Positions 1 through 51,744 of a DNA stretch of 51,744 nucleotides are shown here, in pieces. Both the position numbers and the translations under genes were made by a program. Source of the stretch: a virus. The stretch lies in IMG/VR virus record IMGVR_UViG_3300035698_017634, positions 1-51,744 of that record, one strand, 5' to 3'. Numbering within the stretch: position 1 is the stretch's first letter; the number at the start of each line of letters is the position of its first letter. Below the pieces are notes generated by a model. The model ran no database searches, was not told the origin of the DNA, and was given only the letters and a program-made list of their open reading frames with translations.

Positions 1-46
1 AAAACTTCTTAATTAAACTAGTTTTATCTAATGTAATTTTACTCAT
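1..46 (-). CDS. N-terminus of an unidentified protein, cut by window edge
   Basis: An ATG lies inside the last codons of the upstream small gene and opens a reading frame of 15 codons (starting MSKITLDKTS) that runs off the left edge of the window. The tight overlap with the upstream stop codon is the same style of coupling seen throughout this leftward gene block, which is the main reason for believing it. Too little is visible to name a family. Confidence 0.35.
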   Translation of the reverse strand, partial: MSKITLDKTSLIKKF

Positions 47-224
47 TATCTAAATATCCTACCTGTTTTGTAACTCTAGTAATTTTTTTATTTGCATTTT
101 TAATATTTAACTGTATTTGTTTAATTTCTTTTTCAATATTTAAAACCAAAACTTTCAATTTATTGATTTCAAGAGACAAATCATTAATTCTACTATTAAA
201 TATCAAGACTTGGTTTTCGTTCAT
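39..224 (-). CDS. Small coiled-coil protein overlapping the repeat gene
   Basis: This 61-residue frame begins inside the tandem-repeat 3' end of the upstream gene, in another frame. Its body is a regular alternation of Leu/Ile/Val with Lys/Glu/Asn (INDLSLEINKLK, then IEKEIKQIQ), as in a short coiled coil. I chose the ATG at 224 because an AAGGAA stretch sits about nine bases before it; a second ATG at 257 lies within a repeat unit. It overlaps the upstream gene by about 29 bases and is coupled to the partial gene downstream. It could be an independent small gene or the frame-shifted former C-terminus of the repeat protein. No function is recognised. Confidence 0.45.
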   Translation of the reverse strand: MNENQVLIFNSRINDLSLEINKLKVLVLNIEKEIKQIQLNIKNANKKITRVTKQVGYLDNE

Positions 225-759
225 TCGATAAAGTTCCTTCTCTTGATTTTCTTTCATTTAATAAAGCTTCTTCTCTTGATTTTCTTTCATTTAGTAAAGC
301 TTCGTCTCTCAATTTTCTGTCATTTAGTAAAGCCTCATCTCTCAATTTTCTTTCATTTAGTAAAGCCGCTTCTTGAGAAATAGTAATCGGAACTACTTTT
401 GGTTTTGATTTTCTCCGTTTTTTCTTTTTTAGGACAGTAGCAAGGAATATATCAATTTTTTGATTAATTTTTACTAATTCGTTAAGTATTGCGTCTGATC
501 CAATTGAGGAAACTATACCAGAAGCCGGACTATTTAGCACTACTCTTCCTGGCACTTGTGTTGGACTTTGAGGCAGATTTGGGTCTTTTAAATTTGGCCC
601 TGCCATGACATCGGTAGGCATAATTTTCTTAATATTCAACGTACAAGCTTGAGGCATTTTATCATCCTTAGAAGACAGCTTGTCTAATTTAGATAACTCT
701 GAACCTACAAGGTTTGTAATTTGAAGAATATCTTGAACATATTCGGAGTCGTTAGCCAT
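196..759 (-). CDS. Unknown protein with C-terminal 11-residue tandem repeats
   Basis: A 187-residue protein directly after gp32; its ATG shares one base with the gp32 stop codon (TAATG), so the two are translationally coupled. Residues 1-110 are low in recognisable motifs and rich in Pro, Asn and Ser. Residues about 112-123 form a basic patch (KKKKRRKSKPK). Residues 131-184 are five copies of an 11-residue unit close to EALLNERKLRD, predicted strongly helical and charged. The last copy is degenerate and the frame stops soon after. The basic patch and the position suggest a nucleic-acid-associated role, but this is inference; I do not recognise a family. Confidence 0.7.
   Translation of the reverse strand: MANDSEYVQDILQITNLVGSELSKLDKLSSKDDKMPQACTLNIKKIMPTDVMAGPNLKDPNLPQSPTQVPGRVVLNSPASGIVSSIGSDAILNELVKINQKIDIFLATVLKKKKRRKSKPKVVPITISQEAALLNERKLRDEALLNDRKLRDEALLNERKSREEALLNERKSREGTLSNERKPSLDI
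211..366 (-). repeat. 33-bp tandem repeat, nearly five copies
   Basis: Near-identical 33-base units run head to tail within the 3' end of the gene at 196-759, encoding the 11-residue unit EALLNERKLRD and variants. Copies differ by a few bases (for example LRD versus SRE endings). The unit length is a multiple of three, so copy-number change keeps the frame. The last copy is the most diverged. Confidence 0.9.
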
Positions 760-1700
760 TATTCAATTCCTTCTAGTAAATCATCAATCTTTTTTTGAAC
801 ATCACTAGGCGTTTCCGGCTGAGACACTGCACCGACTGGGGCCTCTTCTTTCTTTTCATAATCCATAGGAATATCATCTTCTGATGTTTTCTTTTCATGA
901 ATGGGTTCTGTCTTTTCCTCTTCCTTTTCAGGTTCCGGTAGTTTATTAGATGCCGAGGTTTCACACTTAATAGACTCGTTTTCGTTGACTAGGAAACTTT
1001 CTTTAATGAATTTATTAATTGACTCTGTATCAGTCGCCGTAACCAACGTATCTAAATCATACGTTGCATTATAAATTTCTTCCATTTTTTCTGGTGTCAT
1101 TCCTTCAATCTTTGATTTATTCAAAAATTTTGAAGTGACATAACTTGGCCACTTCTCTCCACTACGAGCATCTGACGTACTTTCTACTTTAATGCGGAAA
1201 TTACATCCATTTTCAGACAAATCAAAAATTGATTGCCCAAACTCTTCAGCGTCATCACCATCAATGGCGGAATCTATAATCTTATTAAGCTGTTTTCCAA
1301 AACGAATAAGCTTAATCTTACCGTTATTTTCTGCATTGGTTGGATCATTAATTATATAAGCATTAGTAAGCCACTTTTCTTTCCTTGATAACTCATATGA
1401 TAACTTCTTATCAATTTCCCCGCCGTTGCGCCAGAGCTTAAACCGCAAAGTACAAGCAGGACATCTGTCCTTATAAGTTGTAGGACATGTAAAATTGATT
1501 GGAGTGCCGTCTACGTGTGAATTAAACATATGAAAGTAATAATGAAAGATAGACATTTCTGGATTCTTAACATTTGGAAGAAGTCGAACCAGATATGTAT
1601 TACCTGGATTAAACTTCATATATAAACCATTAGCATTTTTCTTTGAATTCTTTAAAGAATTCTTAATCTGATCGAACATCGATTGGTCATAAGTTGCCAT
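759..1700 (-). CDS. 32: gp32-like single-stranded DNA-binding protein
   Basis: This 313-residue protein matches T4 gp32 in length and layout: a basic N-terminus for cooperative binding, an OB-fold core, and an acidic tail. In the core, the segment FTCPTTYKDRCPAC preceded by His residues resembles the gp32 zinc site (His plus three Cys). The C-terminal 50 residues are dominated by Glu/Asp, Lys and Pro, as in the partner-binding tail of gp32. It coats ssDNA at the replication fork and in recombination. The start at 1700 is chosen over an upstream frame start because GAAGGAG precedes it. A strong sigma70-like promoter lies just upstream, giving a leader of about 33 bases. The T4 gene order 59-32 may be kept (see upstream genes). 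Confidence 0.88.
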   Translation of the reverse strand: MATYDQSMFDQIKNSLKNSKKNANGLYMKFNPGNTYLVRLLPNVKNPEMSIFHYYFHMFNSHVDGTPINFTCPTTYKDRCPACTLRFKLWRNGGEIDKKLSYELSRKEKWLTNAYIINDPTNAENNGKIKLIRFGKQLNKIIDSAIDGDDAEEFGQSIFDLSENGCNFRIKVESTSDARSGEKWPSYVTSKFLNKSKIEGMTPEKMEEIYNATYDLDTLVTATDTESINKFIKESFLVNENESIKCETSASNKLPEPEKEEEKTEPIHEKKTSEDDIPMDYEKKEEAPVGAVSQPETPSDVQKKIDDLLEGIE

Positions 1701-1739
1701 TAAATATCTCCTTCTTTTTGTTATTAAACTTCTATTACA

Positions 1740-1767
1740 ATTATAGCAAAAATAAAACAAATGTTAA
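1740..1767 (-). promoter_or_regulatory. TTAACA-N16-TATAAT promoter of the gp32 gene
   Basis: On the minus strand TTAACA (1767-1762) and TATAAT (1745-1740) are separated by exactly 16 bases. The same arrangement is found before the polymerase N-half gene and at 42893 and 45774. Predicted transcription starts about 33 bases before the gp32 ATG, so unlike the other three this promoter leaves room for a leader with a ribosome-binding site. Confidence 0.7.
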
Positions 1768-2408
1768 TTAATATTTTGAATTTTTTTAAGAGCTCGAATA
1801 ATAAATGTCTGAGCATATTTCGAGTTGTTAAAGCGGGTTTTAAACATAGCATAAGAGTTAACTATTTCACTTAAAAACAATTCTTGTTCATCTTTTGGTA
1901 TATTATATAGTATGTATTGAAAGTTTGGAAGACCAAACAAAACATAAACACTAATTTTATGTTCTTTTAAGTGTATAACCCAGGAATAAACTAAACTTCC
2001 ACTTTCTTTATAAGTAATATAATCATCTACTTTTATATTTTCTTGTTTACAAAAACTATGTATGAATATAAAAGACTTTTTAATAAAAATTAACTGCTCT
2101 TCATTATCTGGATATAAATCTTGAATATATTTGTTATATAATACGTAAGCTTTTATAGCTTTCTGTGTTAAGAAATAATCAAGCGAGAAAAAGTCCTCAT
2201 CCTTATATATAATATACGGTGCCTTAAAAAAATCTTCAATATTAATACTCTTATATTGATTAAAGAAGTGAACTAAACGTTTAACAAGTTCATATTTAGG
2301 ATCCTTTTCAAACTCATCAAAATTAGACCTCAATTTAAACGGTTTATCCCGTAAAGACCTTGAAAGCCGCAAATGCATGTTATAGAGATTTTTTTCGTTT
2401 TCGTTCAT
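1764..2408 (-). CDS. Unknown protein in the position of helicase loader gp59
   Basis: A 214-residue, largely helical, aromatic-rich protein (APYIIYKDEDFFSLDYF, SWVIHLKEHKISVYVLFG). It sits immediately upstream of gp32, and T4 has gene 59 (217 residues, loads gp41 helicase onto gp32-coated DNA) in exactly this place. Length and location therefore agree with gp59, but I cannot line up the characteristic gp59 residues by eye. The assignment rests on synteny only. The gene overlaps its upstream neighbour by 29 bases and its stop precedes the gp32 promoter. Confidence 0.6.
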   Translation of the reverse strand: MNENEKNLYNMHLRLSRSLRDKPFKLRSNFDEFEKDPKYELVKRLVHFFNQYKSINIEDFFKAPYIIYKDEDFFSLDYFLTQKAIKAYVLYNKYIQDLYPDNEEQLIFIKKSFIFIHSFCKQENIKVDDYITYKESGSLVYSWVIHLKEHKISVYVLFGLPNFQYILYNIPKDEQELFLSEIVNSYAMFKTRFNNSKYAQTFIIRALKKIQNIN

Positions 2409-2712
2409 TACGAATCCTAAAGTTTTTAACTTTTCGTTTAATTATTTTTGATCGACACAACGTCGGGTATAATAGTAATATTTTTTGTATTAACTCGTAA
2501 ATATTGTTTCGGCCACTCACAACCAATAAGGCTTTTTGAAGCTTTTCATTATCAATAAAAAAGGAAAAAAACAAAGTTGGTTTTAAACTTTTATCGAATA
2601 TCAAGGCTACTAAGGATGCAAATTGAAGTAATATAATATCAAATTCTGTTTCGTCAATATTATGAGTCGCATCCCTGTATGTAACATATTGTTTTAAAAT
2701 TATATCTTTCAT
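2380..2712 (-). CDS. Unknown small protein (position of T4 gene 33)
   Basis: A 110-residue frame with a hydrophobic, helical middle (LLQFASLVALIF, LLVVSGRNNIYELIQKILLL) and a very basic C-terminus (KRKVKNFRIRNERKRKKS). The start codon overlaps the DHH gene stop (ATGA), so it is probably coupled to it. T4 has the 112-residue late-transcription coactivator gp33 two genes before gp32, and the size and order fit. However, the typical clamp-binding C-terminal motif (LDFLL) is missing, so I do not name it gp33. Confidence 0.55.
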   Translation of the reverse strand: MKDIILKQYVTYRDATHNIDETEFDIILLQFASLVALIFDKSLKPTLFFSFFIDNEKLQKALLVVSGRNNIYELIQKILLLYPTLCRSKIIKRKVKNFRIRNERKRKKSL

Positions 2713-3614
2713 TGTATCCTTTTTAGTAGTTTTGAAAACATTAAAAATTCATTTGTTATTGCGCCTCCGGCACTATACTCGTGCCCAGCCCCTGAACATA
2801 ATGTTTGCGCTATTTTTAATAAATCAAGATTACACGTACTGCTTCGTCGTATTGAAATATGGTTTGTGTTTGGATTAACAATAAAAACCACTTCTCCATT
2901 TTTTTCACGCATCAAATAGTCAGCAACACCGTTAATATCTTCCGTAGAAAAAGCACTTAAAACCTTACGCTTTTTTTGCCCAAGCTTAATGTCACCTTCA
3001 TATATTTCGAGATTTTTAATAAGATTTTCATGTCTTCGTTGAAATCTTTTTAATATCAACAATTGTTCATCATTAAATCCGTTAAATCCGGTTTTAAACC
3101 AATTAATAAAGTTATTTATTTTCTCGATTCCGTTATTTGAACTGTTCCAAAAAAGGTTATTTAACTGTTGCGTTTGAGGAATTGATAACTTATAAGAATC
3201 ATAATCATCTGCTAATGCAACCAACATCTTTTGTTCTTTAGTTAATTCTAGATTATACAATCGTCTATAAAGCTGATAACACATCTTTGATGCTGATGTA
3301 TATTCTTTAACACATAACTTAACATTTGGTTTTCTTTTTTGTGGAAGATTTAATACATGGGATTTGTGATGATCTACAACTAAAATATTATTCCCATTTA
3401 AAATATCATAATGTTTTGATATATCTATATCTAATATAAAAATATGGTCATATTGCTTAGTTTGGTTTTTAAAATGGTTTGTATAATCTTTATAAAAAAA
3501 CTCATTCCTTACTGGTTTAAAATCTATCTCTGATTTTGGAAACGCCCAGCGAGTTAACAAATAGCTAACAATGCCGTCTAAATCAAAGTGAAAAAAGCAT
3601 AATAAATCTTTCAT
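2709..3614 (-). CDS. DHH/DHHA1-type phosphoesterase
   Basis: The 301-residue protein shows the DHH phosphoesterase signature: HFDLDG at residues 9-14, an acidic strand ILDIDIS, and the diagnostic VDHHKSH near residue 80. Towards the C-terminus GAGHEYSAGGAI corresponds to the glycine-rich DHHA1 substrate-binding motif. Such enzymes (RecJ, NrnA, GdpP relatives) are Mn-dependent nucleases or phosphodiesterases acting on ssDNA, short oligonucleotides or cyclic dinucleotides. At about 300 residues it is nearer the NrnA/oligoribonuclease size than full RecJ. It follows the helicase C-half with an ATGA overlap and so belongs to the replication operon. The exact substrate is not determined. Confidence 0.82.
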   Translation of the reverse strand: MKDLLCFFHFDLDGIVSYLLTRWAFPKSEIDFKPVRNEFFYKDYTNHFKNQTKQYDHIFILDIDISKHYDILNGNNILVVDHHKSHVLNLPQKRKPNVKLCVKEYTSASKMCYQLYRRLYNLELTKEQKMLVALADDYDSYKLSIPQTQQLNNLFWNSSNNGIEKINNFINWFKTGFNGFNDEQLLILKRFQRRHENLIKNLEIYEGDIKLGQKKRKVLSAFSTEDINGVADYLMREKNGEVVFIVNPNTNHISIRRSSTCNLDLLKIAQTLCSGAGHEYSAGGAITNEFLMFSKLLKRIQ

Positions 3615-4003
3615 ATATTTAATTCTTTCATTACTGAATTCATATTATCATTATTCGATGTTATATCGGTGGTTTCTTCTATACTTAACGTTTTATAGTC
3701 TAGTTTCATACTACAACTTCCAAAAGCAGGGCCAAATCTATTTTTCATAATAGCAAAATGAATAAACCCTAACTCTTTATCTTCAGCATTTTGCCAAATA
3801 CCTATTTGAGCATCAGCCGTAAAGGAAATACCTATACTTTCACTAATTTGATCAGATTCTGGGGCCTTACCTTTCATACCTGAATTATGTGTTAAAACGT
3901 CATTAGCAATAAATAAATTATCTCCATCAACTTCAATGTCAATTGTGTCTTCTATACCACACTCTTCTATGGAAACAATTTCATCATATTTTAAATCATT
4001 CAT
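3611..4003 (-). CDS. 41: gp41/DnaB replicative helicase, C-terminal part with C-intein
   Basis: The first 40 residues are the C-terminal piece of a split intein. They contain the block F/G features of Hint domains (ETIDIE-type beta strand, NLFIAND) and end in VLTHN followed by Ser, the classic Asn cleavage residue and Ser nucleophile. Residues 41-130 are the last part of the RecA-like core of a DnaB-family helicase (SGMKGKAPESDQISES, then the terminal beta strands). Together with the product of 5139-6500 it should trans-splice into a roughly 451-residue hexameric 5'-3' helicase, close to T4 gp41 (475). The intein C-piece closely resembles the known gp41-8 C-intein as I recall it. It overlaps the endonuclease gene by eight bases. 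Confidence 0.88.
   Translation of the reverse strand: MNDLKYDEIVSIEECGIEDTIDIEVDGDNLFIANDVLTHNSGMKGKAPESDQISESIGISFTADAQIGIWQNAEDKELGFIHFAIMKNRFGPAFGSCSMKLDYKTLSIEETTDITSNNDNMNSVMKELNI
3884..4003 (-). other. C-intein coding segment of the split gp41 intein
   Basis: This is the 40-codon segment from the initiator ATG to the Asn of VLTHN. The next codon is the +1 Ser of the C-extein. It lacks any endonuclease domain, as expected for a natural split intein, and is complementary to the 92-residue N-intein at 5142-5417. The endonuclease gene lies between the two. Confidence 0.85.
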
Positions 4004-5078
4004 TTAAAAACTCCATACATTTTTTAATTATATTTTTTTTATCTTTTTTATACTCACTTTCCCAAATAATCAAAACATCAAACCCACGCTTTTTAATAAA
4101 ATCAATTCGTCTATTATCATATTTCCAAATATCTTTAGCTGTTAACTTCTTTGTAAATGGATTAGGGGTGTCGTTTTCTTTAAATTTAGTTGGATTTGCA
4201 TGAAAGACATCCCCATAAAATTCTATACATTTATGAATAGTAGGAATACAAAAGTCAATTAAATACCCACCTTCATATTTACAATTATTTGTTCCCATAA
4301 AACGAATATAACCATTATATATTAAAAACTCTTTATTTAATTTTGCAAAGAAAACTTTATTTTTGCTCATTTTTAATAATTTATATAATTTATTAAATAA
4401 TTCTTGTGAAATTTTTGAATATCCAATTTTTGAAGATTTAGTTAATCTGTTTATATTTTCTTCGTATTTCTCAATGCCTTTTTCTTTTCCGTGTTTTTCA
4501 ATAAACCAATTTAGTGTGTATCTATATAAAAACCACTGGTGTCTTTGATTATATAAGTCAACTCCTTTTTTAAAACCATATTTTTTGATAGCTCGTTCTA
4601 AAGAATGATTTCCTTTATTTTTTTCACAAAACTCATTATATTTTTGTATTCCTAATTCTTTACCATATCTTCTAATAAAATTATCTTTTGTTCCAGCTTT
4701 TTTTGAATTACACTCATTATATTTTTTAACTCCTTCTTCATTACCATATTTTTGAATAAAATTCTCTTTATTTGGTTTTACACCATTTTTCCATTTTTCA
4801 TATTTGTTTTTACCATTAATTTCACCATATAATAGAATACATTTTTCTAGTGTCATTCCTTTTGGATTTTTAATATTTCTATATAATTTTAATTTTTCTT
4901 CTAAGTTAAAAAACTCGTTTTGTACTAGTACAGCTAATACAATAATTTCACATCTTTTTAATTTTTGATGTTTCCAAATATTTTCGGCTTTATTTATAAG
5001 GTCCGGATTTAATACTAAATTATTATTAACCCTTTTCCATTCTTTTTGATTAATTAAATTTTGTTTAACATATTTCAT
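3996..5078 (-). CDS. Vsr-like (EDxHD-type) free-standing homing endonuclease
   Basis: A 360-residue protein placed between the two intein-bearing halves of the helicase gene. The C-terminal 110 residues look like the Vsr/very-short-patch-repair nuclease fold: GGYLIDFCIP, then CIEFYGDVFHANP, then a late LIIWESEY. This fits the E, D, xH, D catalytic pattern of homing endonucleases described with fractured genes. The first 230 residues carry about five repeats of roughly 30 residues centred on KYGxExGxxKYNE, probably DNA-reading modules. I prefer the ATG at 5078, preceded by TAGGAGC, over 5114. The 3' end overlaps the C-half start by eight bases. The coding sequence is visibly more A/T-rich than the neighbouring helicase. 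Confidence 0.85.
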   Translation of the reverse strand: MKYVKQNLINQKEWKRVNNNLVLNPDLINKAENIWKHQKLKRCEIIVLAVLVQNEFFNLEEKLKLYRNIKNPKGMTLEKCILLYGEINGKNKYEKWKNGVKPNKENFIQKYGNEEGVKKYNECNSKKAGTKDNFIRRYGKELGIQKYNEFCEKNKGNHSLERAIKKYGFKKGVDLYNQRHQWFLYRYTLNWFIEKHGKEKGIEKYEENINRLTKSSKIGYSKISQELFNKLYKLLKMSKNKVFFAKLNKEFLIYNGYIRFMGTNNCKYEGGYLIDFCIPTIHKCIEFYGDVFHANPTKFKENDTPNPFTKKLTAKDIWKYDNRRIDFIKKRGFDVLIIWESEYKKDKKNIIKKCMEFLNE

Positions 5079-5104
5079 ATTGCTCCTATTAAAGTACTTT
5101 GAAA

Positions 5105-5112
5105 TACTTATC
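5105..5112 (-). promoter_or_regulatory. Late-promoter-like box before the Vsr-like endonuclease
   Basis: GATAAGTA on the minus strand differs at one position from the GATAAATA box seen before late genes in this window. It lies about 27 bases before the preferred ATG at 5078 and just downstream of a small inverted repeat (AGCAA-N7-TTGCT) that follows the stop codon of the helicase N-half. It is weaker than the box before the HNH endonuclease. Confidence 0.35.
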
Positions 5113-5138
5113 ATATGAGCAACACTGTCTTGCTGTTA

Positions 5139-6500
5139 TTACTGAGAATTATTGTATATTTTTATTATACTTCCTATTTTTAGTCCAGAATTTAGTGAAA
5201 TATCCCCATTATTGGTTGGAAAAATATGATTTGCGGAGCATTTAATTGTTTTTCCGCTTTTTGTTATTATTTTATATACTTTTTGTTTGGTAATGGGATG
5301 AATATTTAATACAGTTACTACTTTATTGTTTCCTAATATTTTTTCTCCAATTTTAATATCTTTAATATTTATTTTTTCCAGTGTTTCCTTATAAACATCA
5401 CAACTCGTTGATAAACAACGACCTATCTGAGTGGCGGTCACTATAGGTATCTTAAAAAGGTATGTTAGAGCTCGAAGTTGCTCAGTTACGGCTTTATTCT
5501 TTTCATACGTGTTTTCACCTGTCTTGCCATTAGGCAATATAAGATTTAAATAGTCAACAACAATAATATCTGGTTTAATTCCTTTAATTATCAATTTTTC
5601 AATATATGTTTTTATCGTATTTACACGTATTGTAGATGGTGGAAATTCTTTAATAATCAGACTTGAAGTACTGTGTGTTCTTTGATAGCCAGTTACAAAA
5701 TCCTTTAAAGCAGTTGTTTGTGTTTTAAGTTCGCTATAAGGAATTTTTGATAATTGAGCATCAATACGAGTGGTGTATATTTCTTCAGCCATTTCTAAAG
5801 AAATAATAACAACTGTCTGATTTTTTGATAAACAATTTGTGGCTAAATTACCCAAAACAATTGATTTGCCTACATTAGTAATTCCACAAAAAACATATAA
5901 GGCTCGACCGTCTGCAAGCAACCCACCGGATAGCTTGTCATCTAACCATTTATATCCAGTTGAGATATGATTTTTTACCTTTTGAAGGTCTACAATATGT
6001 TTATCAATATCTTTAAAGTAATTATGGCCCAAATTATCAATTAATGAAATATTACACGCCTTATTAAAACTCTCAAAGGTATTAAACGTATCTATTTTTC
6101 CATTTGTATACTCATCAATAGTTTTTATAAGACAATTATATACACTTTTTTCTTTTAAAAATCTCTCTGTATTCTCATATAGCTTTGTTTTATTAATATT
6201 ACTATCTATTTGTTTAAAAGATTGACATATTCGTTTCCAAGAGTCTCTTTCTTCCTGTGAATTAAGATGAGTCTTGATTTCCGTTGAGGTTGGTGTTGTA
6301 TTATATTTTCTAAAGAAATCGACGATAATTTTAAACACCAACTTAATATCAGTATTCTTAAAAAAAGACGGATCAATTGTATCTATAATAGTGCCTAAAT
6401 ACACTTGATCCATTATTGCATTATAAATTATGATATTCTCAAAAAAATCCCAGTCAATGTTCTTTAATGTGTTGTCATTCGTTGTCAGCTCCTTCTGCAT
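5139..6500 (-). CDS. 41: gp41/DnaB replicative helicase, N-terminal part with N-intein
   Basis: Residues 1-361 are the N-terminal domain and most of the RecA-like motor of a DnaB-family helicase. Visible are STGYKWLDDKLSGGLLADG, Walker A GITNVGKS, ISLEMAEE, Walker B IIVVDYLNL and the sensor strand VTATQIGR. Residues 362-453 are an N-intein starting with Cys (CLSTSCDVYKE) and containing the block B motif SANHIFP, then a stop. Sequence and length resemble the split inteins gp41-1 and gp41-8. The protein alone lacks the final motor segment and must be joined to the product at 3611-4003. The start codon lies within the 3' end of uvsX (26-base overlap). Confidence 0.9.
   Translation of the reverse strand: MQKELTTNDNTLKNIDWDFFENIIIYNAIMDQVYLGTIIDTIDPSFFKNTDIKLVFKIIVDFFRKYNTTPTSTEIKTHLNSQEERDSWKRICQSFKQIDSNINKTKLYENTERFLKEKSVYNCLIKTIDEYTNGKIDTFNTFESFNKACNISLIDNLGHNYFKDIDKHIVDLQKVKNHISTGYKWLDDKLSGGLLADGRALYVFCGITNVGKSIVLGNLATNCLSKNQTVVIISLEMAEEIYTTRIDAQLSKIPYSELKTQTTALKDFVTGYQRTHSTSSLIIKEFPPSTIRVNTIKTYIEKLIIKGIKPDIIVVDYLNLILPNGKTGENTYEKNKAVTEQLRALTYLFKIPIVTATQIGRCLSTSCDVYKETLEKINIKDIKIGEKILGNNKVVTVLNIHPITKQKVYKIITKSGKTIKCSANHIFPTNNGDISLNSGLKIGSIIKIYNNSQ
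5142..5417 (-). other. N-intein coding segment of the split gp41 intein
   Basis: These 92 codons start at the Cys after TQIGR and end at the stop of the N-half gene. Features: Cys1, a block A-like start, repeated short beta strands (KVYKIITKSGKTIKCSANH), and the block B His in SANH. No endonuclease insertion is present. The insertion point falls in the conserved strand-loop after the sensor motif of the helicase, a functionally critical site. Confidence 0.87.
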
Positions 6501-7617
6501 TAACGCCTTCCTTTTCTTTAGTTGTAATGTTTAATAATGTACAGTTTTCATTTGAATAAGAACATTCTTTTTGTATAATAGCCTCAAGTTCTGGAAGAAT
6601 ACGCTTCCAGATCTCATCATTATTTTTAAAATCGTCATATTTACCTAGTATTTCATCTTTATAAACATAACGATATCCTTCTTTTCTAAGAATATTATAT
6701 GCCATTGCAATATCTACAAGTCCACTATACTTTTCAACACCTGTTAAGAAGTTTAAATAAAAGCTAGACTGTAAATATTGTGGAACAAATCTATTCTTTT
6801 TTGTTAAAGCGGAAAGAGTGATTCCACTATATTTTTTTGCTGTAACTAATGATTTTTCGTCTTTATTTTTATCAATTTCTTCTTTAACAAAAGATAACTG
6901 CACCAAAATAGATGCTAAGTATTCAGGTCCTTTGCCACCACCCTCAGTTTTAATCAATGACTTAAACATAGCAGCTGGGTTTTCATAAATATGGTTTGAA
7001 AATATTAAAGGAGTCTTTGCCTTAGCGCACTTATATGTTAAACAGCGCATCATACTTCGACATTCTTTTCCACGAGTACCCATATCAACAGCATCACTAC
7101 CCTTAACCGCATCTGCTAGTTCTTTTGTTGATGCCAAGTTACCGAGTGAATCAATACAAATTAAAAACTTTTCTTGTAAGCCCTTTTCAATAACAGACAA
7201 TAAAAATTTAACTATTTGATTTCTACAAGTTGCAATTGATTCTACTGGATAAACCTTTATCTTTGAACAATCACATCCAAGCCGTGTGGCCATTTCTTTA
7301 TCAAACGCCATTTCGGAATCCCATATAACTGGCACCATTCCTAGTTTTTGAGCGTTAGCAATGATTTTCATCATTATTAATGTTTTGCCACACATTGATG
7401 GGCCGGAAAACCCTACAATTCTTCCCAAAGGAATTCCTTTATATAAAGAACCAGACATAATAGTGTTCAGCGACATTGAACCTGTATCAATCCATTTATC
7501 CACTGTAGATAATGAATTTTCAGAAAGCCATGACGCATCTTCATTATCTTTATCAAGATCTGTAAATACAGATTTGATATCATCTGGAATAATTAAATCT
7601 TTAGGTTTTCTGCCCAT
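6475..7617 (-). CDS. uvsX: UvsX recombinase (RecA/Rad51 family)
   Basis: The 380-residue protein has the RecA-fold ATPase core: Walker A GPSMCGKT near residue 75, the acidic IWDSEMAFDKE segment, Walker B FLICIDSLGN, and GGGKGPEYLAS in the DNA-binding L2 region. Length agrees with T4 UvsX (391). It forms filaments on ssDNA and carries out strand exchange in recombination-dependent replication, helped by UvsY (31451-31858) and gp32. It is intact, unlike its neighbours gp41 and gp43. The start ATG at 7617 is preceded by AAAGGA-type sequence. The acidic C-terminus overlaps the helicase start. Confidence 0.9.
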   Translation of the reverse strand: MGRKPKDLIIPDDIKSVFTDLDKDNEDASWLSENSLSTVDKWIDTGSMSLNTIMSGSLYKGIPLGRIVGFSGPSMCGKTLIMMKIIANAQKLGMVPVIWDSEMAFDKEMATRLGCDCSKIKVYPVESIATCRNQIVKFLLSVIEKGLQEKFLICIDSLGNLASTKELADAVKGSDAVDMGTRGKECRSMMRCLTYKCAKAKTPLIFSNHIYENPAAMFKSLIKTEGGGKGPEYLASILVQLSFVKEEIDKNKDEKSLVTAKKYSGITLSALTKKNRFVPQYLQSSFYLNFLTGVEKYSGLVDIAMAYNILRKEGYRYVYKDEILGKYDDFKNNDEIWKRILPELEAIIQKECSYSNENCTLLNITTKEKEGVNAEGADNE

Positions 7618-7626
7618 ATAATTCCT

Positions 7627-7950
7627 TTATCCTTTCTCTTCTATTACTTTATTATCAAGTAATCTAATCATTGCAGATTGTATTTTAATATTAATTTCTG
7701 GAACCGAATTTATAGTTTCAGATATTTTTTCTGCATAAAATATTACACCAAACCCTAATTTCATATGGCTTAATTGATTTTCTATTGACATTTCTTTATC
7801 ATCTAGCACACCAACATGAGTTAGATAATTAATTTTTTCATTAATTTCTTCATTAATTTCTAATTTTTCAGGAAATACAAAAGTATTAAAATACTCTAAT
7901 AACTCTTCTCTAGTTCCAGTAATTATTTTACGCATTTCTTCTTTTATCAT
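7627..7950 (-). CDS. Hypothetical protein
   Basis: A 107-residue acidic, mostly helical protein (REELLEYFNTFVFPEKLEINEEINEKINYL) with no motif I can assign. It ends nine bases before the uvsX start and is therefore probably co-transcribed with uvsX. The ATG at 7950 is preceded by AAAGAAGG. The absence of signal or membrane segments suggests a cytoplasmic protein. Confidence 0.65.
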   Translation of the reverse strand: MIKEEMRKIITGTREELLEYFNTFVFPEKLEINEEINEKINYLTHVGVLDDKEMSIENQLSHMKLGFGVIFYAEKISETINSVPEINIKIQSAMIRLLDNKVIEEKG

Positions 7951-7994
7951 AAACCTTCTTTCATAAACAAAAAAGGATTAAAATTATTTCGATT

Positions 7995-8390
7995 TTACTT
8001 ACTATCGTCGTCAAAAAGCTTAATAACATTATCTTTTTGTTCAATAGGTGCTGACTGTGGCTGTCCTTGTGGTGCTTCATTACTAAAAATGTTAGCATAC
8101 TGACTCTTAAGACGGAAATCAAACACAACTTCTCCATCAGTTTCAACAACACTCTTACGATTATACTTCCAAGCAATTTTTTGACTCTTATCTGCTAAGA
8201 ATTCACGGAAAAACACCGGAAAAAGCTGAAGGGCCATTTGACCATTCTGAGGATTGGGCTGAGTGTGGACCACAACAGGATTATACACACACAAAACATC
8301 TTCTGTTGTCTTGTCTGTATCCTTTTCTGCAAAAATTGTACGCCCAATAGAATCCATAAATACAATAATGTTCTTGTCGTTAATTGTCAT
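7995..8390 (-). CDS. Hypothetical protein downstream of the structured RNA
   Basis: A 131-residue protein with a beta-rich first half (DKNIIVFMDSIGRTIFAEKD, VLCVYNPVVVHTQPN) and a Pro/Gln-rich acidic tail ending FDDDSK. A strong AAAAGGAG ribosome-binding site precedes the ATG at 8390. The tail looks like those of phage ssDNA-associated proteins, but the family is not recognised. It is the first gene after the 200-base structured segment at 8431-8628, whose 3' end lies about 40 bases upstream. That segment may be its leader. Confidence 0.7.
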   Translation of the reverse strand: MTINDKNIIVFMDSIGRTIFAEKDTDKTTEDVLCVYNPVVVHTQPNPQNGQMALQLFPVFFREFLADKSQKIAWKYNRKSVVETDGEVVFDFRLKSQYANIFSNEAPQGQPQSAPIEQKDNVIKLFDDDSK

Positions 8391-8430
8391 TTTTCTCCTT
8401 TTATTTGTTGTTTATTGTTTTTAAAATTAA

Positions 8431-8628
8431 TGTTCAGTTGCCAGCTATGTTTATTCAAAAATATAAAAAAGTTTTAAATATTAATAATTAATTATTAAGG
8501 TTTAACATCATGAGTTTTAAAATTTAATAACAGTATCATTATCGATGTTTAATATTTGTAGTTAGATAGCGCCTGCTACCTAACCCACGATGTAATACTT
8601 TTGACATCGCACATCCAACAACTGAACA
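8431..8628 (-). ncRNA. Candidate structured RNA (novel sRNA or 5' leader element)
   Basis: Between two genes, the minus strand contains a perfect 10-bp closing helix (TGTTCAGTTG at 8628-8619 is complementary to 8440-8431). Inside are, in order: a 6-bp hairpin CGATGT/ACATCG, and a 10-bp hairpin GTTAGGTAGC-AGGC-GCTATCTAAC with one G-U pair. The G-U pair becomes an A-C mismatch on the other strand, which favours minus-strand transcription. Next come an AACATC/GATGTT helix enclosing a smaller hairpin and a palindromic A/T hairpin. No U-run follows the strong hairpins, so they are not simple terminators. I recognise no known RNA class. It starts three bases after the stop of the gene at 8631. Confidence 0.55.
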
Positions 8629-8630
8629 AA

Positions 8631-9071
8631 TTATATTTCTTTAGTTGCGTTATAATCATCTATTTCGTCTTGAACCTCTTCAATCTGCTTTGTAAGCTTT
8701 GAAACAAGAGAAGTAACTTGTGTGTCCATTATAGCAGCCATATGAACTACTTCTTTAGCATCACCACTTCCGAAACTTTCTCTATATGTGGTACCGTCTT
8801 GCGTATTTACACTTTTTAAAAAGGCAATTAACCCTTTACATTCAGCTATCTGAAAGATCTTTTTACTAATTTGGTTATTTGCAATTGAAATTTTACTCTT
8901 AATGGTAACTAACTCCTCAGTCGTTTGACACAATAGGCTATACTGTTGCTGTATATCATACTTACAAACATTAGGTTTTATTACAACATTGTTCTTAAGT
9001 ATAATCTCTTTTATTGAGTTGATTTCGGTGATTAACGAATTCTTAACTTTTAGTGCTTTTGATAAGTTCAT
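8631..9071 (-). CDS. Coiled-coil protein, possibly DIP1984/DUF6847-like
   Basis: A 146-residue helical protein beginning MNLSKALKVKNSLITEINSIKE and ending with another helical pair (LTKQIEEVQDEIDDYNATKE). The start pattern (AL..K..L..EI..L) and the mid segment asking about SKISIANNQISKK recall DIP1984-type proteins found in phages and bacteria, but the match is only by eye. A TATAAT-like box lies about 45 bases upstream without a good -35 element. Function unknown. Confidence 0.6.
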   Translation of the reverse strand: MNLSKALKVKNSLITEINSIKEIILKNNVVIKPNVCKYDIQQQYSLLCQTTEELVTIKSKISIANNQISKKIFQIAECKGLIAFLKSVNTQDGTTYRESFGSGDAKEVVHMAAIMDTQVTSLVSKLTKQIEEVQDEIDDYNATKEI

Positions 9072-9134
9072 ACTTTCCTTTCTGTATTTATTTTATATAT
9101 AATATTATAACAAAACTTTTCCGTTTTTTATTAT

Positions 9135-10238
9135 TTAATTCAGCATTTTTAATAGATCTACAGCGAAATTATTATTAGGATTTTCTAACTTCCAGCCAAT
9201 TGCTTCATAAAAACGTGATATGGACTGCACCACTAACTTATCAAACATTTTATTAATATCAACCTGTAAATTAAATTCTTGAGGAAAGACATCAGAAAAG
9301 GCAATACTCTCTATATTATATTTATTAGGTAAAAGGTATAGATATTTAATTTTTTGACCTGATTGTATTTTTTCATACTTATGAGTTAAAGACAATTTAT
9401 CTAATAATAAGTTATATCTTATAGACCCCTTTACGTGAATTGGCGTGTGGTTTCCCATCTTAAAACCTTCACTTAACTTTTTATATTTTTCTAGATTTTT
9501 CATGCCCTTTGGAACCGCTATTTGTTCCGTTGGAATCGCTTTAAATTTGTTAAAGGTTTCTTTAAAAATTTCATTAGTTTTTTGATTATCGTGAGTTCTA
9601 ATAATTGTCTCTATAACTTCTTTAATAATGGGCTTAATAGCCTTTGGCACGTCACTTTTAACAAGATCAACTCCCTTATATGATATCTTATCACATGGAA
9701 TGCCCTTATTATCTATAATATGAAGCGCATAATGCTTCTTTACTAAAAACACACCAGTTGTACATATGGATTCTCGTTTAAACTGAAAACGACAATCTTG
9801 AGAGTTTAGCTCAGTATTTCCCCATTTAACAATTTCTTCATTTAAGTGTTTATCAATTTCATTAATAATTTGAATTACAGCTGGGTTTATTAAATTATCT
9901 ACCATCATAGGAATCTTTAGCTTTTCAAGAATAGATTTCAACGTAATAAACAATGAATCCGTATCGGCAGTGATAATATTGTCTTTTTCAATTTGATATT
10001 TTGTTTTAATATATTCATTAACAATTACTTCGCTTTTTTTAATACACTCTTGCCCAGTTAATGTAATACTGGCAGCACATTCAATATCATAAAGCGGACT
10101 ATATTGATTTGCGAAGGTTCCGTAGACCTTATTCATAAATAGTTTAATTGCTGTCTGTTGATTGTCTAGATGAACAATTTTATTTTCTAGTACTTCAATT
10201 TTATTTTTTAGTTTATTTATTTTTTCTTCGTTTTCCAT
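9135..10238 (-). CDS. 43: B-family DNA polymerase gp43, C-terminal half
   Basis: This 367-residue product holds polymerase motif B in the form KLFMNKVYGTFANQ near residue 35, motif C TADTDSLF near residue 93, and the thumb domain. It lacks any exonuclease domain and motif A, which are on the gene at 11491-13023. The first 30 residues (INKLKNKIEVLENKI) are a heptad-like helix, complementary in style to the helical end of the N-half. The two may re-associate as a coiled coil at the tip of the fingers. ATG 10238 is preferred over the upstream TTG. It overlaps the HNH gene by 26 bases. No intein sequence is visible. Confidence 0.87.
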   Translation of the reverse strand: MENEEKINKLKNKIEVLENKIVHLDNQQTAIKLFMNKVYGTFANQYSPLYDIECAASITLTGQECIKKSEVIVNEYIKTKYQIEKDNIITADTDSLFITLKSILEKLKIPMMVDNLINPAVIQIINEIDKHLNEEIVKWGNTELNSQDCRFQFKRESICTTGVFLVKKHYALHIIDNKGIPCDKISYKGVDLVKSDVPKAIKPIIKEVIETIIRTHDNQKTNEIFKETFNKFKAIPTEQIAVPKGMKNLEKYKKLSEGFKMGNHTPIHVKGSIRYNLLLDKLSLTHKYEKIQSGQKIKYLYLLPNKYNIESIAFSDVFPQEFNLQVDINKMFDKLVVQSISRFYEAIGWKLENPNNNFAVDLLKMLN

Positions 10239-11445
10239 AATATTCAAATCCTAATAATTTAATATTATTAACAAATTCATTTAAAAATTCTTTAGAAAAT
10301 TTTAAATATTCTCTTTGGCTACAATTTAATGATCCTTTTAACATTTGAAGATTTCCATAATGTCCTATTATTTTTGGATCAATTTTATTAACAAATCCAT
10401 ATGCAATTGAAACTATATGATCTAAATGGAATCCGTGGGAATTATTATCTACTCGCTCTCTTTTAACACTATTAAAGTTTATTAAATTTTCATATAATTT
10501 ATATGATAAGTTTGTATACGCCTTTACTTTTTGATAATATTGTGGCCAATTTTTAATGTTAATTTTATTTTTATTTAACTGAATTATACTTTTATAATTA
10601 CCTGTACATTTACTTGAACAAAACGTATGATATCCATTGATGTGCGTATCATATTTACATTTTTTAATTTTACAATACAAACAATATGGAGCCTGATCTA
10701 AATTATTTAAATACAAAAATATAGCTTCAGAAACATTTTTTATTAATGGATATTGTTTTTGTATTTTTTTATAAATTTTAGGAAAAAAATTTTTTAAATA
10801 TTGTTTGCAACGATTTCCTTGTTTTAAAGATATTATTTTTTTAATTGTTTGATATTCGTTTAAAGATTTATTTTTTAATATTTTAAACAATCTATATCCA
10901 AAATAGCCATATTTGTTTGTATGAAAAATTAAAGGAATTTGATTAATTTTAGGTTTGTCATAAATATTATATGTATATCTATAAACCATTTCTCTTTTAT
11001 TAGTCGAATCAGAAAAAGTTTTAATAATATATTGATATTCTTTGGGATAATATTTTTGAATTATATTTAAAATTCGAATGCAAGATTTATTATTATTTCC
11101 TGTGGTGTTATTTTTTTGAAATATATAAATTGATTTAATTAACTGTTTAAGATTAAATTTGGGATGTTTGTTGATATAATTTTTAAGAAAAATAGTAAAT
11201 TTATTATTTTGCATTCTTCCTTTTTTATATATTTTTCCGTTCAGAATCAATGGTTCATATGATATTTCTTTAAAATTATATGATTTATTATTGATAATTA
11301 AAGTTTTATTTTTCAATTCTTTCCAAATTTCTGGCCATTTTCTTTTAAGATATTCAAAATTATTTCTAGTATAATTTGCATTAATAGCTTTTCTAGGGGT
11401 TGATATATTATTTTTACACCAAACGATTAATTCTTCATTATTCAC
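10213..11445 (-). CDS. HNH free-standing homing endonuclease between polymerase halves
   Basis: A 410-residue basic protein. Around residue 255 YCLYCKIKKCKYD and YHTFCSSKCTGN form a zinc-finger-like Cys cluster. Near residue 350 GFHLDHIVSIAYGF followed by GHYGNLQMLKGSLN gives the HNH nuclease motif (His, Asp-His, Asn, Asn). The N-terminal 240 residues are rich in Lys, Ile and Asn and presumably bind the target site. The start is a GTG at 11445 with GGAG eight bases before it. A GATAAATA late-promoter box lies 30 bases upstream. The sequence is strongly A/T-biased compared with the polymerase. It probably cleaves uninterrupted gene 43 in competing phages and thus spreads with the break. Confidence 0.85.
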   Translation of the reverse strand: MNNEELIVWCKNNISTPRKAINANYTRNNFEYLKRKWPEIWKELKNKTLIINNKSYNFKEISYEPLILNGKIYKKGRMQNNKFTIFLKNYINKHPKFNLKQLIKSIYIFQKNNTTGNNNKSCIRILNIIQKYYPKEYQYIIKTFSDSTNKREMVYRYTYNIYDKPKINQIPLIFHTNKYGYFGYRLFKILKNKSLNEYQTIKKIISLKQGNRCKQYLKNFFPKIYKKIQKQYPLIKNVSEAIFLYLNNLDQAPYCLYCKIKKCKYDTHINGYHTFCSSKCTGNYKSIIQLNKNKINIKNWPQYYQKVKAYTNLSYKLYENLINFNSVKRERVDNNSHGFHLDHIVSIAYGFVNKIDPKIIGHYGNLQMLKGSLNCSQREYLKFSKEFLNEFVNNIKLLGFEYYGKRRKNK

Positions 11446-11474
11446 ATTAAATCTCCATAAACCTTGTTTTTAAA

Positions 11475-11482
11475 TATTTATC
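11475..11482 (-). promoter_or_regulatory. Late-promoter box GATAAATA before the HNH endonuclease
   Basis: The minus-strand sequence GATAAATATTTAAAAA is identical over 16 bases to the boxes before the genes at 42126 and 45738. It falls between the polymerase N-half stop and the endonuclease GTG, leaving a leader of about 20 bases with GGAG. A perfect 6-bp hairpin (AAATCT-N5-AGATTT, 11486-11502) overlaps the polymerase stop codon just upstream. Confidence 0.6.
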
Positions 11483-11490
11483 TTAAAATC

Positions 11491-13023
11491 TCAACAAGAT
11501 TTACGGAATGATGCTTTTAAACTGTTTAATTCCTTTATAATTTTATTCTTTTTTTCTTCTAATTCGTTTATTTCTTTCTGAATATTTTTTCTTTTATCAT
11601 ATAATGGAGAAATCAGTTCAGAACAAATACCTTTAAATGACTGAATAAACATAATATTTGCTTTTGAAACTGCTATTTTTTTGTCAACTATAAATTTAGT
11701 AAACTCTTCGTTAGTAAACTCTTTTTGCTGTTTATTAATGAACTCCACTTTTACTTTACCGTTTTCATTAGACAGTATTTTACCAGCTTTCGTTTCTGGT
11801 GAAATATTTAAAGTAATCATTGTATTTGGGTATAGACTGTTTAAGTCAAATGTGACTATATTCTCATACAACCCTCTTTTTGGTTGTTTAACAAAACCGC
11901 CTGTAAATGATTGCACGTCTTTATTAACAAACGTTGGTATAATTCTATTTTTTAACAATGCTTTACTTGCTAAAGCCCCACCTACCATCGCAATTGTCCC
12001 CATAGCATCTTCAAACGGGGTTAAACCAAGATATGCTAACTCTCTCATTGTAGACATATAATGTAGCTTTTTTTCTAGATCAATTATAAGCTGAACATCT
12101 TGTATATTATAATCAACAAACGTAGTCCAATCCTTTTCCGCAAGTTCGGTTAAACTTATAGCATTATAAGTCAATTTACCGGCCCCTAATTCTTCTTCCC
12201 CAATATAGTTTAAACTATATGAGGATTTTAAATTCTGAGAGAATGTTTTATATATAAACATATAATCAAAGAGCGATACCCCCTTAATTAACCATTTTGA
12301 GTTTTCATCTCCAAAGCGGTTAATTACTTTTTCTCTAAAATTCAACTCTCCAACCGGAGATAGTTTTTTAGGGAAATTTTCATCCTTAAAAACTATTTTC
12401 ATTCGATTTATGATATATGGTATATCAAATACTTCTGAATTCCATCCAACAACTATATCGGGAAAGTGTTTTCTCCAGTATTTCACAAAATATAAGAGCA
12501 ATTCTTCCTCACTCTTACATTTAATATATATCACATTATCTTGTTTGGGTTGGTAGTCCTTTTCTAATCCAAACACAATAAACTTATTTTCTAAGGAATC
12601 AAAAATGTTAATTACATTAATTGTATCCTTAGCTTTAGTTATATCAGGAAAGGTGTGAGAAAAAGTTTCAATATCCAGGTAAAAAATTCTTAAAGGATGC
12701 TTATTGAAGTCGTCATTTTCGTGGGTATTGTAGAAATTATCTATTAAAAACTGTTGTTCGGGTTTTATGTTATAAAAAATTCGCGTAATTCCACACGTTT
12801 TAATGTATTCACTTCTTTTCCATGCATTGTCGAATTCCATTTTTTTCAACTTTGTGTTAAAAATAGAAATTCCATCTTTACCATCAGGGTGTTCAATATA
12901 AAAATAAGGCCGGAAAGGTTTAGTTACAATAATCCGTTCACCCTTTTCATTCCAGGAATATAAAGTGATTTTACTTGAAAACTTATTGTAATGAATGTTG
13001 CGATAATTAAAAAAGTTTTCCAT
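11491..13023 (-). CDS. 43: B-family DNA polymerase gp43, N-terminal half
   Basis: The 510-residue product carries the 3'-5' exonuclease (Exo I FYLDIETFSH; Exo II VGWNSEVFDIPYI; Exo III YNIQDVQLIID) and the first part of the polymerase domain with motif A FDLNSLYPNTMITLN. It ends in a charged helix (IQKEINELEEKKNKIIKELNSL) and the tail SFRKSC, upstream of motif B. The break therefore falls in the fingers. The rest is on 9135-10238. Split gene 43 is known in some T4-like Aeromonas phages. A TTAACT-N16-TATAAT promoter ends six bases before the ATG, so the mRNA is probably leaderless. Confidence 0.9.
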   Translation of the reverse strand: MENFFNYRNIHYNKFSSKITLYSWNEKGERIIVTKPFRPYFYIEHPDGKDGISIFNTKLKKMEFDNAWKRSEYIKTCGITRIFYNIKPEQQFLIDNFYNTHENDDFNKHPLRIFYLDIETFSHTFPDITKAKDTINVINIFDSLENKFIVFGLEKDYQPKQDNVIYIKCKSEEELLLYFVKYWRKHFPDIVVGWNSEVFDIPYIINRMKIVFKDENFPKKLSPVGELNFREKVINRFGDENSKWLIKGVSLFDYMFIYKTFSQNLKSSYSLNYIGEEELGAGKLTYNAISLTELAEKDWTTFVDYNIQDVQLIIDLEKKLHYMSTMRELAYLGLTPFEDAMGTIAMVGGALASKALLKNRIIPTFVNKDVQSFTGGFVKQPKRGLYENIVTFDLNSLYPNTMITLNISPETKAGKILSNENGKVKVEFINKQQKEFTNEEFTKFIVDKKIAVSKANIMFIQSFKGICSELISPLYDKRKNIQKEINELEEKKNKIIKELNSLKASFRKSC

Positions 13024-13029
13024 ATTAGT

Positions 13030-13057
13030 ATTATAGTAAAAAATGCTAATTAGTTAA
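13030..13057 (-). promoter_or_regulatory. TTAACT-N16-TATAAT promoter of the polymerase N-half gene
   Basis: Minus-strand TTAACT (13057-13052) and TATAAT (13035-13030) are spaced by 16 bases. Only six bases separate the -10 box from the ATG at 13023, so the expected start point is at or next to the initiation codon. No Shine-Dalgarno sequence can fit in the transcript. Confidence 0.65.
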
Positions 13058-14307
13058 CACTTTTGATCAGGATTATTTTTTATTAACTTTGGAGCTATTT
13101 TATTACGTTCTTTACTTCCCCACTTAGTAAAGTAGAGAGCGTAATGTTCATCCAGATGATTATCTAACCACATGGACTCAGCATAAGCCCTTGATTTTCT
13201 ACAAAGTTTCATATAAGCATCTTTATCCCGCATAGTTGTTTTTACACAATCAACTAGTTCTGATCCAGTATTAAACTTTAAAAACGAATCTTTATATGTT
13301 ATAAGATCCTGAGTAATACATGGAACACCTATACAAGCAGGTTCAAGAAATTTAATATTACTTTTTGACTTATTAAATGTATTGTCTAGTAATGGTGCAA
13401 ACGTAAAATTCGGAAGAATTTCACTAATTCTTGCAGGATATTCCGGAAGAATTGCCCATTCTTTATAAGTCATTTCTCCATTATCAATAAAGGGTTTTAC
13501 TGGTAATGGGAATGCTCCACAAAACACCCAATGAATATCTTTTCTGCTTTTTATAATATCATTTACTACATTTGCAAAGTCGTCTTTTTGATTGGTTTTA
13601 TTTTGAACGTCAATATGTGTTCCACTTCCAAAATAAGCAACTCTAGGACGTTTCTTGTTTTTATCATAACCCATTTCAAGTCTATTAAGATCATAGAAAC
13701 GATCAAACCACTGTTTAGGCGGGTAGTTAGGAATTACAGTAATGTGTTTGTTTCCAATTTTATTTATATAATATTGTTTCATAAAGTCACAAGTTACTGA
13801 AATTTCATCAGAAAGTGACATCATTGCTTTAATCGAATCTAAAATTTCCGGATCATCAAACGCAGACTTACATCTGTTATAATCTGGAATATCATCACGA
13901 AACACAATATCGTCTATTTCGTAGATTATTCGAACACCTGTCTTTTTTCCAACATCCTTTAAAAACTTTACAAACTGTAGCTGATGCGGCGTTGCTTGTC
14001 TTTGCAACCTAACAGATTGAACTGTTTCGTAAATTCGTGGATCAGTTAGCATTATTGTTAAATCCATTACAATAGCCTTCTGCCTGAAGTTTAACAGCAT
14101 CGCTGGATATGCTTGTCTCCAAGCACCGCAACCACCGTAATCTGCTAAATAATTAATTGCTCGTGGTAAATTGGTTCCAGGTAAAACCAAAGGGGGTAGA
14201 GACTTCTGCTGTGGTTTAACTCCGACTACGCTGGCTTGTGGAATTCCTAATGGAAATCCAAGTGGTTTTAGTGGTATATCTAACACGGCAGGGCTATAAG
14301 TACTCAT
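13054..14307 (-). CDS. Glycosyltransferase, GT-B fold (group 1/4-like)
   Basis: A 417-residue protein whose second half has the usual features of retaining GT-B enzymes. These are ITVIPNYPP, a phosphosugar-type strand RPRVAYFGSGTHIDVQN, HWVFCGAF, and FAPLLDNTFNKSKSNIKFLEPACIGVPCI, equivalent to the donor-binding ExxxxG-P-I region. The middle has YEIDDIVFRDDIPDYN. It is not part of the sugar block at 18-28 kb but lies between gene 43 and gene 46, overlapping the latter by four bases. Acceptor unknown; it may modify DNA, phage protein or host surface glycan. The polymerase promoter lies partly within its last codons. Confidence 0.75.
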   Translation of the reverse strand: MSTYSPAVLDIPLKPLGFPLGIPQASVVGVKPQQKSLPPLVLPGTNLPRAINYLADYGGCGAWRQAYPAMLLNFRQKAIVMDLTIMLTDPRIYETVQSVRLQRQATPHQLQFVKFLKDVGKKTGVRIIYEIDDIVFRDDIPDYNRCKSAFDDPEILDSIKAMMSLSDEISVTCDFMKQYYINKIGNKHITVIPNYPPKQWFDRFYDLNRLEMGYDKNKKRPRVAYFGSGTHIDVQNKTNQKDDFANVVNDIIKSRKDIHWVFCGAFPLPVKPFIDNGEMTYKEWAILPEYPARISEILPNFTFAPLLDNTFNKSKSNIKFLEPACIGVPCITQDLITYKDSFLKFNTGSELVDCVKTTMRDKDAYMKLCRKSRAYAESMWLDNHLDEHYALYFTKWGSKERNKIAPKLIKNNPDQKC

Positions 14308-16106
14308 ATATTTTTCCTTTCAGTTGTAATTCCATTTCTTTTTTCAAGAAATATAACATTAGTACTTTCGTTTTTAGAAAATTCATTTTTATGCGTTATA
14401 AGGTAAACACATTCGTTATATTTCTCAACTCTTTCCTTTAAAACATCCATTACAAGACTACAGCCCTTTGTATCTAAAGCGGAGTCTAATAATTCATCAA
14501 ACATAGAAACGTTAAAAGAAACATTTCCTTGTAATCTTTGTATATCCATAAAAGTAAATAAACAAGCTAAATCTATTCGTTTTCTTTCGCCACTTGAAAA
14601 GTTCCAATAAGAACAACTAAAACCTCGGTCATTTAAAACAGTTTCTTCAAAATATTCATTAAACTCCATAACGCATGGAGCACCTAGTTTTTTCAAATAT
14701 TGATTAAGCGTAGTGTTAAGTAGCTTTATCATCTTTTTAATAATAAAAGCTTTTAACCCTTCTTCTGAAACAACAAATTTAACAACATCTAAGTCTAATA
14801 ACTCACCTTCTAGTTCTTTGATCTTTTGTTTACATACTTCAACTCTAGACTTGACCCCTTCAATATCAGCTTTAACTGTTGACTTTTCCTTTTTAATTGC
14901 TTCTATATCTTTTTGAAGCGACTTTATTAAAGTATTTATATCATTAATTCGAGTTTGTATATATTTATTTTCTGTTTCTATTAGAGATAGTTGTAATATC
15001 TTATCTTGAATTTCTTGAGTTTTAATTTTATCTGCTTTATAATCGTTATTATTTTTTACGTATTCTTTCTCTTTTTCAGCTAACTCTATTGTGTTTTTGT
15101 TAATATTATCTAGCAAATCTTGAAGTTTATTGGCTATAACTTCTTTATCGGTATCCTTAAACGGGCGTTTACACAGCTTACAAACATCACCAAGTGTTTT
15201 AAGCTGTTCTTTGTCTAATTTTAACTGTTTTATTTCTCTTTTAAGGTTATTAACGGCTTCCAACAACCTTTGACTGTTTTGTAGTACTATATCTTGCTTC
15301 TTTTCATACAAGTTTAAACTTTTTTGATAACTTATAACATTTCCGTTTGTTGTTATTGGTTTTACCTTTAACATTTCGTCTTGCTTTTGTTTTTCGCCTT
15401 CACTTATCCGACCTTCAAGGGCCTTAACCTTAATTATTCGATTTTCTTCATCTTTCTTCTGTTGTTCTTCATAAAAAAGCAAAGTACTATTTACCTCTTT
15501 TAGTTTAATCTCTTCCATGTCGCATATTTTTTTAGTTTCATTATACTTTTCCCGCGTAAGGGATAACATTTCACTAAAAATGTTTAAGTTAAATATACCC
15601 TCTACAAACTTCCGCTTATCAATTTTCTTTTGAGCCATAAAAGGAATTGTTGATCCGGAAGACATTATAACCGAATTTTCAAAACACCCTAATGAAGTTG
15701 TAAGTAATGATAATAGAAATTCATTTGACTTAACAATTGAAGACGGTGTAATATCAATAGCATTTTCAAGAATTGTGCATTTACTTGGTAAAATAGTTCT
15801 TTTAACTATATATTCTTTTTTATTATTGTTGTTAAAAACGTTAAATGATAATTGAATTTCTGCTGTCGTTTTGTTTAAGTTATTTGCCATTTCATCTTTT
15901 TTTAAGTCGACTGATACTTCATTAAACAAAACAAATAGCAACGCATTTAAAATAGCCGTTTTTCCGACTCCATTTTTACAGTCTTCTTTATCATAATTTA
16001 TACCAGTAATTAGATTTAATCCCCTTTGAAAGGGGATTGTAATCGGATCTTTACCGATAGAAAAGAAGTTTTTTATGGTTAATGTTGTAAATTCAATTCG
16101 TTTCAA
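14304..16106 (-). CDS. 46: gp46-like recombination nuclease subunit (SbcC/Rad50 type)
   Basis: The 600-residue protein has the Rad50/SbcC plan: an N-terminal ATPase half with Walker A NGVGKTAILNALL, long coiled coils from about residue 180, a zinc hook CKLC near residue 315, a second coiled coil, and then signature SSGERKRIDLACLF with Walker B MFDELLD. Size agrees with T4 gp46 (560). It works with gp47 (28322-29398), here encoded 12 kb away, to resect double-strand ends for recombination-dependent replication. In T4 the two genes are adjacent. The ATG at 16106 follows a short spacer after the 103-residue gene. Confidence 0.9.
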   Translation of the reverse strand: MKRIEFTTLTIKNFFSIGKDPITIPFQRGLNLITGINYDKEDCKNGVGKTAILNALLFVLFNEVSVDLKKDEMANNLNKTTAEIQLSFNVFNNNNKKEYIVKRTILPSKCTILENAIDITPSSIVKSNEFLLSLLTTSLGCFENSVIMSSGSTIPFMAQKKIDKRKFVEGIFNLNIFSEMLSLTREKYNETKKICDMEEIKLKEVNSTLLFYEEQQKKDEENRIIKVKALEGRISEGEKQKQDEMLKVKPITTNGNVISYQKSLNLYEKKQDIVLQNSQRLLEAVNNLKREIKQLKLDKEQLKTLGDVCKLCKRPFKDTDKEVIANKLQDLLDNINKNTIELAEKEKEYVKNNNDYKADKIKTQEIQDKILQLSLIETENKYIQTRINDINTLIKSLQKDIEAIKKEKSTVKADIEGVKSRVEVCKQKIKELEGELLDLDVVKFVVSEEGLKAFIIKKMIKLLNTTLNQYLKKLGAPCVMEFNEYFEETVLNDRGFSCSYWNFSSGERKRIDLACLFTFMDIQRLQGNVSFNVSMFDELLDSALDTKGCSLVMDVLKERVEKYNECVYLITHKNEFSKNESTNVIFLEKRNGITTERKNI

Positions 16107-16111
16107 TTAAA

Positions 16112-16423
16112 TTACCTTTTGTTTTTAATAAAATAATGGGGCACAGGAAAAAACCCACCGCTCCTTTTAATTTTATATATTTTTTTCTCAATTAAATTAT
16201 TTTTTATTCCTTCATTTATAAACGCTTTTGCAACCGATGCACTTCGATTTAACATCTTAGACACTTCAGCTGAAGTGTACCATCCTTTTGGCACCGTTTC
16301 GACTTGCTCAAACTTTTCAATGTTTAAGACTCGCAACCACTTATTAATATCTTCTTTAGGGTAGCTTATATTTTCAGTGCTTGTGCTTTTTGCGACACTA
16401 GATTTGCAATATGTGCTTGCCAT
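16112..16423 (-). CDS. Small putative winged-helix DNA-binding protein
   Basis: A 103-residue basic protein. The segment GWYTSAEVSKMLNRSASVAKAFINEGIKNNLIEKK reads like a helix-turn-helix of the winged type, followed by a basic wing (KIYKIKRSGGFFP). It overlaps the metallophosphoesterase gene by 58 bases in another frame. AAAGGA precedes the ATG by eight bases, which supports this start. It could be a transcription factor or a recombination accessory; family not recognised. Confidence 0.6.
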   Translation of the reverse strand: MASTYCKSSVAKSTSTENISYPKEDINKWLRVLNIEKFEQVETVPKGWYTSAEVSKMLNRSASVAKAFINEGIKNNLIEKKIYKIKRSGGFFPVPHYFIKNKR

Positions 16424-17175
16424 GTGTATTGTCCTTTCATATTAATATCAAAGTTAATTAGTCCAAAATCAACATGTCCAGTCATACGCCTAGATCCAAA
16501 CTTCGTTCCAGGTCCTTGAAGGGCTGGAGTTGTCATTGCTAACCAATTTCTCCCGCCACAATAATCAAAGTAATGACAATGTGATCTAATTAAAACGTCT
16601 GATTTGGGCTGTTCATCATACTCATTCCATAACAGATTCCAAACTCTATCTCTAGCAACAGATGTATGTCGTCCATATGGAGTTTGACTATTTCCAATAT
16701 GATGCTTAACGTCAAAAGTTACGTCATTAACAGTAACCCATTCGTGACTTCCGATTTTTTTAGCTCCAACGCCCTTAGCTACCAATGTTTCGAAGTCTTC
16801 AGCGTCCCCCACGTGATACCCTGTACCATAAGTCATAATCACATTTTTAGGAGTAGCAACTTTAATACATTTAATCGCCATGTTTGCTTGCGTTATACAG
16901 TCTGACGTGATTAACTCGGTTCCGCCGCTCTTCTTTCCGCTACCTTCAATTGCATCACCGTTACATATTAGCAAATCAACGGGTTTAAGGTAGTTAATCT
17001 TTTCTAAATAAAAATCCCACAAATCACTTTGAAGTTTAGCAAACTTATAATGCTGACTTTCATACTCTTCAGACTCGTCATTACAGCTGTATAAATTTTG
17101 CCATTTTGGTGGTGTTAAACCAGTTCGTGAACCGCAATGACTGTCTGCAATAATTACTACTCTCTTTGAAGGCAT
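16366..17175 (-). CDS. Calcineurin-like metallophosphoesterase
   Basis: This 269-residue protein has the ordered metal-binding motifs of the family: VVIIADSHCGS at the N-terminus, LLICNGDAIEG near residue 90, MTYGTGYHVGDAEDF in the place of the GNH(D/E) motif, FDVKHHIG, and DVLIRSHCHYFDY. The GNHD motif is altered to GTGYH. It is separate from the Mre11-type gp47 and lacks capping domains. Similar proteins occur in many large phages without a known substrate. It lies between the GMP reductase-like gene and gp46. Confidence 0.75.
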   Translation of the reverse strand: MPSKRVVIIADSHCGSRTGLTPPKWQNLYSCNDESEEYESQHYKFAKLQSDLWDFYLEKINYLKPVDLLICNGDAIEGSGKKSGGTELITSDCITQANMAIKCIKVATPKNVIMTYGTGYHVGDAEDFETLVAKGVGAKKIGSHEWVTVNDVTFDVKHHIGNSQTPYGRHTSVARDRVWNLLWNEYDEQPKSDVLIRSHCHYFDYCGGRNWLAMTTPALQGPGTKFGSRRMTGHVDFGLINFDINMKGQYTWQAHIANLVSQKAQALKI

Positions 17176-17211
17176 AATTTATTCCTTTAGATTGGTTTTA
17201 TCACTTTCTCT

Positions 17212-18252
17212 TTACATCTTAGATTCAACTCTTGCCCCAGAACTAATCTCAATTAGTTTAGCATTTGCTTTAAATTCTGTAAGGTTGTGAGCTCCTACAT
17301 AGGAGCATGAACTTTTTAGTCCATCTTGTATTTCCTTTAAAATATACTTGACATGACCGCGAAACGGAACTATTTTTGTAGCTCCTTCAACAAACTCACC
17401 TTCTTGGCCGTTTTGCACTTTATTTTCTTTGGACGCCGATCCACCATATGTCTTATAAAACTGTCCTTGTTCGTTTTTAAAAACATCTCCAGGTGTTTCT
17501 GATGTTCCTGATATATACGAACCAACCATTACTGCGTCTGCTAACACCATTGCCCTGCAAACATCTCCAGCGGATTTAATTCCACCATCTGAAATAATTT
17601 TAATATCTGGGTTTGAAGAGCGTATATTAAGAAGGGCCTGTAACTGTGGAACTCCTACGGCTGTTTGTGTTCTCGTTAAACAGACTGGTGAGGGGCCTAT
17701 TCCTACTTTAATAATATCTGCTCCCCAGTCTTTTAATTCTCTTGCTCCCCAATTGGTAGCCACATTTCCAGCAATTATTACAATATCTTTTAAGTTTTGG
17801 GTTCTAATATATTCGATCATATTTTTCATACGAAGGGAATGACCATGAGCAGTATCTATACAAAACAGTCGAGCTCCTGCTTCATACAGCTTACCAAATC
17901 GGTCCTTTTCCTCGTCCTTTACTCCAACAGACACCCCAACCTTGTAGTTAACCCCCGTATTTCCTGTAAATTGATTTTCAGCCATTGTTGGTGCTGTATA
18001 TTCTAAAACCTTTTTTAAATCTTTAACAGCTTTATCTATTGTACAAAACCTATGCAGTATTCCTAATCCACCACTATCACACATAGTTTTTGCCATCTTT
18101 GCCCCAGTAATAGTTTTCATATTACTAGAAATTAAAGGAAGTGTTAGATTTATTAATAAATGAAGTGCCGTAGTTGTATCTACAGTTTTTCTACTCAAGA
18201 CGTCAGAATAACCAGGTTCAATTAAAACATCTGAAAAAGTTATTGCATTCAT
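17212..18252 (-). CDS. GMP reductase / IMP dehydrogenase family enzyme
   Basis: A 346-residue TIM-barrel enzyme without CBS domains. It shows SDVLIEPGYSDVLSR at the N-terminus, GNVATNWGARELKDWGADIIKVGIGP, the catalytic loop GIGPSPVCLTRTQTAVG with its Cys, and SDGGIKSAGDV for phosphate binding. Near the C-terminus GGLKSS-type sequence (DGLKSSCSYVGAHNLTEF) resembles GMP reductase. The length equals E. coli GuaC (347) and is shorter than typical IMPDH. It could make IMP from GMP, or XMP from IMP. Its location next to GDP-sugar enzymes suggests control of guanine nucleotide supply. TATAAT lies seven bases before the ATG without a clear -35. Confidence 0.8.
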   Translation of the reverse strand: MNAITFSDVLIEPGYSDVLSRKTVDTTTALHLLINLTLPLISSNMKTITGAKMAKTMCDSGGLGILHRFCTIDKAVKDLKKVLEYTAPTMAENQFTGNTGVNYKVGVSVGVKDEEKDRFGKLYEAGARLFCIDTAHGHSLRMKNMIEYIRTQNLKDIVIIAGNVATNWGARELKDWGADIIKVGIGPSPVCLTRTQTAVGVPQLQALLNIRSSNPDIKIISDGGIKSAGDVCRAMVLADAVMVGSYISGTSETPGDVFKNEQGQFYKTYGGSASKENKVQNGQEGEFVEGATKIVPFRGHVKYILKEIQDGLKSSCSYVGAHNLTEFKANAKLIEISSGARVESKM

Positions 18253-18275
18253 GTTTATTATTATAATAAAAAATC

Positions 18276-19271
18276 TTAAAAGTTTATTTGTTTTTTTAAA
18301 CTATTTTTGACTTGTTCTTCGATCCATGGATACGTGTGTATAATCCCCTGTTCAAGGTTATATTGCGATTTCCACCCTGTTGAATAAATCCTTTCATTAC
18401 TGAAATTTCGTGATTGAACCCCAACAGGCCCTGGAACCGTTTTTATGCTTATTTTCTTTCCAGCAACTTTAGCAACAGTATTAACTAGATCTAATACACT
18501 TACATATTGGTGTGAACCTATATTAGTTGGTTGATTGACGTTTGATTGTGTTAATGTATAAATGCCACGAACCATATCAGCTATATACGTATAGCATCTA
18601 ACGGCTGATCCGTCACCCCAAATTTCAATAATGTCCCCATCATTAGCCATAGCTATTTTTCGACACATAGCAGCTGGGGCCTTTTCTCGTCCACCCTGCC
18701 AAGTTCCTTCCGGTCCATAACAATTTTCAAATCGGGCAATCCGGACTTCCATACCACTTTTCTTACCATACGCAATTAACATCTTTTCTGCATACAACTT
18801 TTCAAACCCATAATTATTGTCTGGTTGAGCTGGATACGCATCATCTTCAGTTAGCTGTGGATCACCAGGCTTCATGTTTTTATACACACAAACAGACGAT
18901 GAATAAAAATACTTTGGAACTTGTAACCCAGCGGCAGCATGAATCATATTTACATTAATTAAAACATTATTATGCATAATATCACATTCAGCAGAATGTA
19001 TAAACCCCATTCCACCCATATCGGCAGCTAGCTGATATACTTCATCAAATTCAGATTTATTAATATAGTTCTTTATAAGGGCAGATTGACAGTTATTTGG
19101 TACTCGTAAATCCAAAATTAAATTTTCATCACAAAAATCTGAAACCTTTCCATATTCATACGGTTTTATATCAACAACCCTAACCCAACACCCAAGATTC
19201 TTTAAATATCTAGCTAGTTGATGCCCTATAAAACCATTTCCACCAGTAACCAAACAACGTTTATTATTCAT
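18276..19271 (-). CDS. GDP-mannose 3,5-epimerase-like sugar epimerase (copy 1)
   Basis: An extended short-chain dehydrogenase of about 331 residues: NAD-binding CLVTGGNGFIGHQLA, then QLAADMGGMGFI, SSVCVY with the catalytic Cys, YGFEK (Tyr and Lys), and GGREKAPAAMCRK. All are diagnostic of GDP-mannose 3,5-epimerase, which makes GDP-L-galactose and GDP-L-gulose. The start at 19271 (GGGG before ATG) overlaps copy 2 by eight bases. It is clearly paralogous to the gene at 19264-20259 but more diverged from the plant-type enzyme in its second half. Confidence 0.82.
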   Translation of the reverse strand: MNNKRCLVTGGNGFIGHQLARYLKNLGCWVRVVDIKPYEYGKVSDFCDENLILDLRVPNNCQSALIKNYINKSEFDEVYQLAADMGGMGFIHSAECDIMHNNVLINVNMIHAAAGLQVPKYFYSSSVCVYKNMKPGDPQLTEDDAYPAQPDNNYGFEKLYAEKMLIAYGKKSGMEVRIARFENCYGPEGTWQGGREKAPAAMCRKIAMANDGDIIEIWGDGSAVRCYTYIADMVRGIYTLTQSNVNQPTNIGSHQYVSVLDLVNTVAKVAGKKISIKTVPGPVGVQSRNFSNERIYSTGWKSQYNLEQGIIHTYPWIEEQVKNSLKKQINF

Positions 19272-20259
19272 ATTTTCCCCTTGTTTTATTAACTTGTTCT
19301 TCAATCCATTTATATGTTTTATCTATTCCAACTATTAAAGGCTGAGAAGGTTTCCACCCTAATTTTTCATATATTAATTTATTATCAGAATTTCTTCCCC
19401 GAACCCCTAATGGCCCATCAATATGATTAATGTTGATTTTCTTTCCTGCAATTTGAGCAACCATGTTTACCAAATTGTTAATTGAAATTTTTTCTTCTGA
19501 ACCAATATTTACTGGCCCTGAAAAATCAGAATTCATTAATCTTTGAATACCTTCCAAACATTCATCTATATAAAGAAATGATCGTGTTTGTTCGCCGTCA
19601 CCCCAAATTTCAATAGTGTCTCCGGAATTAACCATAGCAATTTTTCTACATATTGCGGCTGGGGATTTTTCTTTTCCATTGTTCCCTGCGCCTTCTGGGC
19701 CAAATATATTATGAAAACGAGCAATATGCACATTAAGACTGTGGTTACGTTTATATGCTAGAGCAATTCGTTCTGTCATTAATTTCTCAAAACCATAGTC
19801 TGAATCTGGGTTTGCTGGGTAAGCTGTATGTTCTTCACAATTTGGATTATCTTTATCCTTTTGTGTATTTTGATTATAACAGCAGGCACTACTACTAAAA
19901 AACAATTTTTTTACTTTAAGTTTAGCGCAAGCATCAATAACATTTATATTAATTAATAAGTTATCGTGCAATATTTGGGCATCATTATTTCCGGTGAAGA
20001 TTACACCCGCCCCGCCCATCCAAGCTGCTAAGTTGTATACCTCATCAACAGGCTCACCGTTTATTAAAATAGAATTTACACAATTTTCAAACTGCCTTAA
20101 ATCTAAAAGAGTATAATGATCAGTAAAATCAATTGGTCCGTGTTTATATTCATTAATGTCAACCGTTCTAACCCAATGCCCTTCTGCTTTTAATTTTTTA
20201 GCTAAGTGATGCCCAATAAATCCTGTCCCGCCTAATACTACAATATTCTTTTTAATCAT
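19264..20259 (-). CDS. GDP-mannose 3,5-epimerase-like sugar epimerase (copy 2)
   Basis: A 331-residue homologue of the adjacent gene. Motifs: VLGGTGFIGHHLAKKL, NLAAWMGGAGVIF, SSACCYNQ, YGFEK, RFHNIFGPEGAG, GKEKSPAAICRK and a C-terminal block PLGVRGRNSDN. The last is very close to the plant GDP-D-mannose 3',5'-epimerase. Substrate GDP-mannose is expected to come from the host. The tandem pair may form a heterodimer or have split specificities. An ATG at 20259 is preceded by GAAAGGAA. Confidence 0.84.
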   Translation of the reverse strand: MIKKNIVVLGGTGFIGHHLAKKLKAEGHWVRTVDINEYKHGPIDFTDHYTLLDLRQFENCVNSILINGEPVDEVYNLAAWMGGAGVIFTGNNDAQILHDNLLININVIDACAKLKVKKLFFSSSACCYNQNTQKDKDNPNCEEHTAYPANPDSDYGFEKLMTERIALAYKRNHSLNVHIARFHNIFGPEGAGNNGKEKSPAAICRKIAMVNSGDTIEIWGDGEQTRSFLYIDECLEGIQRLMNSDFSGPVNIGSEEKISINNLVNMVAQIAGKKININHIDGPLGVRGRNSDNKLIYEKLGWKPSQPLIVGIDKTYKWIEEQVNKTRGKYE

Positions 20260-20282
20260 TATGTATTCCTTTCATTTAACCT

Positions 20283-20915
20283 TTATATTTTACGTAAAAT
20301 TGTTAATCCATGCGTAACAGGTATTGTACAATATTCCCATTTTGTTTTATCTAAATCAAATAATGCTCGAGTTGGCCCACCGTTTGCAAACTCACCATAA
20401 TTTTCTTTTGTTACTTCATAAGCTGGAACGGTGTGTCCCATTGTGTCATGTATTAATATAATACTAGTATTTGTTGTTAATTTATCAAGCAATTTTAATT
20501 CTTCGGTAGTGTGTTCATATGAATGCCAATCATCAACAAAAACTAAACCGTATGTTAATGACTTGTTTATACTTTCTTTAAGAAATGCAATAGAATCCAT
20601 ACACACGGGGTTCCAATACGGTCTTAATTGTGGGGGACATTTTCTATTAACCAAATCAAAACATGGAGCACTAATATCAACCGATGTCACCGTTCCTTGT
20701 GTATATTTAGCCCCTAACAACAATGGTATAGTTGTTCCTCCGGACCTTACCCCAAGTTCTAGAATGTTTTTACTGCACATAGTTGTAATAAAAGAAAACA
20801 ACAATGAGGTAAATCTTGAACTTTCTCTTTGCCGATGTTGGTCTATATGACCAGCCCCTTCATTGATCATAAGTTCAAATTCGCTTAAATCTTTAATGTC
20901 TAATTTTATATTCAT
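20283..20915 (-). CDS. Class I SAM-dependent methyltransferase
   Basis: About 210 residues with a Rossmann methyltransferase core: NILELGVRSGGTTIPLLLGA (motif I), VTSVDIS (motif II acid), GLVFVDDWHSYEHTTEELKLL and ILIHDTMG, resembling cephalosporin hydroxylase/CmcI-like and TylF-like O-methyltransferases. ATG 20915 overlaps the upstream gene stop as ATGA and is preceded by AGGAG. It lies in the sugar block, so a sugar or glycan hydroxyl is the probable target. Confidence 0.72.
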   Translation of the reverse strand: MNIKLDIKDLSEFELMINEGAGHIDQHRQRESSRFTSLLFSFITTMCSKNILELGVRSGGTTIPLLLGAKYTQGTVTSVDISAPCFDLVNRKCPPQLRPYWNPVCMDSIAFLKESINKSLTYGLVFVDDWHSYEHTTEELKLLDKLTTNTSIILIHDTMGHTVPAYEVTKENYGEFANGGPTRALFDLDKTKWEYCTIPVTHGLTILRKI

Positions 20916-21616
20916 AATTCTCCTATTGAGTTCACTATCCAAAGGGTTTGTACGTGTGGAAACGCATTACCTATTTGGCCTAATTTAGTCATTTTTACAT
21001 TATACTCTTCACAGATTTCTTTATGAGCTCGTGCTTCTCCATATTTACAAGTTTCAAATTCAGGTGTTCCACCCCAATCATCATAACCAATTAATGTTCC
21101 TTTTGTTATTAGATGGTTGTCTATCATAAATTTAAAAGCGTATTTCGTTGGAGAATATATATCTAAATCAAAATCTACATAAGCTGCTTTTTTTAAATCA
21201 GCTTTATTTTTTTCTAAGGTTTTCTCAACTAATCCGTTATATATCTTTACAGGTGTATTGATATTGGTTTGTTTAAAGACTGCATTTGTTTTTGCCTCAA
21301 TTTCTTCTATACATTCTTCTTGTGTTGCCTTTTTCATTCTAATCATTGTATTAAAAACGTCAGGATCAATATCTGGATCCCAATCTTTTTGAAAGATGGG
21401 TTCAGCTGTTTCTTTTGGCATTCCTGTAAATACGTCAAAACCATAAAAGATTCCCATTTCTAAGCCACAGGATGAAAATATTTTTGCCAAGTCAACCATT
21501 GAGTCACCAGCAAAAATACCAAATTCGTATATTGCCCTATTTGGGTACTGCAACACTGTTGTATTTGATATAATTCGACTATAATAATTTCGTAAAAGCA
21601 TTTCTCGCCAAGACAT
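20912..21616 (-). CDS. TylF/macrocin-type O-methyltransferase
   Basis: A 234-residue protein with IYEFGIFAGDSMVDLAKIF (SAM-binding), GFDVFTGMPKE, then AAYVDFDLDIYSPTKYAF and IGYDDWGG, the acidic metal-binding residues of TylF-like enzymes that methylate sugar hydroxyls. It is coupled to the following methyltransferase by an ATGA overlap. The target is likely the deoxysugar or hexose produced by the neighbouring enzymes. Confidence 0.72.
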   Translation of the reverse strand: MSWREMLLRNYYSRIISNTTVLQYPNRAIYEFGIFAGDSMVDLAKIFSSCGLEMGIFYGFDVFTGMPKETAEPIFQKDWDPDIDPDVFNTMIRMKKATQEECIEEIEAKTNAVFKQTNINTPVKIYNGLVEKTLEKNKADLKKAAYVDFDLDIYSPTKYAFKFMIDNHLITKGTLIGYDDWGGTPEFETCKYGEARAHKEICEEYNVKMTKLGQIGNAFPHVQTLWIVNSIGEL

Positions 21617-21620
21617 TGTA

Positions 21621-22454
21621 TTACTCCTTTTTATTCATACTATTAATTATTTTTGTTATGCCGTCTTCTATTTCCGTTTTTGGTTTCCATATATCTAATA
21701 TACATGGATCGGGTTCATTTTTCTTATTAAGTTGAACTTCATCTACCTTTGCTCCTGGTACAACAACAGTACCAGGATATTTACTTGCTATTATATTAGC
21801 AATATCTATAATCTTATGCCACTTAAAGTCTGTTATATGCAGGTTCATATCTCTAGGCAGTGTATGATACATGGTTGAAAGTTTAACTAAACACTCACAA
21901 CAATCCTCGGCATAAAGCATCTGACGCTCTTCTCGCCCATCAGTTAACATTTCTATTTTATGGTTATTTTTTGCCTGTAAAATGAAATCGGTAATTACAT
22001 GAGCTTTTTCTAAATTATGCTCAACCCCATATACGTTCCAAAATTTAACAACTATCCCATTAAGAATTTTTGTATATACCTCGCCTACTGTCTTAAGCAC
22101 CCCATAAGAAGAGTAAGACATATTTGCCATCTGACTAGATGCAAAAATAAAGGGTTTGTTGTGCATTTTAAGTTGCTTAAACGTATTTTTTAGTATGGAC
22201 ATATTATTGTAGACAAAGTCGTATGTTTGTTGATATTTTTTAAGGTATCGAGACCCTCCCACATCAAAAGCAAGAAAATAAACAAAATCCACTTCGTTCA
22301 TATATTCACTTATTCGGCAATCGTCATACCTTAAGTCTTCGTCGTTCGGATCTGCAACTATATCTATTGTTAGTACAGTATTGTTTTGCGCTCGTAAATA
22401 ATTAACAAGTGCTTTTCCTATTTGTCCTTCCGAACCTAAAACCAAATATTTCAT
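21621..22454 (-). CDS. NAD-dependent sugar epimerase/dehydratase (SDR)
   Basis: A 277-residue extended SDR: YLVLGSEGQIGKALVNYL (NAD-binding GxxGxxG), FVYFLAFDVGG, FASSQMANMSYSSYGVLKT in place of the YxxxK region, and KFWNVYGVE. The catalytic motif is SYGVLK, with Tyr and Lys in register. The DVGGS sequence parallels the AADMGG of the GDP-mannose epimerases. Probably acts on a nucleotide sugar. It is followed directly by the TylF-like gene. Confidence 0.75.
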   Translation of the reverse strand: MKYLVLGSEGQIGKALVNYLRAQNNTVLTIDIVADPNDEDLRYDDCRISEYMNEVDFVYFLAFDVGGSRYLKKYQQTYDFVYNNMSILKNTFKQLKMHNKPFIFASSQMANMSYSSYGVLKTVGEVYTKILNGIVVKFWNVYGVEHNLEKAHVITDFILQAKNNHKIEMLTDGREERQMLYAEDCCECLVKLSTMYHTLPRDMNLHITDFKWHKIIDIANIIASKYPGTVVVPGAKVDEVQLNKKNEPDPCILDIWKPKTEIEDGITKIINSMNKKE

Positions 22455-23290
22455 ATTTTATCTCCAAAAATTTTCTTTAGTTGATCGGCAAGTATATCAT
22501 CTGTTGAATTAAATTTTTTAGCTCGTTCAAGATTGTCTTTCATTGCGTCTTTTCGTTTATAATATTCATCCCTATTTAATTTAATCTTCGCAAAGTCGTC
22601 AATTGTATCAAACAGTATCATACCATCAAGATTAAAAAATTGTCCTATATTTGGCGTTCCCCAATAAATCGGCACCGTTCCTAAAGCAAAACAATCAGTT
22701 AATACCTCTGTCCAATAATTGTCAATCTTATAATTCATTATTGCCACTGAAAACATGTAGTCTTTTAATGGATCTAACTTGTTATTAAACCGTTTATATC
22801 CAGATCCCCAAAAATCGACACCCTGTAATCTTTGAACTAAATTATGTCGTAAGACGTGACCTGGAGCAAACCTTTTATCAGACGCTATCATTGATACTTG
22901 TTTTATTTTAGGATGTATCTTCCAATCTTCATCCTTTACTCGGCTCGATGATATATACATAACTTTATATTTATCTGGATTCTTCTTTAATAGATCTGGA
23001 TGAAATGTTAATATATAATCAAAACGATTTTCATACTGTTGAATCTGTTGGTAAACCCAAGGCTTTATTCCTGGTGATTCTTGACACCACCCTACTTTAT
23101 ATTTGCTCTTTACTTTTAAAACGTTTTCTGAAAACATGTGCTCATCAGTAAACACTGTAACTCCATCAAATTCTGACAAGTTACGAATGTATTTAATTTT
23201 AGTTGGTTTTCTTCCCATGGAAGAAGAATCAAACCCATCCTGACTTTTAGAATGAGCGAAATTGCTATCGAATAGGTTAATAGTAATCAT
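22451..23290 (-). CDS. GT10-family (alpha-1,3-fucosyltransferase-like) glycosyltransferase
   Basis: 279 residues. The C-terminal half has the GT10 pattern: FSVAIMNYKIDNYWTEVLTDCFALGTVPIYWG, equivalent to the conserved ENS...YVTEK...GTVPI motif, with WGSGYKRF before it. GT10 enzymes transfer L-fucose from GDP-fucose; GDP-L-galactose is a close analogue. The Lys of YVTEK is replaced by Val-Leu here. It overlaps its neighbours by four bases on both sides. Confidence 0.75.
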   Translation of the reverse strand: MITINLFDSNFAHSKSQDGFDSSSMGRKPTKIKYIRNLSEFDGVTVFTDEHMFSENVLKVKSKYKVGWCQESPGIKPWVYQQIQQYENRFDYILTFHPDLLKKNPDKYKVMYISSSRVKDEDWKIHPKIKQVSMIASDKRFAPGHVLRHNLVQRLQGVDFWGSGYKRFNNKLDPLKDYMFSVAIMNYKIDNYWTEVLTDCFALGTVPIYWGTPNIGQFFNLDGMILFDTIDDFAKIKLNRDEYYKRKDAMKDNLERAKKFNSTDDILADQLKKIFGDKI

Positions 23291-23946
23291 GTTTTTAATA
23301 CCGCTAAATAATTGTTAAAGGCGTAATCTTCTTGTATTTCTTTTGGGGCGTATATTTGTTTATTTGTATAGTCATATTTAAAAATTTTATAATTTTGTTT
23401 AAGTAAATACTCCACTAAAGTTAATAACAATACATTAGCATCTTTAAACGTCCCACCATACTCAAATTGTATATTTTTAATTGTGCCTAGTTTTAAAGAA
23501 TTTTCTGCACCTAGCAAAACATTGTATTCACTTCCTTCTGTGTCTATTTTTACTAAATCAACGTTTTGTATTTGGTTATCAATAATATACTTATCAATTG
23601 TTGTTGTTTGCACTTGTATCTTATTAAAGTTTTCTCCATATGCTGGTCTATAAAAAAGAGAAGACCCGCCTGTGTTTTCTTCTGGTGGATCATACATTTC
23701 TGTTATTTCTACTTTATTACTTACAGCCAAGTTGTTTATTTTAACATCCTTATTTGATTGAAATGTAGAACACAACTTTTCGTAATGTCGTTTAATGGGC
23801 TCAAAGATATGTACATCCATATTAATTTTTGTATCAATTAATGATTTAGTGTAAAGTCCTAAATTGGCACCCACATCAAAAACGATTTGTTTTTGGTCTT
23901 TATTTTTTAAAGAATATAATATATAAGCATCTTCTTCTTCGTTCAT
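23287..23946 (-). CDS. FkbM-family methyltransferase
   Basis: About 219 residues. KQIVFDVGANLGLYTKSL is the FkbM SAM-binding motif. HIFEPIKRHYEKL, INNLAVSN, TTTIDKYI and VDLVKIDTEGSEYNVLLGA complete the family's typical set. FkbM enzymes methylate sugars or polyketides. The ATG at 23946 (GAGGT before it) is preferred over an in-frame start 11 codons upstream, because it follows the upstream stop by two bases. Confidence 0.8.
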   Translation of the reverse strand: MNEEEDAYILYSLKNKDQKQIVFDVGANLGLYTKSLIDTKINMDVHIFEPIKRHYEKLCSTFQSNKDVKINNLAVSNKVEITEMYDPPEENTGGSSLFYRPAYGENFNKIQVQTTTIDKYIIDNQIQNVDLVKIDTEGSEYNVLLGAENSLKLGTIKNIQFEYGGTFKDANVLLLTLVEYLLKQNYKIFKYDYTNKQIYAPKEIQEDYAFNNYLAVLKT

Positions 23947-23948
23947 AT

Positions 23949-24590
23949 TTACCTCACAAATAAGGCGTCGCCCCAAGCTTTATGGTATTTTACAGCATCT
24001 ACACAAGAAAAGCCATATGGTTTTAGAAAATCTTCAATGTCGTTTAATAACGGTGCTCCTTTATATAGGGATTCCCAAGAAGCTTCAGTCATAATTACTC
24101 TAAGGTTTGGATCCATTAATGTTTTTTGAGCACCTTGTAATGCGATTAATTCTCCACCCTGTAAGTCCATATTTAAAAGCTCAACACTTTTTATTGTATC
24201 ATTTGTTAAAATTTTATCAATTGTAATTGTTTTAACGGTTACAGTATTATAGTGTTTAATCCCAGGGTAATAATCTAAATGTTTTGTTGGCAAAAGCACG
24301 GACGAGCCTCCTCTATTTGACCCTGATTCATCACTCATTAAATGAAAAGCAATTAATTCATCGTCTTTATTAAAAACCGCCCTATTAATAGTATAATTAG
24401 TTAATCCATTTGTTTTAACTTTGGTTAACATTTCATTATATAACTCTACATTAGCTTCAACCCATATTACATTTTCTGCATTAATTGATTTATAAAATGT
24501 TGACTCTTCTCCCAAATATGCTCCAAGGTGTAAAACTGATTTTACATTGTTTGCATACTTAGCTATCATATTTTCTGACGCATTATCCAT
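23949..24590 (-). CDS. FkbM-family methyltransferase (second copy)
   Basis: 213 residues with SVLHLGAYLGEESTFYKSI, VIWVEANVELYNEML, INRAVFNKDDEL, VKTITIDKIL and LLNMDLQGGELIALQGA, the FkbM set with Asp-Leu-Gln-Gly in place of DTEG. It is a diverged neighbour of the gene at 23287. Two FkbM enzymes in a row suggest two methylated positions on one glycan. Confidence 0.78.
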   Translation of the reverse strand: MDNASENMIAKYANNVKSVLHLGAYLGEESTFYKSINAENVIWVEANVELYNEMLTKVKTNGLTNYTINRAVFNKDDELIAFHLMSDESGSNRGGSSVLLPTKHLDYYPGIKHYNTVTVKTITIDKILTNDTIKSVELLNMDLQGGELIALQGAQKTLMDPNLRVIMTEASWESLYKGAPLLNDIEDFLKPYGFSCVDAVKYHKAWGDALFVR

Positions 24591-24591
24591 G

Positions 24592-25158
24592 TTATGTCTC
24601 CTTATTTAAAAATATACACAAACGATCATTTAATATAAAATGTTTAAAAATTCTTGATTTATCTACAACATTTAAAATATTGTTTGTTGTAATTTGTAAC
24701 CAGTCTTCATGTGTATCTGTTCCAAACAAATTCGCATCATCAATTATAACAATATCATTAAAATGATGTTTATTAATTGCTGTCATTTCTTCTAATAGCG
24801 GACAATCCTTTTCGCCTCGGCCAGTATCCGAATGTGAATAATGCCCGTCTAAAAAGAATACAATTTCTTTACTAATTGTTGGTAGTAATTTTGGTAGTAA
24901 TTTTGAACTATCTCCTAATAAAAGATTAACATTATTCATATTATATTCATTTTTTTTATTTTGGCATATGTTATGATAATATTCTGAAATTTCAATTGAA
25001 ATAGTTTCTTTAAAGTATCTTCCCATTTCAAAAGTTGTACTGCCTACTAAGGATCCAGATTCAAGAAATACATCATAATTAAATTGTTTATATTTTTCCT
25101 TTACCTGGGGATCGCTGTTTAGTATATATTTTAATCCTGCAAAATTTAAAGAACTCAT
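24592..25158 (-). CDS. Putative class I methyltransferase
   Basis: About 188 residues. The segments YDVFLESGSLVGSTTFEMG, ETISIEISEYYHNIC, VNLLLGDSSKLLPKLLP and IVFFLDGHYSHSDTGRGEKDCPLLEE follow the Rossmann order of SAM-dependent methyltransferases. Motif I (ESGSLVGST) is unusual, and the His-rich FLDGHYSH may bind metal. ATG 25158 overlaps the GT11 stop as ATGA. It is another member of the glycan block. Confidence 0.65.
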   Translation of the reverse strand: MSSLNFAGLKYILNSDPQVKEKYKQFNYDVFLESGSLVGSTTFEMGRYFKETISIEISEYYHNICQNKKNEYNMNNVNLLLGDSSKLLPKLLPTISKEIVFFLDGHYSHSDTGRGEKDCPLLEEMTAINKHHFNDIVIIDDANLFGTDTHEDWLQITTNNILNVVDKSRIFKHFILNDRLCIFLNKET

Positions 25159-25925
25159 ATTTTTACCCATCCTTCTATAAAGATATCTTGATAATCTTGC
25201 GGGGCATCTTTGCCAAACCACACGGACGGACATATAACCCGTTCCTTTGGTTTACCCAACCAAGCACCCCACCACGAAAATGAACTATTACAAGTAATTA
25301 CACTGTCACACTGTGTAAGCAAGTAAAGGTCTTCAACTTCATCCTTACTATTGGCTAGAACAATATTTGACAAATCAAACTCTGCCTTGACTGAGTTTAC
25401 ATCATCAGTACACACAACAAACGTGCAGTCCTTAAACTGGCTCATTGCCTTTTTATAATATTCCGGCGTTTGTAATGGGTGTGAAGACGATAATACTTTA
25501 TAATCCCCTCGTCTAATATGAACACCAATTTTTTTATTAGAAATCTTAGAAAAAGCTTTATCAATTTTATTTGTTATTTCGTCAGAAAAATAAAACAGAT
25601 TTCTTATATCTTCCTTATAATCGGAAAAGAACTTTTCGCTCTGAAAAAAACCATCTATAATCATATCTTTATTATATGGTATAGGTGTATAGTGAAAATA
25701 TGGTGGACGATACATAAATTTTGGATTAAATGTACTTTGATCTACTTCCTTAATGTTTTTAAAAATATTATCTTTGTATTTTAACGGAATAAACCCTTGA
25801 TGGCATTTATGATTTGGATCATAGATAATACCAAATTCATCGTTATTTCTTTTAGCTAAAGCATATCCTGCTGCTATTTGAAACATCTGGTTTGCTAATC
25901 CACCTTTTAAAAATGGAACTATCAT
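25155..25925 (-). CDS. GT11-family (alpha-1,2-fucosyltransferase-like) glycosyltransferase
   Basis: 256 residues with all the GT11 landmarks: KGGLANQMFQIAAGYALAKR at the N-terminus, IGVHIRRGDY in the middle (the HxRRxDY GDP-binding motif), and TCNSSFSWWGAWL near the C-terminus. The donor is GDP-L-fucose or a related GDP-L-sugar such as GDP-L-galactose. The ATG at 25925 gives an ATGA overlap with the upstream gene, and GGGTGG precedes it. Confidence 0.88.
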   Translation of the reverse strand: MIVPFLKGGLANQMFQIAAGYALAKRNNDEFGIIYDPNHKCHQGFIPLKYKDNIFKNIKEVDQSTFNPKFMYRPPYFHYTPIPYNKDMIIDGFFQSEKFFSDYKEDIRNLFYFSDEITNKIDKAFSKISNKKIGVHIRRGDYKVLSSSHPLQTPEYYKKAMSQFKDCTFVVCTDDVNSVKAEFDLSNIVLANSKDEVEDLYLLTQCDSVITCNSSFSWWGAWLGKPKERVICPSVWFGKDAPQDYQDIFIEGWVKI

Positions 25926-26740
25926 ATACTCCACCCTTTAATGTATTCTTGTAAAGTTTCTTTAGAAGCCTTTTCAACTTTCATACATTCTTGTCTATTG
26001 TTTTCATAAAAAGGATTATTGGCTTTTTTACCTTCGCCAATCCCCTCATGTGGCATATGCCATGCAATGTATTTTTCATTTGAAAGCCTAGTTACATCAT
26101 ATCCAAGTCCGTGAACTCTTACTGGAAGTTCGTTGTCTTCAAACCCCCATGAAATAAAGTTTGGATTATATCCATTAAATTTTAAAAAATTGTCTTTTCT
26201 AGACATTACACATGCGCCTACACTATTATTATGACCAATTAATATGTTTTGATCTTGATACATTATTTGTTTTGTTTTTGGTGTATATGATTCTAATAAA
26301 GAATATTCGTTTTTTTCTTTAAATGTTTGTTTAATATTTTTAGAGATACATATAAACATTCCATTATATGGATATATTAATCCAGTTTTTTCATTTTTTT
26401 CTAAATAATTTGATGCTTCTTGTATAGCTTCAGGAAGAAGTATAATATCAGCGTCTAAAAAACATAAAATATTTCTAGAAGATATTTTAGATCCATTATT
26501 ATACCCTTTACATTTATTCCACTCGGTATCGGTATTATAGTATATATATTTGTCTTGATCCGATATTTTAATATAATTTAATAATTTTGGACAAACGTCT
26601 TCTTCAACATAAACAATTTCAGAATTTTTAGTATAAGTTTTTAAAAAATTGTGACGAATAATTATATTATCAATTCTTTCAGTTGTATCAAATCGTATAA
26701 AAGTAATTATACTTATATTAGAAAAATCAACTATATTCAT
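25922..26740 (-). CDS. Glycosyltransferase, GT-A fold (GT2/GT7-like)
   Basis: About 272 residues. It has ILCFLDADIILLP (the DxD-type donor site), SVGACVMSRKDNFLKFNGYNPNFISWGFEDNELPVRVHGLGYDV, the region like the galactosyltransferase family 7 C-terminal domain (WGFEDNEL), and IAWHMPHEG. The residues SISIITFIRFDTTERI at the start match the first beta strand of GT-A enzymes. The start at 26740 overlaps the DUF551-like stop as ATGA. Confidence 0.78.
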   Translation of the reverse strand: MNIVDFSNISIITFIRFDTTERIDNIIIRHNFLKTYTKNSEIVYVEEDVCPKLLNYIKISDQDKYIYYNTDTEWNKCKGYNNGSKISSRNILCFLDADIILLPEAIQEASNYLEKNEKTGLIYPYNGMFICISKNIKQTFKEKNEYSLLESYTPKTKQIMYQDQNILIGHNNSVGACVMSRKDNFLKFNGYNPNFISWGFEDNELPVRVHGLGYDVTRLSNEKYIAWHMPHEGIGEGKKANNPFYENNRQECMKVEKASKETLQEYIKGWSI

Positions 26741-26934
26741 TGACAAAATTCTCTCCAATGAGTTACCTTAGTTCTTACTTCTTGCTCAGTTCTTACATTG
26801 ATCCATTTTTTATAACAACTACAATATCCTTTATATGTCCAGCCATCAGCATCTTTAAAGACAACGTCCCACTGCGAATCCGGTAATCGTTTTTTACAAG
26901 AAATCCAATCTGATAATTCTTTATGTTCTTGCAT
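26737..26934 (-). CDS. DUF551-like small protein
   Basis: A 65-residue protein reading SDWISCKKRLPDSQWDVVFKD, then GYCSCYKKWINV and VTHWREF. This is the DUF551 layout (W-I-S-V-x-R-L-P ... W ... V-T-H-W-M-P), small phage proteins of unknown role. It overlaps the downstream and upstream glycosyltransferase genes on both sides, so it is carried inside the glycan operon. Confidence 0.65.
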   Translation of the reverse strand: MQEHKELSDWISCKKRLPDSQWDVVFKDADGWTYKGYCSCYKKWINVRTEQEVRTKVTHWREFCQ

Positions 26935-27724
26935 ATTTGGTTTTAATTTCTTTAAGTTGTTTTGTAACATCTTCTGTTGGCGTCATGGGAATTTGTGTAG
27001 GAAAATACCCATGCTTATGCTTAAACCAATGAGCCCCTTCTTGAAAGTTTTTTATCCACTCTGCATCTTTTCGAATAACAGAATTTTCTTCTGGTGTTGC
27101 TTGTTCTTGCAAATAGTTATGTGAATTATATAAATCGCAAAAATACCAAAAGGCTGGATGTAATCCAGAATTTATAATTCTATATGTATAATCCACGTGT
27201 TCCCAGGCATTTTGAAACCGCTCATCCATATACCCTATATTTTTAATTATTCCTTTATGGTACACACTAAAACAGCCAACGCAATGTCGAAACATAGACA
27301 TTTTAATTCCGTTTCCATAATCAATGACTGAAAGGGTGTGCGGTGTTCCATCTGGGTTTTTACAAGCAGTACCATGTTGTGTAAAGCCTAAATGATATAT
27401 TCCTGATTTATTTGCTAATTCTATATATTTTTCAAAAACCGTTGGATCTTTTAGAAAAATATCATCTTCAACTGTAAACAACCATTCTGCCCCGTCGTTC
27501 ATCATCCATCTTAAAAGTTTATTTTTGGCATGACCGGCACAGGTATCAGTACTGCATTGTATTACCTCTTTAACTTTTGAACCATATGTATCTTGTGAAT
27601 ATGGTATTGACCCCGAATTACAGACAACAATATCCCCTATTCCATCTGGAATACTATTTAAACACTTCTTAAAGAAGTCTTCTCTTTTAAATGTTACTAT
27701 ACCTATATCAATTTTATTTTTCAT
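26921..27724 (-). CDS. Glycosyltransferase family 2-like
   Basis: A 267-residue GT-A enzyme: IDIGIVTFKREDFFKKCLNSI at the N-terminus, AKNKLLRWMMNDGAEWLFTVEDDIFLKDP with the acidic donor site VEDD, CFSVYHKGIIKNIGYMDERF and WEHVDYTYRI. This is the first gene of the leftward glycan block after tRNA-Asn. It probably transfers a hexose; substrate unknown. Confidence 0.78.
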   Translation of the reverse strand: MKNKIDIGIVTFKREDFFKKCLNSIPDGIGDIVVCNSGSIPYSQDTYGSKVKEVIQCSTDTCAGHAKNKLLRWMMNDGAEWLFTVEDDIFLKDPTVFEKYIELANKSGIYHLGFTQHGTACKNPDGTPHTLSVIDYGNGIKMSMFRHCVGCFSVYHKGIIKNIGYMDERFQNAWEHVDYTYRIINSGLHPAFWYFCDLYNSHNYLQEQATPEENSVIRKDAEWIKNFQEGAHWFKHKHGYFPTQIPMTPTEDVTKQLKEIKTKYART

Positions 27725-27747
27725 ATTTATTTAATATTTCCTTTATA

Positions 27748-27830
27748 TGGCTCCATCGCTTGGATTCGAACCAAGAATGCTTTTGGCAGCAAATTAACAG
27801 TTTGCTGGGATACCATTACCCAACGATGGA
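27748..27830 (-). tRNA. tRNA-Asn (anticodon GTT) with an extended variable arm
   Basis: The minus strand folds as a cloverleaf: acceptor TCCATCG/CGATGGA, short D-arm with GGG/CCC, anticodon stem GCAAA/TTTGC with loop CTGTTAA (anticodon GTT), T-arm CTTGG-TTCGAAT-CCAAG, discriminator G and an encoded CCA. G73 and the GTT anticodon agree with asparagine identity. The variable region is about 13 bases and can form a small TGC/GCA stem. That is longer than the usual 5 bases of asparagine tRNAs and resembles class II tRNAs. It is placed between two genes. Confidence 0.85.
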
Positions 27831-27853
27831 ATTTGTAACTTAATCATTGACGG

Positions 27854-28315
27854 TTATTTCTCCCATGGGAATTTAATCCAATAATTTTCTGACATATCGG
27901 GATCAATACAATAATTAGGTACAACAGGTGAACACGATTTTGCGATTAAAGAAGCAGTCATTACTTTCTGAGGCTTCATTTTGTTAATAAACTCAATAAC
28001 TGTTTTTAATGTTCTTCCAGAATCAACAATTTCATCACAAATTAAAACTTTTTTTCCTTTAAGAAATGGCCAGTCTATTTTTGTAACTATTATATTCCGA
28101 GTTCTCTTTTTTCCTATATATGATGATATTTGAAAAGGTAAAATATTTTTTACCTTCAATATCTCAGCAACAATTTTACTAGGAATCATTCCGCCATTCA
28201 TTACGCAAACAAGGTAATCTGGTTTAAACTTTGATTGTTTAATTAAGTCTCCTAAATTGATTGACCAATTAATTATTTGTTCCCAAGATAATTCAATTTG
28301 ACTTTTAATTACCAT
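27854..28315 (-). CDS. Phosphoribosyltransferase (purine type)
   Basis: A 153-residue type I PRTase. The PRPP-binding loop is KVLICDEIVDSGRTLKTV. The N-terminal LVCVMNGGMIPSKIVAEIL and the C-terminal YWIKFPWEK, like bacterial xanthine/hypoxanthine-type PRTases (W-I-x-F-P-W), support purine salvage. It would convert a free purine base and PRPP to the monophosphate, linking with the GMP reductase-like enzyme and NrdD. It ends just before tRNA-Asn. Confidence 0.82.
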   Translation of the reverse strand: MVIKSQIELSWEQIINWSINLGDLIKQSKFKPDYLVCVMNGGMIPSKIVAEILKVKNILPFQISSYIGKKRTRNIIVTKIDWPFLKGKKVLICDEIVDSGRTLKTVIEFINKMKPQKVMTASLIAKSCSPVVPNYCIDPDMSENYWIKFPWEK

Positions 28316-28321
28316 AATTTC

Positions 28322-29398
28322 TCATTTCTTTTTAAGGGCTTGAGTATAAAAATCCATAACTTTTTCTGTAATCGTTGTTTTATCGTTTTTAATATCTAAC
28401 GTATTAATAAACTCTTTAATTGATTCTTCTATATTTACATTTGTATATTCTTGTGTATTTACATTATCTATAATAGAGTCGCTTTTTAATTCATATAGTA
28501 TATTAAAAACTAAAGGATTCCAAGTCTCCAGTTTACTTATTAGTAGGTTAATTTTATCCTTTTCTATCTCACTATCAATAATAAAATTAATTATATTATT
28601 GTTAAACTCTTTTTTAATATTTGCTGTTACATTTTTATCAACTAATAGTTCAGACAATCTAATTTTTTTATGCTTAGGTGATAGTGGATTTTCAATATAA
28701 CGCTGCTTTAACGTCTGTAAATTAAAAACATAAAAACCCTTTTTAGCCCCATAATCATTCCAGCTTAACTCATACGGGGATCCGGTATATATAATTTCCC
28801 CATTTGAATATTTTCGTTCATCATTTATATGAAAATGCCCTGTAATAATTTTTTGTGATTTTTTTAATAGATTCTGAGCTTCAAACTTGTTACTACACAT
28901 ATGCTGTAATGTCTGGTAAAACCCATTAATTTCTAAGTGGCCAAAGATAACATCATACTTTTCTTTTGTTTCATTAAGATAAATGTCGTTATTCCAGGGA
29001 ACAAACAAAAACCTTCTATCAAATTGCTTTAGTTCTTTAGGCTTGTCAATAATTTCAATATTACTCCATCCTTTAAACACCGCTAGTGAATTAATATCAT
29101 TTCGGCCTTTAAAAAAGATGTCATGATTTCCTAATACTATTTTAATCTTAAAGTTTTTTAACTCATTAAAAATTTTAGAACAAACGTCAAGGGTTTCAAC
29201 TGAAATTTCATTACGATCCTCAAAAACATCACCCAATATCAAAACATCTTCTATGTCTAGTTTTTCAATATCACTTTTAAACTGTTTAATAAAGTCTATA
29301 GATGTTTTATGCCAAATAGCCGAATCTTGATGAACTCCAAGATGTATATCAGAAAGAATCGCTATATTTGGATTTTTAAATGTTTCCATGGTCTCCAT
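28322..29398 (-). CDS. 47: gp47-like recombination nuclease subunit (SbcD/Mre11 type)
   Basis: About 359 residues with the full Mre11 metal site in order: IAILSDIHLGVH, LILGDVFEDRNE, VLGNHDIFF, VIFGHLEIN and ITGHFHIN. Length fits T4 gp47 (339). It acts with gp46 (14304-16106) at DNA ends and is required for recombination-dependent replication and host DNA breakdown. The start is uncertain: ATGs at 29398 and 29389 are both possible within the 3' end of the sigma gene. A GTG at 29431 is less likely. Confidence 0.88.
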   Translation of the reverse strand: METMETFKNPNIAILSDIHLGVHQDSAIWHKTSIDFIKQFKSDIEKLDIEDVLILGDVFEDRNEISVETLDVCSKIFNELKNFKIKIVLGNHDIFFKGRNDINSLAVFKGWSNIEIIDKPKELKQFDRRFLFVPWNNDIYLNETKEKYDVIFGHLEINGFYQTLQHMCSNKFEAQNLLKKSQKIITGHFHINDERKYSNGEIIYTGSPYELSWNDYGAKKGFYVFNLQTLKQRYIENPLSPKHKKIRLSELLVDKNVTANIKKEFNNNIINFIIDSEIEKDKINLLISKLETWNPLVFNILYELKSDSIIDNVNTQEYTNVNIEESIKEFINTLDIKNDKTTITEKVMDFYTQALKKK

Positions 29399-29939
29399 CT
29401 GAATTACGTTTATTTGAATTTTGTTCGTCACCGTCTACATCTAAACCTACATGCAATAGGGCATCATAGACTTCATCCCTATATACAACCATTCCCTCTC
29501 GTCCTTTTTGTTCTTTTTTAATTCTATTTCTAAACGCATTAAAAGCTATTTTTGTAAAATATGAAAACGGGCTAAATCCTTTTCGATAATCAAATTTTTG
29601 ATTTTTTAAAGCCGTAAACATCTTAATAATAGCATCGCCAACAAAATCATCTTTAAATGTATAATTTATGAAGTTTCCACAGAATGACAGCTTTAAAGCA
29701 ATGTTATGTATCATAGTTGCTAATGAATTTGTAATCACACCGCTTTTATAATATAGTTCAATTTCTTTAGTTAATTGATCGGGGTCAACGTAATAATCTT
29801 TTCGTTTTTGCTTTCTTATTTCTTTTTCAGCTAAAATTTGTTCTTTACTTTTATTTAAGTTCTTATAAGATTTTAATAAAACTTTTGGTTTTTTGATTAT
29901 TTTTTTTGGTTTATCTTTCTTGTACTTCTTTAATTTCAT
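29376..29939 (-). CDS. 55: gp55-like late sigma factor
   Basis: About 187 residues. The block ATMIHNIALKLSFCGNFINY, then DDFVGDAIIKMFTAL, then SPFSYFTKIAFNAFRNRI aligns well with T4 gp55 region 2, which recognises the late box TATAAATA. The N-terminal 30 residues are Lys-rich. The start at 29939 is set by GAAGGA seven bases before it; the gene overlaps uvsW by 29 bases. The NATAAATA boxes listed elsewhere in this window are the expected targets. It is a small minimal sigma, lacking region 4. Confidence 0.85.
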   Translation of the reverse strand: MKLKKYKKDKPKKIIKKPKVLLKSYKNLNKSKEQILAEKEIRKQKRKDYYVDPDQLTKEIELYYKSGVITNSLATMIHNIALKLSFCGNFINYTFKDDFVGDAIIKMFTALKNQKFDYRKGFSPFSYFTKIAFNAFRNRIKKEQKGREGMVVYRDEVYDALLHVGLDVDGDEQNSNKRNSDGDHGNI

Positions 29940-31359
29940 ATTTAAATCCTTCTTTTTCATAATATTTTAACCGTTTTTTTAAGTGCCGTTCTCCATACAG
30001 GAGATCATCAGCAATATCAAAGATAATCAAAAACACTTTATCTTTGTGTAAGCGACGCCCTCGTCCAATTGATTGTATTACTCGAACTTTAGACTTTCCA
30101 CCATATCCGAAAACAATATAATGTAGGTTTTTAATACTAATTCCTACGCTAAATATAGAGCTCATGGCTATACAAACTACATTGGTCTTTGTTTCCATCA
30201 ACTTAGTTATTTGCTGCCTATCATCTACAGCAACATCACCCCTTATAAAGTAACATTCTTTACTAGGTAACGCCGATTTAAATTTTTCTAAAAGAAATTC
30301 TCCATGATGTATTCTATCAACCATAACTAATGTATTGTTATCTGTATTTTTACACAGTTTAACCAGTGTATTGTTTCTAAACTCGTTTTGATAAATAAAA
30401 TTAAATTCTTCATTGTAATTTCCAAGAGGATCAAATGAAAACTTATATTCAGGAACGTAAGTGTAAATCATCTTTAAAACACAAATTTTTACATTTGTTA
30501 TATAATCATCAGACTCCAGCTCTTTGCCTGACTTCTCATAAATAACAGGACCAATCTTTCCAATAATATTCCATAAGTTTATTTTTTCATCTGGAAGCGT
30601 CCCTGTAAATGAAAACTTATTGGGTGTGTTTACTTTAGAAACAATTTTGGATATCTGACTTCCCCGTTTGAGTTTATGACATTCATCTACTAAAAGTAAA
30701 TCAATATTATTAATTTGACTTAAATCGGTTTTTTCTGAATACAAAATTGAAGCCCCTACAATAATGATTTCTTTATTAAAGTCCGGAGTATGCGCCCCAG
30801 ACCATTTCGATAATATATTTTTATCACATCCATAGTCAATAAAATCATCATAAGTCTGTTCTATTAATTGAAGAGATGGAACGATTATTAATGTTTTTAT
30901 TTTTCGTCCTATATTTTCTCGAATAGTATTAACAAGCAAATATTCTACAAGTGTTTTTCCACTCGCTGTTGGTAGATAAAAAATCCCTCTTCCAAACTCA
31001 ACTCCTTTTTTGACAGCTTCTTCTTGGTAGTCTCTAGGAAGCAAGGCGGACTCAGTTAGTTTATAATCCTTAAACCCGACTCCTGGTTTAAAGTCTTTAA
31101 CAATAGCACTATTAATGTTAATTGAATATGGAATCTGAAGGGTTTTAATGTGTTTAAGAATTTCACCAAACATTCCAACATCAAACTTACCACTTTGAGT
31201 AATGGCATATAATCGATCTGGAATATATTTATACTGGTTAAATCGTTTAATTTTCTTAGCTGGATTAGATTCCGAAAAGTGTGCTCTAATGTTTTCTAGG
31301 TAATCACTTTTAAGAGTTCCAGCTTTATTTTTGGGGTCGTATTCTATTTCAATGTGCAT
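29911..31359 (-). CDS. uvsW: UvsW-like SF2 DNA helicase
   Basis: 482 residues with SF2 motifs: LLPRDYQEEAV (Q/N-terminal), IFYLPTASGKTLVEYLL (I), LIIVPSLQLIEQ (Ia), LLLVDECHKLKRG (II, DECH), FSFTGTLP (III), and IQSIGRGRRLHK (VI). T4 UvsW (503 residues) unwinds branched DNA and R-loops, resolving recombination intermediates and switching off origin replication. The N-terminal 100 residues correspond to the UvsW substrate-binding domain. It follows an initiator-like tRNA by 13 bases. Confidence 0.9.
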   Translation of the reverse strand: MHIEIEYDPKNKAGTLKSDYLENIRAHFSESNPAKKIKRFNQYKYIPDRLYAITQSGKFDVGMFGEILKHIKTLQIPYSININSAIVKDFKPGVGFKDYKLTESALLPRDYQEEAVKKGVEFGRGIFYLPTASGKTLVEYLLVNTIRENIGRKIKTLIIVPSLQLIEQTYDDFIDYGCDKNILSKWSGAHTPDFNKEIIIVGASILYSEKTDLSQINNIDLLLVDECHKLKRGSQISKIVSKVNTPNKFSFTGTLPDEKINLWNIIGKIGPVIYEKSGKELESDDYITNVKICVLKMIYTYVPEYKFSFDPLGNYNEEFNFIYQNEFRNNTLVKLCKNTDNNTLVMVDRIHHGEFLLEKFKSALPSKECYFIRGDVAVDDRQQITKLMETKTNVVCIAMSSIFSVGISIKNLHYIVFGYGGKSKVRVIQSIGRGRRLHKDKVFLIIFDIADDLLYGERHLKKRLKYYEKEGFKYEIKEVQER

Positions 31360-31372
31360 ATTATTTATAAAT

Positions 31373-31449
31373 TGGTAGCGGGGAGGGGATTTGAACCCCT
31401 AACCGTCTGGTTATGAGCCAGCCTATCTGCCAGGTTGATATACCCCGCA
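31373..31449 (-). tRNA. Initiator-type tRNA-fMet (anticodon CAT)
   Basis: Cloverleaf on the minus strand: 5' TGCGGGG pairs with 3' CCCCGCT except at position 1-72 (T-T). The missing 1-72 pair is the hallmark of bacterial initiator tRNAs. D-arm TATC-AACCTGGCA-GATA, anticodon loop CTCATAA, T-arm AGGGG-TTCAAAT-CCCCT, and ACCA encoded. The T-loop TTCAAAT and the AACCTGGCA D-loop closely resemble E. coli fMet. The anticodon stem has TGG/CCA rather than the usual three G-C pairs. It sits two bases after the uvsY stop. Confidence 0.85.
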
Positions 31450-31450
31450 C

Positions 31451-31858
31451 CTATGTTGTTTCAGATTTAATTATATTTAAAATATTTGAAATGTCATATG
31501 ATAAGTTTTTTAAGACTGTACTTTCCACTTTTTCTAGATAGGTTATTAGTATTTCTTGCATATAACATTCTTCGGTAAGATATTTAATATCAACATGGTT
31601 TTCAACAGTCTCCATTGCTGTTTTCTTTGTAATCATAACAGGAGATTGTTTAATAACTTGATCTGTTAATTTATTTTTAGCTCCTAGTTTTATGCGCTGT
31701 AATTTGTTTAAATCTACTTTAGCTTGTATAAGTCTTGCTACCCATGAATGTTTTGTTGCTGGTAACTTTAAAGCGACCTCTTTCACATTCATTTGGTCAA
31801 TTTGCATATCCTTATCTAATAATTCTTTATAATGTTGGATTAGTTGTGACGCATTCAT
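31451..31858 (-). CDS. uvsY: UvsY-like recombination mediator
   Basis: 135 residues, the length of T4 UvsY (137). The N-terminal pattern YKELLDKDMQIDQMNVKEVALKLP followed by a Trp/aromatic region and helical, Lys-rich stretches follows cyanophage UvsY (L..W.KDCQID.L...). It loads UvsX onto gp32-covered ssDNA. Position between uvsW and an upstream small gene, as in T4, supports this. The direct sequence match is modest. Confidence 0.7.
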   Translation of the reverse strand: MNASQLIQHYKELLDKDMQIDQMNVKEVALKLPATKHSWVARLIQAKVDLNKLQRIKLGAKNKLTDQVIKQSPVMITKKTAMETVENHVDIKYLTEECYMQEILITYLEKVESTVLKNLSYDISNILNIIKSETT

Positions 31859-31924
31859 ATTACATTCTTTCTACTAAAAAAGAAATATCTATTAAGATTA
31901 TAATAAAAAAGTTAAGGTTTTTGT

Positions 31925-32173
31925 TTAATTTTTTGCTTTTTCTTCCATCTGTTTAAGCAAAGTATAGTAGTTTTTAATTTCGTTTAAGTGCGCAGAGGCA
32001 ATCATTTCAAAAAGCTCGTTAGCAGAAATAGGCATTGTTAAGCCATGTTTTTCAAATTCTTTCTTAAAATAATCATGAACGTCTCTATGTTCGGCCTCAA
32101 TAATCACACCCATTTGTAGTTCCTGGTTGGTTTCTTCAGTGATTTTTTTAACCAATTCATCGTATTTAATCAT
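31925..32173 (-). CDS. DUF5661-like small protein
   Basis: An 82-residue protein with QMGVIIEAEHRDVHDYF and later ANELFEMIASAHLNEIKNYYTLLKQMEE. The combination (G-x-x-x-E-x-E-H ... A-x-x-H-L-x-E ... Y-Y-x-x-L) resembles DUF5661, a small phage and bacterial family of unknown role. The start at 32173 follows GAGGAG by nine bases. It is the first gene of the leftward block, facing divergent genes. Confidence 0.6.
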   Translation of the reverse strand: MIKYDELVKKITEETNQELQMGVIIEAEHRDVHDYFKKEFEKHGLTMPISANELFEMIASAHLNEIKNYYTLLKQMEEKAKN

Positions 32174-32238
32174 TTTACAACTCCTCATTTGTATGAACTA
32201 CCCAACCACTAAAGATGTCGTGGTTTACGCTTCCGTTA

Positions 32239-32246
32239 GATAAATA
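32239..32246 (+). promoter_or_regulatory. Late-promoter box GATAAATA at the start of the rightward block
   Basis: GATAAATA (7 of 8 with the T4 late box TATAAATA) lies in the 116-base divergent intergenic region, 44 bases before the ATG at 32290. It probably drives the first rightward genes by the gp55-type sigma. Confidence 0.55.
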
Positions 32247-32289
32247 CTTATAGAAAAGTATTATATTTAACATTAAAAATAGAGATATT

Positions 32290-32877
32290 ATGAAACAAAA
32301 ATACGTTTGGCGAGTTAATCACGGTAGTTGGATTGATTTAAGGGACCCAAAGAAAAATGCTCTTTATACTGGATACAAAACACAAAATGGCACAACCGTT
32401 TCGGGAAGTCTAGCAGTTCGAAAGCTTATATCTAGGTTAATGAAAGAAGGCAATAAACAACGGGCTAATGAATTAAATGCGGCTTTTAGGGATCCTGAAT
32501 ATGCGGACAACCGTAATTACCTACGAATTGATCTAATACACAACGAAATTCATAAAGAAGAACCAAAAGCACAACAGTTAGAATTAAAGTTTGGGGACAT
32601 TCAACACCCAATAAGTATTAAAGAAGCTTTTATAAGATCGCTTAATGAAATGGTAGCCGGAGATGTAGGAATTGGAACAACCGGAGATCAATGGAGCGCA
32701 GATACGTACGCTAAAGGAGATGCTAGAGTCCCTAAATCGCTTTTTGGCCATGGTGTAGTATTTCGTCGACCTGGGATGAGTGGTGTAAAGAAATCAAAAA
32801 ATAAACGAAAAAAGAAAAGCAAATTTAAGAAAAATTCATTACAATACTTAAAGAAGATGCTTAAAGGATCGTGGTAA
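32290..32877 (+). CDS. Unknown protein, first gene of the rightward block
   Basis: A 195-residue basic protein. The C-terminal 25 residues are almost all Lys/Arg/Ser with Asn (KKSKNKRKKKSKFKK). The middle has QQLELKFGDIQHPISIKEAFIRSLNEM and a Gly-rich stretch GVGIGTTGDQWSADTYAKGD. The basic tail implies nucleic acid binding. No family recognised. It probably belongs to the late set. Confidence 0.65.
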   Translation: MKQKYVWRVNHGSWIDLRDPKKNALYTGYKTQNGTTVSGSLAVRKLISRLMKEGNKQRANELNAAFRDPEYADNRNYLRIDLIHNEIHKEEPKAQQLELKFGDIQHPISIKEAFIRSLNEMVAGDVGIGTTGDQWSADTYAKGDARVPKSLFGHGVVFRRPGMSGVKKSKNKRKKKSKFKKNSLQYLKKMLKGSW

Positions 32878-32881
32878 TATT

Positions 32882-33127
32882 ATGATTCGTAAATTTATTT
32901 ATAGAAATTGGAAACAACGTTACTGGCAAAAACCCAAAGTTGGAGAACTAAGTGGTGCCTGGGACGCCCCTATTGTATTTGAATATGAATGTGATGCTAA
33001 TATTCCTATCGAAATTTGTGGTCCTAAAGCTGATAAAAAAGCCGCCGAATCATTAAACGTTAAAAATATAGCAAAAGTTCCTTATATTGGTTGTGAAATA
33101 AAAACAATCAAAAGTAATTATGGTTAA
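32882..33127 (+). CDS. Hypothetical protein
   Basis: An 81-residue protein with Trp/Tyr-rich N-terminus (RKFIYRNWKQRYWQKPK) and no recognised domain. Its 3' end overlaps the next gene by eight bases. Possibly a small virion or nucleic acid-associated protein, but only position supports it. Confidence 0.55.
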   Translation: MIRKFIYRNWKQRYWQKPKVGELSGAWDAPIVFEYECDANIPIEICGPKADKKAAESLNVKNIAKVPYIGCEIKTIKSNYG

Positions 33128-33782
33128 AAAGAGATTCAATTCTAAAGCCAAGGGCAATTCATTTGAAAGAGTAACGGCTGATTATTTACGATTAGTATTC
33201 AGTTTACCCTTTATACGTGTACCTAACTCAGGTGCATTCTGTGGAAAATCCAATTTTAGTCGGACTCAAACTCTTTCTGAAGCTCAAAATCTTTTAATGA
33301 CAGGTGACATTATTGTTCCTGAACAAGTTTCGTGCTTTAAATTTGAATGTAAGTTTTATAAAGGGTTTTCTTTAAATGGGATGTTTACTTCAAATAAACA
33401 ATTAGAGGGCTGGATAAACCAAGCTAAAGAGAATACAATTGATAAGATATGGTTTCTTATCTTTAAAGCAAACCATATGTCATCCAATGTAGCCTTTGAC
33501 ATCAATTTATTAAATACAACAACAAAATCAAACAAAAAAATAATACTATCATCTTGGTTAATTTATCAAGGTCAATACGTTGTCACTGACTTTGAAGAAT
33601 TTTTTAAGGCCAATAAAGACTTTGTTTTAGACTTAAACGTTGATTGGCTAGCTGAAAAACAATTACAGAAAACTATTGAAGAAAACGAAAAAGACCCAAT
33701 AAAAGGTATTACAATTACACAAAATCTAATAAGTAGTTATACATCAAATGATGATGAAATAGCTGGAATAATAAAGGAATAA
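33120..33782 (+). CDS. Putative PD-(D/E)XK nuclease
   Basis: 220 residues. Residues 8-20 KAKGNSFERVTADYL contain a conserved Glu in a helix, followed by MTGDIIVPEQ with an Asp, and FKFECKFYKGFSL (E-x-K), then WINQAKENTIDKIWFLIFKA. This E, D, E-x-K order is that of PD-(D/E)XK nucleases such as phage resolvases and exonucleases. It is about 220 residues, typical for a stand-alone domain. Branched DNA or DNA-end processing is plausible; specific role unknown. Confidence 0.6.
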   Translation: MVKKRFNSKAKGNSFERVTADYLRLVFSLPFIRVPNSGAFCGKSNFSRTQTLSEAQNLLMTGDIIVPEQVSCFKFECKFYKGFSLNGMFTSNKQLEGWINQAKENTIDKIWFLIFKANHMSSNVAFDINLLNTTTKSNKKIILSSWLIYQGQYVVTDFEEFFKANKDFVLDLNVDWLAEKQLQKTIEENEKDPIKGITITQNLISSYTSNDDEIAGIIKE

Positions 33783-33784
33783 TT

Positions 33785-34429
33785 ATGGCTTCTGGACCAA
33801 CTAGATCAAAATGTATTTTTTGTGGATCAACACAATGGGGGAAAAATTGCCCTTACGCTCCTAATAGAGTACATATTCATCAGCCTGTTCGATCAGATGA
33901 ATGTATTTATTGTGGAAGTACAAAGCTAGGTGCTGGTTGCCCATATTCCCCAAATAGGCTTCATGTAAGAGGTCTTCCATTTAACCAATTAATGAAAGAA
34001 CATGTTGAACATGAATCAGGAATTCTTCAAGAAACTTTAATAACCGCTTATTTAATTGAACGATTGTTTACCTCTTTTGATGAAACTCAAGCCTTTAAAT
34101 TGGGTTTAATTGATAAAACTGGTAAACGACTTAAACTGCCTGAAAAGTTAGAAGAAAAACAAGCCCTTACTCCACTTGATGTGTTTGTTAATCAAATAAA
34201 AAGAACTCTTGGACCTAAATTAGATATAATTAAAAATTCGTTTTTAATGAATATGTATAAACCTAATTTTAAAAAAGAGTCTGTACAATTATTTGAAAAG
34301 AAATGTCAAATTGAATATAAATTTAAAAATACCATTGATGAATTCTTTAATCTCATTAAAGAATCTAGGTCCGAAGGTCTTTCAAATGATGACATTGAAA
34401 ACCTTATAATTCAATCCTTTTTTAAGTGA
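33785..34429 (+). CDS. Double zinc-finger protein
   Basis: 214 residues. Two copies of the motif CxxCGSTxxGxxCPYxPNRxH occur at residues 10-30 and 40-60 (KCIFCGSTQWGKNCPYAPNR, ECIYCGSTKLGAGCPYSPNR). Each has two Cys, a third Cys and a His that could hold a zinc ion. The remaining 150 residues are helical (AFKLGLIDKTGKRLKLPEKL). The repeats are clearly a local duplication. It could be a transcription or assembly factor. Confidence 0.75.
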   Translation: MASGPTRSKCIFCGSTQWGKNCPYAPNRVHIHQPVRSDECIYCGSTKLGAGCPYSPNRLHVRGLPFNQLMKEHVEHESGILQETLITAYLIERLFTSFDETQAFKLGLIDKTGKRLKLPEKLEEKQALTPLDVFVNQIKRTLGPKLDIIKNSFLMNMYKPNFKKESVQLFEKKCQIEYKFKNTIDEFFNLIKESRSEGLSNDDIENLIIQSFFK

Positions 34430-34440
34430 TTGAAACCTGC

Positions 34441-34464
34441 CTAAAAGATTTTTAAAAATTTTAG
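34441..34464 (+). terminator. Possible A/T terminator-like hairpin
   Basis: A nearly perfect palindrome CTAAAA...TTTTAG surrounding an A/T core follows the double zinc-finger gene. Its stem is all A-T except the outermost C-G pair, and no long U-run follows it, so its strength as a terminator is doubtful. Confidence 0.3.
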
Positions 34465-34534
34465 TTAACTTTTACCACTTTTTTCTTAAAATCTGTATAT
34501 AAGACTTCTTTAAACCGATTTAAACATAAAGAGA

Positions 34535-34563
34535 CTTTAAAGTATTAAAGAAGCTTTAAAGTA
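34535..34563 (+). repeat. Direct 10-base repeat upstream of 34583
   Basis: CTTTAAAGTA occurs at 34535-34544 and again at 34554-34563, 19 bases apart, in the 153-base gap before the next gene. Each copy contains the palindrome CTTTAAAG. It may be an operator, or a chance repeat in A/T-rich sequence. Confidence 0.4.
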
Positions 34564-34582
34564 CTTTAAGAGTAAAAAAATT

Positions 34583-35131
34583 ATGAGTAAAAAAATTCGT
34601 ATAATTGATTTTAATAATATTTTAGTTAAAGTTTCACAACATTTTTTTGATTATGATGCCGAGTATGTGAATATGCATGATGTAAAGGTTTCTTTTAGTC
34701 AAAAGAAGCTTTTCATTAAATTAATTCAACACTTTGTTTTAAAAGAATTACTTGATGTATGTAAAGACATAAAACAGGGTCAAAAAATAATCATAATAGT
34801 TCAACCCTATCCAACCATAGGTATAGACCTGTTAGAAGGGATTAGGGGTCAATTCTACTATAAAATGCTTGTTACTTTTATAAAGAAAATACAAACTCTG
34901 TTCCCCGTATATTTTTATATATCATCATCTATAATCTTATTAAACAATATTAAATATGCTGAAGATCTGTATAATCCTAAAGATTTATATTATTTGTTGT
35001 TAGAAACGTGTAACAATAGTAAAAAAGTTAAGCCTTTTAAAATTAAGAAGTACCTCAAAACTAAAGGCTTTACTGCTGTTTTAGATGAATATGTTAATAA
35101 TATTAACAATTTAATTAAAATCAACAGTTAG
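34583..35131 (+). CDS. Hypothetical protein
   Basis: A 182-residue protein with alternating hydrophobic strands and helices (KKIRIIDFNNILVKVSQHFFDYD, KIIIIVQPYPTIGIDLL, FPVYFYISSSIILLNN). The beta-alpha alternation and an early IIDFNNI are reminiscent of nucleotide-binding or PIN-like folds, but no catalytic set can be assigned. Preceded by a region of short repeats. Confidence 0.6.
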   Translation: MSKKIRIIDFNNILVKVSQHFFDYDAEYVNMHDVKVSFSQKKLFIKLIQHFVLKELLDVCKDIKQGQKIIIIVQPYPTIGIDLLEGIRGQFYYKMLVTFIKKIQTLFPVYFYISSSIILLNNIKYAEDLYNPKDLYYLLLETCNNSKKVKPFKIKKYLKTKGFTAVLDEYVNNINNLIKINS

Positions 35132-35161
35132 ATTGAACTAAAATATTTACTTTCCCTGAAA

Positions 35162-35169
35162 AATAAATA
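35162..35169 (+). promoter_or_regulatory. Late-promoter-like box AATAAATA before nrdG
   Basis: AATAAATA lies 49 bases before the nrdG ATG. It agrees with NATAAATA, but its surroundings differ from the GATAAATATTTAAAAA type, so it is weaker than those boxes. Confidence 0.35.
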
Positions 35170-35217
35170 CAAAAGCTTTGATTATTTACTATAATCTTGA
35201 TATTGTTTGTTATTATT

Positions 35218-35709
35218 ATGAAAATTGCATCTATATCTATTGGTTTTGTGGACGTTCCTGGACAAATATCACTTAACATCTATTGTCAAGGGTGTAAAAA
35301 AAGATGTAAAGGGTGTCACAATCCAGAGTTACAACCGTTTGAGGGTGGAGAAATGGTTGATTTAGCTCTATTTAAAAAAATATTAAAGAAATATGAGCTA
35401 CCAACATGGGTAACGTTTTTAGGTGGAGATGCGGTATATCAACCTAAAGAATTGATTAAATTTAGTAAATTTTTAAAAGAGTTAGAATATAATGTTTGTT
35501 TATACACAGGTAAGACATTTGAAGAGTTAATGATTGAAGATAATCATGTTGAATTAATACAGTATATTGATTTGGTAGTTGATGGTGAATATAACGAAGA
35601 ATTAGGAACTGTTGATAATAGTGTAACCAATCAAAGATGTTTTTTAAAAAGGGAGGATGTTTGGCATCAACTTCCTTTTAATGAACTAAAAAAGGAATTG
35701 AAAAAATGA
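35218..35709 (+). CDS. nrdG: NrdG anaerobic ribonucleotide reductase activating enzyme
   Basis: A 163-residue radical SAM protein. QGCKKRCKGCHNPELQPF gives the CxxxCxxC iron-sulphur motif of NrdG-type activases. TFLGGDAVYQPKEL is the following GGD/E motif. It uses SAM and a 4Fe-4S cluster to put a glycyl radical on NrdD (38871-42074). The ATG at 35218 is preferred to an upstream TTG. It ends overlapping the next gene by ATGA. Phage NrdG proteins are near 155 residues, so it is full-length. Confidence 0.87.
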   Translation: MKIASISIGFVDVPGQISLNIYCQGCKKRCKGCHNPELQPFEGGEMVDLALFKKILKKYELPTWVTFLGGDAVYQPKELIKFSKFLKELEYNVCLYTGKTFEELMIEDNHVELIQYIDLVVDGEYNEELGTVDNSVTNQRCFLKREDVWHQLPFNELKKELKK

Positions 35710-36038
35710 AAATGGCTTTCTTAAAAACGGGCCCAGAATATCCATATCCATATCCATATGCACCTTCAACTACTACATTAGATGACGATGTTGATGGCGT
35801 TGATGGCGGCGGTCGTCAATGGGTGAGTGGTTCAACGAGTATGGACGCAAATAATCCAGACTCAAGTGACGCGACGATTTTATTTGATATTGTGTTGGGT
35901 CTTATAAAAGAAGGTAAGAGTACAAGTTTAAAAGACCTTAAAAATGAAAAGGTGTGGAATATAATCAAAGATCATTTAACTAAAGATGAATTGATTGCGT
36001 TGATTAAACTAGAACCTGAATGGTTGGAATTTGTATAA
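35706..36038 (+). CDS. Tandem paralogue A of a small unknown family
   Basis: A 110-residue protein. The N-terminal half is Tyr/Pro/Asp/Gly-rich (EYPYPYPYAP, DDDVDGVDGGG). The last 55 residues (TILFDIVLGLIKEGKSTSLKDLKNEKVWNII ... PEWLEFV) are a helical domain shared with the next gene. Function not recognised. Start overlaps the nrdG stop. Confidence 0.65.
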   Translation: MKMAFLKTGPEYPYPYPYAPSTTTLDDDVDGVDGGGRQWVSGSTSMDANNPDSSDATILFDIVLGLIKEGKSTSLKDLKNEKVWNIIKDHLTKDELIALIKLEPEWLEFV

Positions 36039-36040
36039 AG

Positions 36041-36346
36041 ATGAAAAATAAATATAAATATGATCCAAATAAATATGATCCAAAATTAACGTTTCTTTTT
36101 TATTCGATTGCTGCCACAACATCTACATCTTGGAATAATGGTACTGATTATGAAAAACAGGAAATGCCCCCAAGTGACGAAACAATTTTATTTAGTGCTA
36201 TATTAAACCGTATAAGAGAAAGTAAGAGTACAAGTTTAAAAGACCTTAAGAGTGAAAAGATATGGGCTATAATTAAAAGACATTTGACTGAAAAAGAGTT
36301 AGTTTCAGTGCTTCAACAAGACCCTGAATGGTTGGAGTTTGTATAA
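36041..36346 (+). CDS. Tandem paralogue B of the same small family
   Basis: About 101 residues. Its C-terminal 55 residues (TILFSAILNRIRESKSTSLKDLKSEKIWAII ... PEWLEFV) are clearly homologous to those of the preceding gene; the N-terminal parts are unrelated. This is a recent tandem duplication with rapid change of the first half. The ATG at 36041 is two bases after the upstream stop. The TATAAATA at 36053-36060 lies inside its coding sequence. Confidence 0.65.
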   Translation: MKNKYKYDPNKYDPKLTFLFYSIAATTSTSWNNGTDYEKQEMPPSDETILFSAILNRIRESKSTSLKDLKSEKIWAIIKRHLTEKELVSVLQQDPEWLEFV

Positions 36347-36359
36347 AAGGAAAAACAAT

Positions 36360-36938
36360 ATGATAACAAAACGAGCTGATTATATACCTTGGGATTATTT
36401 TTTTATGGGTGTCGCTTTTTTAGCGGCATTAAGAAGTAAAGACCCGTCTACTCGAAACGGGGCAGTAATTGTAAACACAAAAAATCTTCATGTAATATCA
36501 ACAGGATATAATGGAATGCCTCATGGAAGGGATGATGAATATCCGTGGGATAAAGAGGGGCCGCTTACCAAGTACGACTTTATAGTACATGCAGAAGAAA
36601 ACGCTATCTTAAATGCTACAGAATCGCTTCAGGATTCTATGATGTATTTGTATTCAGAAAAGCTTTATCTTCCGTGTAAAGGGTGTATGCGGTTAATTGT
36701 ACAGTCTGGTATTAAAGAAATTATTGTTAATGGTATGCCAAGTGTGTATACACCAGAGTACCAGTGGGAACAAACAAAACGGATGATTGCTGTTGAACAT
36801 ATTCAGGTTGGGGTAATGAATGAACCATTAAAAATGTTTGATAAGTTTAAAGATGAAGCAGAGACAGCAAAAACAATGTATAGTAATGTTAGTAAAAAAA
36901 TTGATGATAACGACAAAGGAGATAAAAATGGGACCTAA
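36360..36938 (+). CDS. cd: dCMP deaminase
   Basis: A 192-residue zinc enzyme: RSKDPSTRNGAVIVN at the start, FIVHAEENAILNA with the zinc His and catalytic Glu, and LPCKGCMRLIVQSGIKEI with the two zinc Cys. It converts dCMP to dUMP for dTMP synthesis, consistent with an A/T-rich genome. AAAGGA before the ATG at 36360 sets the start. Length matches T4 cd (193). Confidence 0.9.
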   Translation: MITKRADYIPWDYFFMGVAFLAALRSKDPSTRNGAVIVNTKNLHVISTGYNGMPHGRDDEYPWDKEGPLTKYDFIVHAEENAILNATESLQDSMMYLYSEKLYLPCKGCMRLIVQSGIKEIIVNGMPSVYTPEYQWEQTKRMIAVEHIQVGVMNEPLKMFDKFKDEAETAKTMYSNVSKKIDDNDKGDKNGT

Positions 36939-37410
36939 TGTTAATGATGCTGGGACCAACGTTAATGATGGTGAGACCGTTAATGATGATGGAATAGATA
37001 ACGGAAAAATAAGGAAATTTAAATCGGGGGCAACTCGGGATACGGTAGAAAATAAATTAGATTATGAAGGGTTTTTGAGTTCAATTGTCCTTGAGAGATA
37101 TGGCCAATATATGAATAAGCATAGGCATCAATCAGATGGGACTGTGCGAGATTCGGATAACTGGCAAAATCATTTTGGAGCAGATCATTATGCAATATGT
37201 ATGAAAAGTTTATTTAGGCACGTGATGGACATGTGGCAGGAACATCGTGGGGTTCCTAGTCGTGATGGACTAGAAGAAGCTATGATGGGGGTTTTGTTTA
37301 ATGTTATGGCATATGCAGACAAATATTTAAAGGATAAGTTACAAAAAACTACTATAAGCAGAACAAAAAATAATAAGAATAAAGCCTTAAAAGAAAAAGG
37401 AACTAAATAA
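36928..37410 (+). CDS. DUF5664 protein, putative dATP/dGTP diphosphohydrolase-like
   Basis: About 160 residues. FKSGATRDTVENKLDYEGFLSS, LERYGQYMNKHR, DNWQ and MKSLFRHVMDMWQEHRG ... EEAMMGVLFNVMAY follow the DUF5664 pattern (GAxR...K...RH...W..HRG...E..L...FN). The family is annotated as related to dATP/dGTP diphosphohydrolases such as MazZ of diaminopurine phages. AAAGGAG precedes the ATG at 36928, which overlaps the deaminase gene by 11 bases. No PurZ gene is seen in the window. Confidence 0.72.
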   Translation: MGPNVNDAGTNVNDGETVNDDGIDNGKIRKFKSGATRDTVENKLDYEGFLSSIVLERYGQYMNKHRHQSDGTVRDSDNWQNHFGADHYAICMKSLFRHVMDMWQEHRGVPSRDGLEEAMMGVLFNVMAYADKYLKDKLQKTTISRTKNNKNKALKEKGTK

Positions 37411-37411
37411 T

Positions 37412-38773
37412 ATGATCTTTACTCTACCAGGAATGATAAAAAATGACCCTAATGACGTTTTTGACCCTTGGGAACCTAACGTAATTGGTGGGATGCACCC
37501 AGTTAATATGGGTGTATTTTTAAATGCAAAACTCCCCCCTAACTCAACGAGGGTAAAAAAATGGTATATATGGGATACTAATTTTAAATCATATAACGGA
37601 GCTGTTAGAAGTATGGTGTCTGGAACCAACGATAAAGGTCATAGTAAAAATTATACATGGGAATATTTACATTATCCGGAAGATAAACAACAGCCTAGTT
37701 ATCCAGATTTTATTTTTAAAGGGAAGCCTATAAAGGAAGATGCTGCAAATTCTGGAATTTTTTGGTTAGGGTTCGTTAAAGTGACCCATAAGAAAGATAT
37801 GAAGCCGTTTTATATTTTTTCTTATTTATCTTCCAATGGGACGATAGGGAAGCAATATGTAGTTTCAATACCTGACTATGATTATTTGGAAAGGTTTGGA
37901 AGTGAAATTGAAAAAGATAAGACAACTGATGATAAGATAAAAGTAAATCTTCTTAATAGTTATGCTCTTGAGCCTTTTTTTATTAAAAAAGAGTTTGAAC
38001 AGATGACAATGCCTGTAGGCATGAAAGATGATATTACAAATCAATCGGTCTTGTTTTTTAAAACAAAGGAATTATATGACAAGCTTGGAATAACATATAA
38101 ACGAGGGTTTTTATTTATCGGCCATCCTGGAAACGGGAAGACATTAATGATACGAAATCTGTTTAGGCACATATATAAAGAGTATCAGACGAAAGTTTCT
38201 TTCTTTTTAACATCAATTGCTCGTGGGTTAGACAGTGAGGGGTTGGATGAAATATTTAAGAAGGCCCATGAGGATACTCCATCAGTCCTAGTGTTTGAAG
38301 ATATTGAATCGTTAACAAAAGAAGCGAGTGTTACTAGGTCTGAGTTTTTAAATAAGCTTGATGGAATTAAAGCGGAAGATGGTGTGCTTGTTTTAGGAAC
38401 CACCAATAACCCTGAAGACGTTGATAATGCATTAATTCAAAGGCCAAGTCGCTTTGATCGAGTTTGGTATTTTAAATTGCCTGATGAAAAGTTGCGTTTA
38501 GAATATTTAAAATTAAATTTTCCTCAAATAAAGGAAGAACATTTGGTTAAAATTTCTAAGCAAACAAGTGATTGGAATTTTTCTTACTTGAATGAGTTAA
38601 GGACATCATCTGCGTTGATGAGTATTAATGAAGATAAAGGCGACATTACTGAGAAAGTTGTTTTAAAGGCATTTGATTTATTGAAAAAACAATTTGATAT
38701 GTGTAAAAATAAAGAAAAAATATTAGATAGTCAAAAACAACGAGTTGGGTTTGATTCTTGTAATGAAGAATAG
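37412..38773 (+). CDS. AAA+ ATPase
   Basis: 453 residues. Residues about 228-350 form an AAA+ core: RGFLFIGHPGNGKTLMIRNL (Walker A), PSVLVFEDIESLTKEA (Walker B FEDIE), VLVLGTTNNPEDVD (sensor 1), and QRPSRFDRVWYF (arginine finger), as in FtsH/Bcs1-type proteins. The N-terminal 220 residues (HPVNMGVFLNAKLPPN, WKYIWDTNFKSY) have no recognisable family. Possibly a chaperone or remodeller for capsid or replication. Confidence 0.8.
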   Translation: MIFTLPGMIKNDPNDVFDPWEPNVIGGMHPVNMGVFLNAKLPPNSTRVKKWYIWDTNFKSYNGAVRSMVSGTNDKGHSKNYTWEYLHYPEDKQQPSYPDFIFKGKPIKEDAANSGIFWLGFVKVTHKKDMKPFYIFSYLSSNGTIGKQYVVSIPDYDYLERFGSEIEKDKTTDDKIKVNLLNSYALEPFFIKKEFEQMTMPVGMKDDITNQSVLFFKTKELYDKLGITYKRGFLFIGHPGNGKTLMIRNLFRHIYKEYQTKVSFFLTSIARGLDSEGLDEIFKKAHEDTPSVLVFEDIESLTKEASVTRSEFLNKLDGIKAEDGVLVLGTTNNPEDVDNALIQRPSRFDRVWYFKLPDEKLRLEYLKLNFPQIKEEHLVKISKQTSDWNFSYLNELRTSSALMSINEDKGDITEKVVLKAFDLLKKQFDMCKNKEKILDSQKQRVGFDSCNEE

Positions 38774-38800
38774 TAAACGCTAAGAAAAGTCATAAAATGG

Positions 38801-38814
38801 CTAAGAATTCTTAG
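38801..38814 (+). repeat. Perfect 14-base palindrome CTAAGAATTCTTAG
   Basis: The palindrome CTAAGAATTCTTAG stands between the AAA+ gene and the promoter-like box of nrdD. It could act as a weak hairpin terminator (5-bp stem) or an operator site; no U-run follows. Confidence 0.45.
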
Positions 38815-38815
38815 A

Positions 38816-38823
38816 GGTAAATA
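38816..38823 (+). promoter_or_regulatory. Late-promoter-like box GGTAAATA before nrdD
   Basis: GGTAAATA, 48 bases before the nrdD ATG, differs from TATAAATA at two positions. The same variant precedes the fibre-region gene at 49727. Moderate support only. Confidence 0.35.
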
Positions 38824-38870
38824 GTTTAAACACAAAATTTTTAATAAAAATAATTAAAGGATAATATATT

Positions 38871-41800
38871 ATGCTTGTCCGCCATTCGTTCGACTCTCGT
38901 TTTATCTCTAAAATGCAAGAAATTGAAAATAAATATGGAATAGATATGATAGAATATGAAGGAATAGGGCCTTCATCTTTGGATATTAATAGATTTGCAA
39001 AGGACTTTTTTTCTAAGAAACATATTTCAGAGCTTTCGTCTGACCCAAATGCGAATGTAGATGATCAGACGGTTCTTTCAATGGAATACGAGTTCGGAAA
39101 GTCTATTCAAAAATTAAATGCTTATTATTTACTTTGGAAAAAAATTACTGAGGATAGTAATTTAGGGATTAAACGAGCTAATAAAGTACTTGAGCTTTGT
39201 GTTAATGGAACATTAAAAATTCACGACTTGCAATTTTTCTTAAAACCGTATTCCTATTATAAAGAAACGCCAGTTATTATTAGGATTAATGGTGAAATTA
39301 AAAAATCAGTAACGCTTAAAATGTTATTTAATTATTATGAAGAATTTGCAAAAATACTTTCAGATAGAGAAGAAATTGATACGACTAATATTTATAAAGA
39401 AATTTCTTATTATAAGTCTAAACCAATAGAAACATTAAAAAAAGGAAATTATTTAAAATTTAAAAAAACAGATATTATATCACAAAATATTAAACAGATG
39501 CATAATGTTGAAGTATTAGATGGTAACGGAAAATGGACAAAATTACAAAGAATTATTAGACACAAAAATAATAATGATATGGTTTTTTATCAAACTAATA
39601 ATGGTGATTTTGCATTAGTAACAGAAAATCATCCGGTTATTCTTAATAATAAAACAGAAGTTAAAGCAAAAAATTTAAAAATTGGGGATCAAATAAAAGA
39701 ATCTAAAACAGATTTTACAGAATTTAATGAATATATTAACATTCCAACAGATTTAGCATATTTAATAGGATTTATTATTGGTGATGGAAATGTTGAAAGA
39801 CATTTTTTTTATAAGGATAGTAAAAATTTTACTGGAGAAGAATTATCAATAGTTTTAGCAAGTATAAAAAACACAATTACTGTATATCAAAATAATATAC
39901 AAACAACAAAAATATATAAAGTAATAAAAAACCTTTTTCCTAATTTACATATAGTTAATTATAAAGAAAAACCAAGTTCTAAAATTACTTTTAGTTCTTT
40001 AAGACTAAAAATGATATTATCTAAATATATGGATTTAGATTATACAAATAGTTCTTTTTCAAAAACATTACCATCTAATATGTTAAATTGGAAAAAAGAA
40101 AGTAAAGTAGCACTTATTTCTGGATTAATTGATAGTGAAGGTTCTATATCTGATCATTTGGTTACAATTAGGATGAAAGCTTATGCTGTAATTAATCAAT
40201 TAAGTGATTTATTAAATTCTATTGGAATTCAAAACAATAAAAGAATTTGTGGAGAAAAACAAACAGATTTATTAATGGGTATTAGTTTTAAACCTATTGA
40301 ATTATTGTCAAAACATTCTACTAAATTATATAATTTTGATTTTAAGAAAAAATATAATGATAATATGGATAGTCAAGTAAGAAACAATAAAATATCAAAA
40401 ATTTTTAAAATTGCTAAAGAAAATTTTCCTAAATTTTTATCAAAGATTTCTCTTATTGATTATGTTTATGACATTACAACTGAATCAGGAACATTTTATG
40501 CAAATGGAATGACACAACATAATTGTTATGCCTTTAGTCTTGCTCCAATGGTTGCAAAAGGGTTGCCGTTTATATCTAAAGTAAGGATTGGACCGCCTAA
40601 ACATTTTTCTTCTTTCATAAATTTAGTTATTCAATACATTGCTTTCGCATCCAACCAAATTGCAGGAGCTTGTGGCTTACCGGATCTTTTTATATATATG
40701 GACTGGTACGCTCGTAAAGAGTTTGGAGAGAATTATTTAGATAATGAGGCTAATAGAACAATAGTTAAGCAAGAAATACAGTCAATGATATATTCGTTTA
40801 ATTATCCTTTTAGATCTTCTCAAAGTAGTTTTACTAATGTTAATATATATGATATTCATTTTTTAAAGGACATGTTTGAAAAAACTACATTATACCCCGA
40901 CAACTCGACTCCAAATATTGAAAGTATTAAAAAGCTTCAGGACTTTTATATGCGGTGGTTTGTTGAGGAATCCAAAACACAAACATTAACTTTTCCTGTT
41001 AATACTGCCACGTTTGTCAAGGATGAAGATGGAAATATTAAAGACCAAGAGTTTCTTGACGTGGTTAGTGAGCTAAACTGTATTAATGGCTGTTTTAATA
41101 TTTACACAGGTGATTTAGCCAACCTTTCGTCTTGTTGTAGATTACGCTCTAACATTACAAAGGTTAAGGAATATGCAAATAGTTTTGGCGTTGGTGGAAT
41201 TTCTATAGGAAGTCATAGGGTTGTGACGTTAAATCTTCCACGTATGGCCTTTCAAGCAGAAACCGATGATACTTATTTTAAACAATTAGAATATAATATT
41301 CGAGTTGCTCAAGATGTGCTAGATGTTCATCGTTTAGTTATTCGTGAAAATATTGAAAGTGGAAAACTACCCCTTTATACACATGGGTTTATGTCACTTA
41401 ATAAACAATTTTCTACTGTAGGGTTTATTGGTTTAAATGAGGCTTGTGAAATTCGTGGTCATGAAATTTGTGACTTGAGTGGCGAAGAGTTTGCAAAGAA
41501 AACTTTAAATACAATAAATGATTTAAATGATGAAAGAACAAAAGAAGACGGCCAAATTCGTAATATGGAACAGGTTCCAGGTGAAAGTTGTGCTGCTGTC
41601 TTTGCAAAGAAAGATAAACTTCTTTTTACTGGTCATAAATATAAGTTATATTCTAATCAATATATTCCTTTGTGGAAAAGTATTAATGTTGAAGAAAGAA
41701 TTAGACTTCAAGGGATGTTTGACTCGATGTGCTCTGGTGGGGCTATATTGCATGTAAATGTTGATAGTTCTTTAGAAAAAGAACAAATGAGGTCTCTTAT

Positions 41801-42074
41801 TGAGTTTGCTGCAAAGAAAGGTGTTATATATTTTGGAATTAATATGAACTTGGCAAGGTGTGATAGTTGCGGAAAGTTGTTTATTGGTAAATTTGATAAA
41901 TCCCCTTGTCATAATGCGACAGTTTCAAATTATATGAGAATTGTTGGGTTTCTTGTAAAGGTGTCTAATTGGATTCCAGAGAGACAAGAAGAATATTCTT
42001 TGCGGCAATTTTATTCAAAAGACGACTTTAGTACAGCGAAAAGTGATCTTGATGTAGTTAAAATTGTTAAATAA
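38871..42074 (+). CDS. nrdD: NrdD anaerobic ribonucleotide reductase with an intein
   Basis: The 1067-residue precursor comprises an extein (about 643 residues after splicing) and an intein (residues 128-551). After the intein comes CYAFSLAPMVAKGLPFISK, then FINLVIQYIAFASNQIAG, LSSCCRLRSNI and near the C-terminus MRIVGFLVKVSN. The RIVGFL Gly at about residue 1026 is the glycyl radical site, and RCDSCGKLFIGKFDKSPC is the zinc site, in which only three Cys are visible instead of four. It reduces ribonucleotides to deoxynucleotides without oxygen, activated by NrdG (35218-35709). AAAGGA precedes the ATG. Confidence 0.92.
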   Translation: MLVRHSFDSRFISKMQEIENKYGIDMIEYEGIGPSSLDINRFAKDFFSKKHISELSSDPNANVDDQTVLSMEYEFGKSIQKLNAYYLLWKKITEDSNLGIKRANKVLELCVNGTLKIHDLQFFLKPYSYYKETPVIIRINGEIKKSVTLKMLFNYYEEFAKILSDREEIDTTNIYKEISYYKSKPIETLKKGNYLKFKKTDIISQNIKQMHNVEVLDGNGKWTKLQRIIRHKNNNDMVFYQTNNGDFALVTENHPVILNNKTEVKAKNLKIGDQIKESKTDFTEFNEYINIPTDLAYLIGFIIGDGNVERHFFYKDSKNFTGEELSIVLASIKNTITVYQNNIQTTKIYKVIKNLFPNLHIVNYKEKPSSKITFSSLRLKMILSKYMDLDYTNSSFSKTLPSNMLNWKKESKVALISGLIDSEGSISDHLVTIRMKAYAVINQLSDLLNSIGIQNNKRICGEKQTDLLMGISFKPIELLSKHSTKLYNFDFKKKYNDNMDSQVRNNKISKIFKIAKENFPKFLSKISLIDYVYDITTESGTFYANGMTQHNCYAFSLAPMVAKGLPFISKVRIGPPKHFSSFINLVIQYIAFASNQIAGACGLPDLFIYMDWYARKEFGENYLDNEANRTIVKQEIQSMIYSFNYPFRSSQSSFTNVNIYDIHFLKDMFEKTTLYPDNSTPNIESIKKLQDFYMRWFVEESKTQTLTFPVNTATFVKDEDGNIKDQEFLDVVSELNCINGCFNIYTGDLANLSSCCRLRSNITKVKEYANSFGVGGISIGSHRVVTLNLPRMAFQAETDDTYFKQLEYNIRVAQDVLDVHRLVIRENIESGKLPLYTHGFMSLNKQFSTVGFIGLNEACEIRGHEICDLSGEEFAKKTLNTINDLNDERTKEDGQIRNMEQVPGESCAAVFAKKDKLLFTGHKYKLYSNQYIPLWKSINVEERIRLQGMFDSMCSGGAILHVNVDSSLEKEQMRSLIEFAAKKGVIYFGINMNLARCDSCGKLFIGKFDKSPCHNATVSNYMRIVGFLVKVSNWIPERQEEYSLRQFYSKDDFSTAKSDLDVVKIVK
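39252..40523 (+). mobile_element. LAGLIDADG intein in NrdD
   Basis: 424 codons. It starts with Ser (SYYKETPVIIRINGEI, block A), has block B in LVTENHPVIL, two LAGLIDADG endonuclease motifs (AYLIGFIIGDG and ALISGLIDSEG), then block F VYDITTESGTFYANG and ends in MTQHN, followed by the +1 Cys. The intein is visibly more A/T-rich than its exteins, indicating recent acquisition. It is inserted exactly before the Cys that begins CYAFSLAP of NrdD. Confidence 0.9.
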
Positions 42075-42086
42075 ATATAATTATTT

Positions 42087-42094
42087 GATAAATA
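42087..42094 (+). promoter_or_regulatory. Late-promoter box GATAAATA
   Basis: GATAAATATTTAAAAAGC lies about 32 bases before the ATG at 42126, after the NrdD stop. It shares 16 or more bases with the boxes at 11475 and 45756 on the minus strand, so it is a good model for the local late consensus. Confidence 0.62.
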
Positions 42095-42125
42095 TTTAAA
42101 AAGCTTGATTTTAGGAGAATATAAT

Positions 42126-42515
42126 ATGAGTAAGTTTAAAGAATTGCTTGAAAAAGAAATGGGGTATATGTTTTCCGAGACTACGGCACAAACGCCATCA
42201 ACGGCCCCTGCTGGAGCAACTACTGGGGCTACTGGTGTACAGACAACTCCAGTTATACAAAATGTCACAAAACCACAAAACAGTATGCAAAAGGTGGCAA
42301 TGGATTATAAGCAAAACGCAGAAAAACTGGTTCAAGATTATGCGAACCCAGACGATTTGGTTGGTGTGCTTAATGAGTTGGGAAAGATGGCTCCTAATGG
42401 GGCTAAGTTATATAAAGCTATAGAACAAATATTTAAAAATCCTGCAAGTCAAGCGGCCCAAGCCGGACTAATTCCTGGTAATCAACCGCCAACAATTCCT
42501 CAGTTAAAGGCATAA
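42126..42515 (+). CDS. Small possible head protein with N-terminal targeting-like peptide
   Basis: 129 residues. The N-terminus MSKFKELLEKEMGYMFSE is amphipathic and followed by a Thr/Pro/Ala/Gly-rich linker (TTAQTPSTAPAGATTGAT). The C-terminal 70 residues are helical and Asn/Pro-rich. A late box and AGGAG precede the ATG at 42126. I compare it with the two genes at 42518 and 45289, which show a similar N-terminal plan. Probably a virion protein, no family recognised. Confidence 0.65.
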   Translation: MSKFKELLEKEMGYMFSETTAQTPSTAPAGATTGATGVQTTPVIQNVTKPQNSMQKVAMDYKQNAEKLVQDYANPDDLVGVLNELGKMAPNGAKLYKAIEQIFKNPASQAAQAGLIPGNQPPTIPQLKA

Positions 42516-42517
42516 CA

Positions 42518-42883
42518 ATGAAATTTTTTGATCTTTGTAGTATAATTAACGAACAAGAAGGGGCACCTGTTCCTCCTGCCCCCCAAGAAACACAACCATC
42601 TACGCCTCCAGTGGCGACTACACTCAAACCTCAAGAGAAGAGGCTAGTTGGCGCAAAGGAAGTAACTAAATCTTTGGCGACGGTAACGTTGTTAATTCTT
42701 CAAAAAGCAGTTGGCCAAGGTCTTAATTTCGAAGGAATTCTTTCACCAGAGTTTGAAGAGTATTTAAAGAGTGTTGATGTTTCCGCTGCTGTAGCCGATG
42801 ATACTATTTGTCAAACAGTTAATGAAATTAAAGAGGGAATTGCTGAATTTCCTAAAGACGAAACGGCAATGTCAGAAGAGTAA
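42518..42883 (+). CDS. Small possible head protein with N-terminal targeting-like peptide
   Basis: 121 residues. MKFFDLCSIINEQEGAPVPP, with hydrophobic N-terminus ending I-N-E, and then a Pro/Thr-rich linker (APQETQPSTPPVATT) and a helical domain (VTKSLATVTLLILQKAVGQG). Begins two bases after the preceding stop. Ends before a strong promoter at 42893. Confidence 0.62.
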   Translation: MKFFDLCSIINEQEGAPVPPAPQETQPSTPPVATTLKPQEKRLVGAKEVTKSLATVTLLILQKAVGQGLNFEGILSPEFEEYLKSVDVSAAVADDTICQTVNEIKEGIAEFPKDETAMSEE

Positions 42884-42892
42884 ATTTTGTTG

Positions 42893-42920
42893 TTAACATT
42901 TTTCATTTTTTTGTTATAAT
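42893..42920 (+). promoter_or_regulatory. TTAACA-N16-TATAAT promoter, leaderless type
   Basis: TTAACA (42893-42898), 16-base spacer, TATAAT (42915-42920), then seven bases to the ATG at 42928. There is no room for a Shine-Dalgarno sequence after the likely start site. It resembles the polymerase and 45774 promoters. Confidence 0.68.
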
Positions 42921-42927
42921 ACTCTTA

Positions 42928-43359
42928 ATGAATTCAATTTATTTATCTGGTTCTATAGAGTTTAGTCTGGACGCTTATTCTTGGAGAAATGCCTTTTGTA
43001 AAGAATTAAGTTCAGAATTTAGTATTATTGCTCCTAAAGAAAAGAAACCACCATTTAAAAAGAAGGAAGAACGATATAAACGTTGGGTGCATTCAACTTT
43101 TGTTCGGCCAGATATTGGTGATGTTTTACATGCAAAGTATTTTTTCGTAAAAATAGATAAAGCCGTACTGCTTGGAGCAGGAACGATTAGTGAAGTTTGC
43201 TTTGCTTCTTTTTATAAAAAGCATATGGTTTACATGTTATCTGATGGGCTTACAGAAAAAGATCTTCCAGGTTGGGTGCTTGGCTGTTTATATAAAGCCA
43301 AACAAGTTAAATCAATTGATGAAGCGTTTAAATATTATAAAAGTTTGAAAGGAAAATAA
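42928..43359 (+). CDS. Nucleoside 2-deoxyribosyltransferase-like protein
   Basis: 143 residues. IYLSGSIEFSLDAYSWRNAFCKEL, then SIIAPKEKKPP and later HAKYFFVKIDKAVLLGAGTISEVCFASFY match the fold of nucleoside 2-deoxyribosyltransferases (SGxI start, an Asp in the middle, and GxGTxxE). It may exchange bases on deoxynucleosides or hydrolyse a nucleotide. It forms a pair with the following P-loop gene, one base apart. Confidence 0.68.
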   Translation: MNSIYLSGSIEFSLDAYSWRNAFCKELSSEFSIIAPKEKKPPFKKKEERYKRWVHSTFVRPDIGDVLHAKYFFVKIDKAVLLGAGTISEVCFASFYKKHMVYMLSDGLTEKDLPGWVLGCLYKAKQVKSIDEAFKYYKSLKGK

Positions 43360-43360
43360 T

Positions 43361-43984
43361 ATGCCAATTATTGCTGTTACAGGAACAAACCATATTGGAA
43401 AAACCACATTTGTAAATGACTTTTTAAAGAAATGGCCAGGTTATAAGCTGCATGAAGAATGTGCACTAGATTTTAACCCCCAAGTTAAATTAGCGAAAAA
43501 GAAAAGTTTTGAAGAGTGTGAAAACGACAACCTAAGTATTAAGATTGAATTTTTAAAGGGCTATGACGCTATAAAGGATAAGGTAATTTTTGATGACTGT
43601 ATATTGAATAACTTAGTTAGAGTACTGTGGAATAAAGAAAAGAATCCTAAGAAAATTTCTGATAACTTTGTTTGGCAAGTAGTAATGAAAGTTAAAAATA
43701 ATTTGAAATATTATAGTGCTATTTATTATATCCCGCTTACAAAAAAGTATCAGGTAGAAGTGCTTGATAAAAAAGTTAACCTAGTACAACGGGACGAGAT
43801 GGCAAATTTGTTTGAAGCAATTATTGAATCATATAAGAGCCATAAAGGAACCTATTTTCCGTTAGAGGACTGCGGTGCAATATTAGAAACTTTTGGATCA
43901 CAAAAAGAACGGGTAGCGATGGCTAATTTATATATGGACGATATTGAAAACCCCACTGAACCTAGTAAAGGTTTAATAACGTAA
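43361..43984 (+). CDS. P-loop nucleotide kinase-like protein
   Basis: 207 residues. PIIAVTGTNHIGKTTFVNDFLKK contains Walker A GTNHIGKTT, followed by VIFDDCILNNLVRV and YYIPLTKKY, typical of deoxynucleotide or AAA_28/NadR-type kinases. It would phosphorylate a nucleotide produced by neighbouring enzymes; the exact substrate is open. Confidence 0.7.
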   Translation: MPIIAVTGTNHIGKTTFVNDFLKKWPGYKLHEECALDFNPQVKLAKKKSFEECENDNLSIKIEFLKGYDAIKDKVIFDDCILNNLVRVLWNKEKNPKKISDNFVWQVVMKVKNNLKYYSAIYYIPLTKKYQVEVLDKKVNLVQRDEMANLFEAIIESYKSHKGTYFPLEDCGAILETFGSQKERVAMANLYMDDIENPTEPSKGLIT

Positions 43985-44007
43985 TATTTAAATAGATAGT
44001 AGTCTAC

Positions 44008-45042
44008 ATGAACAATGTTTTTTTACCTCATGAGTATGTTATAGCTTCATTATTTAAATACGCTGGTTATGCTAAAAAGAAAAGCAATAATATATATTGG
44101 GCAGGTTGTACCCGTTGCAGGGAAGGAAAGTCTTGGGGTAAAAAAAGAAGATTGTACTTACTGTTAAATGAAAAGACCCCGTATTTAATATGCCATAATT
44201 GTGGATACTCTTGGTCCGCCCTAAATTGGATTATAGAAAATTCAGGAAAGACTTTTTCTGAGGTTTTAAAAGAAGCTCAGATTTATGTTACTGATTTAGA
44301 TTATTATAATACAAACGATAGTCAGGAAGAAGTAGTAGAAAAAAAGATTGATACTGAGTTGCCAATAGACTCAATAAATCTTTTTGATAGTTGTCAAGTT
44401 GATTATTATAAGGACGAAAGAGTGGTTAAAGATGCTTTGTTGTTTATTAAAAGAAGACGTTTAGATTTAGCGATTAATAAACCAAAGGCTATTTATATTA
44501 GCCTTAGTGACCCCATCCACAGAGATAGAGTTTGTATCCCCTTCTATGATCTAAATAATAAGATCACATTTTATCAAACAAGAGCGTTATATGATAAAGA
44601 TGCCTTAAATGGTAAAAAATATTTATCGAAGTTAAACTCACACAAGGGAGTTTATGGTATCAACAATATCAGCGAAAAACTGGAATATCTTTTTCTTACT
44701 GAGGGCCCAATAGATGCAATGTTTTGTGGGAATACAATTTCAATTGCAGGAACCAGTATTACTGATCATCAAACAGATATGTTGAAGAAGTTTGTTTTTT
44801 ATAAAAAAATTTGGGTATTTGATAATCAATTTATTGATAAAACCGCTCGTAATAAAACTAAGGATATGATTGAAGAAGGAGAGACTGTTTTTATTTGGCC
44901 CGAAGAATATAAAAAGTATAAAGACTTTAATGATATATGTCATGATTTGAAATTAAATCAAATATCACCAAAGTATATAATAAAGAATTCGTTTAAAAAA
45001 GAAATTGCAATGCTTAAAGTTAAATCGTGTGGATTATCTTGA
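44008..45042 (+). CDS. 61: gp61-like DNA primase
   Basis: 344 residues, the size of T4 gp61 (342). CTRCREGKSW and YLICHNCGYSW are the N-terminal zinc finger (two CxxC). The TOPRIM part has YLFLTEGPIDAMFCGN (E-G) and KIWVFDNQFID (D-N-Q). It makes RNA primers for lagging-strand synthesis together with gp41 helicase. It is unusual to find it on the rightward, mostly late side. It overlaps the oppositely oriented gene at 45034 by nine bases. Confidence 0.88.
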   Translation: MNNVFLPHEYVIASLFKYAGYAKKKSNNIYWAGCTRCREGKSWGKKRRLYLLLNEKTPYLICHNCGYSWSALNWIIENSGKTFSEVLKEAQIYVTDLDYYNTNDSQEEVVEKKIDTELPIDSINLFDSCQVDYYKDERVVKDALLFIKRRRLDLAINKPKAIYISLSDPIHRDRVCIPFYDLNNKITFYQTRALYDKDALNGKKYLSKLNSHKGVYGINNISEKLEYLFLTEGPIDAMFCGNTISIAGTSITDHQTDMLKKFVFYKKIWVFDNQFIDKTARNKTKDMIEEGETVFIWPEEYKKYKDFNDICHDLKLNQISPKYIIKNSFKKEIAMLKVKSCGLS

Positions 45043-45285
45043 CGGAGTGATTAACGAGCCTATTCGGTGACAAGCAGTCGGAATGTCTAATATAATAGGA
45101 ATATGATTAGGGGGGTTCGCTAATACTGGAGAAGTCTGGGTATTATTAGCGACTTTTATAGGAACAACACTTTCTTCTGCTTTTACAGCAGGTTTCGATG
45201 CTCCTCCCCCAAGTCGTAAAATCGAAGATATCTTTTTAGGTTTTTTACCTATACAGTTTTTGCATGTGCTTTTAGGTTTTCTCAT
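45034..45285 (-). CDS. Small hypothetical protein
   Basis: 83 residues, Lys/Pro/Ser-rich N-terminus (KPKSTCKNCIGKKPKKISSIL) with a CxxC pair, and a later Pro-rich region. Forms a leftward pair with 45289-45738 and converges on the primase gene with a nine-base overlap. Probably small virion-related; no family recognised. Confidence 0.5.
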   Translation of the reverse strand: MRKPKSTCKNCIGKKPKKISSILRLGGGASKPAVKAEESVVPIKVANNTQTSPVLANPPNHIPIILDIPTACHRIGSLITPSR

Positions 45286-45288
45286 ACG

Positions 45289-45738
45289 TTATTCTTGTGT
45301 TTCTTTTTTAGTATCTAATGTTTGTAGTTTGATATCTATGGGCATAGAGCGTAATATTTGTTCGAAAGATCCAATTAGACCAGTTATTTGTGTGGTGTTT
45401 TTGCCAATTTTTTCAGGAACACCATTAAAAATATTAGGATTTGTTTCTTTACAATGCACAGAAAGTTCGTATAAATCAAGAAGTTTTTCTTTAACCCCGC
45501 CAAATGATGCAGCGCATCCCTTAGCTTTAGCTATAAAGGCTTCTATGACTTTTCTTTCTTCTTCTGCGATGTTAGGAACATCGTTTTGTGAACTTAACCC
45601 ATCACTAAGAGCCTTTCCATCAACGTCGTCTGGGTCGTCCGAAGCAATAGGAACAGTGTTTTCGTCACCCAAATGTGGGCTCATAGGCTCATCTTGTTCG
45701 GATATAATATTTAAAAATTTTTTATTGAATAGCCCCAT
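45289..45738 (-). CDS. Small possible head protein with N-terminal targeting-like peptide
   Basis: 149 residues. MGLFNKKFLNIISEQDEPMS begins with a basic-hydrophobic stretch ending in I-S-E, then an acidic linker (DENTVPIASDDPDDVDG) and helical domain (EERKVIEAFIAKAKG). A strong late box lies 18 bases upstream, with GGA before the ATG. I read its N-terminal plan as parallel to 42126 and 42518. Confidence 0.62.
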   Translation of the reverse strand: MGLFNKKFLNIISEQDEPMSPHLGDENTVPIASDDPDDVDGKALSDGLSSQNDVPNIAEEERKVIEAFIAKAKGCAASFGGVKEKLLDLYELSVHCKETNPNIFNGVPEKIGKNTTQITGLIGSFEQILRSMPIDIKLQTLDTKKETQE

Positions 45739-45755
45739 AATTAATCCTTTTTAAA

Positions 45756-45763
45756 TATTTATC
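45756..45763 (-). promoter_or_regulatory. Late-promoter box GATAAATA
   Basis: Minus-strand GATAAATATTTAAAAAGG stands 18 bases before the ATG at 45738, giving a very short leader. It is back-to-back with the rightward promoter at 45774-45801. Confidence 0.6.
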
Positions 45764-45773
45764 AAAAAAAGAG

Positions 45774-45801
45774 TTAATATTTCGAAATTTTTTGTTAAGA
45801 T
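45774..45801 (+). promoter_or_regulatory. TTAATA-N16-TAAGAT promoter, leaderless type
   Basis: TTAATA (45774-45779), 16-base spacer, TAAGAT (45796-45801), then six bases to the ATG at 45808. Two mismatches to the TTAACA/TATAAT consensus, but identical geometry to the leaderless promoters at 13030 and 42893. Confidence 0.55.
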
Positions 45802-45807
45802 ATTGAT

Positions 45808-46350
45808 ATGATTAAAAGTGATATTAAATTATGTGATAATGAATTAATTAATAATAAGTTTGCTTTTAAGGTTTTTAATGAAAGATGTTTCCGAAATGGT
45901 AACATTATGGCTTTTGTGTCTCCAGTTTCGTTAGGTGCCCCGAGTGTTAATTGTGATGAAGCAATTAATTTTTTGTTTGAAATACCTGAAATATTACCAA
46001 TAACAGGGGTTTGTATACAGAGATTGTTTAATTCAGTGGTGGCTAACGTGTTGGCAAATGAGAAATATTTAAATGCAAAGATTGAATTGGATGGAGACAA
46101 AATAGTAATACATAAAGAACATACGCAAGGCGGGGTTTCACAGTTGTATGGGCAAGCATCTATTAATGCCCTAAACTTTGTAAATGGGACTTGTGTAGGA
46201 TATTTGGGTATATATGTTAAAGCGGGAGAAAAAGCTCCTGCTTATGCATTTTCAACTGAGTTAAAAGATCCAGAGATGTTTATGAATGATTGCATTAGAG
46301 AGTTTTACGGTATGATGCAAAGTTTGTTTTTAGCCTCATTTAAGACTTAA
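45808..46350 (+). CDS. Unknown protein, DUF366-like
   Basis: 180 residues. The order of segments LCDNELINNKFAFKVF, NIMAFVSPVSLGAPSVNCDEA, CIQRLFNSVVANVL, and GQASINALNFVN resembles DUF366, an archaeal and phage family with a conserved QRL and S-x-A-T region. Only a by-eye similarity. First gene after the leaderless promoter. Confidence 0.55.
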   Translation: MIKSDIKLCDNELINNKFAFKVFNERCFRNGNIMAFVSPVSLGAPSVNCDEAINFLFEIPEILPITGVCIQRLFNSVVANVLANEKYLNAKIELDGDKIVIHKEHTQGGVSQLYGQASINALNFVNGTCVGYLGIYVKAGEKAPAYAFSTELKDPEMFMNDCIREFYGMMQSLFLASFKT

Positions 46351-46351
46351 T

Positions 46352-46723
46352 ATGTTTAAATCAATTGGTAATGTTCTTAGTAAAAAAGATAAAACTCAAA
46401 AGTTTAATGAAGATGGGTTTTCTTTGTATTTGTTTTCGAGATGGCTTAGTATGGCATCTCCTGTTATAGCAACGTTATTGAACGAAACTACTAATAGATT
46501 TCAAAATATCTTGACAAGTAATGGACAGTGGTATAAGTATTTGTTAATATCAGTGCCAAAAACCTCATATAAAAAATTACATTATATTAAAAAAAATAAG
46601 AAGGAAAAGGCTTCTACTTTAAACCAAGAAAAAATAGAGTGTTATTCAAAAAATATGGAGTTAGGTAAGCGTGAAATCAGTGAATTATTAAAATCAATTA
46701 AAGGAAGGAAGGAAGTAACATGA
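46352..46723 (+). CDS. gp62-like clamp-loader small subunit (tentative)
   Basis: 123 residues. FSLYLFSRWLSMASPVIAT, then NETTNRF, WYKYLLISVPKTSYKKLHYIKK and later helix KREISELLKSI. Cyanophage gp62 clamp-loader subunits show a comparable order (N-rWLSY ... NeMNR ... FL-nsIrPKKRF-KW). T4 gp62 has 187 residues; this one is shorter. The clamp loader gp44 and clamp gp45 are not in the window. Confidence 0.55.
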   Translation: MFKSIGNVLSKKDKTQKFNEDGFSLYLFSRWLSMASPVIATLLNETTNRFQNILTSNGQWYKYLLISVPKTSYKKLHYIKKNKKEKASTLNQEKIECYSKNMELGKREISELLKSIKGRKEVT

Positions 46724-47094
46724 ATGTAGATGAGTATAAAAGTTCTAAGTTGCCAAATGATTGGACTGTAACAGGCCTACTTGATGACGTTATTATGGTA
46801 GAGTTTTGTGACGGGGATGGTGAGAATGTCGAGCGGGATGGTGTTTATATTCCAATTGATATAGCTAAAAGTCTTTGGAGGGTTGGTATTATTCGGTTGT
46901 TGGGGCCAAAATGTAGTGTTCAGTTAAAAATTGGTGATTATGTTCTTTTTCCTAATGACAAGGGTATTCGGGCCTTGAATGTCGAAAATAAAACTAAGTA
47001 TGTTTTTATTAATGAACAGAGGTTGTTTGGAATTGTTAAGAAGGACGGTAAGAAGGGCGTTAAGAAGGAAGTTAAGTCTAAAAGTAAGAAGTAA
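46720..47094 (+). CDS. GroES-like co-chaperonin (gp31 analogue)
   Basis: 124 residues. LLDDVIMVEFCDGD, DGVYIPIDIAKS, VGIIRLLGPKC, LKIGDYVLFPNDKG and VFINEQRLFGIV form the Cpn10 order: a first beta strand, the mobile loop with G-x-x-x-P, G-x-V, GDxV-F and the final I-L-x-V. The C-terminus is a Lys-rich tail. T4 gp31 replaces GroES for folding of the major capsid protein gp23; this may do the same. Overlaps the previous gene by four bases. Confidence 0.66.
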   Translation: MNVDEYKSSKLPNDWTVTGLLDDVIMVEFCDGDGENVERDGVYIPIDIAKSLWRVGIIRLLGPKCSVQLKIGDYVLFPNDKGIRALNVENKTKYVFINEQRLFGIVKKDGKKGVKKEVKSKSKK

Positions 47095-47096
47095 AA

Positions 47097-47759
47097 ATGG
47101 AACTTTCGTATTTAGCGGAAAATAATTTGGTAGGTCTTTTACGAGAGCATGCGGTGGAGTTGGTGTTTAACCGTCGGACCATTCCACCGCGAAAGGCAAA
47201 GTATGGGTTTGCTTGGAAGAACACCAGACGGATGTTTGCCACAAATTGTCAACCGCTTTTAAATGGGCCAAATGGCCTTAGCGTTTTTAATTTTAGTAAT
47301 GAGCGACCAGCTCAGCTTCCGACATATAATTATAGAGCAAAGGGATTAATTTGTGTATTTGATATATTCCGTAGGGAATATCGTATGATTCCAGCAAATG
47401 CAACAAAGGTGTGTTTTGTACATGCAAATGAGTTGAAGAGTGCAATAATGAACGAGCAAGATTTGATTAAGCCTGGCATTGAGCTCGAATATGAAAATGC
47501 TGAAGAGGAACTTGAAGAGGCTATCGCGCAAGGTGTTGTACCAGCTGGAATGTCTAAGTTGCAATATCAAACATATTATAAAAGTATTTTAGAGAAGTAT
47601 GAAAAGCGAAAAAAGAAAAATGTAGAATTACAAATTCCGATTCCACTGTTTACAAAGACATATCCAAAAACATTTGATGACACTTTGTTTTGGCAATATT
47701 ATAGATATAACCTGCAAGGTAAGGGTTATGCTTGGGCGCTTGGGTTTGAAAACAAATAA
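47097..47759 (+). CDS. Unknown protein with DUF2693-like N-terminus
   Basis: 220 residues. The N-terminal 100 residues (VGLLREHAVELVFNRRT, TRRMFATNC, KGLICVFDIFRREYRMIP) resemble the DUF2693 module of phage proteins (L-R-x-x-V-x-V-x-F ... R-x-M-x-x-T ... V-W-D). The second half (LEYENAEEELEEAIAQG, coiled EKYEKRKKKN) is different. No known function. Confidence 0.58.
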   Translation: MELSYLAENNLVGLLREHAVELVFNRRTIPPRKAKYGFAWKNTRRMFATNCQPLLNGPNGLSVFNFSNERPAQLPTYNYRAKGLICVFDIFRREYRMIPANATKVCFVHANELKSAIMNEQDLIKPGIELEYENAEEELEEAIAQGVVPAGMSKLQYQTYYKSILEKYEKRKKKNVELQIPIPLFTKTYPKTFDDTLFWQYYRYNLQGKGYAWALGFENK

Positions 47760-47768
47760 AGGATTAAA

Positions 47769-48125
47769 ATGGAAGATATTTATAATGACATACTAGATGA
47801 ATATTTTAAAGAAAATTTGCTTAATTCTGTAAAGTTTATTTTTGAAAACAAATCCCTTAAAGAAGGTGTGTTAGTTTCATATAAACAAGACGACTATGAA
47901 GTGTGTTTTAGTTTGAAATTAAAAAATGGTGATGTTGATGATTTTTATGCACCGATACCGCTTAAAATTGAAAGCCATAAACAAGATAAGTTGATTTATT
48001 TTGATTACCGTGTTAAAACGTTTTGTAAGAATAATTTAGTTGTGTTTAACTTATTAACTGAGTTTGTTAAAAAACAAGACCCGCATGAATATTATAACAA
48101 GATATTGGAGATTAAATTAGGATAA
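47769..48125 (+). CDS. Hypothetical protein
   Basis: A 118-residue acidic protein with helices at the start (DIYNDILDEYFKENLLN) and alternating strands. AAAGGA precedes the ATG at 47769. No domain is recognised. Confidence 0.6.
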   Translation: MEDIYNDILDEYFKENLLNSVKFIFENKSLKEGVLVSYKQDDYEVCFSLKLKNGDVDDFYAPIPLKIESHKQDKLIYFDYRVKTFCKNNLVVFNLLTEFVKKQDPHEYYNKILEIKLG

Positions 48126-48128
48126 ATT

Positions 48129-48404
48129 ATGGAAGAAAATAAAAACCCAGATTTGTGTTTGTATTATAGTTTACTTAGTGGGGATATGTACTATATCGCA
48201 AAGGACGAAATAAAAAACCTGGATAAACTTCAACTTCCTCTTTTACAAAAACCTAAACGTGGATGTAAACATTGTCACGGTAGGGGTTATTCAGGGAAAA
48301 ATTTAATTACAAATGTATATTATCCGTGTCGCTGTATGAAAAACTGTATCGATTTTAGTAAAACAGACGATTCTGTTGATGTTGAGAAAATTAAGATTAT
48401 TTAA
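48129..48404 (+). CDS. Small zinc-ribbon-like protein
   Basis: 91 residues. KRGCKHCHGRGYSGKN followed by YPCRCMKNCID gives four or five Cys in a CxxCxGxGY-CxC arrangement, resembling DnaJ-type zinc motifs. It shares the last four bases with the opposite gp15-like gene. Possibly a small regulator. Confidence 0.6.
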   Translation: MEENKNPDLCLYYSLLSGDMYYIAKDEIKNLDKLQLPLLQKPKRGCKHCHGRGYSGKNLITNVYYPCRCMKNCIDFSKTDDSVDVEKIKII

Positions 48405-49615
48405 CTTGTTGGTGCAATAATAAAAGTTTCTGCAATTTCATAAGTTCCAACCCCGTCGCTTAATGGTGCTGGGCGAATCTCTATACCTAGCACTGAAGGA
48501 TCTTGATATCCCTGCCAGTATTCTGCTCCAGAGCCTTCCCAAACGTTCGTATTTGGTTTTATAGCCTGTGAAAGCCTAGAATAACCGGCCTCGTTCCAAG
48601 CAAGAATGTCTACGGAACCATAGTTCTGCGTTGAAGGTAATGTAAAAGTAGTTATGTTATTGTCTTCAATACTAAAGGTTGTAATTGGAACGGCAGAAAA
48701 TCCTGGATATGTAGCGCTGAGAGTTGGTTGACCGCTTAATAGATTAAACCAAGAAATATTTTCAAAGATATTATCGTCTAATGGAACAGCATAAAGACCA
48801 CTTATACAGTGATCTTTAAACCAGAACATGTCCCCATACATTATAAAGTCAGTTTCAACACCCGTAAGAGCATAATTAGGAAAGACTCTTTTTATTTGCG
48901 GTATAGCTGATATGCTAAACGTGTCCATTGTTTCGGGGGTTCGAAGAGCAGTTAACATCGAGTAAGACATGTCTACATCGGAAACTTGTGCAAATGTTGT
49001 ATTAATTGTATAAATTTTTCCGGCATCGGGTTGTGGCTTTTTATATAACCAAGTTTTTAAAGTGAAAGAAGTATCTGCAATAATTCTTGTTTTGTCGTTG
49101 CTAGTGGTTTCAACAGGATATGTGATATTTACGTTTTCCGACCAATAGCAAGTGCTTCTTACTTCTGTGTGGGCTAGTAGAGGATCATAATAAGATACAA
49201 CGAAGTATGGATCAAAATAAGCAAATTGACCGAGTATTTGATCGAGGTCTGTCTGATAACGTGTTATTATGCTGATACCAACATTTAAATTAAACGGTAA
49301 TGGTTGTAATAAGTGTTCTGAGCCTGAAGTGGCTGGATACAGATTGTAGTACGACCCTTCGATCTTGTTAAAAACTCTTTGTGGATCACGAGCAAAACCT
49401 GTAATATAAACACTTATTACTGGAATTTGAATTGTTTGAGATTTATTTAAAATATCCCACAATACTCGCTGCTTTGGTGCATAAACCATTTGAATTTGAA
49501 TTTGATCTTTTACGTCATTATCTCTGTTTTGTCGCTTAATAATAATTTCATCTAAGGCGTCCATAAATTGCACTAGAATCGTTCGAATCTCTTTTCCTAA
49601 TGGTTGCCAACGCAT
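48401..49615 (-). CDS. gp15-like tail sheath stabiliser/tail terminator
   Basis: 404 residues. The first 200 residues follow T4 gp15: LVQFMDALDEIIIKRQ, IQIQMVYAPKQRVLWDIL, IPVISVYITGFARDPQR, then FNLNVGISIITRYQTDLDQILGQFAYFDPYF, with the T4 counterpart IKMIYELSIFTRYEDDMFQIVEQILPYF. T4 gp15 is 272 residues; here there is an additional C-terminal domain of about 150 residues rich in beta strands. gp15 caps the tail tube and joins it to the neck. A late box at 49634 and TAAAAAGGA precede the ATG. It points against the flow of surrounding genes. Confidence 0.68.
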   Translation of the reverse strand: MRWQPLGKEIRTILVQFMDALDEIIIKRQNRDNDVKDQIQIQMVYAPKQRVLWDILNKSQTIQIPVISVYITGFARDPQRVFNKIEGSYYNLYPATSGSEHLLQPLPFNLNVGISIITRYQTDLDQILGQFAYFDPYFVVSYYDPLLAHTEVRSTCYWSENVNITYPVETTSNDKTRIIADTSFTLKTWLYKKPQPDAGKIYTINTTFAQVSDVDMSYSMLTALRTPETMDTFSISAIPQIKRVFPNYALTGVETDFIMYGDMFWFKDHCISGLYAVPLDDNIFENISWFNLLSGQPTLSATYPGFSAVPITTFSIEDNNITTFTLPSTQNYGSVDILAWNEAGYSRLSQAIKPNTNVWEGSGAEYWQGYQDPSVLGIEIRPAPLSDGVGTYEIAETFIIAPTS

Positions 49616-49633
49616 AATATAATCCTTTTTAAC

Positions 49634-49641
49634 TATTTATT
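49634..49641 (-). promoter_or_regulatory. Late-promoter box AATAAATA for the gp15-like gene
   Basis: Minus-strand AATAAATAGTTAAAAAGG stands 19 bases before the ATG at 49615, with a short leader including GGA. It is back-to-back with the rightward GGTAAATA box at 49680. Confidence 0.58.
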
Positions 49642-49679
49642 CAAACATATTCTTTTTGAGATAGATTAGTTGTAAAATT

Positions 49680-49687
49680 GGTAAATA
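49680..49687 (+). promoter_or_regulatory. Late-promoter-like box GGTAAATA before fibre-region genes
   Basis: GGTAAATATTTAAAAA stands 40 bases before the ATG at 49727 and shares the TTTAAAAA extension with the other late boxes. The gap between it and the gp15-like promoter is about 40 bases. Confidence 0.5.
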
Positions 49688-49726
49688 TTTAAAAATACAT
49701 TTTTTAATAAGGATTATATATAAAAT

Positions 49727-50089
49727 ATGGCTATTAGAACTAAGAATGAACTAAGGCTTCAGTGGGAAACTGGAGACATCATTGACCAACCAACAGCCTA
49801 CGATCTTATCGATACAATCTTCGTCGGTGTGGATTCAAGCCCAAACGCAGATTCAGTATTTTCTACAGTGAGTACATTAAGCTCTAACTGGGATTCTACA
49901 TATTCCACAGTTTGTTCATTATCAACTACTTGGACTCCGTCGGGGTCTTGGGAATATTTAAAAACCACTGTCCCCGTTTCTTTTTCTGCTACTGGTGGGA
50001 TGGGCCAATGGTCTTATGACTCAACAACTTTCTATCTTTGTGTTTCAACAAATACATGGGCTAAATGGCCAATAACAACGACTTGGTAA
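49727..50089 (+). CDS. Small tail-fibre-region protein
   Basis: 120 residues. Ser/Thr-rich with repeats (FSTVSTLSSNWDSTYSTVCSLST). The C-terminus GQWSYDSTTFYLCVSTNTWAKWPI is of the type GxWxYD...YxCxxTNTWxxxPI, common at the end of phage tail fibre/baseplate proteins. AAGGA is 18 bases before the start. Probably part of the adsorption apparatus. Confidence 0.68.
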   Translation: MAIRTKNELRLQWETGDIIDQPTAYDLIDTIFVGVDSSPNADSVFSTVSTLSSNWDSTYSTVCSLSTTWTPSGSWEYLKTTVPVSFSATGGMGQWSYDSTTFYLCVSTNTWAKWPITTTW

Positions 50090-50108
50090 TATATTGGAGA
50101 ATTTTTTA

Positions 50109-50693
50109 ATGAGAAAACATTTTAGTAAAATGCTAGTGAGTTTATTTTTAATGCCTTTATTGTCTGGAATATGTTTTGGGCAAGGTGGTCATATGACCCC
50201 TCCAACGTATATTCCTGGAACTGGTATTGCAATAAGTGGTGCCAAAATTAATGTAGACACAGATTGGTCAGATAATAGATATGGGACTAATTCGGCAGGA
50301 ATGACTAATTTGGATGCAAGGCTTCGTGTTGAAACTAATCGAGCTCATTCTGTAGAAACTAACTTACAAGACCAAATTGATATTTCTGCATTATCGTATC
50401 AACCATTTAGTACTAGTGTTCTGGCTGTTAATGGTACTGCTACTGTTGCATATGCTAATAGTTCATTAGTTAGGATTACACCAACAACAGATATAGTAGT
50501 TACATTTGATAATACAGCATACCCAACAAATGGAGCGAATAGTGTAATTATCGAATTACTAGCTGGGACAAATACTATAACATTTGATACAACTGTTATT
50601 ACTAACGTTACAGCACCAACTATTTCGACTAATAGTTTGACAAGTTTATTTTTTAGGAGAGTAATAACCAACCTATGGTATGGGAGACAATAA
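50109..50693 (+). CDS. Secreted or virion beta-rich protein with signal peptide
   Basis: 194 residues from the ATG at 50109 (GGAG precedes). MRKHFSKMLVSLFLMPLLSGICFG is a typical Sec signal peptide (basic start, hydrophobic core, G before Q). The rest is rich in Thr, Asn, Ile and beta strands (TNSAGMTNLDARLRVETNRAH, then TPTTDIVVTFDN, FRRVITNLWYGRQ), like fibre shaft repeats. Why a phage particle protein would need export is unclear. Confidence 0.7.
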   Translation: MRKHFSKMLVSLFLMPLLSGICFGQGGHMTPPTYIPGTGIAISGAKINVDTDWSDNRYGTNSAGMTNLDARLRVETNRAHSVETNLQDQIDISALSYQPFSTSVLAVNGTATVAYANSSLVRITPTTDIVVTFDNTAYPTNGANSVIIELLAGTNTITFDTTVITNVTAPTISTNSLTSLFFRRVITNLWYGRQ

Positions 50694-50696
50694 ATA

Positions 50697-51254
50697 ATGA
50701 GAACATTTGCGCAAATTGGTATTATAATATTTAGTATTATAATTGGAAACATTGGATATTCTGGTGATATTACACCTATAGCTGCATGGCCTAAAGTTAT
50801 TAATGTGCCAGGTAAGATGATTGTAAACCCGTCAGTTAGTATTTGTGTTAGTTATGGATATCGACTACTTCCTGTGAAACCTACAACTCCTATGGGACAG
50901 CAAATTAAATCAGAGTCTATTATTCAAGATCCTGATCAACCATTATATGTGGAGTATGTAATTGAATACGAAGCAGATCCTACTTATCAGATGCTTGTTG
51001 TAGTTTCTACTATGTATAAGGGGTTTTTGACAGATGAGTGGACAAGTGTATTGCATACTACTGGTATCTTATCTCCTGAATCTACAGTTGATTGGGAAAA
51101 TACATCTACTACTGCAAATATGATGTATTTGATTGCATTGCGTAGTTTAGATACAGCTACAAACAAGCCTACGTATTCGTATTACAAAAACGAATTTGAG
51201 TCGTTCAGGATCAATATTGAGCGTCTTGGTGGCGATCTTGGAAATCTACCTTAA
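50697..51254 (+). CDS. Beta-rich protein with N-terminal signal peptide
   Basis: 185 residues. MRTFAQIGIIIFSIIIGNIGYSG is a hydrophobic leader suitable for a signal peptide or membrane anchor. The mature part has many beta strands (YVIEYEADPTYQMLVVVSTMY) and Thr-rich segments. No domain recognised. It starts three bases after the previous stop. Confidence 0.68.
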   Translation: MRTFAQIGIIIFSIIIGNIGYSGDITPIAAWPKVINVPGKMIVNPSVSICVSYGYRLLPVKPTTPMGQQIKSESIIQDPDQPLYVEYVIEYEADPTYQMLVVVSTMYKGFLTDEWTSVLHTTGILSPESTVDWENTSTTANMMYLIALRSLDTATNKPTYSYYKNEFESFRINIERLGGDLGNLP

Positions 51255-51267
51255 AAGCAACCACTAA

Positions 51268-51744
51268 ATGAAAAAATACTTCACAATTATAATTGCATGT
51301 CTTTTAGCTGGAATAGTCCAGGTACAGGCAGTAAGTTGGAGAGATGGGTTTAATACTCATTATTTTAAAGCAACTCCGGTAGTTCTGGCATGGGAATTAG
51401 AGATAGTCACCACGGCAACCAATCAGCCGTTTAGTATCACCCCCACCGCTGCAACAGACCTTTCAATAAATTGGGGTGATGGGAACATATCTAACTATAC
51501 TGGTTCGGCAAGAGTTGATCACACCTATGCTACCGCAGGAACATTCACGATGCGGTTATCTGGCACAGCAAGCGGATTAGCATTTGGACACGACACAGCG
51601 ACCCGTTCAAGACTTAGCAGGGTTTTAACAGACGTGGTCGGTGTTGATGGGTTGAACTCCTTTTATTTAACGTTTTACCTTACCGGGATCCAGTCTTGTC
51701 CAACCACGATGTTCACAGATCATCCTGAAATAACCACCCTAAAT
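51268..51744 (+). CDS. PKD-like surface/fibre protein with signal peptide, cut by window edge
   Basis: A 159-codon open frame runs off the right edge. MKKYFTIIIACLLAGIVQVQAVS is a clear Sec signal peptide. Residues about 60-100 (LSINWGDGNISNYTGSARVDHTYATAGTFTMRLSG) have the WGDG...H-x-Y-x-x-x-G-x-F-x pattern of PKD-like immunoglobulin-type domains. The later part is more G/C-rich than the flanking genes. Third consecutive exported-type protein in this region. Confidence 0.7.
   Translation, partial: MKKYFTIIIACLLAGIVQVQAVSWRDGFNTHYFKATPVVLAWELEIVTTATNQPFSITPTAATDLSINWGDGNISNYTGSARVDHTYATAGTFTMRLSGTASGLAFGHDTATRSRLSRVLTDVVGVDGLNSFYLTFYLTGIQSCPTTMFTDHPEITTLN

What the first reader, a model, noticed from the sequence alone, without database searches (positions are those of the whole stretch)
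3611..6500. Helicase gene fractured by a split intein with an endonuclease between the halves
The N-half ends in a 92-residue N-intein (Cys1, block B SANH) and the C-half begins with a 40-residue C-intein ending in HN followed by Ser. Each helicase half is incomplete, but together they make a normal 451-residue DnaB-type protein. A Vsr-like homing endonuclease gene lies in between. This is the fractured-gene arrangement described from marine metagenomes, with inteins related to gp41-1 and gp41-8. Seeing it in a long phage context allows the host phage and its other genes to be described. The pair could be a new fast trans-splicing split intein.
Basis: partly seen in the sequence, partly recalled or inferred. 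Interest (0 to 1): 0.82.

Follow-up and report, generated by a model that had tools for sequence, protein, structure and literature searches.

The report
Phage helicase gene fractured by split intein

Summary
The N-half (5139-6500, minus) is 361 helicase residues plus a 92-residue N-intein. The C-half (3611-4003) is a 40-residue C-intein ending HN, then Ser and 90 helicase residues; together the exteins make 451. Between them lies a Vsr/EDxHD-type homing endonuclease gene (3996-5078, start revised from 5114). A related viral contig has the same helicase uninterrupted in the same gene order (76% identical), giving a precise empty site. The intein matches gp41-1 (PDB 6QAZ). So this is a new member of the 'fractured gene' class named by Dassa et al. 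2009. Two details are added. The endonuclease start lies in a predicted RNA hairpin hiding its ribosome site, as in T4 I-TevI; the late promoter expected there is not confirmed. The same phage has a polymerase split by another endonuclease-like gene and a LAGLIDADG intein in NrdD. Trans-splicing and its speed were not tested.

The parts
5418..6500 (-). N-extein, first 361 residues of a gp41/DnaB-type replicative helicase
   Evidence: Pfam DnaB_C E 4e-20, PHROG 19 E 6e-57
5142..5417 (-). N-intein, 92 residues, CLSTSC...SANH...; stop codon at 5139-5141
   Evidence: gp41-1 intein 6QAZ E 4e-14
5077..5125 (-). Predicted RNA hairpin pairing the AGGAG (5083-5087) and start codon of the endonuclease gene with upstream sequence
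   Evidence: MFE -19.7 kcal/mol, z -3.5, 1 of 200 shuffles as stable; recurrent in relatives
5105..5112 (-). GATAAGTA, late-promoter-like (6 of 8 to TATAAATA), 34 nt before the endonuclease start; not above chance on its own
   Evidence: 21 of 51 relatives have a perfect TATAAATA in the same spacer
3996..5078 (-). Homing endonuclease gene, 360 aa: predicted array of helix pairs (KYGxxxGxxKY repeats) and C-terminal Vsr/EDxHD-like nuclease domain
   Evidence: PHROG 22677 E 3.5e-37; homologues in other fractured genes; model and fold search
3884..4003 (-). C-intein, 40 residues, ending HN; own ATG with GGAG inside the end of the endonuclease gene
   Evidence: DnaB intein 1mi8 E 3.5e-7, gp41-1 6QAZ E 1.3e-6
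3611..3883 (-). C-extein, last 90 residues of the helicase, beginning with Ser+1 (plus stop)
   Evidence: PHROG 19 positions 508-584; aligned with intact L002

Best explanation
This is a gp41-type replicative helicase gene of a T4-like phage, fractured at a Q-x-x-R|S site by a split intein into which a free-standing Vsr/EDxHD homing endonuclease gene has settled. The two helicase halves are translated separately; the N- and C-intein fragments associate, splice in trans by the Cys1 / His-Asn / Ser+1 route and release an intact 451-residue helicase. The endonuclease cuts phages whose helicase gene lacks the insert, and repair copies the whole N-intein / endonuclease / C-intein unit into them. 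The endonuclease is probably kept silent on transcripts reading through the helicase gene, because its ribosome site is folded into a hairpin, and may be expressed from a late promoter inside that hairpin. Shown here: gene layout, intein and nuclease homology, empty site, recurrence, hairpin prediction. Inferred: trans-splicing, DNA cleavage, homing, late expression.
For: Exact sizes and catalytic residues; profile and PDB matches. L002 has the same helicase uninterrupted (76% identity over the full-length alignment, 78% in the best tblastn segment), flanked by the same recombinase and DHH genes, with VTATQINR|SGM at the break: a precise scarless empty site. 129 IMG/VR helicase loci (88 after removing N-inteins over 90% alike) at three sites, 57 of the 88 with an ORF of 150+ aa between the halves. 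Homologues of this endonuclease sit in fractured PolB of Aeromonas Aes123, Campylobacter CP21, Vibrio VPALA and SRB7757 and in a ribonucleotide reductase of LR756500. Fold search on a pLDDT 84 model finds Vsr and I-Bth0305I. Near-identical inteins are contiguous in L010/L111/L050 but fractured in L019. Inteins 95% alike in helicases only 53% alike at site b show mobility of the class. Hairpin z -3.5. The endonuclease gene is 22.7% G+C against 28.6-32.7% for its neighbours.
Against: No direct evidence of splicing or cleavage. The nuclease domain is below Pfam cut-offs in the window protein, and the fold hits have E 0.1-0.6, with only the probability score high. The late-promoter-like motif is 6 of 8, no better than shuffles give (mean 6.0), and exact TATAAATA is not enriched in the window. 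The empty-site relative is not close enough to date the insertion.
Confidence: 0.92

Rival explanations
1. The halves do not splice; they assemble non-covalently into a working helicase, as the split gp43 polymerase of Aeromonas phage 25 and split NrdA of Aeh1 do, and the intein is a dead remnant.
For: This phage has such an intein-free split in its own gp43 polymerase; Aeromonas examples are documented (PMC2988022).
Against: Cys1, block B His, penultimate His, terminal Asn and Ser+1 are all present, both intein halves have full length, and similar intein halves recur in diverged relatives. A retained unspliced insert at a conserved helicase motif would likely disturb the fold (inference).
Confidence: 0.05
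2. The endonuclease is a degenerate passenger and the element no longer moves; only the split intein is still functional.
For: Fractured loci without any long ORF between the halves exist at all three sites, so endonucleases are often lost or absent; the window endonuclease has weak sequence similarity to known families.
Against: The reading frame is open over 360 codons at 22.7% G+C, with a ribosome site, and the positions invariant among relatives (Asp275, Glu286, His293, Asp321) are intact.
Confidence: 0.2
3. Assembly artefact: a chimeric contig joined two helicase fragments and an unrelated nuclease gene.
For: The source is an IMG/VR virus record, probably metagenomic.
Against: The same order is found in dozens of other contigs and in the phage records Shigella phage ESh36 (gp41, other site) and Aeromonas Aes123 (PolB); the flanking gene order equals that of L002.
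Confidence: 0.01

Closest known systems
Fractured genes with split inteins (Dassa et al. 2009, NAR 37:2560; paper not held, known from its title, from citations and from memory of the abstract)
   Same: Conserved phage replication enzyme broken by a split intein with a free-standing, often Vsr-like, endonuclease gene between; gp41 helicase is one of the types.
   Different: Nothing categorical; a new sequence, 41% identical to gp41-1 and at a different site of the helicase.
gp41-1 split intein (PDB 6QAZ)
   Same: Same host protein family, same split point (about 90 + 40 residues), same catalytic residues; E 4e-14 / 1e-6.
   Different: gp41-1-like inteins sit at TTRSGY|S (site b here), where the ORF between usually belongs to another cluster, HNH-like by inspection; the window sits at Q-x-x-R|S with a Vsr-type.
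Aeromonas phage Aes123 PolB1 split intein with 'putative VSR endonuclease'
   Same: Homologous endonuclease between two halves of a T4-like replication gene.
   Different: Host gene is DNA polymerase; the Aes123 intein is cysteine-less (PMC11923092).
I-Bth0305I (EDxHD homing endonuclease, PDB 3R3P) and Vsr endonucleases
   Same: Predicted nuclease-domain fold.
   Different: An N-terminal array of helix pairs not matched by any Pfam model; sequence similarity near noise.
T4 I-TevI control region
   Same: Ribosome site of the endonuclease hidden in a hairpin with a late promoter inside it (PMC2988022); the same logic is suggested in many loci here.
   Different: The promoter-like motif in the window is only 6/8 to TATAAATA; the element is an intein, not a group I intron.

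Membership tests
Split-intein fractured gene | Conserved enzyme in two ORFs, complementary and complete when joined | tested here: met
   PHROG 19 continues from 507 to 508 across the halves; 451 aa aligns with intact L002
Split-intein fractured gene | N- and C-intein fragments with splicing residues | tested here: met
   Cys1, SANH, THN|S; 6QAZ matches
Split-intein fractured gene | Free-standing endonuclease ORF between halves | tested here: met
   3996-5078; PHROG 22677; homologues in other fractured genes
Split-intein fractured gene | Trans-splicing activity | not testable with these tools
   needs co-expression
gp41-type intein | Homology to gp41-1 in both fragments | tested here: met
gp41-8 intein | Homology and same insertion site | not tested
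   sequence not available in the tools; similarity recalled only
EDxHD/Vsr-like homing endonuclease | Vsr/EDxHD nuclease fold | tested here: met
   Foldseek 1cw0 probability 0.99, 1vsr 0.98, 3r3p 0.91 with TM(target) 0.63; E-values 0.1-0.6
EDxHD/Vsr-like homing endonuclease | Curated profile score | tested here: not met
   DUF559 17.0 bits against cut-off 20.6 for the window protein; 10 of 21 family members match DUF559 at E<0.01, best 8e-10
EDxHD/Vsr-like homing endonuclease | Cuts the intein-free allele | not testable with these tools
   needs purified protein
I-TevI-like expression control | Ribosome site sequestered in a hairpin | tested here: met
   predicted; z -3.5, 1/200 shuffles
I-TevI-like expression control | Late promoter within the hairpin | tested here: inconclusive
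   GATAAGTA, 6/8, not above chance in the window; perfect TATAAATA in 21 of 51 relatives, mean best match 6.8 against 6.1 in shuffles

The most novel reading that the evidence does not exclude
The endonuclease cassette also retimes the helicase: a late promoter inside the break would transcribe the C-half (and the genes after it) again late in infection, so that the ratio of the two halves, and thus the amount of spliced helicase, changes with the infection stage; the split would then be a regulatory switch and not only a parasite's shelter.
Probability: 0.1. Interest if true: 0.55.

Novelty: new member of a known kind. Interest (0 to 1): 0.3.

Why it matters
Split inteins of this class are among the fastest known and are widely used protein-joining tools; one with a different sequence and insertion site is a useful candidate. 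The survey done on the way shows that fractured gp41 is common in environmental phages, occurs at three sites, is associated with different endonuclease clusters, and includes near-identical inteins in contiguous and fractured form, which makes the question of how split inteins arise directly testable.

Tried and rejected
The first block-B pattern had a spacing error and found nothing; it was repeated correctly. Single-protein searches of IMG/VR with the endonuclease and the C-half found no relatives, a limit of that method, since pattern scans found many. Dassa 2009 is not held, so its details are cited through other papers or from memory. The Cys1 frequency at site a is not used as evidence, because the site assignment in my script required Cys. 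The idea of a late promoter in the window was tested against shuffles and not confirmed. A fused intein was not folded, since joined sequences are not accepted for structure prediction. The between-ORF clusters were labelled HNH-like or GIY-YIG-like by reading the sequences, not by a profile search.

Full report
What was checked. The N-half codes for 361 helicase residues followed by 92 intein residues, the C-half for 40 intein residues followed by 90 helicase residues, and the exteins sum to 451. PHROG 19 (DnaB-like replicative helicase) is matched at positions 152-507 by the N-half and 508-584 by the C-half, so the break is inside one protein with nothing missing. Against solved structures the N-intein finds the gp41-1 intein 6QAZ at E 4e-14; the C-intein finds the DnaB intein 1mi8 at 3.5e-7 and 6QAZ at 1.3e-6. 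The endonuclease start should be moved to the ATG at 5078, which has AGGAG at a normal distance; the C-half ATG has GGAG inside the end of the endonuclease gene, which it overlaps.

Empty site. IMG/VR contig 3300035698_010590 (L002) carries the same recombinase - helicase - DHH gene order with an uninterrupted helicase (457 aa; 78% identity in the tblastn segment covering the N-extein, 76% over the full alignment). Aligned at the break the window reads VTATQIGR|SGM and L002 VTATQINR|SGM: the insert is precise. DNA identity on both sides shows no clear peak at the junction (0.63-0.90 per 100 columns), so no conversion tract is visible at this distance.

How common. Parsing the loci gave 129 helicase inteins, 88 after removing N-inteins over 90% alike: site a (Q-x-x-R|S, as in the window) 29 with a long ORF between the halves, 9 split without one, 3 contiguous; site b (TTRSGY/F|S, gp41-1 type) 13, 5, 0; site c ([T/I]SE|S) 15, 13, 1. 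Domain edges at site c are imprecise in some rows, so those counts are approximate. The ORFs between fall into clusters: the window's Vsr-like family (47 loci before removing duplicates, sites a and c), a cluster that reads as HNH (33 loci, mostly site b), a further group of 8 loci at site a, and three site-b loci with a GIY-YIG-like ORF plus a DNA-adenine-methylase-like ORF (cluster names by inspection). The intein tree groups mostly by site (5 changes against 35 in shuffles; few columns, many open forks). The nearest inteins to the window are about 52-56% identical; gp41-1 is 41%.

The endonuclease. Relatives occur in fractured PolB genes of Aeromonas Aes123 (annotated as VSR endonuclease between split polymerase pieces), Campylobacter CP21, Vibrio VPALA and a Nitratidesulfovibrio phage, and in a fractured ribonucleotide reductase of the 462-kb phage LR756500. 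Among 21 aligned relatives Asp275, Glu286, His293 and Asp321 (numbering from the 5078 start) are among the invariant positions. The AlphaFold2 model (pLDDT 84, pTM 0.46) has an array of helix pairs carrying KYGxxxGxxKY-type repeats and a C-terminal mixed domain; Foldseek ranks Vsr (1vsr, 1cw0; probability 0.98-0.99) and the I-Bth0305I catalytic domain (3r3p; 0.91, TM 0.63 on the target) among the first hits, with modest E-values. Profile search agrees weakly (3r3p E 0.02, Vsr 0.7).

Expression control. The 60-nt spacer before the endonuclease folds into a predicted hairpin that pairs AGGAG and the AUG (z -3.5; 1 of 200 shuffles as stable). Over 51 non-redundant loci with an ORF in the break, 22 have hairpins with z below -2, and 21 have a perfect TATAAATA in the spacer, commonly 26-45 nt before the start. 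T4 I-TevI works this way: early and middle transcripts hide the ribosome site, and a late promoter placed so that late transcripts cannot form the structure frees it (PMC2988022). The window phage codes for a late sigma factor homologue (29376-29960). Its own motif is GATAAGTA, 6 of 8, which is not above chance; the hairpin is therefore supported and the promoter is not.

Origin of the split. At site a, L010, L111 and L050 carry a contiguous intein; the DNA of L010 is 90-92% identical to the fractured one in L019, where a stop, a strong hairpin, the endonuclease gene and a new start lie at one point in the intein linker. The direction (insertion or loss) is not proved. At site b inteins 95% alike sit in helicases 53% alike (L057 and L097), which fits recent transfer of the unit. 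These support the homing model for the class; for the window itself they are inference.

Verdict. The finding is real and correctly read. It is a new member of a known kind: new intein and endonuclease sequences in a phage fragment that also holds homologues of UvsX, UvsY, gp32, gp43, SbcC/SbcD, a late sigma factor, gp15 and NrdD/NrdG. It is not a new arrangement.

Noticed in passing
window 9135-13023 (-): gp43 DNA polymerase is also split: N-part 11491-13023 (PHROG 262 positions 16-501), C-part 9135-10247 (486-845), with a 410-aa ORF (10213-11445) between that has an HNH-like HxxDHI...N motif by eye; no intein residues, so probably a non-splicing two-subunit polymerase.
   Followed up: partly
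window 38871-42074 (+): NrdD anaerobic ribonucleotide reductase (1067 aa) contains an in-frame cis intein ending MTQHN|C with a LAGLIDADG_3 domain (Pfam); three homing-type elements thus sit in one 52-kb fragment.
   Followed up: partly
L036, L097: Helicase genes broken into three pieces by two different split inteins (sites b and c); the middle piece carries a C-intein at its start and an N-intein at its end.
   Followed up: partly
L043, L049, L094: Between the helicase halves of L049 lie a GIY-YIG-like ORF and a DNA-adenine-methylase-like ORF, i.e. apparent cargo in the break; L043 and L094 have the same methylase-like cluster.
   Followed up: partly
L010, L050, L111 against L019: Nearly identical intein in contiguous and in fractured form (L010 against L019: 90-92% DNA identity), a natural before/after pair for the origin of split inteins.
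   Followed up: partly
L004 (Shigella phage ESh36 record, 23048-26028): T4-like phage record (marked UNVERIFIED) with gp41 fractured at another site (DIAE|S); the ORF between is annotated only as hypothetical protein and is not in the window's endonuclease cluster.
   Followed up: partly
window 48401-49615 (-): gp15-like tail sheath stabiliser on the minus strand inside a plus-strand block; only residues 9-216 of 404 match the family.
   Followed up: no
window 17212-27724 (-): Block of nucleotide-sugar epimerases, a dehydrogenase, methyltransferases and glycosyltransferases between replication genes.
   Followed up: no

Follow-up and report, generated by a model that had tools for sequence, protein, structure and literature searches.

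The window analysed here, a complete viral record from IMG/VR, comprises 51,744 bases. A single uninterrupted open reading frame on its plus strand (38871-42074) encodes a 1067-residue precursor of NrdD, the class III ribonucleotide reductase (RNR), and an intein occupies residues 128-551 of that precursor (Table 1). With the intein taken out, 127 and 516 residues of an anaerobic ribonucleotide reductase remain; the precursor matches Pfam NRDD with an E-value of 2e-87, and the catalytic motifs of the exteins are conserved in alignment. Assignment to class III draws on the RIVGFL motif with its invariant G1026, the predicted glycyl-radical residue of this family, and on a NrdG-like gene within the window, about 3 kb upstream of nrdD. 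The predicted fold agrees: the precursor model matches NrdD structure 4u3e (Z 35.6) and the model of an intein-free ortholog, L012 (Z 43.5). The subclass NrdDh is defined by a Tyr plus reductive Cys and by an SCCR motif (PMC4493059); the protein of the window has both, in that the Cys equivalent to T4 C79 is preceded by Tyr and the SCCR motif is present in the alignment.

Table 1. Features of the nrdD locus in the window, with the evidence for each (numbering of Cys552, S754-R757 and Gly1026 follows the precursor, that of the block residues the intein).
Feature	Position	Strand	Evidence
NrdG-like activase (radical SAM) for NrdD	35197..35709	+	TIGR02491 E 1.4e-24, under curated cut-off; Pfam Fer4_12
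NrdD N-extein (127 aa), ending in Tyr127 (codon 39249-39251), equivalent to T. maritima Tyr124	38871..39251	+	alignment with orthologs and T. maritima NrdD
Intein, 424 aa, Ser1 to Asn424 (precursor aa 128-551)	39252..40523	+	empty-site orthologs, Pfam, structure
Block A, SYYKETPVIIRING, Ser1 nucleophile	39252..39293	+	S1 invariant in alignment of same-site inteins
Block B, TxxH (TENH; T124, H127)	39621..39632	+	invariant in alignment A3
LAGLIDADG homing endonuclease domain	39735..40346	+	Pfam LAGLIDADG_3, I-DmoI structural match, invariant motif residues
LAGLIDADG motif 1, LAYLIGFIIGDG	39753-39788	+	
LAGLIDADG motif 2, ALISGLIDSEG	40110-40142	+	
Blocks F and G, YVYDITTESGTFYANGMTQHN (D407, H423, N424)	40461..40523	+	invariant in alignment A3
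NrdD C-extein (516 aa), followed by a stop codon whose last base is 42074	40524..42071	+	Pfam NRDD, NCBIfam NF006127
Cys+1 (Cys552) = catalytic cysteine, T4 Cys79 / T. maritima Cys125	40524..40526	+	profile alignments; PMC4493059
SCCR motif (S754-R757), another region of the active site; carries inteins in other phages	41130..41141	+	alignment; motif named in PMC4493059
Gly1026 in RIVGFL, predicted glycyl-radical residue	41946..41948	+	invariant column; aligned with RIVGYL of T. maritima NrdD

The initial annotation placed the intein immediately before the Cys of CYAFSLAP, and orthologs, motifs and predicted structure bear this out to the base. The codon that follows the intein is TGT. Among intein-free relatives (a slash marks the insertion point), L012 reads RPY/CYAFSL, L014 and L015 read KPY/CYAFSL, and L002 reads KPY/CFSFSL; with L003 included, RPY or KPY runs directly into CYAFSL, CFSFSL or CFAFSL. 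At the DNA level, the empty site of the L012-type nrdD is CTTCGGCCTTAC/TGTTATGCC. Since these orthologs join the two sides with zero residues gained or lost, both boundaries are fixed by comparison rather than by pattern alone, and removal of the in-frame insertion leaves an intact, known host protein, as expected of a class 1 intein. Residue 1 is also confirmed structurally, because the precursor model aligns from residue 128 with known inteins (residues 128-550 with PI-PfuI 1-454, and 128-549 with PI-SceI 1-453). The model has a pLDDT below 50 at residues 125-128 and 546-552, so that the junction, like parts of the intein, is of low confidence in it.

The anatomy is that of a canonical (class 1) intein, and self-splicing is predicted from it. 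S1, T124/H127, D407, H423/N424 and Cys+1 are all in place, the C-terminal end reads VYDITTESGTFYANGMTQHN, and the predicted structure contains a Hint fold (model residues 126-550 match TliVMA, PI-PfuI and PI-SceI with Z 15.8-18.3). Two features are less typical: block A has KET where GDT is usual, and the Pfam Intein_splicing match (E 4e-7 to 3e-8) falls slightly under the curated cut-off. The intein contains 1 Cys, C333, which lies in the endonuclease domain. That domain has 2 LAGLIDADG motifs and appears intact; it matches Pfam LAGLIDADG_3 above the cut-off, and residues 289-492 of the precursor model superpose on I-DmoI (Z 16.3, rmsd 3.4 over 173 residues). The G-D-G residues and D294 are invariant among same-site viral inteins (alignment A3). 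Cleavage of the empty allele is predicted.

The initial annotation suggested that the +1 Cys corresponds to the conserved active-site cysteine near residue 79 of T4 NrdD, and the alignments uphold this. In a single-sequence phmmer comparison, the +1 Cys falls on C125 of T. maritima NrdD and the last N-extein residue on Y124. With a profile built from 35 intein-free phage NrdDs, the +1 Cys aligns with C125 of 4coi (overall E 6e-208) and, in T4 NrdD, with the first of two adjacent cysteines. Residues 79 and 80 encoded by T4 nrdD exon 1 (NC_000866) are both Cys, and when this exon is added to the alignment, C79 falls in the +1 column, where 35/35 rows have Cys. Across sampled empty-site sequences, Tyr at -1 and Cys at +1 occur in 86/86 rows, near-duplicates among them. 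For structural comparison, an AF2 model was made of L012 in place of the spliced protein; L012 is 67% identical to the NrdD of the window (alignment A5), and its model (pLDDT 90.7) matches T. maritima NrdD with Z 38.6-43.5 and T4 NrdD with Z 29.4-30.1.

T4 Cys79 is equivalent to E. coli Cys175 and to Cys125 of T. maritima NrdD, and is conserved in all known RNRs (PMC4493059). Its neighbor, Tyr124, is an active-site residue completely conserved in NrdDh, with a hydroxyl roughly equidistant from O2' and O3'; the equivalent T4 residue is Asn78, mutation of which abolishes activity (PMC4493059). Since the -1 Tyr is Tyr124 and the +1 Cys is Cys125, the intein splits 2 active-site residues. The role of the +1 Cys lies in the reductive half-reaction; the thiyl radical resides on a different cysteine. 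An alternative, in which the +1 Cys is non-catalytic and the catalytic cysteines are confined to the LSSCCRL region, retains almost no probability: LSSCCRL is likewise invariant and has been discussed as a possible source of NrdDh active-site cysteines (PMC4493059), but it is a separate motif, and the +1 Cys falls on C125 or C79 in the alignments above and is invariant throughout the sampled sequences. Alignment to the T4 and T. maritima enzymes rules this placement out.

The insertion recurs. Searches with NrdD profiles and a splice-junction profile revealed 11 further contigs with an intein ending HN/Cys at the same bond: 7 viral (L017, L021, L058, L093, L094, L097, and L098) and 4 from bacterial metagenome-assembled genomes, or MAGs (L106, titled Lachnospiraceae, L107, L108, and L109). 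Because 11 other contigs share HN/Cys at this bond, the position is not a matter of chance. Ser1, HN and Cys+1 are present in all 11 inteins that were extracted, that of the window counted; L108, whose N-terminal side is masked and which is nearly identical to L109, was left out. The group is broad, with C-extein identity to the window as low as 23%, and includes a mini-intein of 179 aa in L107. NrdR-like sequence, read by eye, lies upstream in L107 and L109 and suggests that these 2 contigs are cellular chromosomes. The insertion is sporadic, in that 3 of the best 80 viral NrdD loci carry it. A single-sequence search with the intein itself found zero relatives in the viral contigs or the phage collection, and a second, broader junction profile yielded no further NrdD cases.

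Exchange between these genes is hinted at by uneven identities. The C-exteins of L093 and L094 are 69% identical and their inteins 39%; L094 and the window share 50% identity in the intein and 42% in the C-extein. The intein of the window has a GC content of 21% against 31-33% in the exteins (GC3 8% against 23-27%). The identity pattern among L093, L094 and the window resembles exchange by homing and is only suggestive of it, since the AU test on the inteins gives no statistical rejection of the extein topology, and hence of vertical descent (p 0.24-0.25), the intein trees themselves being unresolved. Tree discordance as proof of horizontal transfer was dropped on these grounds.

Other positions in NrdD are occupied as well. 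Inteins of the form Cys1...HN/Cys interrupt SCC/R in Prevotella phage Lak-A1, MT835492, phage SRB7757 and L053; intein-like insertions lie at NQ/SPFTN in L079 and L084; and the NrdD genes of L098 (3031-6405) and L106 (3157-6846) each have an intein at the C79 site and another in the SCCR motif. Inteins at C79, SCCR and other sites make the active site of class III RNRs a recurrent target. The L106 frame is additionally broken between RRSCAYTQ and QSAFVNV. In L101 (1873-5499), an NrdD of another subfamily has an intein-like insertion ending HLHN/CGFANTT; it precedes a further Cys, one within the conserved region downstream of SACCRL. The nrdD of L003, which has no C79 intein, is broken downstream between GENYQEND and GSQSAF (5020-5612) by a segment with stop codons inside, which had no Rfam match at the gathering score. 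L002 contains, between nrdG and an intein-free nrdD, an open reading frame (3033-3878) that by eye resembles a free-standing GIY-YIG endonuclease.

Our preferred reading, which we hold with high confidence, is that a mobile intein of canonical type, equipped with a LAGLIDADG endonuclease, interrupts a phage class III RNR and persists by homing at a target that cannot be mutated. By the canonical Ser1/Cys+1/Asn pathway (PMC5874633), proposed here from the conserved residues, Ser1 would take up the N-extein in an N-to-O acyl shift and then pass it to the thiol of Cys+1, the residue later used in catalysis. Cyclisation of Asn424 would release the intein, and an S-to-N shift would remake the Tyr-Cys bond of the active site, giving a 643-residue NrdD that the NrdG of the phage could activate. 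Before splicing, 424 residues lie between Tyr127 and Cys552, so the precursor should have no activity. The endonuclease should cleave intein-free nrdD within this stretch, which protein function protects, and thereby spread the intein by homing. The intein would persist because any change of the catalytic Cys kills the enzyme, and exact deletion is the only route of removal. The initial annotation had gone further, stating that any escape mutation would destroy the enzyme; this holds for substitution of the Cys, which cannot rescue NrdD, but not for exact loss of the intein, which can, as the empty-site relatives demonstrate. One thiol, at a position that all known RNRs share, would serve first in splicing transesterification and later in the reduction of ribonucleotides.

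The initial annotation also raised the idea of redox-sensitive splicing. As a full explanation, the intein would be an oxygen gate: oxidising conditions would stall splicing, and active NrdD would form only when the cell is anaerobic. The host enzyme belongs to a class that oxygen inactivates (PMC2795772), the +1 nucleophile is a thiol, and a redox trap has been described in another oxygen-labile enzyme, MoaA of Pyrococcus abyssi, where Cys1 of the intein forms a disulfide with an N-extein Cys (PMC10663303). The anatomy is nonetheless unfavourable: position 1 is Ser in all readable same-site inteins, no Cys occurs among the 17 residues that end the N-extein of the window, and C333 is located in the endonuclease domain. 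Both disulfide partners of the P. abyssi trap are thus absent, which rules out a trap of this known type; what remains is that Cys+1 itself could be oxidised, as in any intein with a +1 Cys, and we consider a redox gate very unlikely overall. A dead element, that is, an unspliced precursor and an NrdD that is a pseudo-enzyme, is more improbable still. Some intein-bearing phage RNR genes appear to be degenerating, such as Campylobacter phage nrdA (PMC3653736), and both the KET of block A and the subthreshold Intein_splicing score could be read in this way. Against decay stand 1067 codons free of frameshifts and stops, the full set of known splicing residues alongside the conserved extein motifs, and the occurrence of a closely similar block A, QET, in L017 and L094. 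A more ambitious proposal is that inteins have independently targeted separate catalytic positions of class III RNRs and that splicing is linked to how the active site is folded or to its redox state. If true, precursor splicing would be tied to active-site state and the intein would be a maturation checkpoint, beyond a parasite; we regard this as improbable. A group I intron was rejected as an explanation, the frame being open throughout and the Rfam matches in the window consisting of 2 tRNAs only. An ordinary homing intein, a selfish element at a host site closed to mutation, is the most likely explanation.

Putative inteins in phage class III RNRs have been published (PMC3653736, PMC12363816), and the element of the window resembles those reported in nrdD of Clostridium phages c-st and D-1873, Lactococcus phage 949 and the Jug phages. 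Its site is fixed at the bond before the T4 Cys79 equivalent, whereas the passages available from these papers do not give theirs. The SCC/R inteins likewise end in HN/C before an invariant Cys of an active-site region, but they occupy a different site and begin with Cys1 where the window has Ser1. PI-PfuI, PI-SceI and TliVMA (1dq3, 1vde, 7qsu) share the Hint fold, the inserted LAGLIDADG endonuclease and a coinciding residue 1, but reside in other host proteins or at other sites, with 16-22% sequence identity. Phage nrdD inteins are therefore already known, and what is added is a well-defined and instructive insertion site. No description of an insertion at the C79 site was found in the part of the literature that was searched, which is weak evidence of absence. 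In this site, nature provides a clear case of a selfish element using a target that the host cannot mutate away. Homing and splicing are directly testable because phages and bacterial MAGs repeatedly carry the insertion at one bond and natural empty sites are at hand; the family supplies Ser1/Cys+1 inteins for such work, the mini-intein of L107 among them.

Two other genes of the window, both on the minus strand, are split. A DnaB/gp41-like helicase gene (3611-6500) is fractured by a second, independent intein, in what looks like the published split-intein "fractured gene" arrangement: one frame (5139-6500) terminates in an intein N-half, ATQIGR/CLSTSCDVYKE, another (3611-4003) begins with an intein C-half, FIANDVLTHN/SGMKGKAPES, and between them a 372-aa frame (3996-5114), for which no protein family matched, possibly encodes a homing endonuclease of the free-standing kind. 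A B-family DNA polymerase (9135-13023) is split in 2, with the exonuclease and the start of the polymerase domain at 11491-13023, the remaining polymerase domain at 9135-10247, and an open reading frame without assigned function at 10213-11445 between the parts.
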